Assembly (NCBI GenBank): GCA_948567375.1
Contig: OX419757.1
Coordinates: 48,667,665-48,731,664, forward strand
DNA: 64,000 nt
From: Lunularia cruciata
Taxonomy: Eukaryota > Streptophyta > Marchantiopsida > Lunulariales > Lunulariaceae
Reading direction: 5' to 3'
Shown here: in pieces, positions 1 through 64,000 of the stretch
Position numbering within the stretch: the stretch's first letter is position 1
Layout of the letters: each line of letters begins with the position of its first letter
Position numbers and translations under genes: made by a program
The notes under the pieces: generated by a model
Told to the model about the DNA's origin: nothing
Database searches by the model: none
What the model saw: only the letters and a program-made list of their open reading frames with translations

Positions 1-746
1 TGTAATGAGAGGAAGAGACTTCAAATTAGGTCATCATGATAGATCATTGGGGATGATATGGAACCTACCAGGCTTGTACTAAAGTTTGAGGTCAAACAAC
101 TATAGTTGTTCCTCCCATTGATGATGTTGACTCGTCATGTGCTCCAAATGTAATGTCTACAACAAGGGTTGGTGATTGGTTTGAATGATCACTTTTTCTC
201 CAAGAGATAATGCCTCCATACCTTGGTAGTATAAACCATTGCTAGTTATTCTCAATCTTAAGTAGAGTAATTCCTTTTTGCAATGTTTAGTTTATGAGAC
301 ACAAAGGCAATAGGATATAACCCATCTAGAAATTCTTGTTGCAGCACAGCTCCAATGGAAAAGTTAAAAGTATCAAAATCAACCACACAAGGTAATTGAG
401 GATTATACGGTTGAAGAATAGATATTGAAGACACCATATGTTTCAGCTTCTGGAATCTTTCTTTGTGCTTGGTGGTCTATTGAAAGCTTGAGGTCTTCTC
501 CAAGAGGTTGGTCAATGGTGTGACCACTTAAGCATAAAAGTGGATGAATCATTGGTAAAAAATTACCAATCTATTAAATAACCACATTTCTATGCCATCC
601 TTTGGAGTAGGCCAATTAGTAATAGTCTTGATATTCTCTTCTTCCATCTTGATCTCCTCTGATGAGATCTTATGACCCAAGTAGGTAATTTCCTTTTGCC
701 AAAAGGTACACTTTGACTTCTTGCAATAAAACTTCCATTTATTTAG

Positions 747-992
747 TCATCTAAGAACTTGCATGTGATTTGCATGTTTTGCCTCTATCTTGCTATAGAT
801 TAAAATATCATCCAAAAACACCACCATGTACCCATCCAATAGCCTATCAAACACCCAATGCATTTCATCCATGAAAATTAATGGAGCATTTGTGAGCCCA
901 AAAGGTAGAACTCTCCATAGAATGCCCATACCTTGTGTGAAAGGTAATCTTTTGCACATCCTCTCTATCAATGAGAATCTACCAATAGCCAT
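747..992 (-). mobile_element. B1 part: reverse transcriptase palm fragment
   Basis: The minus strand encodes an 81-residue stretch of Ty3/gypsy reverse transcriptase. It contains the LPFGLTNAP block followed by [11 protein letters not shown], the family's catalytic FLDD-type box. The same blocks occur in B2 near 17880-18000. It belongs to fossil B1, and its downstream RNase H region follows towards position 1. It is part of a broken element and not a free gene. Confidence 0.85.
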
Positions 993-1220
993 TTTGGAGA
1001 TCTAACATGGAGAAGTATTGTGCTCCACTCAATTAATTGAGCAAGTCATCAATTCAAGATAATGGATATGCATTCTTCTTTGTTTGTTTATTGAGGCCAC
1101 AATAATCAAACAAAAAGCAAAGTCCTCTATTCTTCTTTAGAACAAATAATACCAGTGCTTCCCAAGGAGATGTACTATGCTATATGAAATCCTTCTCTAA
1201 CAACTCTATCAATGTTGTTC

Positions 1221-1911
1221 TGTGAGCCGGCCTGTCTCTCACTCAGGATGAACCTCTGATGGCTATTATGGTAGTGCACCATGGACTAAGAAGGCAAGGA
1301 ACTCCAACTCCATCATACTCCTCCAAGGCTAACACTCCAAGACTCAAGACATTGCTCATTAGAGAACTCAATGAGAGAGAGATAATTGCAAATGAAAGGA
1401 TGATGAGTACCTCCTCACCCCTTGTTTATATACTTATGAAATAGTTACGTATCAAAGTTACTAATTACCGTAGTAACTCAAGTTACTAGACTAAAAGTCA
1501 AGTAAAGTCAAAAAGTAGAAAGGAATATCCATTCACATGGGCATATTCCCCTAAGCATGTGGTCTTATCTTGACCCAACCATTAAGTCAAGGATTCCTTC
1601 ACATGGGCTATCCTTGGAATAAAGAAGAATCCAAAACAAAAAGGCTTGTGGCCCAAGAGTTCTCAACTCTTTCCTCAAAGCCAAACATCTAGGAATAATA
1701 CCAAGTCAACACACTAAAATCCAAAATAGTGGTGCTCATCTTTTCTACTTCCTCTAAAGTAAGGTCCCCTCTATCTTAGCTATGACTAACTTTAGCTAAC
1801 CATGACTAATATAGAACCATCCTTTATCTCTATATAAATAATATCTCTTAAGTACTTGTAATACCAAGCTAAATATCACAATACCACACACATGCACAAA
1901 TGGGTGTTACA
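1221..1911 (-). repeat. Solo LTR of family C inside B1, 4-bp target duplication
   Basis: A 691-bp repeat reads TGTGAGCCGG at its left end and GTGTTACA at its right. It matches the C LTRs at 44360-45047, 46739-47428 and 63771 onward. GTTC flanks it at 1217-1220 and 1912-1915, and B1 coding sequence resumes immediately after. There is no internal region, so it is a solo LTR left by LTR-LTR recombination. Orientation is minus, judged from the complete C element. Confidence 0.9.
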
Positions 1912-1915
1912 GTTC

Positions 1916-2435
1916 AAAGCTAGTCTAACTCCTTTGGTGAGACCTAATAGATTGGTCTACTCACTAGAGTACCTCTTGGCAATAACTCAATCTTGAAGAA
2001 CATATCACGATTGGAGGTTAATCCTTTGGAAGATCATCTGAAAAGATGTCTAAAAACTCCTAAACTATTTGATCAACCATTGCTTGATGAGGCTTCTAGC
2101 ACTCATTAGATTCTCCATGTGTAATTGGCTTGACCCACACCACAAAAATAGGCTTATCTTGCTCCAAAGCTTGCTTGATGGTTGTTTTATTGAAAAACTT
2201 CTCATCTAGGGATTGAATATACTTAGGTGTCTTACTCAATGATGCAGACAACCTAATAGGAATTCCATGGTGTTGTACTTGAATTTGTCATTGGTTCTGA
2301 TCAAATTGAACCTTATGATATTCAAGCCAAGGCAAACCTAGAATGACATCATAGTGTAAAGGTTCCACTACAAACCTTATACACTCCAAATACTCCTTCC
2401 CAATCTTGAATGTAATAAGATATGAGGTACACAAT
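1916..2435 (-). mobile_element. B1 part: protease-RT linker and protease end
   Basis: This is antisense B-family coding DNA that continues B1 on the far side of the solo LTR. It matches the linker before RT in B2 (about 17100-17560), including one unit of the 60-bp repeat that B2 has three times, and the end of the protease. It stops at the junction with element E near 2435 and resumes at 24874. Confidence 0.75.
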
Positions 2436-3082
2436 TGTGGTACTCACATTTTTCATTTTGACAAGTTTTAAAGAAGTGTATTGTTGAAGCCAAATTGAAT
2501 CTTAATGAAGAAGAGAAGAGAAGAATCATGTGTTAAGCATACACCTAAAGAAGTATACCTTGGGTCAAAGTCAAAAGGATTTGGGTCAAACTTATAGAAG
2601 TATAGACCCAAGAAAGGATACTTTGCATTAGGATGTGTAACCTAATCCAAAGAACTTGTTACAACTTTTCCTCAAGTCTAGCCAATCAAGAAAGTATGTG
2701 TAAAGAAGACGGCTAAAGAAAATGGCTACTTTGGGATCAAGATGACATTGAGAGTGACAAAAAATAGACACTCAAAATTTGCATGTAAATTGAAGATTGA
2801 TTGAAGAATAACCATGCAATGCAAAACTATAAGATTGAGACTTTGTCAAGTGAGTTCTGAGATATCACAATGATATCCTATGCCTCTCAATAGTTGTCCC
2901 AAAGGAGTTAGGATCTTTCACTCTTGATCTTTTAGAGACCAAGAGTGAGAAAGCACACAATGCCACCAAAGGAGAATAAGCATAGTTTGGTGAGGAGTCT
3001 TGCAATTTGCAGATTAGACATAATGGCAAGGATCAAAGTCTTGAGCAGACTTTGTATCACTTTTTTGGCATGGAACTAGAAT

Positions 3083-3391
3083 TTGAGCTTTCCAAGGTTC
3101 ATGGCAAAAATTGCTACCATCAATTGCAAAGACTATCCCAAGATAGAGGGAAAAAGAAGAAATTTGGCCCGATGGACTAAGTTGGATTGGAGATTAGTCT
3201 TGGGGAGAGAAGCAAGAGAAGTAGGAAGATTCACCTTCTATCAAAAGTGTGATTCTTTGGAAAAAATAGCCAAGGTGAGGAATTCTTTGAGTGCTCCTCA
3301 AACCAAGAATGAGTACAAGGTGGATAGCTATAGGGACCTAATAAAAAGAGGTATAGTCAACATGATGATTGTCATGTTTAAATCAAAGTGA
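3083..3391 (+). other. E part: basic ORF of unknown function
   Basis: An open stretch of 102 codons is rich in lysine and arginine and starts MSFPRFMAKIATINC. I recognise no domain. It lies in the left arm of element E, on the same strand as the coiled-coil remnants in the right arm. It may be a chance reading frame or a fragment of E's protein. Confidence 0.25.
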
Positions 3392-3727
3392 AACACCTAT
3401 GTTATGAAGTAGCAAGTTGTGTTCTTTCATCAAATGTTTGCAAGAGAAGTGGTGAATTAGGCGTAGTGCTTTCACCAAAGAGTAGGTTAGATGATTCATT
3501 GTTGGAGAATGGACCTACCATGCCATTAATTTGTATCTTTCATAGTTCATTCCCACTTTGGATTGAATCTACTCAACTTGGAGGAGAGACAAAGGATGGT
3601 GTTTCATTTTCACCTTAATTTACGATGAGTAGCAGATGCGGATGAGCAATATTACATAAGGCAAGACGATGAAGGTGATGACTATTATATGTAGAATGGG
3701 AAGGAGAAGATAGTGTTTGTGGAAATC

Positions 3728-3763
3728 CCAAGGCCAAGGAAGAGAGGTAGACCTAAAGAAGGA
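3728..3763 (+). other. E part: AT-hook-like motif
   Basis: One frame reads PRPRKRGRPKEG. The RGRP core with flanking basic residues and prolines is the classic AT-hook, which binds the minor groove of AT-rich DNA. The surrounding frame is interrupted. It is the one recognisable DNA-binding feature in element E. Confidence 0.4.
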
Positions 3764-4091
3764 GTATTGTTATTGCAGCTCTAAAAGACAAGGAGGCTAA
3801 ATCCAAAACCAAAGATGGTGGTGGTGAAGAGCAATTCATTGGAGGGAGAACTAGAAGGAGAAGCTGAGTCAAAGTGTGGAGACTCAAGAGAGAAGAACAT
3901 CTCACATTGTGGAGTAAGGAATCCAACAATGAGAGTGAAGGAGAGCCCAAAGTCCAGTAGTTGGTGGATGAAGTGGCAAGAGAAGAAGGTGAGGAGTTCC
4001 ATGTGGTGATGGATCATATGGAAGGAAGAGATGCACCCTATTTGGAGTTACCTATAGTGGAGTTAGAAGAAGAAAGAGTAGAGGAGCCAGT

Positions 4092-4542
4092 TGTAATACC
4101 AAGAGCTAGCCATATGATCAAGATGTGAATTTTGGTTTGGTAACATCAGGAATGATATTATACATGATGGTCAAAATAGATCAGATAGAAGTATCACCAA
4201 AAGGGTACTTCTACTAATAGGGCAGAAAACCAAAATAGATTTGAAAACCTTAGAACCAATAGCTAGACATATGATTTGAAGGTGAGAATTGGGTTGGTAA
4301 CATCTAGAAGGATGTTACACAAGATGGACTGAATAGATCAGAAAGAGATATCACCAAAAGGGGGCTTCTACTAATAGAGTTGGAACCAAAATATGCCTGA
4401 AATCTTTGAAGGCAATTTTGGAGGCCTAAACGGATGGATTAGGCCTTGAAAATGTGCAGGTTTCTCCCCCCCTCCCGGACAGAGGATATGCTGGCCTTCC
4501 CTCCCCCCTACTTTGTCTCATCGAGAGTTTTCCAACGGTACC
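4092..4542 (+). repeat. A0 5' LTR, left part
   Basis: The first 451 bp of the A0 LTR begins TGTAATACC. It ends at GTACC (4538-4542), which is also the target duplication of A1. The LTR resumes at 10930. Together the parts make about 762 bp, close to the 759-bp 3' LTR at 22000-22758. Confidence 0.9.
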
Positions 4543-5298
4543 TATAATACCAAGAGCTAGCCATATGATCTGGATGTGAAATTTGGTTTGGTAACATCTA
4601 GAATGATGTTATACATGATGGTCAAAATAGATAAGATAGAAGTATCACCAAAAGAGTACTTCTACTAATAGGGCAGAAACCAAAATAGACTTGAGAACCT
4701 TAGAACCAATAGCTAGACATATGATTTAAAGGTGAGAATTGGTTTGGTAGCATCTGGAAGGATGTTACACATGATGGACTAAACAGATCAGAAAGAGGTA
4801 TCACCAAAAGGGGACTTCTACTAATAGAGTAGGAACCAAAATATGCCTGAAATCTTTGAAGGCAATTTTGGAGGCCTAAACGGATGAATTAGGCCTCAAA
4901 ACTGTGCTGATTTCCCCCCTCCTCCATTGGAATAAAGGTTGGCCTTCCCTCCCCCTTGCTTTGTCTTTTTGAGAGCTTTCCAACTGTACCTTACTCATGT
5001 GATTTTGAGATTCCTACAAGAAGATTCCCTAAAAGATTCCCTAAAAGATTCCCTCCAATCAAAGCTTGTTTGACCAACCAGATAGGACCTAGACCAGACA
5101 TGTCACCCATCCAAGTAAGTAATCCAAGGGTGGAGCTTGCTGACATGTCATCTATCTGTGTCCCTAATCCTATGGTGGAGCTTCCTTGGAGGAGATCCCC
5201 TTTGTCTATATAATAAAGAGAAGGTGCTGCTTTGGGGCATCGGATGTTTGAGTGTGCAATCTTTGTTTTCTCTCTTCTTTTGTCCTCGGAGTATTACA
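4543..5298 (+). repeat. A1 5' LTR (756 bp)
   Basis: It begins TATAATACC and ends GTATTACA, with a short terminal inverted repeat. A C-rich tract lies near 4912-4922 and a probable TATA box near 5206. It matches A1's 3' LTR and both A0 LTRs. Confidence 0.92.
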
Positions 5299-5299
5299 A

Positions 5300-5311
5300 T
5301 GGTATTAGAGC
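5300..5311 (+). promoter_or_regulatory. A1 primer-binding site, initiator-Met type
   Basis: TGGTATTAGAGC begins two bases past the LTR end. It differs by one base from TGGTATCAGAGC, the complement of the initiator methionine tRNA 3' end that many plant LTR elements use. Confidence 0.85.
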
Positions 5312-5438
5312 AAGTGTTTTAGTCCAAGAGAGTGGATCACCCCTCTTGGAATAGCACGAACTACTAAAATTGAGTAATTTGAGGTAGAGAACATAGAGTA
5401 ATTGCTAGACTTAGGAAGGACTTCAGAGAGCAGATGGG

Positions 5439-5868
5439 ATGGATGCACCGGGAGGACAATTTCTCGCACCTAGCTTTCTATTCTCAAACCCATTCCGCAT
5501 CAAGGTTATGTACATCCAGCATGAGCAGATGAGGGTATCGCTAGATTATCACTTTGGTGCAAAATTCATGGACAGAGTGATGAACTCACCAAACCCGGTG
5601 ATTCTACCTGTGGTGATATATGACAAAGAGTGGGATTTGACAATCTACATTTTATCATGATAATATGGATATGAATGTCCCAAATCCTCTCCCTTTCAAC
5701 ACTCAAGTAGAAATCCATTATGTAGTGAGACTAAAAGTGATATTTAGGGATTTTGTGGTTAGGAATTTTGGTGAGGAGTATTATCAACATGTGATAGCTT
5801 CTGAGGTCCCAATGGTAGTTCCGATAGTTTGTGCGCCTTCTAGAGTGATTATATTGACTCTATATTGA
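5439..5868 (+). mobile_element. A1 part: two small related leader ORFs before gag
   Basis: Two short ORFs of about 73 and 67 codons (5439-5660 and 5665-5868) lie between primer site and gag. They resemble each other and the A0 pair (11369-11590, about 11587-11793). Shared pattern: hydrophobic residues around V-R-F, FG plus an acidic residue, then a proline-rich VP/LPVV block ending in a hydrophobic IYxL-like tail. B2 has one similar ORF at about 15540-15755. Function is unknown. Such an ORF is not a standard part of plant chromoviruses as I know them. Confidence 0.5.
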
Positions 5869-5883
5869 AGTAGACATTAGCAA

Positions 5884-6990
5884 TTGAGTATTGCAACAAC
5901 CATAGATCCGCAATTGCAAGAGCTGGTGCAAGGAATGCAAGGGATGTTGAATGAATTTCAAGAGATTAAGATGACCATGGAGACATTACAAAGTCAAGTG
6001 CAGATCCTCAAGAACGATCAAGCAATGCAAGCAAAAGAGCCGTCTCAAAACCGAGTACTTGTGACTGAAGTACTTGGAGAGGCACCCGTGCCTACAAACC
6101 CTATCAACAATGAAGCCACATTGCTACTCCGGATGAAGAAGACCTGCAACATTGAGCCTTACAAGGGGTAGCATACGATGGGAGTAGTAGAAAATTGGAT
6201 CTCGAGAATGAATCGATGTTTCCAATTGTTCTCAACAGAGATCACAGAGCATGTTGTAGGCGTGTTTGCATGTGGGTACTTGACTGATAAAGCCCTCACA
6301 TGGTATGATGCTTGGGAACAATCCATGTTGGTAGAGAGAAGGGAGGTCACATGGACAGCAATGCAAGAAGGACTGTTGAAGAATTTCCAATCGGTGGATT
6401 TTGTGCAGATGGCTTGAACCCAACTATGAGGATTGAGACAAAAGAATAGCATACAAGAGTATGTGGAGGCATTTCTAGATCTACAAGTTGCAATTACTGA
6501 CATGAGTCTAGCAAAGGCTCTCGACAATTTCAAACGAGGGTTGAAAGAGCGGATTTGCCAAGAAGTCATGGTGCAAAATCCTCGCACGGTATTTGAAGCC
6601 ATTGCTTGTCTACAGAGAATAGCAAGAGCATTAGGTGGAGGTGAAGGAGTAGGTCCACTTCAACATTATCGAGCAGAAATGCCACACATGGATGGACTAG
6701 TACCGATAGAATTGGGCAACCTTTGATTCCAGGATTGAGGAGCACGACCGCTTCAAGGGGAGCGAGGACGGGTAGAAGAACAAAGAGATGGAGTCCCACG
6801 AGGAGAAGGGACTCAAGGAGAACAATGCCGTTGTTACAATTGTTGTTGTATTGGGCACATATCTACCAACTATTGCACTTGTTTCCCTAGAGGCCCTCGG
6901 CCTTTGTACAAGCAATCTTTGAACAACATGGAGAGGCACATTGAAGAGGAAGAGGTGGAAATCACTTTGGAAAACAAAGATAACCAATAA
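5884..6990 (+). mobile_element. A1 part: gag with zinc-knuckle region
   Basis: This part starts with a coiled-coil-like stretch (LQELVQGMQGMLNEFQEI). A retrotransposon gag core follows (about 6180-6600), with the typical ALTWYDAWE and QSVDF blocks. An arginine/glycine-rich tail and a CCHC-type zinc-knuckle region lie near 6830-6890. The product would form the virus-like particle and bind element RNA. A0 carries the same arrangement at 11830-12830. Confidence 0.8.
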
Positions 6991-7099
6991 ATGTACCTCA
7001 CGGCCTTACTAGCTCAATAAAGAAGCAGAGGAGCAAGGGAAGGAAGAAGAATAATGCACAAAGATCCCGAAAGGCAACCTCACAATTGATTGTCGTGAA

Positions 7100-7410
7100 T
7101 GGAATCCTAGAAGGTAATTAAGTGAGAGTATTAATAGATCCAGGAGAAACAGAGAATTTCTCGTCTTGCTCTATTGCAATAAGATTGGGAATGGATCTAG
7201 AGAGAGATGGGAGTGAAGAAGTAGAGTTACCTAATGGGCAAACACATAAGATTGAATCATTACCTAGATGGGCAACCCTCTTTGTAGGAGAATATCAAGA
7301 AGCAATTGAGTGGCGAGTGATACAATTAGCTTGTTATGATGCAATTTTAGGCATGTCATGGATGGAGCAGTACAACCCTATGGTGGATTGGAGGAAGAAA
7401 GTAGTGAGAA
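7100..7410 (+). mobile_element. A1 part: aspartic protease
   Basis: The motif VLIDPGETENF stands at the position of the family's catalytic D-S/T-G. It is followed by AIRLGMDL and a second hydrophobic block, LACYDAILGMSWMEQYNP, typical of Ty3/gypsy proteases. The A0 homologue is at 13040-13350. Confidence 0.8.
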
Positions 7411-7569
7411 CCCACCAATGATCAATTATTGGGTTAAAGAAAAATCACACAGGCAAAAACTGCCTCTATATGTCATAGGGACGGCAAATGTTTGTAAGAC
7501 CGATAGATGTTTTATGGGTCTATTAAGAGAAGTCCAAAGTGCAGAACTTGATGGACAAATTCCTGAGAA

Positions 7570-8900
7570 ATTGAAGGATGTGGTGGATGAGTTTCAAGAT
7601 GTCTTTCTTGATGATCTACCCCCAAGATTACCACCAAAAAGGTGAGCAGATCACAAAATTGAGACACTCCCGGGGAAGACACCTCCTTGTAAGGCCCCAT
7701 ATTGCCTATCACCTCATGAGTTGGAGGAGTGTAAGACTCAAATTGAGGAGTTGCTGCAAAAAGGGTTCATCCAACCTAGCGTATCACCATATGGGGCCCC
7801 TGTCTTGTTTGTGAAGAAGAAGGATGGTACAATGCGCATGTGCATTGACTATCGGGGTCTCAATCAGCAAACAGTGAAGAAAAAATACCCCTTACCTTGC
7901 ATGGATGACCTGTTTGATCAACTCCATGGAGCAAGATACTTCACCAAACTAGACTTGCGGAGCGATTACAATCAAATCCAAATTGTAGAGGAAGATGTGT
8001 ACAAAATTGCCTTTCAAACCAGGTATGGCCACTTTGAGTATCTTGTGATGCCTTTTGGCCTCACCAATGCACCTGCCACTTTCATGAGTCTAATGAATGA
8101 CATATTTTTTCCATACTTGGATAAGTTTATTATTGTCTTTTGGATGATATCTTAGTATATAGTAGCACGATGACAAAACACAAACAACATCTACGAGAGG
8201 TCCTCCAGATTCTAAGATAGAATCAATTGTACGCCAAAATCTCAAAGTGTGAGTTTGGCAAGTCTGAAGTAGACTACTTGGGGCATAGAGTAAGTGCAGA
8301 GGGCATTCAAGTATTGACAAATAAAATAGAGGTTATTCAAAAATGGAGTGCCTCAAAAGATCAAACTCAACTTAAAAGCTTCTAAGGGTTGACGGGATTC
8401 TATCATAGATTTTTCAAGGACTTCTCCAAGGTTGCACAGTCGTTAATGGCACTGCTTGGCAAGGAGAAGAAGTGGACATGGGGAACTGCACAAGAGTTGG
8501 CCTTTCAAGAATTGAAGGCCGCCTTGCTACATGCACCAATCTTGAAGTGGTATGACCCAAAACGTCCAATCAAGTTGGTTACATATGCATCAGGCGTAGC
8601 AATAGGAGTTGTCCTACAACAAGAGTGGCATGACGGATGGCATCCAATTGCATATTTCTCTCAAAAGTTATTACTGGCAAAGCGCAACTACCACACCATA
8701 GAACAAGAAGAGTTGGCCATTGTTCTAGGAACCAAGCATTGGAAGCACTATCTAGGCAAGAAGGCATTTGTAATAGAGATAGATCACAAACCTCTAGTCT
8801 ACCTCGAGACGCAGAAGGATCTATCTTGTTGCCAAATTTGGTGGGCAAAGTGGCAACAACGCTTGAACATGACAATCACCTGCATGGAAGGTAAGAAGTA
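7570..8900 (+). mobile_element. A1 part: reverse transcriptase and RNase H
   Basis: Typical Ty3/gypsy RT blocks are present: [28 protein letters not shown] and [13 protein letters not shown]. The thumb and connection follow, then RNase H (about 8550-8890) with AIGVVLQQEWHDGWHPIAYF. Homologous to A0 13500-14860 and B2 17400-18770. It belongs to a broken element. Confidence 0.88.
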
Positions 8901-8929
8901 ACTTGCATATGCATTCACCCGCATGCCCA

Positions 8930-10186
8930 TGGCAAACAACTTGGTGGCAGAGGTTAAGATTAACCCTGAATTTTGGCCAAAGATTCTAGCTGCTACAAAA
9001 ACTGATCCACAGATTGTAGAAGTGCAATCATCCAAAGGTGTCAACAGCACCCAAGGACTCACCTTTCGGGATGGCAGATTATGGATCCCAAATGTCCTAG
9101 AATTACGCACCACCATTCTAGCGGAATGTCATGATTTGGCCATTGCAACTCATGTCAGAGTGGACAAGACCTTGGATGCAATCAAGCGCCATTACTATTG
9201 GCCCAAGATGAGCAACGACGTGATGGACTATGTGCGTAGCTACCTACTTTGTCAAAAAAACAAAGCTTCTAATCAAGCTCCTCCAGGGCTCCTTCAACCT
9301 CTCCCCACTCCTACCCAAAATTGGGAACAAGTGAGTATGGATCTTGTCTGTGAATTACCCACGACCACCTCATGGTTTGACTCCATTGTGGTCTTTGTGG
9401 ACTGGCTCAGAAAAATGATTCATGTACACCCTACCACCAAGGAGGTGACCGCTCTACAACTAGCTCAATTATACTTAGATGCAGTCTTTGCTCACCATGG
9501 CTTGTCTAGAGTACTCATCACCGATAGAGGCACCCACTTCAACAGTTTGTTTTGGCAAACACTCTTTGGTTTCTTCAAAACCAAGTTGGCCATGTCCATA
9601 GCTTACCACTCACAAACAGATGGCCAAATAGAGCGGGCTAATTGCACAATTGAAGACATGTTACGCGGCTTCACCTTAGAACAACAAGAGAGGTGGGACC
9701 CTACTCCTGTTGGTGGAATTTGCTTACAACAATTCAGTGAATGCATCCACCCAGGTCACTCTGTTCTTCCTCATGTATGGTGAGCATCCCTTCACACCTT
9801 CTAGCTTGATGAAGATCCGTCCAATGGCTACCAAGGTCGATGCAGTCAACACATTTGTTTCTAGAATCCAACAAGGTGTGGAGAGCGCCAATCATAGATT
9901 ACAGATTGTGCAAAATTGATAGAAGTATGATGATGCACACCGTAGGCACATGGAGTTCAATGTTGAGGATCAAGTGTGGCTATCAACAACCAACCTCACT
10001 TTAGTTGGACCTCGTAAGCTCAGACCTCGTTTAATTGGGCCTTTGTTGATTCTTCATCGCATCGGCGCTGTGGCTTATCACCTTGAGCTACCACCACACA
10101 TGAAGATCCATCCAATGTTCCATGTCTCCCTACTACGCAGATATGCTCCCCGATCAGGCTTGGGTCATTCCACACAAGACATTTGA
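8930..10186 (+). mobile_element. A1 part: integrase
   Basis: The part includes an HHCC zinc-binding region (about 9120-9270, CHDLA...CLLCQKNKASN), the catalytic core with MDLVCELP and ITDRGTHF, and a C-terminal region with FNVEDQVWLS and the HPMFHVSLLR block. The family inserts cDNA into the chromosome with this enzyme. The chromodomain follows directly. Confidence 0.87.
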
Positions 10187-10407
10187 CCTTATCTGATACT
10201 CATTGATGGCATAGAGGAATATGAAGTGGAGCGGATTCTCCAAAAATGCATGCGTAGTACTCGCCATCCGCGGGTGGACTATCTTGTACAATGGAAAGGT
10301 TACCTCCTCTATGAAGCAACCTAGGAGCCCACTGCCAATTTGGCATATGCACCGGTGTTGGTGCAAGCATTTGAGCAGCAATTGCACAACGAGGACATTG
10401 TGTCTTA
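10187..10407 (+). mobile_element. A1 part: chromodomain at integrase C-terminus
   Basis: Residues resembling EEYEVERILQ, VDYLVQWKGY and an ATWEP-like block form a chromodomain. This defines A as a chromovirus. In the family the domain steers integration toward chromatin carrying methylated histone H3. Confidence 0.75.
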
Positions 10408-10419
10408 AAAGGAGGGAGG
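10407..10419 (+). promoter_or_regulatory. A1 polypurine tract
   Basis: AAAAGGAGGGAGG lies just before the 3' LTR. It would prime plus-strand DNA synthesis. A0 has the same tract at 21985-21997. Confidence 0.85.
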
Positions 10420-10421
10420 TC

Positions 10422-10929
10422 TATAATACCAAGAGCTAGCCATATGATCTAGATGTGAAATTTGGTTTGGTAACATCTAGAATGATGTTATACATGATGG
10501 TCAAAATAGATAAGATAGAAGTATCACCAAAAGAGTACTTCTACTAATAGGGCAAAAACCAAAATAGACTTGAGAACCTTAGAACCAATAGCTAGACATA
10601 TGATTTAAAGGTGAGAATTGGTTTGGTAATATCTGGAAGGATGTTACACATGATGGACTAAACAGATCAGAAAGAGGTATCACCAAAAGGGGACTTCTAC
10701 TAATAGAGTAGGAACCAAAATATGCCTAAAATATTTGAAGGCAATTTTGGAGGTCTAAACGGATGAATTAGGCCTCGAAAATGTGCAAATACCCCCCCCC
10801 CCAATGGAGGAAAGGTTGGCCTTCCCTCTTCCCCCTGCTTTGTCTCATCGAGAGCTTTCCAATGGTACCTTGGATGTTTGAGTGTGCAATCTATGTTTTC
10901 TCTCTTCTCTTTGTCCTCGGAGTATTATA
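10422..10929 (+). repeat. A1 3' LTR (508 bp)
   Basis: It begins TATAATACC, ends GTATTATA and is followed by the target duplication GTACC. It matches the outer parts of the 756-bp 5' LTR and contains a run of eleven C near 10791-10801. Confidence 0.9.
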
Positions 10930-11245
10930 GTACCTCACCCACGTGATTCTGAGATTCCTACAAGAAGATTCCCTAAAATATTCCCTCTGGTCAAAGCTTG
11001 TTTGACCAACCAGATAGGACCTAGACCAGACATGTCACCCATCCAAGTAAGTAATCCAAGGGTAGAGCTTGCTGACATGTCACCTATCTATGTACCTAAT
11101 CCTATGGTGGAGCTTCAATGGAGGAGATCTGCTTTGCCTATATAATAAAGAGAAGGTTCTCCTTTGGAGCATCGGAGTTTGAGTGTGAAAGGGTGTGTTC
11201 TCATGGTGTGTTTCTCTTCAAGTCTCCTATCCTTGGAGTATTACA
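10930..11245 (+). repeat. A0 5' LTR, right part
   Basis: Starting with the duplicated GTACC, this is the second half of the LTR begun at 4092. It ends GTATTACA, and a probable TATA box is near 11142. It is the downstream limb left when A1 inserted. Confidence 0.9.
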
Positions 11246-11246
11246 A

Positions 11247-11258
11247 TGGTATCAGAGT
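11247..11258 (+). promoter_or_regulatory. A0 primer-binding site, initiator-Met type
   Basis: TGGTATCAGAGT follows the LTR end by one base and matches 11 of 12 positions of the initiator-Met primer site. Confidence 0.88.
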
Positions 11259-11368
11259 AGGTGTTGTCCAAGAGAGCGGATCACCCCTCTTGGAAGAACA
11301 TAGGCTACTGAGACTGAGTAATTTTGAGGAGAGACATTCTAGTGTAATTGGTAGATTAAGAGGATAGA

Positions 11369-11793
11369 ATGGATGCTTTGGGAGGACAATATCCAATGCC
11401 TCACTTTCCATTCTTGAATCCATTCAACATCAAGATTATGTACATTCAGCACGAGCAAGTGAAAGTGTATTTGGTTTTTCACTTCGGAACAGAGTTCATG
11501 GATACAGTAATGAATTTGCCAAACCCAATGATTTTGCCTGCAGTGATTTACGATAGAGAGTGGGATTTGACAATTTACATTTTGTTGTGATGGATTTGAA
11601 TGTCCCAAATCCTTTCCCTTTTAACATTCAAGTAGAAATTTGTTATGTAGTGAGACCAAAAGTGATGTTTAGGGATTTTGTGGTCATGAATTTTGGTGAG
11701 GAATATTACCAACGAGTGGTAGCTTCTAAGGTCCCAATGGTAGTTCCAATAGTTCATGCACCCTCCAGAGTGATCATATTAACTCTCTATTGA
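11369..11793 (+). mobile_element. A0 part: two small leader ORFs
   Basis: Two short ORFs (73 codons at 11369-11590, then about 69 codons to 11793) sit at the same place as the A1 pair and share most residues with it. Retention of both in two diverged copies suggests they were translated in the living family. Function is unknown. Confidence 0.5.
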
Positions 11794-11829
11794 AGTTTAG
11801 GGTATAGCAATCGAGTGTTACAAGAACCA

Positions 11830-12830
11830 TGGATCCGCAATTGCAGGAGTTGGTGCAAGGAATGCAGGGGATGTTGAACAAATTTTGAGATATTAAGATG
11901 ACCATGGAGGCATTACAAAGTCAAGTGCAGACCCTCAGGAATGATCAAGCAATGCAAGAAGAAGAGCCGTCTCAAAATCCAATACATGTGACTGAAGTAC
12001 TTGAAGAGGCACCCGTGCCTACAAACCCTATCAATGATGAAGTCACATTACTACTCCGGATGAAGAAGACCTACAACATCAAGCCTTACAAGGAGCAGTG
12101 TATGATGGGAGTAGTGGAGAACTGGATCTTGAGAATGAATTGATATTTTTGGTTGTTCTCAACAGAGATCACCTAGCATGTTGCATGCGTGTTTGCATGT
12201 GGGTACTTGATCAATAAAGCCCTCACATGGTACGACACTTGGGAACGGTCCATGTTGGCCAAGAGAAGGGAGGTCACATGGACAGCAATGCAAGAAGGAT
12301 TGTTAAAGAGTTTCCAATTGGTGGATTTTGTGCAGATGGCCCGGATCCGACTATGGGGATTGAAATAGAAGAACAGCATACAAGAGTATGTGGAGGCATT
12401 TCTAGATCTACAAGTTGCATTAACCAACATGAGTCCAGTAGAGGCTCTTGAAAATTTCAAACAAGGGTTGAAGGAGTGGATTCGCCAAGAAGTCATGGTA
12501 CAAAATCCTCGCATGGTATTTTAAGCCATTGCTTGTGCGCAAAGAATAGCATGAGCATTAGGTGGAGGTGAAGGAGAAGTTCCACCTCAACATTATTGGG
12601 CAGAAATGTCACCTATGGGTAGATCAATACCGATGGAACTGTGTAACCTTTGGTTTCAAGACCAAGGAGCACGACCACTTCAAGGAGAATGGGGATGGGT
12701 AGGAGAATGGAGAGATAGAGTCCCACAAGGAGAAGGACCTCAAGGAGAACAACGTTGTTGTTACAATTGTGGTCGTATTGGGCATATATCTACCAACTGT
12801 TGTGCTTGACTTCCCAGAGGCCCTCAACCT
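11830..12830 (+). mobile_element. A0 part: gag and zinc-knuckle region
   Basis: Homologous to A1 5884-6990: coiled-coil start, gag core, basic tail and a CCHC knuckle (CCYNCGRIGHISTNC, near 12755-12810). The element is broken. Confidence 0.8.
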
Positions 12831-12979
12831 TCATACAGGCAATCTTTGAACAACATAGAGAGACGCATCGAAGAGGAGAAGGTGGAAATCACTTTGGAAA
12901 ATGAAGATTGCCAGTAAATGTACCTAGCGGCCTTACTGGCTCAATAAGGAAGCAGAAAAGGAAGGGAAGGAAGAAGACA

Positions 12980-13591
12980 AGCACACAAAGGTACCAAAAG
13001 GCAACCTCACGATTGATTGTAGTGAATGGGGTCCCAGAAGGCAATCTAGTGAGAGTGTTAATAGATCCAGGAGCCATAGAGAATTTCTTGTCTCGCTCTA
13101 TTGCAATAAGATTGGGAATGGATCTAGAGAGAGATGAGAGTGAAGAAGTAGAGTTACCTTACGGACAAATAGAGAGGATTGAATCATTACCCATGCGGGT
13201 AACACTTTTTATAGAAAAATATCAAGAAGCAATTGAGTGGCAAGTGATACAATTAGCTTGTTATGATGCAATCTTAGGTATCCCATGGATGGAGCATTAC
13301 AACCCTACGGTAGATTGGAGGAAGAAAGTAGTGAGAACCCACCAATGGTCAAACATTGGGGTTAAAGAAAAATCACATAGGCAAGAATTGCCTCTCTATG
13401 TCATATGGACAACAGCTATCTATAAGATTGATAGGTGTTTCATGGGTCTAATAAGAGAAGTCCAGAATGCACAACTCAAGGGAAAAATTCTTGAGAAATT
13501 GAAGGATTTCATAAATGAGTTTCAAGATGTCTTTCTTGATGATCTACCCTCAAGATTACCACCAAAAAGGAGAGTAGATCATAAAATATAG
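12980..13591 (+). mobile_element. A0 part: aspartic protease and linker
   Basis: VLIDPGAIENFLSRSIAIRL marks the protease active-site region (about 13053-13112). LACYDAILGIPWMEHYNP marks its second half. The linker that follows carries the FQDVFLDDLPSRLP block, which in this family stands just before RT. Confidence 0.82.
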
Positions 13592-13619
13592 ACACTCCCG
13601 GGGAAGACACCACCCTATA

Positions 13620-14880
13620 AGGCCCCATATTACCTATCACCTCATGAGCTAGAGGAGTGCAAGAATTAAATTGAAAATATGCTGCAAAAAGGGTTCATCC
13701 AACCCGGCGTATCACCATATGGGGCTCCGGTCTTGTTTGTGAAGAAGAAAGATGGTATAATGCGCATGTACATTGACTATCGGGGTCTCAATCAGCAAAC
13801 AGTGAAGAACAAATAGCCCTTACCTTGCATGGATGATCTATTCGATCAACTCAATGGAGCACGACACTTCACCAAACTAGATTTGCAAAGCGGTTACAAT
13901 CAAATCCAAATTGTAGAGGAGGATGTGTACAAGGCTGACTTTCAAACCAGGTATGGCCACTTTGAGTATCTTGTGATGCCTTTTGGTCTCACCAACGCAC
14001 CTACCACTTTCATGAGTCTAATGAATGACATATTTTTTCCATATTTAGATAAGTCTATCATCGTCTTCCTAGATGATATCTTAGTATACAGTAGCACGAT
14101 GACGGAACACAAACAGCATCTACAAGAAGTCCTCCAAATTCTAAGACAGAATTGATTGTATGCCAAAATCTCAAAGTGTGAGTTTGGCAAGTCTGAAGTA
14201 GACTACTTGGGGCATAGAGTAAGTGCAAAGGGTATTCAAGTATTGATAGATAAAATAGATGTCATTCAAAAGTGGAGTGCCCTAGAAGATCAGACTCAAC
14301 TCAAGAGCTTCTTGGGTTTGATGGGATTCTATCGTCGATTTGTCAAGGACTTCTCCAAGGTTGCATAGCCTTTAACAGCACTGCTTTGCAAGGGGAAGAA
14401 GTGGACATGGGGAACCACACAAGAGTTGGCCTTTCAAGAATTGAAAGCCACCTTGCTACATGCACCAATCTTGAAGTGGTATGACCCAAAACGTCCAATC
14501 AAGTTGGTTACAAATGCATCAAGCGTAGCAATCGGAGCAATCCTACAACAAGAGTAGCATGACGGATGGCATCCAATTGCATATTTCTCTCAAAATTTGT
14601 TACCGCTAGAGCGCAACTACCATACCACAAAACAAGAAGAGTTGGTCATCGTCCTAGCAACCAAGCATTGGAAGCACTATCTAGGCGAGAAAGCATTTGT
14701 GGTAGAGATAGACCACAAACCTCTAGTCTACCTCAAGACACAGAAGGATCTATCTCGTTGCCAAATTTGATGGGCAGAGTGGCGACAACGCTTCAACATG
14801 ACAATCACCTACGTTGAAGGTAAGAAGCAACTTGCAGATGCATTCACCCGCATGCCAATGGCAAACAATTTGGTGGTAGA
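13620..14880 (+). mobile_element. A0 part: reverse transcriptase and RNase H
   Basis: RT blocks include [12 protein letters not shown] and [13 protein letters not shown] (near 14060-14095), the catalytic box, followed by GHRVSAKGI and the RNase H region (about 14490-14830). It is close to the A1 homologue and lies in a broken element. Confidence 0.87.
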
Positions 14881-15095
14881 GGTTCAGATTAACCCTAAAT
14901 TCTAGCTAGAGATTCTGGCGGCTACAAAAACTAATCCACAAATTGTAGAGGGGCAATCATCCAAAGGTGTCACCAGCATCCAAGGACTTACCTTTTGTGA
15001 TGGCAAATTATGGATTCCAAATGTCCCAGAATTGCGCACCACTATTCTAGCGGAATGTCATGATTTGGCCATTGCATGTCATGTTGGAATGGACA
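14881..15095 (+). mobile_element. A0 part: start of integrase, up to the B2 insertion
   Basis: The beginning of the integrase zinc-binding region runs to GGACA (15091-15095), which is duplicated after B2 at 20736-20740. The same protein region continues at 20736. Confidence 0.85.
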
Positions 15096-15164
15096 TGTAA
15101 CAATATGGAGTTTAGTGATGAAGTTAGTCGGGCTTACAAAGTAGAGAATAAGACAAAATAGCCT

Positions 15165-15179
15165 AGAATATTCTAGAAG
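15165..15179. promoter_or_regulatory. Heat-shock element in B2 LTR, GAA-TTC-GAA
   Basis: GAA at 15166-68, TTC at 15171-73 and GAA at 15176-78 form three contiguous inverted nGAAn units, the canonical minimal site for heat-shock factors. The same triple occurs in all six B LTRs in the window. Whether a factor binds is inferred. Confidence 0.7.
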
Positions 15180-15253
15180 CATCTAAGAAGCTTCTTAGGA
15201 AGCTTCCCAACTAGTTAACTTGCGCCCTAAGCAGGTAGCTTCTAGAAGAAAGC

Positions 15254-15266
15254 TTCTAGAAGCTTC
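15254..15266. promoter_or_regulatory. Heat-shock element in B2 LTR, TTC-GAA-TTC
   Basis: TTC 15254-56, GAA 15259-61 and TTC 15264-66 are again three contiguous units. Another TTC-GAA pair lies just upstream at 15240-47. Confidence 0.65.
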
Positions 15267-15367
15267 TAACTAGCTTAGCTTGCACGCCAAGTAGGCGGCT
15301 TCTAGAAGGAAGCTTCTTGAGAAGCTTCCTAGTTAACTTGGCTTGCACTCCAAGAAAGCGGCTCAAG

Positions 15368-15413
15368 GAAACTTCTTGAGAAGCTTCAGGGTCTTGTATG
15401 CTACCTATATATA
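15368..15413 (+). promoter_or_regulatory. B2 core promoter: GAA/TTC pairs beside a TATA box
   Basis: GAA 15368-70 with TTC 15373-75, and GAA 15380-82 with TTC 15385-87, lie about 20 bp upstream of TATATATA (15406-15413). Transcription would start about 30 bp further on, inside the LTR. Confidence 0.65.
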
Positions 15414-15518
15414 CCAAGGCCGAAGCTTATGCTAGGCATTCGGAGTTTTCCCTCATTCAAGTGTCCCAATGTGAGCTTCCATTCTCCTATTTCTCTCCTC
15501 GGTTTCGGTCTTTTACAT

Positions 15519-15530
15519 TGGTATCAGAGC
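15519..15530 (+). promoter_or_regulatory. B2 primer-binding site, perfect initiator-Met
   Basis: TGGTATCAGAGC lies one base past the LTR end and matches the initiator methionine tRNA complement at all 12 positions. Confidence 0.93.
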
Positions 15531-15539
15531 AGGAATGGG

Positions 15540-15755
15540 ATGGATGGAATTTATGGACCACCAAATCTACTTCTGCCAAACCATTGGGACTTTCATGTCC
15601 AGATATTACCAAAGCATCGTTTCACACAATTCATCACCTCACGCTTTGGGCAGGATTTTCTACATATGATCACCGTGTCAGAGGAACCCTTGATACTTCC
15701 AGTTGTAACTTATGGAGAACGGTGGACATGTTGTATCTACGTGTTAATCAACTAG
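15540..15755 (+). mobile_element. B2 part: small leader ORF before gag
   Basis: About 71 codons read IYGPPNLLLPNHWDFHV near the start, then RFGQDF, SEEPLILPVVTYGERW and a hydrophobic end. It occupies the same place as, and resembles, the two leader ORFs of A1 and A0. Function is unknown. Confidence 0.5.
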
Positions 15756-15789
15756 ATAAATTACAGGTAGTGGAATAGAGTAGTAACGA

Positions 15790-16440
15790 TGGCGGCAATA
15801 CCGGATGTTATCCTTGCAATGCAACAACAAATCGAGCATCTTACTTGATTGTTGGATGAACGAGACCAGCAACGAGGAGAACAGATAGACAGAGCGCCAG
15901 TTCGAGATGGAGAAGATCGCATTCAATTTCCGAAACCCAAGGTGTTTGAAGGCAAGAATCTTCCAGGCACAGTGGAGAATTTTCTGTTTGACTGTGAACG
16001 TTACTTTGAAGCCACCAATCTTCAAGACGAGCGGAAAAAAATTCTCTTGGCTTCTAGCCAATTGGATGGAGTGGCAAAACTTTGGTGGCAATTCCGAGTA
16101 GAAAGAGCTGAACGACAAATTGTTACACCAATTTTTACATGGGCAGAATTCAAGGATGCAATACTTGGTCGATTTCAGACTATAAATGCCACCCGAGCTG
16201 CACGAGATAAATTGGCGGAGTTGAGGCAGATTGGCTCAGTGAGAAGCTACATCACACAATTTCAGAATATCATCATGCAAATTCCAGATATCCAAGAAGG
16301 TGAAGTTCTGGATCGATTTGTGCGAGGATTGAAGTCACGAACCAGATTGGAGGTGACCATGCGAGAGCCACAGAATGTAGAACAAGCCATGCAATTGGCT
16401 AAGCGTTTTGATTCCTTAGTTGCGACAACTTGGTCTTGAC
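15790..16440 (+). mobile_element. B2 part: gag
   Basis: A gag core with FPKPKVFEGKNLPGTVENFL, LLASSQLDGVAKLWWQF, FTWAEFKDAILGRF and QNIIMQIPDI blocks, about 200 residues. It has the standard retrotransposon gag layout and would build the virus-like particle. Confidence 0.88.
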
Positions 16441-16549
16441 CTCGACCTACACAAAACCCACCAGTACCACAAGTGGAAGAACCGGTACCAATGGAGATTG
16501 ATGCTATCCAATGAAGACCACTTGTCACAGCAGATAGAGAAAGATTACG

Positions 16550-16615
16550 ACAAAATGGAGGTTGTTTTTATTGTCGCCAGTTGGGGCATCGCATTGCTGA
16601 ATGTCCACTCAAGAA
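16550..16615 (+). mobile_element. B2 part: zinc knuckle
   Basis: One frame reads GCFYCRQLGHRIAECPLKN, a CX2CX4HX4C nucleocapsid knuckle that binds element RNA. Confidence 0.8.
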
Positions 16616-16714
16616 TGGACGACCTCGACAAGTTGCCCAAGTGGAGGTTGTGGAGCGGAATGATCAGGGAAACAAGGAATCCCAGTAGGAGATTTTGAGC
16701 CGCCTACTAGGAGC

Positions 16715-17110
16715 TTGATTAGTTCCAATGGGATTGAAGGCTCGACCTATGCAAGTTTGCTTCACTTGCAAGGTATGATATCTAATCGGGGTTGTAGAAT
16801 TTTGGTTGATTCTGGAAGTTCAGAGAATTGCATGTCTATGCAAGTAGCAAAGGAATTGGGTATTCCTATCAAGCCAGTGATTGGAAGTAGTTTGATGATG
16901 GCGGATGGTAGAAAGGGTTCTGCATTCCGCACCTTGCATCCTGTTACCTTCAAGATTGGGAAAGAGTATTTGGAGTGTATGAGGTTTGTAGTGGCACCTC
17001 TACACTATGATATCATTCTGGGTCTACCTTGGCTTGAATGTCATAAGGTTCAATTTGATTGGACCCGACACCAAATTCAAGTACAACACCAAGGTAGGAA
17101 TTTCCGATTA
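16715..17110 (+). mobile_element. B2 part: aspartic protease
   Basis: [20 protein letters not shown] carries the catalytic D-S-G. The second half has [15 protein letters not shown]. The enzyme would cleave the gag-pol polyprotein. Confidence 0.9.
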
Positions 17111-17152
17111 GGTTGTCTGGCACCTCTGAGTAAGACACCTAAGAATAGTCAG

Positions 17153-17332
17153 TCCCAAGATGGGAAGTTTGTCGAGAAGGTAGCCATAGAGCGAATCTGG
17201 AAGGGAGATGAGTCCCAAGATGGGAAGTTTGCCAGGAAGGCAACCATGGAGCAAGCTCGGAAGAGAGATGAGTCCCTAGAAGGGAAGTTTGTTAATGAAG
17301 CAACCATAGAGCAAGCTTTGGAGGAAGATAAG
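17153..17332 (+). repeat. Three in-frame 60-bp tandem repeats between protease and RT
   Basis: Units at 17153-17212, 17213-17272 and 17273-17332 each encode 20 residues of the form S-x-(D/E)-G-K-F-x5-(A/T)-x-E. Related copies carry other numbers: B3 two (about 31320-31450, minus), B1 one (about 2150-2240, minus). The unit is strongly charged. Function is unknown; it may be a flexible linker. Confidence 0.85.
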
Positions 17333-17399
17333 TCTGTATTTGCAGTGTGGATCAAGCCGATTGCACAAGAACAATCTGAGGAGGGCCAAGTGCCGCATC

Positions 17400-18770
17400 A
17401 AGCGACGGTTGATTGGATAGTTCAAGAGTTTGCAGATGTGTTTCCGGATGATCTGCCAAAGGGATTACCCTCTGATCGAGGTATGCCCTTCAAGATCGAG
17501 TTATTGCCAGGGAGTACTCCAGTGAGTAGACCAATCTATCGGCTCTCACCAAAGGAGTTGGAGGAGTTGCAAACAACACTTACAGAGTTGTTGGAGAAGG
17601 ATTTCATACGACATAGTACCTCTCCTTGGGGAGCACCGGTATTATTTGTTCCAAAGAAGGATGGAGGACTTCATTTCTGTATTGATTACCGTGGGCTCAA
17701 TAAGCAAACCGTGAAGAATGCATATCCCTTGCCTCGGATTGATGAATTGCTTGATCAATTAAGTGGAGCACAATACTTTTCCAAGCTAGATCTTCGTAGC
17801 GGCTATTGGCAAATTCCTATTGAAGGAGAGGACATGAAAAAGACTGCCTTTCGTACAAGGTATGGACATTTTGAGTGGAGAGTTCTACCTTTCGGACTCA
17901 CTAATGCTCCAGCAGTCTTCATGGATCAGATGCATCGGGTGTTGGAGGGGCTATTGGATCAGTCTGTGGTAGTGTTCTTAGATGATATCTTAATCTATAG
18001 TAGGACAGAGGCAGAACACATGAATCATGTGCGAGAAGTCCTAAGACGACTACGATAGTGGAAATTTTACTACAAGAAGTCAAAGTGTGCTTTTTGGCAA
18101 AAGGAGGTTACCTTCTTGGGTCATAAGATCTCATCAGAGGGGATCAAGATGGAAGAAGAGAAGATCAAGGCCATTACTGATTGGCCTACCCCAAAGGATG
18201 CTACCAAAGTACAAGCGTTCAACGGACTGGCCAGTTTTTACCGACGGTTCATCCACTATTATGCTCACGTGGCTACACCATTGACTGACCTCTTGGGAAA
18301 GAACTCAAGCTTCCAATGGACCACCAAGCATGAAGAAGCATTCCAGAAGTTAAAGCATATGGTGTCTTCAAGACCCATTCTTCAACCATATGATCCTCAA
18401 CTACCTTGTGTGGTTGATTTTGATGCTTCTAACTTTGCAATTGGAGCTGTGTTGCAACAAGAATTTCCAGATGGACTACATCCTATTGCCTTTGTGTCTC
18501 GCCGACTAAATACAGCTGAAAGAAATTACTCTGCTCAAGATTGGGAACAACTTGCAATGGTATATGCCACCAAGGTATGGAGGCATTATCTCTTGGGGAA
18601 ACAAGTGATCATGCGAACTGATCACAAGCCATTGTTGCAGACCTTACACCTAGAGCACATGAAGAGTCGACATCATCGATGGGAAGAGCAACTCCAATTG
18701 TTCGACATCAAACTTGAGTACAAACCAGGTCGGTTCCATGTCATCCCTGATGCTCTATCACGACGACCTG
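17400..18770 (+). mobile_element. B2 part: reverse transcriptase and RNase H
   Basis: RT runs from [13 protein letters not shown] through [44 protein letters not shown] and [13 protein letters not shown] (catalytic box near 17970-18000). RNase H (about 18330-18770) has FDASNFAIGAVLQQEF, an RTDHKPL block and DALSRRPD. All conserved blocks are recognisable. Confidence 0.93.
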
Positions 18771-18859
18771 ATTTGAAGTCTCTTCCTCTCATCGCGGCAG
18801 CAATTACAACGGTGTCAATTGATCCCAAGATTCATAACGAGTTTCGGTTAGCCCTACAG

Positions 18860-20100
18860 CAAGATCCCTTCTTCCAAATGGTACACGGTCGTCTAATAGC
18901 ACGCGACAAGGAGTACAACACCTTCTCCTTCAAGGAAGGCCTTTTATTCCATGCAGACCGGATCTATGTTCCAAACAAAGGTGATCTTCGACTTGTGCGC
19001 CTTCAAGAAGCCCATGATTTACCAATAGCTGGTCACATGGGAGTGGACAAGACCTTGGGCACCCTCCAATGCCAATGGTGGTGGCCCAACATGACACGAG
19101 ATGTTCGAGACTTTGTCCAATCATGTGAGAGTTGCCAACGGAACAAGGCCAGCAACCAGAAGCCGAGTGGACTCCTTCAACTACTCGCCATTCCATCCGC
19201 TCGTTGGGAGCATGTGAGCTTGGATCTCATCACATCCTTGCCAAAGACAAAACAAGGACACACCGCAATTGTGGTGTTTGTGGATAAGCTTAGTAAGCAA
19301 ATCCACTTGGCACCAACCTGTGATACCGTGGATGCTCCAACCTTAGCGCAAATCTACTTCGACAATGTCTTCAAGCATCATGGGATGCCACGTGTACTCA
19401 TCTCCGACCGTGATCCTCGATTTACCGGGAAGTTTTGGCAAGCACTCTTCCAAATACGGCACCAAGCTTGCTTTGTCCATGGCCTATCATCCTCAAACTA
19501 ATGGACAAACCGAACGCGCCAATTGTACATTGGAGGATATGTTGCGGGCCTTTGTCAATGTCCACCATACCAACTGGGATGAATGTCTTGCAGTTGCAGA
19601 ATTTGCCTACAACAATTCCAAATAGGCAAGCACTAGATTTTCTCCCTTCTTTCTCAATTTTGGCCAAGATCCGCTTGTTCCAGATTCTCTTCTTGCTCCC
19701 CCTCCCTCTCAGGTTCCTCATACTTCTACATTTTTTACCACTATATCCCAATCTCTCCAACAAGCCAAATCTCACCTCCTTGTTGCTCAGAATCGCCAAA
19801 AACAATATGCAGACCATCATCGTCGTGATCTCACCTTTGAAGTTGGTGATAAAGTCATGTTATCCTCTAGTAACCTCCCTCTCTCAGTTGATACCCAAGT
19901 TCGTAAACTTGCTCCTAATTGGATAGGACCCTTTGATATCACCCACATTATCTCTCCTGTTGCTTATCGTCTTGCCTTACCTTGTCACATGCGTATCCAT
20001 CCTGTCTTTCATATTTCCAAGTTGAAACCCTTTGTTCCTAACCCTTCTTCCTTTTCCTCTCGAGTCCAACCTCCCCCTCTTCCTGTCCCTATCAATGATC
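18860..20100 (+). mobile_element. B2 part: integrase
   Basis: The HHCC region (AHDLPIAGHMGVDKT...CESCQRNKASN), catalytic core ([29 protein letters not shown], the NGQTERAN block) and C-terminal GPY/F-like module (LAPNWIGPFDIT, HPVFHISKLKPF) appear in order. It inserts cDNA into the genome. Confidence 0.9.
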
Positions 20101-20300
20101 ATGAGGAGTACGAAGTTGATTGTATCCTTGCGCGTCGCCATATTCAACAAGGCCGTCACCAACATACGGAGTACAAGGTCCTTTGGAAAGGGTATCCCCT
20201 TCATGATGCTACATGGGAACCTCTTTCTCACCTCCAGAATGCACAGATGGCCATCAAGCAATTCGAAGCTTCACTGGCGACAAGGACGTCACCAACTAGC
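20101..20300 (+). mobile_element. B2 part: chromodomain
   Basis: EEYEVDCILARRH, YKVLWKGYPLHDATWEP and LSHLQNAQ form a typical chromodomain of about 55 residues. It places B among chromoviruses and would bind methylated histone tails during integration. Confidence 0.9.
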
Positions 20301-20310
20301 GGCGGGGGAA
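20301..20310 (+). promoter_or_regulatory. B2 polypurine tract
   Basis: The G-rich run GGCGGGGGAA lies directly before the 3' LTR. Confidence 0.8.
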
Positions 20311-20312
20311 TA

Positions 20313-20735
20313 TGTAACAATATGGAGTTTAGTGACGAAGTTAGTCGGGCTTACGAAGTAGAGAATAAGACAAAATAGCCTAGAATATTCTAGAAGCATC
20401 TAAGAAGCTTCTTAGGAAGCTTCCCAACTAGTTAACTTGTGCCTTAAGCAGGTAGCTTCTAGAAGAAAGCTTCTAGAAGCTTCTAACTAGCTTAGCTTGC
20501 ACGCCAAGTAGGCGGCTTCTAGAAGCAAGCTTCTTGAGAAGCTTCCTAGTTAACTTGGCTTGCACTCCAAGAAAGCGGCTCAAGGAAACTTCTTGAGAAG
20601 CTTCAAGGGTCTTGTATGCTACCTATATATACCAAGGCCGAAGCTCATGCCAGGCATTCGGAGTTTTCCCTCATTCAAGTGTCCCAATGTGAGCTTCCAT
20701 TCTCCTATTTCTCTCCTCGGTTTTGGTCTTTTACA
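20313..20735 (+). repeat. B2 3' LTR (423 bp)
   Basis: It begins TGTAACAATATGG, ends TTTTACA and is followed by GGACA. The heat-shock triple is at 20383-20395 (GAA, TTC, GAA). It is about 98% identical to the 5' LTR. Confidence 0.93.
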
Positions 20736-21985
20736 GGACAAGACCTTGGATGTAGTCCAGTGCCATTATCATTGGCCCAAGATGAACAACCATGTGATGG
20801 ACTACATGCGCAGTTGCTTACTTTGTCAACAGAACAAAGTTTCTAATCAAGCTCCTGTAGGGCTCCTGCAACCTCTACCCACTCCTACACAACATTGGGA
20901 ACAGGTGTGTATGGATCTCGTCTGTGAATTACCAAGACCACATTAGGATCCAACTCCATCGTGGTCTTTGTGGACCAGCTCAGCAAAATGATTCATGTAC
21001 GCCCTACCACCAAGGAGGTGACCGCTCCACAACTTGCTCAATTATACTTAGATGCATTCTTCTCTCACCATGGCTTGTCTTGAGTACTCATCACCGATAG
21101 GAGAACTCAATTCACCAATTTGTTTTGGTGCACCCTCTTTGGTTCCTTCAACACCAAGTTGGCCATGTCCACAACTTACCACCCACAAACAGATGGACAA
21201 ACCGAGCGGGCTAATCGCACAATTGAAGACATGTTACGCGGCTTCACCTTAGAAGAGCAAGAGAGGTGGGACACCCTACTCCCGTTGGTGGAATTCGCAT
21301 ACAACAATTTAGTGAATGCATCCACCCAAGTCACTCCGTTCTTCCTCATGTATAGTGAGCATCCCTTCACACCTTCCAGCTTGATGAAGATTTATCCAGT
21401 GGCTACCAAGGTTGATGCAATCAACATATTTGTTTCTAGAATCCAACAAGGGGTGGAGAACGCTAAGCATAAATTACAGATTGCACAAAATTGCCAAAAG
21501 TAGTATGCTAATGCACACCGTAGGCACATGGAGTTCAATGTTGGGGATCAAGTGTGGCTATCAACAACCAACCTCACATTAGTAGGACCTCGTAAGCTCA
21601 GACCTCATTTTATTCGGCCTTTCTCAATTCTCTGTCGAGTTGGCGCTGTGGCCTATCACCTTGAGCTACCACCACACATGAAGATCCATCTAGTGTTCCA
21701 TGTTTCCCTACTACACAAATATGCTCCCCGATCAGGCTTGGGTCATTCCACACAAGACATTTGACCTTGTCCGACACTCATTGATGGCAATGAGGAATAT
21801 GAAGTGGAGCGTATTCTCCAAAAATGCATGCGTGGTACTCGTCATCCACGGGTGGATTATCTTGTCCAATGGAAAGGTTACCCCCTCTATGAAGCAACCT
21901 AGGAACCTATTGCCAATTAAACACATGCACCGGTGTTGGTGCAAGCATTTGAGCAACAGTTGCACAACAAGGGCATTGCGTCTTA
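20736..21985 (+). mobile_element. A0 part: rest of integrase and chromodomain
   Basis: This continues the protein interrupted at 15095: CLLCQQNKVSNQ, MDLVCELP, the TTYHPQTDGQTERANRT core block and HLVFHVSLLHKYAP. A chromodomain follows (about 21775-21985, EEYEVERIL, YLVQWKGYP). Confidence 0.88.
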
Positions 21986-21999
21986 AAAGGAGGGAGGTT

Positions 22000-22758
22000 T
22001 GTAATACCAAGAGCTAGCCATATGAGCTAGATGTGAAATTTGGTTTGGTAACATCTGGAATGATGTTATACATGATGGTGAAAATAGATTAGATAGAAGT
22101 ATCACCAAAAGTGTACTTCTACTAATAGGGTAGAAAACCGAAATAGATTTGAAAACTTTAGAACCAATAGCTAGACATATGATTTGAAGGTGAGAATTGG
22201 ATTGGTAACATTTGGAAGGATGTTACACAGGATGGACTGAATAGATCAGAAATAAGTATCACCAAAAGGGGACTTCTACTAATAGAGTTGGAACCAAAAT
22301 ATGATTGAAATCTGTGAAGGCAATTTTGGAGGCCTAAACAGATGAATTAGGCCTCGCAGATTTCCTTCTCCCTCCCCACCACCCAATGGAAGATGGGCTG
22401 GCCTTCCCTCCCCCTGCTTTGTCTTGTCAAGAGCTTTCCAACGGTACCTTACCCACATGATTCTGAGATTCCTACATGAAGATTCCCTAAAAGATTCTCT
22501 CCAGTCAAAGCTTGTTTGACCAACCAGATAGGACCAGGACCAACATGTCACCCATCCAAGTAAGTAATCCAAGGGTGGAGCTTGCTGACATGTCACCTAT
22601 CTATGTACCTAATCCTATGGTAGAGCTTCATTGGAGGAGATCTACTTTGCCTATATAATAAAGAGAAGGTGCTCCTTTGGGGCATCGGAGTTTGAGTGTG
22701 AAAGGGTGTGTTCTCAGGGTGTGTTTCTCTTTAGGTCTCCTATCCTCGGAGTATTACA
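22000..22758 (+). repeat. A0 3' LTR (759 bp)
   Basis: TGTAATACC to GTATTACA, preceded by the polypurine tract AAAAGGAGGGAGG (21985-21997). A C/T-rich tract is near 22360-22385. It ends at the CCAGC target duplication, after which element E resumes. Confidence 0.92.
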
Positions 22759-24090
22759 CCAGCCTTGGTGTTTCCAAGAGTAGCAAGATCAAAGAGAAGT
22801 ATGCATGTCGTAGTTGTAGGACCGAGCAAAGCCAAAGAAGAAGAAGAAATATTGTACAACATAACATTGAAGGTATGAAGATCAAGACTTTAGGGTAAGG
22901 AACTAGCCAAAGAAGCACCAACCAACCAACCAAAGAAAGAGAAGATGATGCAAGAGAGTTCAATGGCATTGAATACATATCAAAGATTGTCTATCCCTTG
23001 TTGTTGCAACTCCAAAAGAAGAAAGAATAGTTGGAGAGAGAGCATTAGGAAGTGAAGGACAAGCTCAATGTAATGAAGTTCTTGAGTATAGAAGCCTTGA
23101 GTTGAGGAGTAACTTAACCCTTGGAGAGGAAGAAGCCAAAGAGCTTTGGGTTGATGTTGTTCTTTGGAAGAAGAGTTTTGAGAACATGTAGTAGAGTTTT
23201 GGGAAATGCAACAAGGAACTTGAATGACAAGCTAAAGAATTGAGGGAGTAGAAGGTAGTGTTTGAGAAATTGTAAGGAGAACTTATTGATGCATGCTTGG
23301 AGGTGCTACATTTGAAGGCAATGGCAATGGTGATGGAACAAGAACTTGAGAGACTAAGGAAGAGCACAGTGGAGAAAGATCAAGCATGGCAGTGTGAGTT
23401 GACAATCAAAAATCAGGAAGAGGAAAGATTATGGGGCCTGGTAAGAAGTGCAAAAGGCTAAATTGCTCGGTATGTAGAGGAGAAGAAGACTTTGGTGGTT
23501 GAGTACAACGGCAAATTGAATATGTATCATGAACAGTTGAAGATGGAGAGAACTTGAGGGTATGCCTTGGAGTTGGTAAGAGAGATTGTTGGGAGGATGA
23601 AGGTGATGTTGAGTACAAAAGCAATAGTTAAGTTGGAGGAATCAAGACTGCATGAGTTGAAGTTACTTATGCATGAGATGGGGAAACAAAAGGCAAAGGA
23701 TGTGGATCTGAATAAGTTGTTAATTTGCTTAAGAGAGCAAGTAGATAGGAAGATGTTAGAAGTAGGAGAAAATGTGAGTCTCAACTTAGATTTAGTGACA
23801 TCCAAATTAGATAAAATCCAAACTAGTGTGAACTTAAGCACAAAGTAGCAGATTTAGGATTGAAGGTGTCTTTGGGTGAGTTACTTGAGACATTAGAAGA
23901 GGTTAGAGAGAAGGAGAAGTCAAATAATTTAGTGGTGACTTCAATTTCAATTCAGACTCAAGATAGAGTAGAGATAGAAGAGATTGAAGTTGAACCTGAA
24001 GTAGAAGAAGTGATTGAAATTGCATTGGATTTAAAAGCCAAAGTGGAGATAGACATTGGATCGGATTGGCAACCAATTTGATATTTGAAG
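22759..24090 (+). other. E part: coiled-coil coding remnants
   Basis: The DNA is purine-rich on this strand and encodes long charged, heptad-like runs. The clearest is 23567-23848 (93 codons, starting MELVREIVGRMKVML) with leucines and charged residues spaced as in a coiled coil. A second run at 23860-24081 turns very acidic (IEEIEVEPEVEEVIEIALD). I recognise no family. The frames are interrupted. It may derive from a host coiled-coil gene or a structural protein of E. Confidence 0.4.
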
Positions 24091-24873
24091 AGGTAGATAT
24101 GAAGAGATGGATTTTCATTTTGGATCTACAGGTTGGTAAAGTTGTGGTTAGAACTATATATTGTTAGATACTTATCAAGTGCTCTACTTATTTAAAGGAA
24201 GCATTTGCAGTTTGTTATTTAAATCAATTCAATAATGGTATTCTAAAGTTGAGTAAAGCAAATTGTTGTAATTCAATGCTCATCAGGTCAACTTAATTAT
24301 GAGTATCAATCCTATCTTTGTATTTGGAGAAATTTGAATCTATCAAATTTAGTGGGTGTTGGATGTTGGATTCCACAATGTTGATGTTCATTTTGTGTGT
24401 TTGATCTTGAGTGGATGGCAATCAAAGCAATGCATTGATGAATCCATGAGGAATTGTAGTGTTGGTAGTATTTAATATTTGTGATTATAGTGTTGCATTG
24501 ATACAAAGCAATTTTGATTGAGAAAGTTGTGCGTTTAGTGCAGGAGTGGAAGACAATTTTGAGGTGAAGTTGTTTCATGATGAAGTAGCATTCTTTGGGA
24601 GAACTGAATCATCACAATCAAGATTCATTTGGAAAGATTTGAAGTATTGTGATTTATGAGTGACATTTTATTATGACAAGACTACAAATTCAATGCTTGT
24701 TACTCTCATCTAAGTGTGGTTTTTACTCCAGGGATTAAAGATGCAATCAAGAGGAACTAATTTGTGATGTTTTACTTCATATTTGACCATTTCTAACTTG
24801 TATCTCTATAGGAATGATTATTACCTACTATTATCTACTTATTATTGCAAAATTGATGCTTGCTGGGTTGTCA
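24091..24873. other. E part: AT-rich right tail
   Basis: About 780 bp of AT-rich DNA without convincing coding potential ends TTGTCA at the E/B1 boundary. GTGTGGTTTTTACTCC near 24715 resembles a stretch common in some plant LTRs, but no matching repeat is seen at the left end of E. Confidence 0.35.
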
Positions 24874-26090
24874 CAGAATGTAGAACCCTTTCTGCCATTT
24901 TCCATCATCAATCTATTTCCAATTATTAGTTTGATATGAATACTTAATTCCTTTGCTAATGCATGGACATGCAATTCTCTAAAATTCTAGAATCAACCAA
25001 AATCCTACAAAATACCTTGCAAGTAAAGTAAACTTGCAGAAGTTGAGCCTTCAATCTCATTGGAACTAATCAAGTTCCCAATAGGCGGCTTGAGTTCTCT
25101 TATTGTGATTCTTTGTTTCCTTGATCATCTCACTCCATGAACTCCATTTGGGTGATTTGTCAAGATTGTCCATTCTTGAGTGGACATTCAGCAATGTGAT
25201 GCTCAAAGTGGCAATAATAAAAGCAATCACCACTTTGTTACAGTCTTTTCTTATTTGTAGGGCCAAGTGGCTTTTATTGGATGGCATCAATCTCTATTGG
25301 TGCAAGCTCCTCTATCCGTGTGTAGTGTGTGAGTAGGTTTTGTGATGGTTGAGGTCAAGACCAAGTTGTTGCAACTAAGGAATCAAAATGCTCAGCCAAT
25401 TGTATGGCTTCCTCTAAGTGTTTGGGCTCCCATATGGTCACTTCCAATTGGGTATGTGACTTCAAACCCCTCACAAATCAATCCAAAGCTTCACCTTTTA
25501 TTATATCTAGAATTTGCATTATGGTGTTTTTGGATTGAATGATATAGCTTCTTACATAACCAATCTAATTCAATTTTAATTACCTATCTCATGTGGCTTG
25601 TGTAGTATTTATTGCTCATAATCACCTAATTATTATGCTCTTGAATTCTTCCCATGTCAAGATTAGCATGAAAAATTATTATTTAGCTCACTCTACTCAT
25701 AATTGCAACCCTAGTTTTGCCACTTCATCCAATTGGCTTGAAGCCAAGAGAATTTGTCTTTATTCATCTTGAAGATTAGTAGCTTAAAAATAATATTCAC
25801 AATCAAACACAAAATTCTCCACTATGCCTGAGAGGTTTTTGCCTTCATATACCTTAGGCTTTAGAAATTAGATTCACTCTTCTTCTTCTTCTTGAAATGG
25901 TGCTCTCTCAACATGCTCTTGTCATTGATGATCTTGTTTTTTCAACAATCAAGTAAGATACTCACTTTATTATTGCATAGTAATGATAACTTTAAGCATT
26001 TTCACCATGATAACTACTCTATCAAATTACCTTAAATTTATTTAAGTTAACATGTAGATGCAACACATCCACCATTCTCCATAAGTTACA
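24874..26090 (-). mobile_element. B1 part: protease start, zinc knuckle and gag
   Basis: Read on the minus strand this matches B2 15800-16900: gag core (about 25380-25900), zinc-knuckle region (about 25070-25290) and the start of the protease (up to 24880). It is heavily decayed. Confidence 0.8.
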
Positions 26091-26263
26091 ATCGAGAGTA
26101 CCAAGGGTTCATTGGAAAAAATGATAATAATCAAAAAATTCTGCCCAAAGCGTGAGATGATGAACTATATGAAATGATGCTTGGGTAGTATACGGACACA
26201 AAAATCTCAATGGTTTGATGGAAATGGATTTGGTGGTCCATAAATTACATCCATCCCATTCTT

Positions 26264-26276
26264 GCTCTAATACCAA
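26264..26276 (-). promoter_or_regulatory. B1 primer-binding site, initiator-Met type
   Basis: The minus strand reads TTGGTATTAGAGC next to the LTR, one base away from the B2 site. Confidence 0.85.
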
Positions 26277-26767
26277 TGTAAAAGACCAAGGAGAGAAATA
26301 GGAGAATGGAATATCAAAGTGAAAAAACATTGACACTCTTGAATGAAGAAAACTCTAAATGTCTAGCATGAGATTGAGCTTTGGTATTTAAGGGAGTATA
26401 CAAGGCTCTTGAGAATCTTCTCAAGAAGCTTCCTAAAGTTGCTTTCTTAAAGTGCAAGCTAAGCTAACTAGGAAGATTCTTGAGAAGCTTCCTTCTAAAA
26501 GCCACCCACTTGGCATGCAAGCTAAGCTAGTTGGGAAGCTTTCTTCTAAAAGCCACCTACTTGGTGTGCAAGCTAAACTAGCCAAAAGCTTCCCAAGAAG
26601 CTTCCTCCTAGAAGTTATCACTTGGCATGCATATTACCCAATATTTGGAAGATATACCAAGTAGCTTCTTGGATATTTCTAGAATATTCTTATAATTCTT
26701 AACTAATTTTCCTATTTTCTACTTTCTTAGTCTTGAATATCTCATTGGTAAACTCCATATTATTATA
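26277..26767 (-). repeat. B1 5' LTR (491 bp)
   Basis: On the plus strand it reads TGTAAAAGACC to CATATTATTATA, the reverse of a B LTR. The heat-shock triple is kept at TTC 26677-79, GAA 26682-84 and TTC 26687-89. Several AAGCTTC repeats are also present. Confidence 0.9.
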
Positions 26768-27882
26768 GGTACCATTATCAATCAAAAAAGTGCACTCCTT
26801 TTTTAGAACCTCTATCCATTTACATTTCTTGAATTCATGCTCTACATAGACTCCTCAAAGATGATTGGTTCAATAATTGGCTCTTCTCTCATCAACAATG
26901 ATAGCAAAGCAATTGTACTCAAAACCAAATCAAGAAGGTGTCAATAAGGTACCTCTTTATTTGATAAGAACTCATCCTTTATTGAAATTGCTCCATAATT
27001 TGTAGTTTCTCCTTCCCATTATTTGCTTCATCCATAGAGTCTTACTATTATCTCTAGAAGGTGATTCACTTTTGAGTACGGAGTAGATTAGGTCATAAAG
27101 ACCACATTGAGTAGAACTAAATCCTTGACCTGGTTGAAATGGTGCTTGATATACTTAGAAGAATAACAATAGTAGTTATTAAAGTCACAAAGATTGTAGA
27201 AGTTTTATCCTTGACTTGGATAAAATTTAATAGAATCCTTCTTAACTCAAGAATTCCCACCACAATTTCATCAAATTGAAAAAAATATTATGAATTTTCT
27301 CTTGCCATTTTGATTGTATGGATTATAAGTATTGAAAATTTTATCATACTTATACTCCAAGAAATTACTCTTTGGTCTTTTGAGTTTAACTTCTAACTTT
27401 TGTCTGCAAGGATGTGAGCATATGCTACATATCCAAAGACCTTGAGGCTAAGAGCTTTTTTTTCTCTCTTTTGAAGTGGATTTAATGGGTATAATATAAC
27501 TCCTACTTCTTACAAGAAGTACCATAGAAAAAACATCAACCCAAAAGTCATAATCAAGACTAGAATCAAGTAGAACTGATCTTGCTTTCTATAGTACTAT
27601 ATAACTAAGGCTCTTTGCAACTCCATTCAACATTAGGGAATTTGAAGCAATAAGCTAATGATGGATCTAGTATCTTTTTATGTGAGAAGTGAATTTACTA
27701 TCCATTCTTCCTTTATCAATATGGAAGATATTAATTGAAAGGATACTTTCCTTTTCAACCATAGCTTGGAAAATATTAAAATATGCAAATGTATTACTTT
27801 TATCCTCTAAGAAGTAATACTAACTGCTACAATCAAAAGTATAGGTGAAGGTAAGTAGCCACCTTGCTCCTAAAAAGGAAGA
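26768..27882 (-). mobile_element. F part: Ty1/copia relic, integrase end and start of RT
   Basis: The minus strand keeps traces of copia integrase and the following linker. These include a segment like FGYVAYAHI near 27400-27430 and downstream residues like the family's CIFLGY...YKLYNP region. It is bounded by the B1 LTR on the left and B3 on the right, and F continues at 33552. It is very old, with many breaks. Confidence 0.6.
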
Positions 27883-28357
27883 TGTAAAAGACAGAGACCA
27901 AGGAGAGAAATAAGAGAATTGAATATCACATTGGGACACTTGAGTGTGGAAAACTCTAAATGCCTAGTATGAGCTTTAGCTTTGGTATTTATAGGGAGCA
28001 TACAAGGCTCTTGAGAAGCTTATCAAGAAGCTTCCTTGCGCTATTTTCTTGGAGCGCAAGCCAGTTTAATCGGGAAGCTTCTCAAGAAGCTTCCTTCTAG
28101 AAGTCGCCTACTTGGCATGCAAGCTAAGCTAGTTGGAAGCTTCTAGAATCTATCTACTTGGGGTCCAAGCTAAGCTAGCCAAGAAGCTAGCCAAGAAGCT
28201 TCCTCCTAGAAGTTTCCACTTAGCATGCACATTACCCAATACTTGGAAGTGTACCAAGTAGCTTTCTAGATAATTCTAGAATATTCTAGGCTAATTTGGC
28301 CCATTTGCTACTTTGTTAGCCTTGACTAATTTCATTGCTAAACTTCATATTGTTACA
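27883..28357 (-). repeat. B3 3' LTR (475 bp)
   Basis: Plus strand TGTAAAAGAC to ATTGTTACA. The heat-shock triple is at TTC 28274-76, GAA 28279-81 and TTC 28284-86, with many AAGCTTC blocks at 28015-28210. Confidence 0.9.
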
Positions 28358-28379
28358 TATTCCCCACCGCTAGTTGGTG

Positions 28380-28580
28380 ATGTCCTCATTGCCATTGAAG
28401 CTTCAAACTCCTAGATGGCTGTTTGTATATTCTGAAGATGAGAAAGAGGCTCCCAAGTGGTATCATGAAGGAGATACCATTTCCAAAGGACTTTGTACTC
28501 TATATGTTGTCGACGGCCTCATTGAATGTGGCAACATGCAAGGATCTAATCAACTTCATACTCTTCATGACCATTGATAG
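28380..28580 (-). mobile_element. B3 part: chromodomain
   Basis: The reverse strand of this stretch aligns with B2 20101-20300, covering the YKVLWKGYP...TWEP block. It lies just inside the left LTR, as expected for the integrase C-terminus. Confidence 0.75.
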
Positions 28581-28799
28581 GGATGGGAAGAGGAGGAGGT
28601 TGGAGACAAGAGGAAAAAGAAGACAGATTAGGAACAAAGAGTTTCAATTTGGAAATATGAAAGATAGGGTGGATGCGTATATGACAAGGCAAGGCAAGTT
28701 GATAAGTAACAAGAGAAATGATTTGGGTGACATCAAAAGGTCTTACTCAATTAGGAGCAAGTTTATGGACTTGGGTATCAAGTAGGAGGGTTAGGTTAT

Positions 28800-29870
28800 T
28801 GGACGAGAGCATGACCTTATCACCAACTTGAAAGGTGAGATCATGATGATGGTGGTCTCCATATTATTTTTGATGATTTTGAGTGATAAGGAGATGAGAT
28901 TTGGCTTGTTGGAGGGATTGGGATATGGTGGTCAAGAAGGTATGAGTATGAGGGACATGAGATAGAGGAGGAGCAAGAAGAGATTCTAGAACAAGTGGAT
29001 CTTGGCTAAAATTGAGGAAGAAAGGAGAAGATCCGGTGCTTACCTATTTGGAGTTACGGTAAAACATTCATCCCAATTGGTATGGTGAACCTTGACAAAG
29101 GCACAAAGCATATCCTCCAAGGTGTGATTTGCACATTCAATTTTTCCATCAGTTTGAGGATGATAGGCAATGGACAAAGCAAGTTTGGTGCCGAGTAACT
29201 AGAAGAGTGCTTGCCAAAATTTTCCAATGAATCAAGGATCATGATTGGAGGTAGAGTACACAAGGCATCATATGATGCTTGAAGACAGTGTCAAAGCAAA
29301 TCTGCACAAATGTTAGAGCATCCATGGTATCAAAGGTTGGTGCCAAATGGATTTTCTTACTAATCTTATCTACAAACACCACTATTGTTATGTGACCTTG
29401 CTTTGTCTTGGGCAAGGATGTAATGAGATCCAAGCTCATGTATTCCCATCAAAAAAAGAGAATAGGGAGTGGTTGAAGGAGTCCACTTGGTTTTTGGTTG
29501 CTTGCCTTGTTACAATCGCAACTCTCACACAATTGGAAAAACTCTCAAATATCTTGTGCCATGTTGGGCCACCACCATTAGCATTGGATGGTACCCAAGT
29601 TCTTGTCTACATCCATGTGACCAATGATTGGTAAGTCATGGACTTCTTGGAGGCGCACAAGTCAAAGATCACTCTTGGCTGGAACATATATCCATTCCTC
29701 ATAGAATAGAAGGACTTCCTTGAAACAGAAGGTGTTGTAATCCTTGTTGCATGTTGCAAGTTGACCTTGTACCATCTGAAAGATGAGATCTTGTTGTGCA
29801 ATTATCCTACACTCAATTTGGACCTTGGCATCGATTGACATCATTGTAATTGCTACCTTGATGAGAAGAA
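28800..29870 (-). mobile_element. B3 part: integrase
   Basis: Blocks such as MSLDLITSLPKTKQGH (near 29390-29439), VVFVDKISKKIHLAP and a zinc-binding region toward 29850 match B2 integrase. It is decayed. Confidence 0.8.
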
Positions 29871-29879
29871 GAAACTCAA

Positions 29880-31240
29880 ATCAAATCAAATCAGATCAAG
29901 TTGTCATGATAGGGCATCAAGGATTACATGGAACCGATTGAGTTTATACTCAAGTTTGATGTCAAACAATTGGAGTTGCTCCTCTCATCGATGATGTCAA
30001 CTCTTCATGTGTTCTAAATGTAATGTCTGTAACAAGGGTTTGTTATTGATCCACATGATCACTTCTTTTCCCAAGAGATAATGCCTCCATACCTTGGTGG
30101 CATAGACCATTGCTAGTTGTTCTTGATCTTGTGCAAAGTAATTCCTTTATGTAGTGTTTAATTGGCAAAACATAAAGGCAATGGGATGTAACCTATCTAG
30201 GAATTCTTGTTGCAACAAAACTCCAATGGCAAAGTTATAAGCATTGAAGTCAATTGCACAAGGTAGTTGAGGATCATATGGTTGAAGAATAGGTCTTGAA
30301 GACACCATATGTTTTAGCTTTTGGAATGCTTCTTCATGCTTGGTGGTCCATTAAAAGCTTGAGTTTTTCCCCAAGAGGTTGGTCAATGGTGTGGCCACGG
30401 GCACATAATAGTGGATGAACCATTAGTAAACACTTACCAATCCATTGAATGCTTGCACCTTTGTGGCATCCTTTGGAGTAGGAAAATTAGTAACGGCTTT
30501 GATTTTCTCCCTTTTGATGAGATCTTGTGACCCAAGAAGGTAACTTCCTTCCACCAAAAGGCACACTTTGATTTCTTGCAATACAACTTCCATTAACATA
30601 GTCACCTTAGGACTTCTTGCACATAATTTGCATGCTCTACCTCTATCTCATTATAGATTAAAATGTCATCCAAGAACACCACCACATTATCCATACCAAA
30701 CCAATAATCCATCCAACACCTAGTGCATCTTATCCATGAAGACTACTAGAGCATTAGCCCAAAAAGTAAAAGTGACCATTCAAAATACCCATACCTTATG
30801 CAAAAGGTAATCTTTTGCACATCCTCCTTGTCAATGGAGATTTACTAATAGTCATTGTGAAGATCCAACTTGGAGAAGTATCTTGCTCCACTCAATTGAT
30901 CAAGCAAGTTATCAATTTGAGGCAAGGGTATGCATTCTTCACTATTTGTTTATTGAGCCCATGATAATCAATACAGAAACAAAGTACTCCACACTTCTTT
31001 GGAATGAATAGTATTGGTGCTTCCCCAAAAGATGTATTATGTTGTATGAAATCTTTCACCAAAAATTTTGTAAGTGTTATTTGCAACTCCTCCAACTCCT
31101 TTGGTGAGAGCCAATAGATTGGTCTACTCACTAGAGTACTCCTTGGGCAATAATTTAATCTTGAAGGGCATACCACAATCAAAGGGTAATCCCTTTGGCA
31201 TATCATCCAGAAACACATTCGCAAACTCCTAAACTATTTG
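29880..31240 (-). mobile_element. B3 part: reverse transcriptase and RNase H
   Basis: Antisense matches to B2 17400-18770 run throughout, including [20 protein letters not shown] and CIDYHGLNKQIVKNAYP near 30900-31150. B1's left fragment (1-1216) is the same region of a different copy. Confidence 0.85.
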
Positions 31241-31319
31241 ATTAGCCATTGCTTGATGATGCTCTTGACACTCCTTAGATTCTCCTTGTGCAATCTGCTT
31301 GATACACACCAAAAAAATA

Positions 31320-32770
31320 GACTTATCTTCCTCCAAAGCTTGTTTTATAGCTGCTTCACTAACAAATTTCCCATCTAGAATCTTAGCTTCCTTCAAAGCT
31401 TGCTCTATGGCTACTTTCTTGACAAACTTCCCATCTTGGGACTGACTATTCTTAGGTGTCTTACTCAAAGGTGCCAAACAACCTAATCTAAAATTCTTAC
31501 CTTGGTGTTGTACTTGAATTTGTCATTGAGTCCAATCAAATTGAACCTTATGATGTTCAAGCCAAGGTAAACCCAAAATGATATCTAGTCTAGAGGTGCC
31601 ACTGCAAACCTCATACACTCCAAATACTCCTTCCCAATCCTAAATGTAACAAGATGTGATGTACAGAATACAAAACCCTTTCTACCATTCGCTATCATTA
31701 ATCTACTTCCAATTACTGGCTTGATAGTAATATCCAATTCTTCTACTAATTGCATGGATATGCAATTCTATGAACTTCCAAAATCAACCAAAATACTACA
31801 ACAACAATCAGATTTCATACCTTGCAAGTGAAGTAAAATTTGCATAGGTTGAGCCTTTGATCCTATTAGAACTAATCAAGTTCCCAATAGGCGGCTCAAA
31901 TTCTCCTATTGGGATTCCTTATTTTCTTGATCATTTTGCTCCACAAACTCCATTTAGGTGACTTGTCAAGGTTACCTATTCTTGAGTGGATATTTAGCGA
32001 TGTGATGTCCAATTTGGCAATAATAAAAACAACCACCATTTTGTTGCAATTTTTCTTTATTTGTGATGCCAAGTGGTCTTTGTTGAATGGCATCAATCTC
32101 CATTGGTGTTGGCTCTTCCACCCATATGCAGTATATGGTAGGTTCTATGGAGGTCGAGGTTGAGACCAAGTTGTTGAATCAAAGCGTTTGGCCAACCGCA
32201 TGGATTCTTCCAAGTGTTGTAGCTCTTGCATAGTTACCTCTAATTTAGTTTGTGACTTCAAGCCCCTCATAAATCAATCCAAAGCCTCACCTTCTAGTAT
32301 ATCTAGAATTTTCATGATGGTTTTTTGGAATTACATGATGTAACTTCTTATAGAGCCAATCTGCTTCAACTTTGCCAACCTATCTTGTGCAACTTGTGGC
32401 ATCTATAGCTTGGAATTGATCAATTATTGCACTCTTGAATTCCACACAAGTCAAGATTTGTGCAACAAATTGTTTTTCAGCATGCTCCACTCAAAATTGT
32501 CATCATAGCTTTGCTACTCCATCCAATTGGTTGGAAGTCAAAAGAATTTGTTTCAGTTCATCTTGAATATTGGTAGCTTCAAAATCACATTTGTAGTCAA
32601 ACATAAAATTCTCCATTGTACTCAAAAGATTCTTCACTTCAAATATCTTGGGTTTTTCAAATCGGATTTGCTCTTCTTCTTCTTCTTCTTTAATTGGTGC
32701 TCTTTCTACATGCTCTTGTTGTTGATGGTCTTGTTCATCCAACAATCAAGTAAGGTGCTCAATTTGTTAT
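31320..32770 (-). mobile_element. B3 part: linker repeats, protease and gag
   Basis: Two copies of the DGKFV linker unit lie at about 31320-31450. The protease region follows (31500-31830), then the zinc-knuckle region (about 31970-32030), then gag up to about 32770 with NLLSTMENFMFDY and LDGVAKL. Confidence 0.82.
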
Positions 32771-33078
32771 TACATAGCAATGATAACCTTAGGCATTATC
32801 ACTATGGCTACTACTCTATCACACTACTACCAATTTATCTAATCTATTAACTCAAAGGTGCAATATATCCACTATTCTCTATAAGTTACAATCGGAAGTA
32901 CCAAGGGCTCCTCAAACAAGGTGATTGTACTCAAAAAATTCTACCAAAGCGTGAGGTGATATGAACTGTGTGAAATGATGTTTGGGTAATATCTAGACAC
33001 AAAATTCCCAATGGTTTAGTAGAAATGGATTTGGTGGTCCATAAATTCCATCCATCCCATTCCTACTCTAATATGAAT

Positions 33079-33551
33079 GTAAAAAACCAAGACCAAGGAG
33101 AGAAATAGGAGAATGGAATATCACATTGGGACACTTGAGTGTGTGAAACTTTGAATGCCTAGCATGAGCTTTGGCTTTGGTATTATATGGAGCATACAAG
33201 GCTCTTAAGAAGCTTCTCAAGAAGTTTCCTTGAGCCCCTTTCTTGGAATGCAAGCCAAGTTAATTGAGAAGCTTCCCAAGAAGCTTCCTTCTATAAGCTG
33301 CCTACTTGGCATGCAAGCTAAACTAGTTGGAAACTTCTAGAAGCTACCTACTTGAGGTACAAGCTAAACTAGCCGGGACGCTTCCCAAGAATCTTACTCT
33401 TAGAAGTTACCACTTGGCATGCACGTTACCCAATAGTTGGGAGGGTACCAAGTAGCTTCCTAGATACTTCTAGAATATTCTAAGCTAATTTGGCCCATTT
33501 GCTACTTTGTTAGCCTTAACCAAATTTATCTCTGAACTCCATTTTGTTATA
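33079..33551 (-). repeat. B3 5' LTR (473 bp)
   Basis: Plus strand TGTAAAAAACC to TTTTGTTATA, followed by GAAGA. The heat-shock triple is at TTC 33468-70, GAA 33473-75 and TTC 33478-80. The adjoining primer site (about 33066-33078) is a worn initiator-Met type. Confidence 0.9.
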
Positions 33552-35212
33552 GAAGAATTGCTCATAGCATCACATACAATATATTATATCAATTCTAACT
33601 TTGTGTAGCCTTATGCGCATGCTTGCTACTAAAAGCAACTCTTCTTTCTTTCTCCATAACACAAGGTTCACACAACTTGTCTTCATTAGTAGATATTACT
33701 AGATTGAAGCTTCTACCATCTATTTTGCCTATATCAAGCATAAATCTAAATACCAAAATCACCCATGCCATAAGTTCAAGTTGTCAAGTACCAATTCTAG
33801 AAGGTATGATGAGTCACTCCTTTTGGAATTGTACTACTTTATAGCTTGAAGAAGGTTTTTGTTCATTTTTGTTGCAATTGCAACCAAGGCTTCTCACTTA
33901 TAGAATTGATATTTTCCATCTTAGAGTATCATCTTAAAACCATTTTGCATCAAGATACAAAGAGAGATTGAAACCTTGATTAAATGAGGAACATAAAATA
34001 TATAGGTAAAATGCATTTATTTATGGCATTTTTTGAGTGAAGATAACATCTTCACTTCTCCTATGCTAACCTTGCAAGTGCTTAGCTATCTCTAAGACAA
34101 ATTTTTATAAGATTATAAGTGTAGACTTTTCCAATGATATGCTTAGAGGCACATAAGTTATGTTTATGTAAGCATACTACTAGAAAAGTCTACTAAGTGA
34201 TTTTAGTCTAGATAAGTCTTGGAAAAATCAACATAAGTACAAAATTTCACTAGAAGCTCTCTATTTCCAATGATATGATTTGATGCTCTAGAACTGAATA
34301 GCCACTTATTATTTATGGTCACATCTACAAGAGAAATTGCAAATAAGTCCTTTGGCCCTTTGGCTTTGTCATTCTTATTGCTCTTGTCCTTCTTAAAGTT
34401 CTTTGTGCATGATCTAAAGATGGTCTCTTTCTTATTTCCTTTTGGCTTCACTATTTATGCAAGCCATTGTAATGTTATTTCTTCAAGTGAATTGACTTTC
34501 TACAAAAAGTACACAATTTCTTTCTTTCCTTTTGTCTATATATCATTGTATGACTTGGATAATACAGATCATTGTCTTTATCTTTCCAAAACTCTCACAA
34601 AAAGAGTAAGCTCTCATCCAAAGAGATCTCTTCTTCCTTAAGAAAGTACTCTTTTTTATTTGTCATAACATACTAAAATGTGAGCTCTTGCTCTCTCACA
34701 AGTAAATTAATTGTTTTTAAATTTCTCGAAAAATTATTTGAAAGAGTTACAACTAATTGATCATCATCAAAGATTCTTCTACATTCTCTTAAATTCTTTA
34801 CAAGAGATAGGATATAATCTTTATATGCTTCTCTTCATCCTCAACTTCTCTTAACTTCAAGTTTATTGATAATATCTGAAGGAAGACTTTCTTAAATTAT
34901 TTTTCTTTATAGCATACTAGTTCTCAATGGTACTCCAAGGTTTCTTGGTTGTTTCCACATCAGTAATCAATCTTATCTTGGAAGTATGCAATGTAAAGAC
35001 AATGCAAAGCAACATAGCTTTGATTATCTTTATTTGCTCTAGAGATGATTTTCTAAAGATCCTATTGGATCAAAAATTGCTTCCTAAGCAAAAAAATTTG
35101 GAGGTAATTAGCGCCATCTAGCTTCTCTACAAGATTGAGATTAAAATTAATTGATGGCTCAAATAGTGGGCATATAACATATTTAATTGGATTTACACCA
35201 AGATCAACTCTT
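33552..35212 (-). mobile_element. F part: Ty1/copia relic, gag to protease/integrase start
   Basis: The minus strand at 34203-34451 holds a copia protease region with ASNHI preceded by KWLF, and a lysine-rich nucleocapsid tail before it. Near 35080-35150 the start of a copia gag is recognisable (VEKLDGANYL). This side continues 26768-27882 across B3. It is old, with many breaks. Confidence 0.7.
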
Positions 35213-37656
35213 GTTAGAACTTATAGGGAGACCAATGGAATGACAAATATGGTTACTAGACCATACAAGCACACAAGAAAACAAAAAATGAATGAGCAAT
35301 AGAACTAAACTATAGAGATGAAATTCCATATTACTTAGCTTATACCAAAAAGTTTCAAACATGAAAACACCTCTCTATCTAGTATATAAGTTCTCTCATG
35401 TAGTATTTGAAGTGAAAAGAACAAGACTTACTTGAGATTGACTCACTTTAGAGAAATTTATAAAACCTTGGTCTCTTAGTAATGAGAAGATATGATCAAT
35501 ATGATCTTGGCTTGGTAAGGATTTCTATAGTCATTGACAAGAAAGGCTAAAGAATCTTCTAATATTGAAACAAATTTTCATCCTTGTACTTCTATGCATT
35601 ATCATTCAACAATATGGTATTGGATAAAAAGATAAGGTACTTTAAGAACTTTCTATTTCTTAGGAAAAAGCAAATCCTCAAACATGACCAAGAATATGGA
35701 CATTCTTGCAATACAAAGTAGCTAGAAGTTGGTTGGATAAAATATTTGGCAAAAGAACAATATGTGATATATCACCAATGCAAGTCAATTATTCAACAAT
35801 GCATACTACAATAGCTTGATATTGAAAGTTTATATAAAGGCTTAATCCCTATTAATCTATCAGAATCAAGCAATCCTTAGATTGCTTTCAAAAAATTAAG
35901 TAAGTTGTATAGGCCTCTTGAAATAAAATATCTAAAATATATAATGCAACAAAGAATTTGAAGAATATTAAAGAAAAATATTTATCCATTTTGTTAGAAA
36001 CTAGAAGCTCTTTATAAATTAGCTTCACTTATCTAGTGGATGCACTTCATACCATGCTTGTGTATACATTCTTCAATAATCATTGCAATTGATAAACCTT
36101 TTCTATCCAATGTTCTCCAAATGGTCCATATTACCAATTAAGATAATGTCAAAGATTGCAAAGCTAATATTTTTGAAAGATTTTAATAGATTGCAAAGCT
36201 AATATTTTGAAACCAATGGAATTTTAGTTTATCAAATCCCTTTTATTGCATTTTCTTTTAACTATCTTCTTGCATTCTCAAATAAGCATACAAAAGAGCT
36301 TTGGCAATTTTATCAATATGATGTTTTGCTAAGATATAGAAATCCAATGCTCATTTAAATCTAGAAATAGACAAGTCACTACTTTTTAGGTGATTTTAGG
36401 AATGAAGATTTAATTTCATAGGGACAAAAGAGAAATCTAAATTGAATGAATGCACTAATCCTAGTTGTGGAGGAATTTCTCCTCTACTTACATAGCAATA
36501 GCTGAATTGATGTCCTTGTTTCTCTATGTTTGATCTTATGGTCAAATTATATCAATATAATCAGTTTCCAATTGCCTTGCTATGATCATTTGACTATCCA
36601 TAATTATAAGTACACCTTATCATGTAGTGTTTTATTTCTATATCTATAATTAAATTATTTTCCAATAATTATTTATTAAACTATATTTTTCTTAATTTTT
36701 AATTTCTAGAATACAAAATCCAATTCATAATTTCCTCAAAAGAGCTATGTGAGTAAATGGTATACTTAAAAGTCACAAGTTGTTCTAAATTTTCCTAAAT
36801 AACAATTTGACCTCCTCTTTTGTTAAAGTGATGCACCACTATATATTCTTATGATGTGGTCCTTTAATATATGTATATGAGAGTTGGATTGCTTGTTGAC
36901 AACCAATGATGAGTATGGGGTACAAAAATGAGTTGTTTTAACAAAGAAGGAAGTCAATTTAGCAATCTCCAAAATCTAATGTTTTAATTTTAGTTTTACT
37001 TTGTAAGTATGTTAGATGTTGTGCAAATATACATTACTTCACAACATATATCACTATCAACATCATACACTATAGAAGCATTACTCTTATAAGAAGTCAC
37101 ATATAAATTCTAAAGTGTCACAAATAATAAAAATCTCATACAAGACCTGAAACTCTCCCAAGAACTCTGTGAGGATGTTTAGTTGTTGAAAGTATTTTCA
37201 ACTACCTCAAAAGAGTAGTTAAGGTAGGATAAAAATGCATCCCAAGGTCATTTCCTTGATCCTCTTAATTCTCAATCTCAACTATTTGATTGCAAACATG
37301 CATGAAGGACCTCCACCTTTGTTGTACTAAAAATCCTTCTTTCAACACAAAGCATCTTGGACCGGGGTGGGAATCAATGTGATCACCACAAACTTAGGAT
37401 TTGGTTCCTGGCCAAAATATTTCCTTCCCAAGCAAGAAAGTTCTTAGAAGGATTATTACAAACTAGGAGAGTTTGATTAACCTTTGTTGTGCTTAGAGGA
37501 GTCTAGGTAGGTTTAAAGTGGCTAGAGACCAACACACTTGCATCATGAATCTAAACACACACACAATTTCCCAAGTAGGGTTGAGTTAAAGGCCTATAAG
37601 TGTTGGTCTGATATTTTTCCAAATTTGACATAGGTATCACTAGGTCTTCTACAAAA
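35213..37656. other. AT-rich relic DNA, no supported gene; possible F LTR at its left end
   Basis: About 2.4 kb, very AT-rich. TGTTAGAAC at 35212-35220 lies where a copia 5' LTR would begin, some 60 bp from the gag start, and a similar TGTTAGAAAC occurs near 35993. I could not define an LTR pair. No open frame of note, RNA gene or other repeat is seen. Confidence 0.3.
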
Positions 37657-38108
37657 TGTAATAATATAGAACTAGTAGTAGGAGCTAATGAGTTAGCAAA
37701 ATCAACTAATAATAGCAAAAAGGAGGTAGAATAGCATAATCTAAGAATGTAAAGAATATTCTAGAAGCATTTAGGAAGCTTCTTGGTAGAATGTCCTAAA
37801 AGTACCTAGTAAGCTTCTTGGAAAGAAGGTTCTAAGAACTTCCTAAGGTTGAGTAGCTTATATGCCAAGTAAATGGCTAGCTTAGCTTGTACACCAAGTA
37901 GACAACAAGATTAGCTTGCACTCCAATAAAGGTGAATTTTAGAAGAACTTTCCTTGGAAGCTTCTTGAGAATCTTGTAATTAACTTCCCAATAAATACCA
38001 AATCCTACACTCATGTTAGACATTTGGAGTTTCACTCATTTGAGAGGTTTCAATGTGACATTCCATTCTTATATTCTATTATCTTATTTCTCTTCTTGGT
38101 CTCTTACA
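37657..38108 (+). repeat. B4 5' LTR (452 bp)
   Basis: Diverged B LTR ending CTCTTACA. The heat-shock triple is still perfect: GAA 37754-56, TTC 37759-61, GAA 37764-66. Confidence 0.82.
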
Positions 38109-41100
38109 TCAATATTAGAGTAGGAAAAGGTTAGATGTAATCTATGGAACACTAGATCAATCTCTCACAAACCATTGGAATTTCTATATCAATGTGCTAC
38201 AAAAGTACTATTTTTAGCAATTCATCACTTCATGCTTTGGCCAAGACCTTTTGAATGCAATCACCTTGTCTAGTAATGCATTGATCTTTCTAATTGTAAC
38301 TTACAAAGAGTGGTGGACATGTTGCATCTACATTTTAATCTAGATAATTACAAGTAGATAGTTGGTAGATTAGCAATCATTGTGGAAATGCCCAAAGGTA
38401 TTATTGTTATGAAACAATAGATTGATCATCTTACTTGATTATTGGGAGAGAGAGATTGTGATGGTCAACAACAAAAGCAATTGGAGAGAGTAGTGTTTTG
38501 AAAGAGAGAAGATTGAGTTTAATTTCCAAACCAAAGGTATTTGAAGGTAAGAATCTATCAGGTACAATAAAGAAATGTGTGTTTAATTATGAACATTATT
38601 TTTAAGCCATAAATCTTTAAAATGATTAGAGACAAATCCTTTTAGCATCAAGTCAACTAGATGGAGTGATAAAACTATGGGGAGTAATTCCAAGTGGAGC
38701 AAACTCAATGGTTATTGTTGCTCTAATTTCAACATGAGAAGACTTCAAGAGTGTAGTCATTAGAAGATTCAAAGTTATGAATGCTACATGAGCTACACAA
38801 GATCAATTGGTAGAATCAAGGCAAGTTGGTATGGTGAGAAGACATATTTCTCAATTCCAAAACACAATGATGTTGATTTGAATATAAAAGAAAGTGAAGC
38901 TTTGGATTGGTTTATGAGAGGCTTAAAATCACCAAAATTTGAAGCAACCATGTACAAACCCAAACATCTAGAATAAACCATGCAAATGGCTGAGAGCTTT
39001 GACTCCTTGGTTGCCATAGCTTGGTCTAGACTAAGACGTCCACAAAACCTATAAACATACCAAGCACAAGTGAATGAGCAAACACTAATAGAAATATATG
39101 CCATCCATCAATGATTAGTTGGCATTATAGACCAAGAATGGTTGTGAGAAAATGGTGGTTGCCTTTATTTTACCAAATTTAATATTTTATTGTTGAATGT
39201 ACAATCAAGAATGGGTGAATTTGACCAATTGCCCAAATGGAGTTCTTAGCACAATAACCAAAGAAAAATGAAGTCCCAATATGAGATATCAAGCCATTTA
39301 TTACGAACATGATTTTTTACAATGGGATAAAAAGCTTGATCTATATAAGTCTAATTCACTTGAAGGTATGATATCCGATCTTGGCTATAGAATTTTGGTT
39401 GATTGTGAAAATTCTAAGAATTACATGCACATGTAGTTAGATATTAAATATATTTATAAACCCAATATTAGATAGAAAATTGATGATGATAGATGGTAGA
39501 AAGGGTCTTGCATTTTGAACCTCATTTTGAACCTCATTTAAGATTAAGAAGGAGGATTTCTAAATGAATGAAATTTGTAGTAATCCCTTTACATTATACT
39601 ATCACTCTAGATCTTCCTTTGCTTGAATTTCATAAGGTTTAATCATCATTGATTTTAATGATAATTCAAGTATAACAGCAAGGTAATAATGATTGATTAG
39701 GTCATTTTGCACCTCTAAGGAAGACAATTCAGAGTAGTGAATCCCAAGATGGAAATTTTTATGTTGTGGCTATAGAGCAAACTATGGAGGATTTTTTTCT
39801 TATTTTTTTGATGTGCATCAAACTTATTGCACAAGGGACAATGATGAAGATAAGAAGTCTCAAAAAACAATGTTGATCAAATAGTACAAGAGTTTGAAGA
39901 TGTGTTTTTAAATTATGTTCAAAAAGAGTTATCTTTTGAATGAGATGTGCACTTCAAGATAGAACTATTGCCAAATAACACTTTAATGAGTAGATCAATC
40001 TATTCGCTCTCACCCAAGGAGTTAAAAGAACTTTAAACAACACTCACCAAGTTGTTAGAGAAGGATTTCATAGAACATAGTATATTTTCTTGGGGAGCAC
40101 TAGTACTATTTGTACCAAAGAAGGATGGACATCTTTGATTTATATTTATTATTATGGTCTTAATAAAAAATCATGAATAATACATATCTTTTGCTTCAAA
40201 TTGATGACTTGTTGGATCAATTAAGTAGAGAAAAATACTTCTCAAAGTTGGATCACTAAAGTAATTATTGGAAAACTCTAATTGATGGAGAAGATGTACA
40301 AAGGATTACCTTTTGCACAAGGTATGAGCATTTGAATGTAGAGTTTTACCTTTTCGACTCACTAATGCTTGGTAGTTTTCATGGATCAAATGCATTTGGA
40401 GTGTTAGAGAGGCTATTAAATCAATCTATGGTAGTGTTCTTAGATGAAATTTTAATTTACAAGAAGATGGAGGTAGAAAATAAGAACTACATCTGAGAGG
40501 TTTTAAGATGGCTATAATGATGTAAATTCTACTATAAGAAGTCCATGTGTGTCTCTTAACAAAAGGAAGTTACCTTCTTGGGTTATAACTTGGCTCATAA
40601 GGTTTCAATGGAAGAGATCAGATAGAAGAGGAGGAAATCAAGGCCACTACCAATTGATCTACTCTTAAGGATACCATAAAATTAAGGATTTAATGAATTG
40701 GTCAGTTTTTACTTACAATTCATCCATTATTGTGCTCATGTAAGCACACCATTAAAAACAACTTAAAGAAGATAACAAGCTTTGAGTCGACTACCAAGCA
40801 AGAATAAGCATTAAAGAAACTTAAGGATATGGTGTCTTCATGGCCTATCCTCCAACCATATGATCCTCAACTACCTTGTGTGGTTGGTTTTGATGCTTCC
40901 AACTTTACAATTGAAGTTGTGTTGCAATAAGAATTCTCAAATGGATTACATCCCATTGCCTTTGCATCTCAATGACTATTTGTAGTTGAAAGAAATTAAT
41001 CTGCTCCAGATTGAGAACAACATGCAATGGTAAATGCAACAAAGATGTGGAGACATTATCTCTTGAGGAAAAAAGTGATAATGCAAACCAATCATAAACT

Positions 41101-42724
41101 CTTGTTATAGATCTTACATTTGGAGTAAATGAAGAGTTGATATCATTGGTAGGAGAAAAATTTATAATTTTTTTATCTCAAGGTTGAGTACAAACCAAGA
41201 AAGGTCCATGTCATTCTCAATCTACCATCATAAAGACTTGATCTAAAGATCTTGAATCTCCTATCATCAAAGCAATCATCATGGTGTTCATAGACTCAAA
41301 AGTATAAATAGAATTCAAGGTTGCTTTACAACAAAATCCCTTCTTTCATCTTATGCAAAGTTCCTTACATCACATGACAAGGAGTATGTTACCTTTTCAT
41401 TCAAAAATGGCCTCCTATTTTATGAGAAGCATATATGTGTTACAATAGTGAAAGGTCTTTGACTTGTGTGACTTCAAGAAGTGGATGATTTACCAATATT
41501 TGAGCATATGAGCATGGATAAGATGTTAAATAATCTAAAATGCTAATGATGGTGGCCAACATGGCTTGAGAGTTTTTGAGAGTCTATCCAATCTTGTGCA
41601 AGTTATCAATGCAACAAGATAGACAACCAAAATTTGGGGGGACTTCAACCCCTACCAACTCCATATGCCTAATGGGAGCATGTGAGCTTAGATCTCATCA
41701 TATCTTTACCAAAGATGGACCAAGACCATACAACAATTATGGTTTTTGTTGAAAAACTCAACAAGAAAATTCATTTGGTGTCTATCATGGATATCCTAGA
41801 TGCTTCTTTGTTGGCCAAGATTTACTTTGACATTGTCTTCAAGTACAATAGGATGCCAAGGGTTCTCATCTCTTATTGTGATCCTTGATTCATTAGTAAA
41901 TTTTAGCAAGTGATTTTCAAACAACTCAATGCCAAGCTTACTTTGTCTACAACCTACCATCCTCAAACTAATAAGCAAACTAAATGAGAGAATCACATTT
42001 TAGAAGATATAATTTTTGCCTTTGTCAAAATTCATCATGCCATATGGGAAACTTGCCTTATGGCTACAAAGTTTACCTAAAATATATTTCAAAGCAAGCA
42101 AGAACTAGATTCTTTGTTCTTTAATTATGTGCAAGATCTAATTTTCCTTATTCTCTTCTTGCTCCACTACCATCTCATGTTCCTCATACTTCTATCTTAT
42201 TACACACATTATTCATCCTTAAGCCAAGCCAAACCAAGTCTCATCTACTTGTTGCTAAAAATCTGCAAAAGTTATATGTTGATAAATATTGTTGTGATCT
42301 CACTTTCTAAATAAGGTTATGCATTTTTCCAATAACCTTCCTTGCCTACTTGACACCAAGTTTGTAGTTTTTTTCCCAATTGGATAAGTCCATTTGATAT
42401 TACTCAAATTATTTCTCTTATTACCTACAAACTTGCACTTCTTATTCACATGAAGATCCATCTTGTCTTCCATGTTTTAAAATTAAAACCCTTTGTTTCT
42501 AACCCATCTTTCCTTACTACTAATGTCCAACTTCCTCTTCCTCCAATCCTTATTAACAATCATGAAGAATATGAGTTGCCTAAAGAGTCATCCAACATGG
42601 CCACCAATAACAAATTGAATATAAGGGCCTCAAGAAAGGATATCTCCATTCATAATGCCACATGGGAACCTCTTCCTCATCTCCAAAATGCTCAAATAGC
42701 CATACCTGAGTTCAAAGACTCTGT
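37657..42724 (+). mobile_element. B4: very old family B chromovirus
   Basis: The 5' LTR (37657-38108, starting TGTAATAATATAG) is followed by a worn primer site (about 38109-38122). Decayed parts match B2 in order: gag (about 38390-38990), protease (39360-39700), RT (39950-40560), RNase H (40800-41210), integrase (41440-42080), chromodomain (42530-42724). There is no 3' LTR; it joins another B fragment directly. It has very many breaks and is among the oldest copies here. Confidence 0.85.
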
Positions 42725-43186
42725 GGAGAGTTCTACCTTAAGGTCTCACTAATGTTCCGGTAGTCTTCATGGATCAAATGCATTGGGTGTTAGATGGGCT
42801 ATTGGATCAATACATGGTGGTATTCTTGGATGATATTTTAATCTATAGCAAGATGGAGTTAGAACATACAAATCATGTGAAAAAAGTCCTAAGATTACTA
42901 TCAATGGAAGTTCTATTACAAGAAGTCAAAGTATGCCTTTTGGTTGAAGGAAGTTACCTTCTTGGGTCATAAAGTCTTATCAGAGAGGATCAAGATGGAA
43001 GAGGAGAAAATCAAGGTCATTACTCATTGGTCTAATCTGAACAATGCCATAGAAGTGTGTGCATTTAATGGATTAGCAAGCTTTTACCAATGGTCCATCC
43101 ACTACTATGCTTGTGTGGCCGCACCATTAATCAATCTCTTGGGGAAGACCTCAAGCTTTTAGTGGACCACCAAACACAAAGAATCT
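42725..43186 (+). mobile_element. B5: family B reverse transcriptase fragment fused to B4
   Basis: Immediately after the B4 chromodomain the sequence returns to RT, with MDQMHWVLDGLLDQ and [13 protein letters not shown] near 42769-42860. It runs to the RNase H boundary at about 43186. The order chromodomain then RT points to recombination between two B copies or loss of the DNA between them. Confidence 0.8.
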
Positions 43187-44075
43187 ACCTTTGATCCAGT
43201 CCTCTTGCTCTTACACTCTTGAATTCCACTAATGAGCCCTGATTAAATAGCAAACATTGGTCAAAAACTTTCCCCATGTCCAATGGCTAAAAGATATCTC
43301 ACAAAATGTTACCAAATGTATGTTTTGAGTAGGCTTTTATATTGCACTTATTATCCTATCCACATCCTGGGCACATCACTTGAAAAACCCATGGCCAAAA
43401 AGTATACTAAAGTCACTACACGCTCCTTCACTCTCTCAATCATAGGACTATGGTGTTATGTTGACTTCTAATTAGGGAGCATATTTGGTCATTGAACCCA
43501 AATTGCCCCATCCATGCCATGGACCAATGGTGTCTCCTTGAACTAAGTCCTTATCCTATGCAACAAAGTGTTGAGGAACTCATCCTACAACACTTCCCTT
43601 CATATTTCTTAGACTTTTCTCAACATTAATAGTTTAGATTAGCTTCAATTACACCCACCTTGCACCCTCTCTCCTTCTTCCAAATGCTTTTATCTTCAAA
43701 TGGTACCATGGAGAAGGAGTCCTTATCCTTACTCAAATGGAAACTAAATTTGTGGATAGTTATGCATGAGAAAACATATAAAGAGAAGATGTAGTAACAA
43801 CCTTAGTTAAAATGGTGGATCTGTGAGTTGCCAACTCTCCAATATGAGATTGTTGTAGGTTGGCTACCTCAATCAAAGACTATGAATCTTGTGCAAGTTC
43901 ACCCAAATAGCAAAATAGGAGACCTCCCAAAGAGCATACACAAGGGAAGGTAAAAATCCCTAGAGGAGAGCAAGCCTTGTCTCACCCAATGTTGATTGAG
44001 TCAACCCATTGTTAAGCTACTAAAGGTAAAACTCATGGTACTGGAAATCTACCCCCAACAACCAAGCTTGAAGTG
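43187..44075. other. Unassigned relic DNA
   Basis: About 890 bp between the B5 fragment and recognisable old D gag. I saw no convincing coding region, repeat or match elsewhere in the window. It may be the decayed continuation of the old D copy. Confidence 0.3.
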
Positions 44076-44359
44076 AAAGAGATGTAGTTTGGTGACCAAT
44101 ATTATCTCCATGGCTCAATCTCCTCCATGTGAGCTCTCCTAAACTCATGATAGTCATCCATTGGTGGAGCCTCTAAGTGTTGAAACAACCTCTTCCATGC
44201 CATGAAGGATGTGAACCAAGTTGAGTTTTGCATCTATTATATATCAAACCAATTATCAAACTCTTGGATGAAGTCATCCAACTCAATGGTACCAAAGAAG
44301 TGCTTGGGGCCTTTGGAGCCCCATAAATCTTGTTTATATCCCACAACAATGATGGGGAC

Positions 44360-45047
44360 TGTGAGCCGGCCTATCTCTCACTTAGATGAACCTCTGATGG
44401 CTATTATGGTAGTGCACCATGGACTAAGAAGGCAAGGAATCCCAACTCCATCTTACTCCTCCAAGGCTAACAATTCAAGACTCAAGACATTGTTCACTAG
44501 AGAACTCAATGAGAGAGAGATAGTTACAAATGTAAGGATGATGAGTACCTCCTCAGCCCTTGTTTATATACTTGTGAAATAGTTACACACTAAAGTTACT
44601 ATTTACCATAGTAACTCAAGTTACTAAGCTAAAAGTCAAGTAAAGTCAAAAAATGTAAAGGAATATCTATCCACATGGGCATATTCCACTAAGCATATGA
44701 TCTTATCTTGACCCAACCACTAAGTCAAGGATTCCTTCACATGGGCTATCCTTGGACTAAGAAGAATCCAAAACAAAAGGGCTTGCGGGCCCAAGAATTC
44801 TCAACTCTTTTCTCAAAGCAAACACCTAAGAATAATACCAAGTCAACACACTAGAATCCAAAATAGTAGTGCTCATCTTTTCCACTTCCTCTAAATTAAG
44901 GTCCTCTCTATCTTAGCTATGACTAACTTTAGCTAATCATGACTAATGTAGAACCATCTTTATCTCAATATAAATAATATTTCTCAAGTACTTGTAATAC
45001 CAAGCTAGATATCACAATACCACACACGTGCACAAGTAGGTGTTATA
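44360..45047 (-). repeat. Solo LTR of family C inside D-old, 4-bp target duplication
   Basis: 688 bp from TGTGAGCCGG to GGTGTTATA, flanked by GGAC (44356-44359 and 45048-45051). It matches the LTR at 1221-1911. D-old gag continues on both sides. Confidence 0.9.
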
Positions 45048-45726
45048 GGACACACCAAGTGCACTCCCAACTAAATCAAGTCATGTATCAAATTCCAACT
45101 TAGAGTAAATCTCCTCTTTCATTAGGACTTGAGATAGAAGTTGATACCAAGTGCCACTTTGGGTAAATCCATTGTGTACTATAGTGTTATCTCCTCTAGA
45201 ATCCCCAAAGAACTCCATCATGACAATGTAACTCAAACTGCAACCGCAACCACCACAAGTACCCCACCAAGGACCACCACCCATTAATATAGCTCTAATT
45301 GCAATAATTACACAAAGAGAAATGGTGACCTACCATCACAACACACACTCTAACGGTCTATAGGTCATCATTTCTTGCCTAACCAAAGAGAAGCACAAAT
45401 AGTTTGATTGGTCATAACTCTAGTGTTATTACTAAGAGCACACTAGAGCACCAACGCTCTAAAGTCAAAGCACCTCACAAAAACAAGGTGTTTGAATAAG
45501 AAGTAGAGAATGGAAGAGGTCCAATCACAAGAAGTCTAGAAAAAACCCTCCATCTCATAAGTCAGCATCGGACTGACTATATCACCATTTGGCATTTAAT
45601 ATAATAGGAGTGTGTACCTACTTCCTCAGCTATCTAGATCACCAAGAATAGAATCAAATTGCCTTTCCTAGCCAAAGCTACATATGTATAAGTATAAGTG
45701 GAACAATCATTATGACAACAAGTGAA

Positions 45727-45790
45727 GGTGGACCAATTGGCTAGGGCGCTAGTCTAAGAATCAAAGATATGGGGTTCAAAATTTGTTGCC
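45727..45790 (+). repeat. tRNA-like (SINE-like) stretch in the D-old leader, antisense
   Basis: GTGGACCAATTGGCTAGGGC looks like a polymerase III A box in a tRNA D arm. About 35 bp on, GGGGTTCAAA resembles a B box. The same arrangement lies antisense in the young D leader at about 54460-54516. It may be a tRNA-derived SINE fragment carried by the family. Confidence 0.45.
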
Positions 45791-46738
45791 TACAATCTAG
45801 AAGGATGGGCAAACAAAACTCATCAAAACTAGCTAGCCTCATGCCAACAAGCTGCCTTGCTAGGCTCTCATAACCCACGGCCATCTACATCAAAGCCTCT
45901 AAATGCCAAAATTTAGCCACATATCCTCCACCAAATTTTGACGTAACTCCTCTATAATTGGCTAACCACTAAATTCTTGGCTAAATCTCTACTCGAGCTA
46001 AATTGGAAAGATAGGGATCACCAAATCCCTAATTTGAGAAGATGGGTTCCAACTCCACCTTCAATTTAAACTTTAAGCTCAATTTGCACAAAATCAACTT
46101 GATTTCACCTCTTAGGCTCAAATTGAACACACATTGCCTCAGATTGACTCCATTGTCAAAAATTTGGCACTAGATCAACCTATTTCACCTCTTGGGCTCA
46201 ATTGAACACCCATTGCCTCAAATTGACTCCATTCAAAAATTTTTGGCTAGTGCTTTCACACACCATATGCCCCATTGCCAAATTTGCATAAAATCACAAA
46301 GAGCTTCTACACACAATCACTTTTAAGGAAATCGAAATCATGATCAAAGTACCAATGATCCATCAAGCTTGGAGATACAACCAAGACCCTCAGTTCTTGA
46401 ACCCAATTTCCTCTTGACTCTCACTTCTTTGATGTAATAATTCTTCTTCAACTCAAATCAAACTCAAATAGATTAGTACTGATCATTCACTTAACACTCT
46501 ATCAACAATCGTGCATTGATTACATTCAAGCCACACCCACTCTAGCTAAGAGACTCTATGTGATGGTCATTGGCCTCTATCCACCATAACCAAGAACTCA
46601 AAGGCTGAACATCAAAGAAGTGAGCTCTCTAGAGTTGCACTTCAAAGGTATACTACTCTGCTCAACCTAGTCTCCATCCCTAATGGTGCCATTGATTACA
46701 TGTTTCACATTACAAATGATGCACATGATAGTAGGTTC

Positions 46739-47428
46739 TTTGAGCCGGCCTGTCTCTCACTCAAGATGAACCTCTGATGGCTATTATGGTAGCGCACCAT
46801 GGATTAAGAAGGCAAGGAACCTCAACTCCATCATACTCTTCCAAGGCTAACACTCCAAGAATCAAGACATTGCTTACTAGAGAACTCAATGAGAGAGAGA
46901 TAGTTGCAAATGAAAGGATGATGAGTACCTCTTCACCCCTTGTTATAAACTTGTGAAATAACTATGTACCAAAGTTACTAATTACCGTAGTAACTCAAGT
47001 TACTAGACTAAAAGTCAAGTAAAGTCAAAAAGTAAAAAGGAATATCCATTCACATATGTATATTCCACTAGCATGTGATCTTATCTTGACCCAACCACTA
47101 AGTCAAGGATTCCTTCACATGGGCTATCCTTGGACTATAGAAGAATCCAAAACAAGAAGGCTTGTGGGCCCAAGAGTTCTCAACTCTTTCCTCAAAGGCA
47201 AACACCTAGGAATAATACCAAGTCAACACACTAGAATCTAAAATAGTGGTGCTCATCTTTTCCACTTCCTCTAAAGTAAGGTCCCCTCTATCTTAGCTAT
47301 GACTAACTTTAGCTAATCATGACTAATGTAGAACCATCCTTTATCTCTATATAAACAATATCTCTCAAGTACTTGTAATACCAAGCTAGATATCACAATA
47401 CCACACACATGCACAAATGGGTGTTACA
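46739..47428 (-). repeat. C 3' LTR (690 bp)
   Basis: Matches both solo C LTRs and the partial LTR at 63771-64000. The minus-strand start is TGTAACACCC. The next 12 bp (47429-47440, minus strand TCCGGGGGTAAA) are the polypurine tract. Confidence 0.92.
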
Positions 47429-47499
47429 TTTACCCCCGGACTAAGTTTTCACTTTGTCCTCAAAGTGAAGGTCTCTCTACCTTCTATGATATATTTTCA

Positions 47500-48545
47500 A
47501 CTTATCATGGTTAATCCTATCAAAGTGTCTTCCTCCCAACTCCTTGAGATCATAGGTGTAATTTCCCCACACCTTCTCCACTATGAAAGGTCCAAAGTAC
47601 TTAGGCAAAAACTTCTTTTGCACTCTCTTGAATCAAATAGAATCAAACAACATTACCCAATCACCTTCTTTGAAAGGCTCCACCTTCTTCTTGCCTTGCC
47701 TCTTGTCATAGCTCTCCTTTTTTTTCCTTTGGGCTTGCTCCACTCAAGAAACCATAGCAATTGCTCTTGCCTCTTCCAATTCCATGAGTTGTTCTTTCCT
47801 TGACTTCTTTGAATCACCTCCTTGTGCTTTCTTCAATCTTCTATGAATGCTTTGGAAGGTAGGAAGATCAAAGTGAATAGGTAAGGTAGACTCAATACCA
47901 TATACCAATTTAAATGGAGAATACCCGGTGGAAGTCTTTATGGTTGTCTTATACTCCTACAAAACTGCATGAATCCTCTTGTCCCAATGATGTCTAGCCC
48001 CCTCCATTTCTGCATCTTTGGCCAACATCATGCACAAGGTCTGATTGGTTCTCTTTGCCAAGCCATTTGAATTTGGCTTATAGGATGTAGTTACTCTATG
48101 TGTGAGAGAGAAATGTCGTAGCATGGCTATAGTGATGCTTCTTGTAAACTCTCTTGCTCTATCAAAAACTAACTCCAAAGGGCATCCAAACCTAGTGATA
48201 ATGCGTTCATAAAGAAATCTCCCAACTTCATCTTCATTCTTGTCCCTCAATGGTCTAGCCTCAACCCACTTGGTAAGATAATCAGTAACTACCACAATAT
48301 ACCAATTGTTCCTTAGGGTTCTATTGAGAGGACCTAGAAAATCAATTCCACACTTCTCAAAAGGTCCTAGCAATGGAATTGATCTAAGTGGTGGAGTAGA
48401 AGTAGACTTTCTAGCAAAAGCTTGATAAACATGACAAGTTTTGCAATAATCAAGACAATCCTTGAAAATCCCTCTCCAATGGTAACCTGCATCTAGAATC
48501 TTGAAAGCAGTCACCTTTCCTACAAAGTGTCCTCCACACACTAAA
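47500..48545 (-). mobile_element. C part: integrase
   Basis: The minus strand reads CGGHFVGKVTAFKIL...CKTCHVYQ (zinc-binding region). The catalytic core has CGIDFLGPL, VVVTDYLTKWVEA and a FGCP-type block, then SYKPNSNGLAKRTNQTL. The C-terminal region runs on toward 47500. No chromodomain was recognised before the LTR. Confidence 0.85.
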
Positions 48546-48699
48546 CCTTCATGAAACTCCTTTATAAGTAGGATAGACTCTTCCTTACCAACTTCTCTTC
48601 AAAGTAGACCATCTGCTCCTTGGTGAAAAAGAATATCATCTACCATTATATAAGGTCTAGATCTTGTTGCAAGTGCCTTCCTCTCCCTAGCATGCATCC

Positions 48700-50000
48700 C
48701 TTTTGGATAGTTACCTCTTGTCAAAAAATCCACAATCTCCTTGTATTCCATTGGAACCTCTTAGGTGACTGAGATTGTCATGAGCTCCTCATCTGGGAAG
48801 GAATAATCCACTGGCTCATCTCCATCATGATCATAGGCCTAGATAACAAATCAGCATTTGCATGTTTCTTTCCTAGCCTATCCTCAATGGTGTAGTCATA
48901 CTCAAACAAGAGTATCATCCACCTTAATAGTCTCCCTTCAACATTAGGCTTGTTGAAGATGTACTTCAAAGCCTTGTGATCTGTGACAATGGTGGCTTTC
49001 CCTCCAATCAAGTAGTATCTAAACTTCTTGAGACCAAAGATCACTGCCAACCCTTCTCTATTCGTGACAGAATAGTTCTTCTTTGCTGAAACCATTTGCC
49101 TATTAGCATAAGCTATTGGATGATCATGCCCATCTTGGTCTAATTGACTAAGAGTGCATCCTATAGCTACACTAGAAGCATCAGTGTAGAGGATGAAAGG
49201 CTTACTCCAATCAGGTTTAGCAAGAATTGGAGCTACAACAAGGGATTGCTTGAGCTCCTCAAAAGCTTTGAGAGCCTCCTTGTCATCCAAAATCACCATG
49301 TAATCTACACCCTTCTTCATGTAGATGATCAATGCATAAACCTTGTTGGAAAATGAGAAGATGAACCTCCTATAGTATCCAACCATCCCCAAGAATTGGC
49401 ATAAATTTTTCAAGCTTGAAAGGAATGGAAGGTCTGAGATTTTCCTCACCTTCTCAGGATCAATTGCTATTCCATCCTTGGAGATGATGTGCCCCAAAAG
49501 TAGACCTTCTTCACATCCAAAAATGCACTTCTCTGGGTTGAATGATGCATTTGCCTCATCCAAGCATTGCAAGACCTTGATTGGGTGCTCAAAGTGCTCT
49601 TCCTTGCTCCCATAGACACAAAAGTCATCAATGAAGTCTCTCACAAATTTCCCAATGAAAGGTTCAAATACCTTGTTCATGAACTATTGGAATGTGGCTG
49701 GAGCATTGCAAAGCCCAAAAGGCATGACCTTGAAAGCCTAAGTTCCCCAAGGTGTGGTGAATGTGGTGAGTTGTTGATGCTCTGGTGCAATCTTGATTTG
49801 GTTACATCCACTACAACCATCTCCAAAATTGCACCTCTCATGACCTGCAACCTCCTCCAAGATCTCATCAATGAATGGCAATGTGTAGTAGTCCTTCTTG
49901 GTAACAATATTGAGCTTCTTGTAATCCACACATACCCAAAGCTTGCCGTTCTTTTTCTTCACAATGACAATTGGATACACCCATTCTGAATTCTCTATCT
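48700..50000 (-). mobile_element. C part: reverse transcriptase and RNase H
   Basis: RT shows FVRDFIDDFCVYGS as the catalytic box (near 49600-49660), GHIISKDGIAIDPEKV and FLGMVGYYRRFI. RNase H shows YTDASSVAIGCTL, PIAYANRQM and TDHKALKYIF, ending near NADLLSRP (about 48830-48860). Confidence 0.9.
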
Positions 50001-50540
50001 CAAAGATAAATCCAACCTCCTTGAGCTTATCAATCTCCTCCTTCACAACCAAAGATATTGGTGGGCTAATGCAATGTTGCTTTTGGCGGATTGGTCTTGC
50101 ATGTGACTCCACCTCTATCTTGTGCTCTTCCAAGGTGACTTTCTTCACATCCGTATAACTAAAAGCAAACACATGGATGAACTTGCAGAAAATCTCCTCA
50201 AATCTCACCTTCTCCTCCTTGGTAACATTTGGACCATACTTGAGGGCAGATAACCTTCTCTCTACCTCCTCAAGTGTCAATGGTGATTTATTTGGGTCCT
50301 TCAAAACCTCTGGCTTAGGTGCAAAGTCCATAGCACACAAAGGATACACATCTAAATCAGATTCATATTCATCCTCTTCTGTGGAAGTCTCCTCTTCCAT
50401 GCTTGTGTTCACACCTGAAGCTCCTTCTTCAGAATCTGATTCCCAATAATTAGAAGATAGTGTATCTGAATGTGAAGTGTTGGTAGTATTAGTCACAGGA
50501 ACTATGACTCTATGGTTTGATGGCCCAATCCTCAAGTACC
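50000..50540 (-). mobile_element. C part: RT start and acidic linker
   Basis: The N-terminal RT region (HARPIRQKQH, IENSEWVYPIVIVKKKNG, WVCVDYKKLN) follows an acidic serine-rich linker with SDSEEGASGVNTSMEEETST (about 50360-50450). Confidence 0.8.
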
Positions 50541-50559
50541 CTTTGTGTCATCTATCAGT

Positions 50560-50900
50560 TATGCATGCTGCTCTCAACCATGGCCTCCCAAGAAGTAAGT
50601 CATAGCTTGAATCCTTCAAGACTTGGAAAGTCATGAGATTTTGAATTCCCATAACTGAAACTACCACTTTATCCATCACCCCTATTGGTCAAACTTGTTG
50701 CTTGTTTGCCATGCTCGCCACAAATGTTGAAGGTCTTGAGGGTAGCATACCCAACTTCTTCATCAACCTTTCTAACATGGCATTTACTGTTGATCCTCCA
50801 TCAACCAATGCATCCTTGATGTTGTGACCATTCACTCTCATATCAATCTTGGAGGCATATTCACGAGCCTCCCATGGTGCTAGCTAGGCATCCACCACCT
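50560..50900 (-). mobile_element. C part: aspartic protease
   Basis: Minus-strand traces read ALVDGGSTVNAM (the active-site region, D-G-G type), followed by KKLGMLPSR and YDLLLGRPWLRA, as in Athila/Tat-like retropepsins. Confidence 0.7.
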
Positions 50901-51059
50901 CCATTCATAATGGAACTTTTGCCTTCTTCTTCCTCTTGCTCCTTGTAGAACTCAAACCACCTCTAAGCTCTTTTCTCAAGGTAGGGTTCAGAACAATCAA
51001 TTGGCCCACTATGATGTTAGCCTTGTGGCTACCAACATCCTCTAACACATTGTAGTTCC

Positions 51060-52330
51060 ACTATTACTTTGAAATCAAGAAATCCTCCATCCCCAATTTC
51101 TTCCTTGGAGTCTTTGATGTTGTTGAGGTGCGAGTGCTCTTAGTAGACATAGGAGTATCCTTGCTTGGAGTAAATCCTTGCGAAGAGTGAACATCCTCTA
51201 CGAAACAAGCTCTCTTTTTCTCTTGTGCCAAAAACTCCAAATTAAGACCCTTGGAGTTTGAGCACTCTCCCTTCTCATACTTTCTCTCAACTACATCTAT
51301 GGATGCTATCCCTTTACCTTTGTTTGGATTAGGAGCCACTTGGGTTCCACTACCTCCCTCTTTTCCTCTATTGGCTCCCTCATAACCCCTTCCTCCATGG
51401 TAGGTGGAATTTGGGCAATTCCTTTGGATATGGCCTCTTCCTCCACAACCAAAACAATTTCTATCATTGAAATTGTTGGGTGGTTGGCCTCATCTAAATG
51501 GATAGTTTCCATAACTCCTAGGCCCTCTCTCTAAATTTTGATCCACCTCTCTCTTCTCCCATAGTTGTACCACATTGATTTTGAGATCTGCAAGTTGTTT
51601 TGTGATGGTTTGAAGTAGATCATTTGGTGGAGGTGCAAGAATTGGAGAAACTACTACTTGCGGTGCAACCCTTGCCACCAAAGTATCAGAAGTTCCACCA
51701 TACTTGTAGCCTTGAGGAGGATGCACAACCTCCTTCACCACCAAATCACTCTCATCCCCTTCCAAACTCTCCTCCATACAAATTGCGATCTTGATAGCTT
51801 CAACCTTGGAAGAAGGTTTCTCATATCTCACCTTGATTCTTATTTGTGGTCTCAACCCTCCCACAAAATTCTTGGTGAGAATGGCCCCTATGCCAATCAT
51901 AGTAGTCTCTACATCATCCCCACCCTTCCTCAACACTATGCAAAATCTGGACTCTAACTTTTCTACTCTTTCCACATAGAGCCTCACTTTTTCTCCATCT
52001 CCTTGCTTGAGAAAGGTAACCTCACTCATCAATCTCTCATAACTCTCATATGGGAGAAATTTCTCAATGAGTGCTGAAGTAAAAGTCTCCCAAGACTCTT
52101 CTTGCCCATCTCTCCTCTCTCTCTTTTGGCATTCTGACTCATACCATGTAAGTGCTGCGTCCTCAAAGAAATCTGGTAATAATGAGGCCCGCTCATTCTT
52201 CCTCCTCTCATTGTTTCATATGCAAGCTCTCTTGAAGTATCTCACAAAGGCCTTCACATCTTCTCCATCCTTGCCAAAGAAAACCGAAAGTTTCTCCATC
52301 TTAACCCCTCATTATCTTTCTTTTCTCTCA
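51060..52330 (-). mobile_element. C part: gag and zinc-knuckle region
   Basis: The gag core (51490-52330) starts near MEKLSVFFGKDGEDVKAFV, with VTFLKQGDGEKVRLYVERVE and KNFVGGLRPQIRIKV. A CCHC knuckle lies near 51400-51470, and a lysine/serine/threonine-rich tail follows at 51064-51339. Confidence 0.8.
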
Positions 52331-52769
52331 AATTTTTTTTTTCTCTTTTCTTTTTTCTCACTCTATAACTAATAGAGTATATACATGACTAACACCATCT
52401 AAGAATAATCCAATCTAGCAAACACAAAAGGTTCAGGTTGCTCCAAGATTTCTATAGCAACATCAAATCCTAGAGTGCATACTAATCTAACTCTCATGTA
52501 TAGTTTATCCATAAGTTGAAAGATTATCTCCATCACTAATCTTGAGAACTAGCTGATGAAGGTGGTAGTATTTCTGTAGCTGTACTAAGACTCTCTCCAA
52601 GATCCTTCACCAAAGTCTACAAAAGTGCTTTTACTCCACTACACTCATATCTTTTTGGAAGTCCTTCCACTCCACAAACCTCACACAACTCCTTGGTCTT
52701 AGATCTTTTCCCTCCCAATTTTGGTGAAGAAAGTCCAACATGCAAACCCAAGTCAAGTAAGCCTCTCCT

Positions 52770-53009
52770 TTAGCTCAATCTCTTGCTTTCAAAGGTCAAT
52801 GGACATGAACTTGCCTTATGTCCCTTCTCTCCACATACAAAGCACTTAGACTCACTCTTTCCTCCAAGTGGCGTAGGTTTTTGGATCCTCTCAACACTCT
52901 CTTCAAATTCTATTGTAAACTCTCTTTTCCTAAAATCCACCCCTACAATCACCTCAAACCCTTTGGGAACCTGACATAGTCTCAATTTCCATTTTTGATG
53001 ACACTCCAT
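52770..53009 (-). other. C leader: small sense-strand ORF with a second CCHC zinc knuckle
   Basis: Seventy-nine codons upstream of gag end in CFVCGEKGHKASSCP, a perfect CX2CX4HX4C knuckle. Before it lies a basic, hydrophobic stretch (CQVPKGFEVIVGVDFRKREF). An extra knuckle ORF before gag is not normal for Ty3/gypsy. It may be a captured fragment of another retroelement's nucleic-acid-binding protein or of a host CCHC gene. Confidence 0.5.
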
Positions 53010-53284
53010 GTTCCCAAGATGAATCTAAACACTCAAATATGCTTTTTGTTGCTCTCAAACTCCTCATGCATGAGATCTCAACTTTGCAGAATTGACCCTT
53101 CCTCACAATTTCACTCAAATTTCTCAACTAGTATGTAATAGTCCTTTGAATTTTTTCACATTTGATCACAACTCTAGGGCATCACTCCTTGAAAAATTTC
53201 AGATCTTTTCATAGAGTCATTTGGCCTAGAAACCTTTCTATTCACCACACATATTTCAGATTTGGTTTAAAAACCACCCCCTTC
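53010..53284 (-). other. C leader, inner part
   Basis: AT-rich leader DNA of C with no supported coding region. It ends at ACTT (53285-53288), which recurs after the D insertion at 63188. Confidence 0.6.
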
Positions 53285-53290
53285 ACTTTG

Positions 53291-53737
53291 TCACGCCATT
53301 TGTAGTTCCGCATCTAGATGCTCGGACACTGGAGTTCCAGTGATGGTAGTTAGAGTTATTCTAGCTGTTTCTCAGGGACTACTTTCCGACGGTTAGATTT
53401 CGTGTTCGGGGTACTTACTTCACGGTGGGGCCCACCGTCACTTTGCACCGTTTGCACCGTCGAGTGTGCCGTCAGCGGGACCGTTAGGGTTTCAGGGCTA
53501 GCTCGAGTCCAGGGGGTATAGTTTCGAAGTGAGCTCCAGAGAGCTCACTTCTCTAATGTTGAGCCTTCGAGTTCCTGGCTATGGTGGACAGAGGCCGGTG
53601 AGCGTCACCTGGATTCTCTATGCTTGAGTGGGTGTGGCTTGACTGTAATCAGTGCCCAGTTGTTGGCAGTTTATAGAGTGACAGATCAAGTACTGATCTG
53701 AGTTGAGTTGAGTTGAAAGTGTTAAGCAATCTGATTA
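53291..53737 (+). repeat. D 5' LTR segment b (447 bp)
   Basis: It begins TCACGCC and ends CTGATTA, repeated at 62634-63080. The element's 107-bp segment a is absent here. Several inverted GAGCTC blocks lie near 53530-53550. Confidence 0.9.
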
Positions 53738-55060
53738 CATCAGAGAAGTGAAGTCAGGGGGAAATCGGGTGCAGGAACGTTGAGTGTTGGTGGTATCTCC
53801 AAGCTCGATGGATCGTGGTAGCTCGATTCAGGTTCTGTGTTTCCCTAGTGTGCAGAAGCTCGTGTAGTTGATGCAAATTTGGCAGTTAGGCGGACGGTGT
53901 GCGGAAGCGCTGGCCAAATTTTGAGCAAAGAATGAGCAATTTTCGAGCAGTGTTGTGATTTTGAGCTCAGGAGGTGAAGGCAGGACCAATTTGCTGTGAG
54001 TTGGGCTCAGAAAGTGCAATTGAAGGTGGAGTTGGAAAGCTCTTCTCATGAAATTGTGATTTGGAAAAACCCGTTTTGTCAATTTGGCTCGAGTGGAAAG
54101 TTAGCGGGGGATTTGGCGGACATCCATCTTTAGGGTTTACGTCAGATTTTAGGGCCAGAATTGGAGGAGTTTCGCTGTTTGGCCAGATTTGGAGAAGTTT
54201 CGCTAGTTTGGAGGAGTTTCGCAGATTTGGAAAAGTTTCGCCAATTTTGGAGGAGGTTCGAAGTGGCAACAAGAAAGGCCTCATTTGGCTGAATTTCGGC
54301 ATTTCGAGGCATAGGGCTGTGGGCTATGAGAGGCTACGAAGGCCTAGAAGGGCCAGAAGGGCCAGCAAGCCAGCTTGCTGGCGTGAGGCTAGCTAGTTTA
54401 GTGTAGATCTTGGTCATTGGTTGGCAAAATCTGCCTTTCTTGCTAGATTGTGCGCAACAGGGTTTGACCCCTAGATCTCTTGTTCCTAGATTGGTGCCCT
54501 AGCCAACTGGTCCACCCTCACTTGTTGTCATAGTGACTGTGCCACTGTTATCTATACACATGTAGCTTTGGCTAGGAGAGGCAGTTTGATCCCATTCTTG
54601 GTGATCCTGGTAGCTTAGGACTTAGATACGAACTACTCTTATGTCAAATGCCAAATGGTGGCAGAGTCAGTCCCGTGTTGTGTTATGAGATGGAGGGTTT
54701 TTGTTTAGATTTCTTGTGATTGGATCCCCTCCATTCTCTGCTTCCTGTTTGTGCACCACGTTTGTGTGAGGTGCCTTGATTTTTGAGCGTTGGTGCTTTG
54801 GTGTGCTCTCGGTGGTGAGGCTGGAGTGATGACCAGTCAGACTACCTTTGTTTCTCTCCGGTGAGGCAGGAAGTGATGACCTGCAGACCGTGAGAGTGCA
54901 TGTTATGATGGCAGGTTACAGGTTGCCCTTCCCCTAGTGTAGTTATCTCGGTTAGAGTTACATTAGTGGGTGGTGTCTAGTTGGTGTTGGCACTTGGTGG
55001 GGCACTTGCAGTTGCGACTTGCGGTTGCAGTTGGTGGTTCGGGTTTGCTGTTGCAGTTAC
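53738..55060 (+). other. D leader
   Basis: A 1.3-kb untranslated leader. CATCAGAGAAGTG right after the LTR shares ATCAGAG with the initiator-Met primer site but lacks its TGG, so the primer tRNA is uncertain. A T/G-rich repeat series around TTTGGAGRAGTTTCGC lies at about 54185-54250. D-old carries a matching leader. Confidence 0.6.
54460..54516 (-). repeat. tRNA-like (SINE-like) stretch in D leader, antisense
   Basis: The minus strand reads GTGGACCAGTTGGCTAGGGC (A-box-like), an anticodon-arm-like middle, then GGGGTCAAACCC (B-box-like), spaced as in a tRNA. It is conserved in D-old at 45727-45790. It is not a functional tRNA gene by eye, since no acceptor stem closes it. Confidence 0.45.
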
Positions 55061-56089
55061 ATGGTCACGACGGAGTTCTTTGGAGATTCCAGAGGAGTTA
55101 GCCCTGCAGTACGCAGTGGGTTTACTCGGAGTGGTACTCGGTATCAGCCTGTATCTCAGGTCCCAGTGAGGGAGGAGATTGACTCTGAGTTGGAGTTCGA
55201 CACAGGAGCTGATTCAGTTGAGAGTGCACTTGGTGTGTCCGCACCGTTGTTGTGGGACATGGACGAGATTTATGGGGCCTCCAAAGGCCCTAGGCGTTAC
55301 TCTGGTACAGTGGGTACTATTGAGTTGGATGATTTCATCCAGGAGTTCGATAGTTGGTGTGATCTGCAGCAGATGCGGAACCCGACTTTGTTCACACCCT
55401 TCATGGCATGGAAGGGGTTGTTTCAGCACTTGGAGGGTCCACCGATGGACGACTACCATGAGTTCAGGAGAGCTCATTTGGAGGAGATTGAGTTATGGAG
55501 ACAGTATTGGTCTCCACACTATGTCTCCATCACTTCAGGTTCGGTGGCCAGGAGTAGGTCGGCTGTACCTACGAGTTCTAGCTCGAGTAGTGTTGGTGGA
55601 GCTAGTGGAGGTGCACTAGCTGGAGATAGTGCTACTACGAGTGGAGGTACTGCTGCAGGAGGTGGTGTGGTATCGGGGTTTAACCCCATGGTGGAGTTCT
55701 TCCTATGTTTGAGGCAGAACTACCAGGGAGTGCGGACTGACAAGCTGAGGAGCTTGCAGGAGTTCCAACGGAAGGCTGGAGAGAGCCTACGCGAGGCATA
55801 CACTCGCATGAGGCGGCTGATCAGTTTCACTCAAGGAGTTACTGAGGCCCAAGCAGTCCAGTTTTGGTATGGGATACTGGACAGGGAGTTGCGACGTAGA
55901 GTTCGTGATGCTACGTTGTTGCAGGCTACTTCGCCCACTTTGGCAGTAGTCTTTGGTTTGGCTGAGCGTATTGAGCTCAACATGGTGGAGGAGAGAGTGG
56001 TGACAGCTGGATTTGGTAGAGAGACCTCATCCACGGTTGTGACTTCTTCTAGAGTGCAGCAGAGTGCACCACGCCCAGTTGGTTTTTGA
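55061..56089 (+). mobile_element. D part: gag
   Basis: It starts MVTTEFFGDSRG, a start also seen in D-old. A long N-terminal region is followed by a gag core (about 55690-56030) with NPMVEFFLCLRQNYQG, LQEFQRKAGESLREAYTRM and AVQFWYGILDRELRRRV. It has the fold expected of a Ty3/gypsy capsid region. A serine/glycine-rich linker separates the two halves. Confidence 0.85.
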
Positions 56090-56189
56090 GGACAGGGTGG
56101 ACAGCCCAGATCCTATGGAGCGAGTGGAGGGCCTAGTGGAGTTAGACCCTTACCCTCATTTTTGGGTCAGCAGCAGCCAGTGAGTGGTG

Positions 56190-57240
56190 GTGTTGCTTGT
56201 TGGACTTATGGTGGACCTCACCATAGGAGAGAGTGTACTCAGGGCAGCGGACCTGATACCTCTGGTGCATCACAGCCAGCACAGAGGCAGTGTGAGCACT
56301 GCCATAGATTTGGTCATACTAGTGACCGGTGTTTTGACCTACACCCGGAGTTACGGAGTGGTAGGGCTGCTATGGCAGGTAGTAGAGGAGCTCCAGTTCA
56401 TGGAGGACGAGGTGGTAGAGGTGGTGGTAGAGGATCTACACCTAGTAGGGGTGCAGTACCTGCCCTTACTTCTGACACAGCTATGGCTACTCGGATTGAG
56501 CAGTTGGAGCAGAGATTGGCTAGTATGGCTATTGCTCATAGGAGATCAGATTCGGGTGCTGAGGCTTCCACCTCATATGCTGGTGATAGAGATGCTTTGG
56601 ACTTCATGTGCGGAGCAGCACAGGTGGATGCATCTGCAGCAGTGACTAGGAGTGCAGTATGTGCTCCAGAGCCTAGAGGAGCATCAGTGGAGTTGGACCC
56701 ACAGAGAGGAGAGGTTGGGAGACAGGTCAGACTTCCCCAGTCTTTCACGCTATCTGAGGCATTGCAGACGACATCCATGGTTCCTAGACGTCCCAGTGCA
56801 AGTGTGGTAGGTGGTGATGGAGTACCTGATGGAGTACCTGCTAGTCAGCCACCTGCTACTACACAGACTGAGTCTAGCATGATGTTGGGGGCGGCTCAGC
56901 TGATTATGCGGCATCCTTTATTTTCAGCCAGTGACATGTTTACATTGGGAGTTGACCCAGCCCCAGTGTTCCGGTTGGCTGCCACGTTGTGTGAGAGTAG
57001 GGATGGTGCAATTCCTACTACTAGAGCAGAGGTGGTTGGTAGTGGAGCTGACTTGGTTGAGGAGCATGGGATCCGTTCAGCGACCAGTGGTTTATGGCAG
57101 GCAGTAGCGGCTAGACTGGAGGAGTTGCCAGCTAGACCGGCCTTTGAGAGAGCGCGGTTTACACCTGGTGTTGTCCTATTGGATAACCAGAGGGGGATCT
57201 TTTGTTTAGTGGGACCTTCAGGGAAGGTCTATACACCATA
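56190..57240 (+). mobile_element. D part: zinc knuckles, RGG box and protease-side linker
   Basis: A knuckle-like CWTYGGPHHRREC is followed by a clear CCHC knuckle, CEHCHRFGHTSDRC (about 56292-56333). An RGG box (GGRGGRGGGRG, about 56404-56436) and a short coiled coil (RIEQLEQRLASMA) come next. Knuckles and RGG boxes both bind RNA. The long tail toward 57240 has no recognised domain. Confidence 0.75.
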
Positions 57241-57560
57241 GAGAGTCTTGTTAGACTCTGGTGCGCAGCCCCTTATGTTGGGGAAAGCTGCAGTTGTTGG
57301 TCTGGAGTTACGGAAGACCGATGTGGAGAGGTGTCCATTTCAGATCCAAACATCTCTAGGTGGTGGTTCGACACAGTACATCACACGTGGGGAGCTTGTT
57401 GTCCAGGTTCAGCCTGGTCATCTGACTGATAGCTTGGTGGTGAGAGCTCAGGCTATTGCGACGATAGCTGAGTCCTATGATGTGCTAGTTGGGGGAGCAA
57501 TGTTATACCCTATGGGTTTCAGTATTGACTATTGGGAGGAGACAGTCTCTTATAGACCTG
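57241..57560 (+). mobile_element. D part: aspartic protease
   Basis: LLDSGAQPLMLG carries the catalytic D-S-G-A. A second hydrophobic block, SYDVLVGGAMLYPMG, stands where the family's ILG motif lies. It is of retropepsin size, about 100 residues. Confidence 0.8.
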
Positions 57561-57643
57561 GTTGACAGTCTGGTGAGGGACGGGTATGTCGTCTACCAGT
57601 ACGTTTCAGTAGTGGCAGTCTTGGCTCACTACAGTCCGGGACC

Positions 57644-59251
57644 ATGGCAGCATCAGTTTTGGCTTTCAGCGGTGCAGTCACTTGGCCTGGTGACTTGTTG
57701 GAGGGGAATGCCCATGCAAAGGATACTCCAGTACCAGAAGAGATCACTCGGCTATGGAGTACGAGTGGGATTGTTCCATCCACCTTGGATGTTCCATTGT
57801 GGAGTTCAGAGGAGGCATTGCAGCAGCATGCAGATCAGTTGGTGCAGCAGGCTTGGAGTGGAGCCTTCGTACCATCAGGGGATGAGTGTGAGGATGAGCC
57901 TCCAGAGGCGATTGCTTTGACACCTCTGGATACCACACTCATTGCTTGGCAGTATCCAGTAGAGGGGATATGTCTATTAGAGTTGTTTGGTGGGATCAGC
58001 ACCGGACTAGCTGCGGTGTTACAGGCGGGTATCCGAGTACAGAGGTACTTGTATGTAGAGAGAGATGAGACTGCTAGGCGAGTCTCTCTACATCATGTGG
58101 CACACTTGGCCTATCGGTATCCGGAGTTATTACCGATGTCAGCAGTCAGAGGTTACCAGAAGGCCTTACCAGGAGACATTTCCTTACTGGGGGCGCATGA
58201 CCTAGAGAGACATGGGCCTGTTCACTTGGTGATTTCTGGATGGCCATGTCAGGGACATACACGTGCGGGCCGCGGTTTGGGTCTTCAGGATCCTCGTTCT
58301 GGTGTGTTTTGGGAGATGTTACGGATACTACGACATCTCCAGGTTCATCAGTCTGTTTCTCCAGCTTACCTTTTGGAGAACGTTCCATTGATGGGTGATT
58401 CTCGCACTAGAGTGGTGGCGAGTACACATCAGGTCCATTCATGGATGGGACCTGCTGTATTGTTAGATGCAGCCAGAGTGGGATCACGGGCTCATCGTCT
58501 TCATCTTTGGTGGACAAACCTCTTACCCAGAGAGGTTCTACAGCGTGCTTATGATGGGATTCAGCGACTGGACCACATTCTTGTTGATGATATCTTGGAT
58601 GTTGGGCGTCAGTCTCAGACAGTGGTAGTGGCTGATAGGTCACCCATGGCAGTGGTGAACCTAGTTGGACAGCCTAGAGCTGCATTTCCCACACTCATGA
58701 GTTTCCCAGGCTCTCATGCTTTTCGAGAGGGAGGACCTGGACTTGTTTGGGACTCACAGTTACAGCAGTTGGTGGAGCCCAATGCTGATGAGAGAGAGCG
58801 GGCAATGGGTTTTCACACCGGTATTACCGTTGTTCCAGCAGTGTCAGAGGCATCCAGGCGTCAGGTGTTAGGTCAGGCTATGGACCTGAACTGTTTGACC
58901 TGGATTGTGAGCCTTGGTTTGGCAGAGCAGCGTAGGATGCGCTTGATAGGCATCACCACTCGGACACTTGTGAGCCCTGTGCCTATCGAGACGATTCAGG
59001 CACATGCTGGGGGCGATGGACCGAGTGGACATGGTATTCTTGGGACACATCCAGTAGCTACTAGGGAGAGTGGTCTACTTGGAGTCCATCCAGGTGAGCG
59101 TGGGCTACTTGGATTACACCCTTGGTCCACATGGGATGCAGCCAGAGGACGTATGGAGCTTGCAGCCAGAGTGGAGGGAGTTTTTCACACAGAGGTTGGG
59201 ACCTCTAGTGGTTGGGAGCATGACACCATTGCTCCCAAGGGCCCAGTGTAG
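57644..59251 (+). CDS. D part: C5 cytosine DNA methyltransferase domain (DNMT3-like layout)
   Basis: The reading frame runs open across 57644-59251; the methyltransferase domain is about 57965-58920. Motif I is LELFGGISTGLAAVL (about 57977-58025), the S-adenosylmethionine site. Motif IV is SGWPCQG with the catalytic cysteine codon at 58247-58249. Motif VI is LLENVP (58376-58384 for ENV). Motif VIII-like is VGSRAHRLHLWW (about 58480-58515). Motif IX is ERAMGF (about 58795-58812) and motif X LGQAMDLN (about 58868-58890). The order is canonical, unlike the permuted plant DRM enzymes. No BAH or chromodomain is present, so MET1 and CMT types are unlikely. The AHR and MGF blocks look most like DNMT3. 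It sits between protease and RT, an added domain in this family. It would methylate cytosine in DNA, plausibly the element's own cDNA; activity is inferred. Confidence 0.88.
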   Translation: MAASVLAFSGAVTWPGDLLEGNAHAKDTPVPEEITRLWSTSGIVPSTLDVPLWSSEEALQQHADQLVQQAWSGAFVPSGDECEDEPPEAIALTPLDTTLIAWQYPVEGICLLELFGGISTGLAAVLQAGIRVQRYLYVERDETARRVSLHHVAHLAYRYPELLPMSAVRGYQKALPGDISLLGAHDLERHGPVHLVISGWPCQGHTRAGRGLGLQDPRSGVFWEMLRILRHLQVHQSVSPAYLLENVPLMGDSRTRVVASTHQVHSWMGPAVLLDAARVGSRAHRLHLWWTNLLPREVLQRAYDGIQRLDHILVDDILDVGRQSQTVVVADRSPMAVVNLVGQPRAAFPTLMSFPGSHAFREGGPGLVWDSQLQQLVEPNADERERAMGFHTGITVVPAVSEASRRQVLGQAMDLNCLTWIVSLGLAEQRRMRLIGITTRTLVSPVPIETIQAHAGGDGPSGHGILGTHPVATRESGLLGVHPGERGLLGLHPWSTWDAARGRMELAARVEGVFHTEVGTSSGWEHDTIAPKGPV

Positions 59252-59329
59252 CAGCCAGTCAGTATGTCTTCCACTCCTACTACAGTTACAGAGGATACTT
59301 GGGAGCCAGATCTTGGACCCAAGCTTACT

Positions 59330-60080
59330 GGAGGAAAGACGGAGGGTTTGGAGGTTCTTGAGGAGTCACACGAGTTGTTTTGCCTTCAGTATGAAGGATT
59401 TGGGTGCTCTGAAGGGACCTGGTATACGGATTGAGCTGACTAGCGACACACCTGTTTTCCGACGTCCTTATCGATATAGTGAGATGGAGAGGACATTGAT
59501 TCAGAGCCGGAGTAGTGACCTTTTTGAGGCTGGTTTGGTGGAGATTTCACATGGAGAGTATGCATCAGCGACAGTGATGCCAGCCAAGAAGGATATGCAT
59601 GGCAACTATACAGATATGCGGATGTGTGGAGATTACCGTCCTATCAACCAACAGACCAGGGCTGATCGGTATGCCATGCCTACACCGGAGGAGATTTTTG
59701 ATGCGATTGGGCATGCAAAGGTCTTCAGTACTTTGGATCTTCGAGCGGGATATCATTAGTTGCCGATCAGGGAGGAAGATAAGTCCAAGATAGCATTTTG
59801 GGCTATTGATCCTCACGGCAAGGATGTGTTATATCAGTGGAGATTCTTACCATTTGGGTTGAAGAATGCTCCTGCTAAGTTCCAGAGGGTCATGGATAGG
59901 ATCCTAGCTGGACTGGATTTTGCTTGGTGCTATATTGATGACATTTTGGTGTATAGCACTACTGTGGAGGAGCATGAGAGACAATTGTTGGAGGTGTTTG
60001 AGAGGTTGAGATCTCATGGACTCAAATTACATCCTGGGAAGTGTAGGTTCTTCCATGAGCAGGTTGAGTATTTGGGTCAC
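59330..60080 (+). mobile_element. D part: reverse transcriptase
   Basis: Blocks appear in family order: RRPYRYSEMERTLIQSR, MRMCGDYRPINQQT, FSTLDLRAGYH, RFLPFGLKNAPAKFQRVM and WCYIDDILVYSTT (catalytic box near 59935-59955). GHTIYPGGLGVQQTKV follows. It differs clearly from the A and B chromoviruses. Confidence 0.9.
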
Positions 60081-60740
60081 ACTATCTACCCCGGAGGACT
60101 TGGTGTTCAGCAGACCAAGGTGGAGGCTATTGCACGTATTCCTCGGCCTACGGATGTGAGCAGAGTGCGAGCATTCCTTGGGTTGGCGAACTTCTATCGC
60201 CGCTATGTTAGAGGATTTAGTGCCATTGCCAAGGCCTTGACGAAGCTGACCAAGCTTACACAGGAGTGGTGTTGGGGAGATGAGCAGGAGAGAGCTTTTG
60301 TAAAGCTCAAGGAGAGGTTGACATCTGCTCCTATTTTGAGGAGACCGATCAGGGGACGACCATTTCAGGTTCACACTGATTGGAGTATGTTGGGGCTTGG
60401 AGCGGTGCTCACCCAGCATGATGATGAGGAGAAGGAGTTTGTGGTGGCCTATGCTAGTCGCTCCAACAATTCAGCGGAGGCAAAGTATAGTTCATATGAG
60501 GGAGAGTGCTTGGCAGCAGTTTGGGCAGTAGCACATTTCCGATGTTACCTATTTGGTAACCCCTTCACTCTCATCATTGATCATCAGCCGCTGAAGTGGT
60601 TGATGGAGTCCGACAAGCTTTCAGGGAAGCTTGCACGATGGGCTCTGATTTTACAGGAGTATGATTTCACGGTTGTTCACAGACCTGGAGTGGTGAACCG
60701 TGATGCAGATGGGTTGAGTAGAAACCCATGTCCCAGCCAG
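60081..60740 (+). mobile_element. D part: connection and RNase H
   Basis: FLGLANFYRRYVRGFS begins the connection. RNase H includes QVHTDWSMLGLGAVLTQ, YSSYEGECLAAVWAV, IIDHQPLKWLM and NRDADGLSRNP (about 60690-60730). Confidence 0.9.
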
Positions 60741-60939
60741 CAGGATCAGACCGGAGCACGTTGGCATGGTGAGACAGATGAGGAGATGGTGCCAGGTTGG
60801 CATGCATCAGCCTTTCTGTGTATATTTGCAGAGACATTGGTGGTATCTCTCTCAGCGCATACAGGAGGAGTTATTGAGGTCACAGATCCAGAGAGTGAAG
60901 ATATTGGTACAGTTCAGTGAGACATTCATGATGATGTCT

Positions 60940-62210
60940 TAGTGATGGACTATCTTCGCACTGGTGTTGTGGGTGGCACAGTTGGGGCCAAGGAGAGAGA
61001 CCGTGTTCTTCAGCGAGCCAGACGGTTCAGATTGGAGGGTAGACACCTTTTGCGTGTATGGGAGGATGGTAGAGTGCGAGTAGTACCACTTCCATCACAG
61101 AGACCACAGTTGGTCCGTCATGCTCATGAGGAGCTAGGACATTTTGGAGTAAAGCATACATATAGCTTACTCCAGAGTCATTATTGGTGGCGCGGTATGC
61201 AGACCGAGGTACAGCAGTTTGTTGCCAGATGTGTGGTTTGTGACCGAGTTAGAGCATCATTCAATGCTCCTACGCCACAGTTACACCCATTACCTATCAT
61301 GGGATTGGGTTACCGTTGGAGTTTGGACTTCGCCGGACCTTTACCGCTGACTGTGAGACATCATCGGTATGTTTTGGTGATGGTGGACCAAGTGGATTGA
61401 GTTGGTGGCACTTCCTGACAAGTCTAGTGAAGGGACAGCTTACTCGTTCCTGGATCGAGTTCTTAGTCATTTTGGTGCACCAGCTGAGGTTTTGACTGAT
61501 CAGGGTACAGAGTTCTTGGGAGAGTTTCAGGTCTTGTGTGACAAGGCTTTGATTGATCATCGTACTACATCCCGAGATCACCCTGAGGCAGATGGCCTAG
61601 CAGAGAGAGTGGTTCAGACGGTGAAGAGAGGATTGCGAAAGTATGGTTTGCAGAGAGGCCACTTGGGAGATTGGGATCTCCAGTTATCTTGGTTGGCCAT
61701 GGGCTATCGGTTCAGCCGGCAAGCCTCCTTAGCATCCTTCTCTCCATACTTTCTACTCTATGGACGAGATCCAGATTTACCTGCAGCCATTCGTCGAGAT
61801 GCTACTGTAGTTTTGGACTTAGATGACCCTGATGTATGGATGAGCGCATGTTCTCAGCAGGCAAAGATCTTTCGGAGAGTGATGCCGATGGCCTTCAAGA
61901 ACTTGGCAATTGCTCAGCATAGAGATACTTTACGCTATGCTACCATTCGAGGAGGAGGTTATAGACCCTCGATCCGTCGATTTCATCCAGGTGACTATGT
62001 ATATCTACAGCAGACAACACCGACGACACTTGATGTTTCTAGAGGCCGCACTATCTTGAGAGTGCGCGAGGTTTTGCCATCTGGAGTCCTTGTGTTAGAA
62101 GGACGTGATGGTGTTTTTTGGAAGGATCATGTGCGCAATTGTGCGCCATGCCACCTCCCAAACATTGATGGTACTATGGACCCAAGCTTGGCACTTGTAC
62201 GTGCAGGCTT
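60940..62210 (+). mobile_element. D part: integrase
   Basis: The HHCC zinc region is at about 61115-61250 (HAHEELGHFGVKH...CVVCDRV). The catalytic D-D-E core is recognisable from WSLDFAGPLP, VLTDQGTEFL and HPEADGLAERVV. The C-terminal region has RRFHPGDYVYLQQ and a small beta-rich stretch. The PHD finger follows. Confidence 0.88.
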
Positions 62211-62214
62211 GAGG

Positions 62215-62349
62215 TGTATGTTATGTGGCTCTTCTGGTGGAGCTGCTACTATGTTAGTGTGTGATAGCTGTTCGAGAGGATGGCATATGGCATGTATGAC
62301 TCCTCCCCTCACGGTGGTTCCTCAGGGACAGTGGTTATGTCCTAGATGT
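62215..62349 (+). mobile_element. D part: PHD finger at integrase C-terminus
   Basis: Cysteines and histidine follow the PHD order: CMLC, CDSC, WHMAC, then WLCPRC, with PPL between as in many PHD fingers. It is about 45 residues and ends the integrase frame three codons before its stop. PHD fingers read histone H3 tails, often by lysine-4 state. In chromoviruses a chromodomain fills this place. A targeting role is inferred. Confidence 0.87.
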
Positions 62350-62510
62350 ACTTGACCTATAGCTAGTTCATTCTTTATATGGTATAGATTGCAGACAGGC
62401 GACTAACGATGGGGCTCCATAGCACCCGGCCTCCTGATCTTTGCCCATTAGAGGGTATACCATATACTTAGAGTAGATGGCTATCTGGAGTTAGAGGGAC
62501 CTAACCGCCA

Positions 62511-62523
62511 GCTAGGGGGGCGA
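62511..62523 (+). promoter_or_regulatory. D polypurine tract
   Basis: GCTAGGGGGGCGA stands immediately before ATTGTGGCAC. Its position argues that the LTR proper begins at TGTGGCAC (62525). Confidence 0.75.
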
Positions 62524-63187
62524 TTGTGGCACTTTAGAGTCTATGTATGACTTATGTGTGAGTTGTGCTTTTATAGTGTATGATGTTGACAGCGATGTAT
62601 GTTGTGTAGCGATGTATATACGCACGACAGCTATCACGCCATTTGTAGTTCCGCATCTAGATGCTCGGACACTGGAGTTCCAGTGATGGTAGTTAGAGTT
62701 ATTCTAGCTGTTTCTCAGGGACTACTTTCCGACGGTTAGATTTCGTGTTCGGGGTACTGACTTCACGGTGGGGCCCACCATCACTTTGCACCGTTTGCAC
62801 CGTCGAGTGTGCCGTCAGCGGGACCGTTAGGGTTTCAAGGCTAGCTCGAGTCCAGGGGGTATAGTTTTGAAGTGAGCTCCAGAGAGCTCACTTCTCTGAT
62901 GTTGAGCCTTCGAGTTCCTGGCTATGGTGGACAGAGGCCGGCGAGCGTCACTTGGATTCTCTATGCTTGAGTGGGTGTGGCTTGACTGTAATCAGTGCCC
63001 AGTTGTTGGCAGTTTATAGAGTGACAGATCAAGTACTGATCTGAGTTGAGTTGAGTTGAAAGTGTTAAGCAATCTGATTAATTGTGGCACTTTAGAGTCT
63101 ATGTATGACTTATGTGTGAGTTGTGCTTTTATAGTGTATGATGTTGACAGCGATGTATGTTGTGTAGCGATGTATATACGCACGACA
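62523..63187 (+). repeat. D 3' LTR array: segments a, b, a
   Basis: Segment a (62523-62629) is followed by GCTA, then segment b (62634-63080), then a second, identical a (63081-63187). The LTR is probably a plus b, about 556 bp, starting TGTGG and, judged at the 5' end, finishing GATTACA. TATAG near 62571 and TATATAC near 62616 are possible TATA boxes in a. Confidence 0.82.
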
Positions 63188-63191
63188 ACTT

Positions 63192-63770
63192 CAAAAACTC
63201 ATAACTCCCTGCTAAAGAATGATCTCTCTCTAATTTTTGTGTCAAAAGGTAGAATATAACATAATAAATTTTCTTGGAGATTTTCACAACAATCCACTAA
63301 TAATTGAAGAAATGGAAAACTGTGTACAATTTTCCAGAGAGCATGTAGTTGCGGGAGCAGTTTACCCTATCAACTTTCAAAATTTCTACCCCAATGCGCA
63401 TAACAGCTCTCACAATAATTCTAAGTGTTCTAACTATAGGACAACCTAAGCTATCATGTGTAGAAATTTCAAGTTCAGATCTTCAACTTGAGATTTTGCC
63501 CAAAATTACCTTAATCTCCAAAATCTGCAATCCACCTCACACAATCTCTCCAATTCTTCTCATGTGTACAAGATGTACAAAATCATTTCAAAGATATCAT
63601 AATGAACTATAGGGTATACAAATGGATCTTGGTTCTCTAACATAAGTTCAACCCTCTCATCTCTTAATGTTCTCTCCAAGTGAGCTCTCATAGCCTCCTT
63701 CTGCCTAATGTAAATTGAACGCGGAACATTATCTTGCCTTCTAGAGAAATCACGGCAATAGAACCAAAAA
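63192..63770 (-). other. C leader, outer part
   Basis: About 580 bp of C leader between the D insertion and the C primer site. No supported coding region or structured RNA seen. Confidence 0.6.
63751..63766 (-). promoter_or_regulatory. C primer-binding site
   Basis: The minus strand reads TGGTTCTATTGCCGTG, four bases from the 5' LTR end. It starts TGG as a primer site should and shares TTGCCG with the tRNA-Asp-type sites of some plant Ty3/gypsy elements. The primer tRNA is not settled. Confidence 0.65.
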
Positions 63771-64000
63771 TGTGAGCCGGTCTGTCTCTACTCAAGATGA
63801 ACCTTTGATGACTATCATGGTAGCGCACCATGGATTAAAAAGGCAAGGAACCTCAACTCCATCATACTCATCCAAGGCTAACACTACAAGACTCAAGACA
63901 TTGCTCACTAGAGAACTCAATGAGAGAGAGATAGTTGAAAATGAAAGGATGATGAGTACCTCTTCACTCCTTGTTATAAACTTGTGAAATAACTATGTAC
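63771..64000 (-). repeat. C 5' LTR, cut by window end
   Basis: Begins TGTGAGCCGG on the plus strand and aligns with 46739-46968 with about 12 differences in 230 bp. The rest lies outside the window. Confidence 0.9.

Follow-up and report, generated by a model that had tools for sequence, protein, structure and literature searches.

The 64-kb window of Lunularia cruciata DNA analysed here contains a Ty3/gypsy retrotransposon that encodes a DNMT3-like cytosine methyltransferase within pol and bears a PHD finger on its integrase. A retrotransposon with a DNMT3-like methyltransferase belongs to a kind already published; the spread of this family to bryophytes and Closterium, its PHD-finger integrase and the two positions occupied by the enzyme appear to be new. 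We think it probable that the family pairs a de novo methyltransferase (the writer) with a chromatin-binding integrase (the reader), and propose that the methyltransferase marks the element's own new DNA.

The putative methyltransferase is encoded by a 535 aa ORF on the + strand (57644–59251; catalytic domain approximately 57941–58963) which, unlike other coding regions of this copy, has no internal break. A profile search returned a significant match to the C5 methyltransferase family, above its curated cut-off (Pfam PF00145: E value 2.1e-7, 31.1 bits, cut-off 22). All six motifs listed in the initial annotation were located in canonical order (I, LFGG, residue 114; IV, GWPC, 199; VI, LENV, 244; VIII, SRAHR, 281; IX, AFPTLM, 347; X, LGQAMDLN, 409). 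Since a DRM would be expected to show a circularly rearranged order, this upholds the earlier exclusion of a DRM origin. Residue 287 is a His, whereas the conserved motif-VIII Arg is present in 104 of the 110 family rows with a letter at that position. The DNMT3-like source originally suggested is likewise supported, as sequence, profile and predicted fold all put the predicted enzyme closer to DNMT3 than to any other solved C5 methyltransferase, although its structural matches share 18–27 % identity, indicating a divergent DNMT3 relative. In profile comparisons, DNMT3 (1.8e-23) far outscored the tRNA methyltransferase DNMT2 (1.5e-4), and no DNMT1, CMT or DRM chain was among the 50 matches listed by the VIA-align structure search. 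The ADD and PWWP domains of the DNMT3 N terminus returned no Pfam match in this ORF or in ORF1 of L001, a metagenomic relative described below. No second methyltransferase stretch was detected in the window by tblastn with the ORF as query (E value 1e-3).

The element is arranged on the + strand in the order gag, protease-like region, methyltransferase, reverse transcriptase (RT), RNase H, integrase and PHD finger, and the enzyme therefore lies on the element's own strand between protease and RT, as first reported. The PHD finger and the split repeats described below go beyond that initial annotation. The gag region (55019–57241) showed a weak match to Retrotrans_gag (PF03732, E value 0.0079, under its cut-off) and includes a zinc knuckle (56291–56332). 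The aspartic protease-like region (57248–57565, DSGAQ at 57254) returned no Pfam match in this copy; Asp_protease_2 matched the equivalent region below its cut-off in L001 and above it in a further relative, P0025. The RT and RNase H region (59070–60920; RVT_1 and RT_RNaseH matches from 59760 to approximately 60920) is encoded by an ORF that overlaps the methyltransferase ORF in a different frame. It is followed by a DDE-type integrase with zinc-binding and core domains (60942–62214; Integrase_H2C2, 1.8e-18) and by the C-terminal PHD finger (62215–62352; PF00628, 2e-11). The rve match was under its cut-off of 32.6 in the broken window copy (4.9e-5, 24 bits) and above it in L001 (1.1e-13).

The succession of RT, RNase H and integrase, with an H2C2 zinc finger and a DDE core, is that of a Ty3/gypsy element both in the window and in L001, where it forms one intact ORF. 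Neither element returned a chromodomain match, the integrase C terminus being occupied by the PHD finger, so they do not qualify as chromoviruses. Pfam detected no tyrosine recombinase in the eight window ORF stretches and three L001 stretches scanned, and the DDE integrase in its place separates the family from DIRS and other tyrosine-recombinase elements. The predicted structure of the integrase-PHD ORF was weak (mean pLDDT 68.2, pTM 0.31). There are no tRNA genes in the 64-kb window, and no primer-binding site was convincingly identified by eye. A non-coding block preceding the 3′ repeats (62397–62443, + strand) is conserved in L001 (83.7 % identity, 49 columns); its RNA fold was not notable (z −1.58 and −0.88), and its single Rfam match, at 16.7 bits, fell short of the gathering score (41).

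A search of a 5.8-billion-protein set, in which the 7999 candidates sharing most words with the query were scored, revealed 86 proteins matching the methyltransferase at E≤1e-3 (best 7.2e-200), showing that the resemblance is more than chance. Named relatives derive from Calypogeia fissa, Sphagnum species, Marchantia polymorpha, Riccia sorocarpa and Closterium, while an entry from a bacterial MAG is taken for contamination. A further retroelement domain is present in the same protein in 38 cases; the other 48 consist of the methyltransferase alone. Two additional protein searches returned 40 matches, some shared with the 86, and 444 matches. Among the best 120 of the latter, a PHD match is present in 118 and the methyltransferase accompanies it within one protein in 53; in the others, the enzyme may be absent or, as in L001, encoded by a different ORF. 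These numbers are at odds with the initial description of the arrangement as very rare. No row named Klebsormidium is among the matches listed in the three protein searches. The single methyltransferase protein as query found no relative in viral contigs; an alignment as query found 14 viral loci, whose methyltransferase ORFs reach at most 51.7 bits with the family profile.

L001 is an intact related element on a 9285-nt metagenomic contig filed under a cyanobacterial MAG, and its identical 127-nt ends close it to a circle. It encodes a gag-protease-methyltransferase ORF and an unbroken RT-RNase H-integrase-PHD ORF of 1043 codons. At 3489–3504 the two ORFs share a frame with a stop codon between them, suggesting readthrough or re-initiation. 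Bacterial MAGs (Synechococcales, Obscuribacterales) include pieces of L001 and of another relative, P0031, a placement probably due to mis-binning. The window and L001 methyltransferases share 52 % amino-acid identity (pN 0.341 and pS 0.743 over 339 codons, with synonymous sites near saturation), compared with 66 % for RT/RNase H, 70 % for integrase, 60 % for the PHD finger with its linker and 44 % for protease. A DNMT3-like domain inside gypsy pol is thus conserved in relatives, as judged across relatives rather than copies within one genome. That the window copy is broken outside the methyltransferase ORF might suggest that a piece of a host DNMT3 was inserted once, without function, or that the resemblance arose by chance. 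We regard this as extremely improbable in view of the 86 relatives, 38 of them with another retroelement domain in the same protein, the intact L001, the sequence constraint and the agreement between enzyme and integrase trees.

Profiles grown from the L001 domains detected the methyltransferase in 173 of 243 proteins, in two positions. In type I, which is the window's arrangement, the enzyme follows gag or protease or precedes RT; in type II, its place is after RNase H or immediately before the integrase. In a tree of 115 methyltransferase domains (each covering >85 % of the profile; 27 unlabelled rows left uncounted), the type label needs only one change (support 93/99), with a bootstrap not fully settled and several rows long-branched; on midpoint rooting, four type II rows fall beside type I at a weak fork. 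The window is placed in a set of 22 rows with Calypogeia, Sphagnum and Marchantia (support 100/96). A tree of 126 integrase rows (6 type I, 54 type II, 66 unlabelled) likewise has one type change (SH-aLRT 97), and methyltransferase and integrase identities are correlated across 43 elements, five of them type I (r 0.75, 0/2000 permutations). The agreeing trees and correlated identities indicate that methyltransferase and integrase have been inherited together. The two types may stem from a single capture followed by a move of the enzyme, or from two separate captures.

Catalytic residues are retained in nearly all full methyltransferase rows. However, among the 41 type II rows, the motif-IV Pro has become Glu (GWEC) in 17, with the catalytic Cys kept, and in 14 Thr replaces the Val of ENV, variants that are unusual for C5 methyltransferases; the motif-IV Glu also occurs in type I P0116 and in Closterium P0078. 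Motif IV is absent from Marchantia P0108 and P0046, while Marchantia P0107, Calypogeia P0001 and L001 have intact motifs. In Volvox reticuliferus P0160 (type II), the only named chlorophyte with the domain, motifs IV, VI, VIII and X are unrecognisable, and Haematococcus P0126 encodes a PHD integrase with no methyltransferase match in that protein; the named sequences therefore show no active chlorophyte writer. The many type II rows with an intact Cys come from metagenomes. The motif-IV Glu may mean altered chemistry or an altered substrate and, together with the complete loss of motifs in a few relatives, would suit an enzyme whose substrate is the RNA or the tRNA primer of the element, or that persists as a nucleic-acid-binding part of the particle. 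Such a non-DNA role is nevertheless improbable in our estimation, given the DNMT3-like profile and fold, with DNMT2 far behind, and the widespread retention of the catalytic residues.

Of the 125 PHD stretches compared across the family, 120 fit a C4HC3 pattern; most of the 125 were supplied by a search whose query region included the PHD finger, favouring PHD-bearing proteins. PHD fingers that read H3K4me3 typically carry an aromatic residue two before the zinc-binding His. In the family this residue is Gly in 114 of the 120 C4HC3 stretches, and the Asp of CDxC is retained in 113, so an H3K4me0-type reader is favoured on the basis of the Gly. Five proteins with an integrase match have no PHD match: three end within 50 residues of the integrase match, whereas in the other two the tail runs to 115 and 162 residues, compared with a usual gap of 107–120 before the PHD finger, suggesting that at least one may truly lack it. 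Some type II polyproteins extend past the PHD finger, P0117 with PF21743, which we take to be a Tudor-like family, and P0180 with a stretch that appears Tudor-like by eye.

REM1 of Chlamydomonas, reportedly described by Perez-Alegre in 2005, is said to be a Ty3/gypsy element with chromatin-reader domains, PHD among them. We know of no methyltransferase in REM1, and its reader occupies a separate reverse ORF, whereas the PHD finger of the window element is part of the integrase. The reverse-frame module of REM1 is described in PMC2774666. Brown-algal Gypsy elements carry chromodomain or Tudor readers on the integrase (PMC12477816), and these and the chromoviruses resemble the window element in fusing a chromatin reader to C-terminal pol; they differ in that the reader of the latter is a PHD finger, rather than a chromodomain or Tudor domain, and is accompanied by a methyltransferase.

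The termini of the element consist of split direct repeats in the order A1-internal-B1-A2-B2, the layout of DIRS-type elements, seen here in one complete copy. Repeat A1 (53289–53737, 449 nt, + strand) starts with TGTC directly after the left target-site duplication ACTT (53285–53288). At the 3′ end, a polypurine-tract-like AGGGGGGCG (62514–62522, + strand), read directly and similar to GCTAGGGGGGG in L001, lies immediately 5′ of B1 (62523–62629, 107 nt, + strand), which ends in GACA. Two bases, GC (62630–62631), separate B1 from A2 (62632–63080, + strand), giving the junction GACA-GC-TATC, and B2 (63081–63187, + strand), also ending in GACA, forms the right end of the element, followed by the second ACTT (63188–63191). 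A1 and A2 differ at eight of 449 nt by direct comparison (BLAST: 440/447), and B1 and B2 are identical over 107 nt. The outer ends thus read TGTC…GACA with ACTT on both sides, the chance of the 4-base match alone being 1 in 256. The B1/A2 junction reads CGACA-GC-TATCACG in the window and CGACA-GC-TGTCACG (GACAGCTGTC) in L001, although around it B is only approximately 66 % alike and A has no significant BLAST match. The meeting of B1 and A2 has the apparent layout of a circle junction, in which both integrase ends would lie head to head.

PAT, Ngaro and Kangaroo elements have the same A1-internal-B1-A2-B2 arrangement, together with a tyrosine recombinase, and are not known to have target-site duplications. 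The window element is similar in repeat layout; however, it possesses a DDE integrase and a 4-bp duplication. This combination of split-direct-repeat ends and a DDE integrase appears to be new, albeit on thinner evidence, as the layout rests on one complete copy and L001 alone fits ordinary LTRs equally. If borne out, it would unite two life cycles that are usually separate. Conventional LTRs composed of B+A, of which the 5′ copy was shortened and the 3′ side gained a further B through later rearrangement, would explain why the polypurine tract lies directly 5′ of B1 and the leader directly 3′ of A1. The circular assembly of L001 would by itself fit either structure, as would the decayed second copy in the window. 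We nevertheless consider conventional LTRs unlikely, since the outer TGTC…GACA ends bear the matching duplication, the head-to-head junction is kept in L001 despite its diverged flanks, and the repeats of the Klebsormidium element KnitGypsy-Dnmt3 are structured like those of a DIRS element according to the legend of Fig. 4 in PMC5890265. That article describes DIRS with LTRs, so the wording of the legend need not imply split repeats. The second copy was set aside as support for split repeats because its 3′ end gives two alignments of equal score (B1-then-A and the end of B2).

The initial annotation called the element young, and the eight differences between the A repeats agree with this; the copy is, however, inactivated, with in-frame stops in gag (56087 and 57239), the protease-like region (57563) and the RT/RNase H region (59757 and 60918), and a change of frame in the integrase near 61400. 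Within the 447-nt alignment of A1 and A2, six of the seven differences are of the C-to-T kind (three CG, three CHG and no CHH), the eighth difference lying in the two terminal bases beyond it. As CHH accounts for 132 of 224 sites, the chance of all six falling elsewhere is approximately 0.005 if sites are equally mutable. A second copy of the element, on the minus strand (approximately 46653–37017), is 69–79 % identical in the longer matched parts. It is decayed and without methyltransferase; as RT, RNase H and most of the integrase are missing too, it is uninformative on loss of the enzyme. Its gag stretch shows C-to-T-type differences at 14/34 CG, 33/78 CHG and 46/290 CHH sites, in unpolarised counts with sites taken from the window element. 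In both comparisons, the greater density of such changes at CG and CHG fits methylation of integrated copies, by whichever enzyme.

The dinoflagellate and charophyte precedent cited at the outset for methyltransferase capture holds, in the form of SymbioDIRS-Dnmt3, SymbioLINE-Dnmt and KnitGypsy-Dnmt3 (PMC5890265). The last of these, from Klebsormidium nitens, is a gypsy element with an intron-less, non-rearranged Dnmt3 in pol, whose domain is under purifying selection (de Mendoza et al. 2018, PMC5890265), and is presented there as having been acquired by the lineage of K. nitens. It resembles the window element in its DNMT3-like domain within gypsy pol and, going by the figure legend, in its DIRS-like repeats; the present family differs in having named relatives in liverworts, Sphagnum, Closterium and, with a degenerate domain, Volvox. 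The words PHD, Marchantia and moss are absent from the main text of PMC5890265. The SymbioDIRS and SymbioLINE elements are also retroelements bearing a DNMT, and SymbioDIRS enzymes methylate CG de novo in yeast (PMC5890265), but they use DIRS or LINE machinery, with a tyrosine recombinase in DIRS, as opposed to the DDE integrase of the window element. DNMT3 in streptophyte and dinoflagellate retrotransposons is also mentioned in PMC12344493, citing PMC5890265. Among the titles, abstract openings and passages covered in the open-licence PMC literature, none reports a PHD-integrase/DNMT gypsy family or bryophyte copies. What was reported in 2018 as a charophyte capture may represent a single branch of an older and more widespread family.

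In the mechanism that we propose, the methyltransferase would be made within the gag-pol products and travel with RT and integrase, and new element DNA would be methylated before or just after insertion. The PHD finger would tether the integrase to nucleosomes, probably those with unmodified H3K4, in the manner of the chromovirus chromodomain. New copies would then already carry the silent mark of the host on arrival, and would land in chromatin where an insertion does the host little harm. Action of the methyltransferase on the element's own cDNA or chromatin is plausible; that self-methylation is the selected function of the predicted enzyme we judge to be an even call, and that reader and writer act together is a further guess. 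Self-methylation by retrotransposon DNMTs has already been put forward as speculation (PMC5890265). However, the closest tested enzyme, that of KnitGypsy-Dnmt3, produced no methylation in yeast, an inconclusive result as human DNMT3B failed too (PMC5890265). Further points against self-methylation are that host enzymes would be equally expected to produce the CG/CHG mutation pattern, that the enzyme is not kept in every relative (Volvox P0160; Marchantia P0108 and P0046) and that the window copy is dead, with His at the conserved motif-VIII Arg.

Enzymes of the DNMT3 type are able to act on any CpG in trans, which would allow the methyltransferase to target the host or rival elements and to remodel host chromatin, for instance by silencing its neighbours or by saturating the machinery of the host. 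Genome-wide effects in Symbiodinium are discussed in PMC5890265 and count in favour of such action; the position of the enzyme inside gag-pol instead points to a component of the particle and not to a factor acting in trans, and we hold action on the host to be a weak contender. With regard to the proposed marking of the element's own DNA, DNA methylation is directed mainly at transposons, but this family encodes its own methyltransferase and has kept it intact over long divergence. If reader and writer cooperate, the family would allow one to test directly whether being silenced on arrival benefits an element, which is feasible through the intact-motif relatives Marchantia P0107, Calypogeia P0001 and L001. 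More tentatively, and with some doubt, we picture an old green-lineage Ty3/gypsy clade in which the reader-writer pair was kept through a move of the writer; a circular or circle-like intermediate would be integrated by the DDE enzyme from head-to-head ends (GACA-GC-TGTC), leaving split repeats and a 4-bp duplication, and one particle would both insert and methylate.

The surroundings of the element are rich in nested retrotransposons. It seems to be nested in an older minus-strand gypsy element (46735–64000), whose LTR-like repeats lie at 46735–47431 and at 63771–64000, the latter cut off by the end of the window. A further copy of that LTR-like repeat (44359–45048) interrupts the decayed second copy. 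Several further places in the window show RT-like stretches belonging to other retroelements, and two long direct copies (4542–9166 and 10421–15095) are 85.5 % identical.
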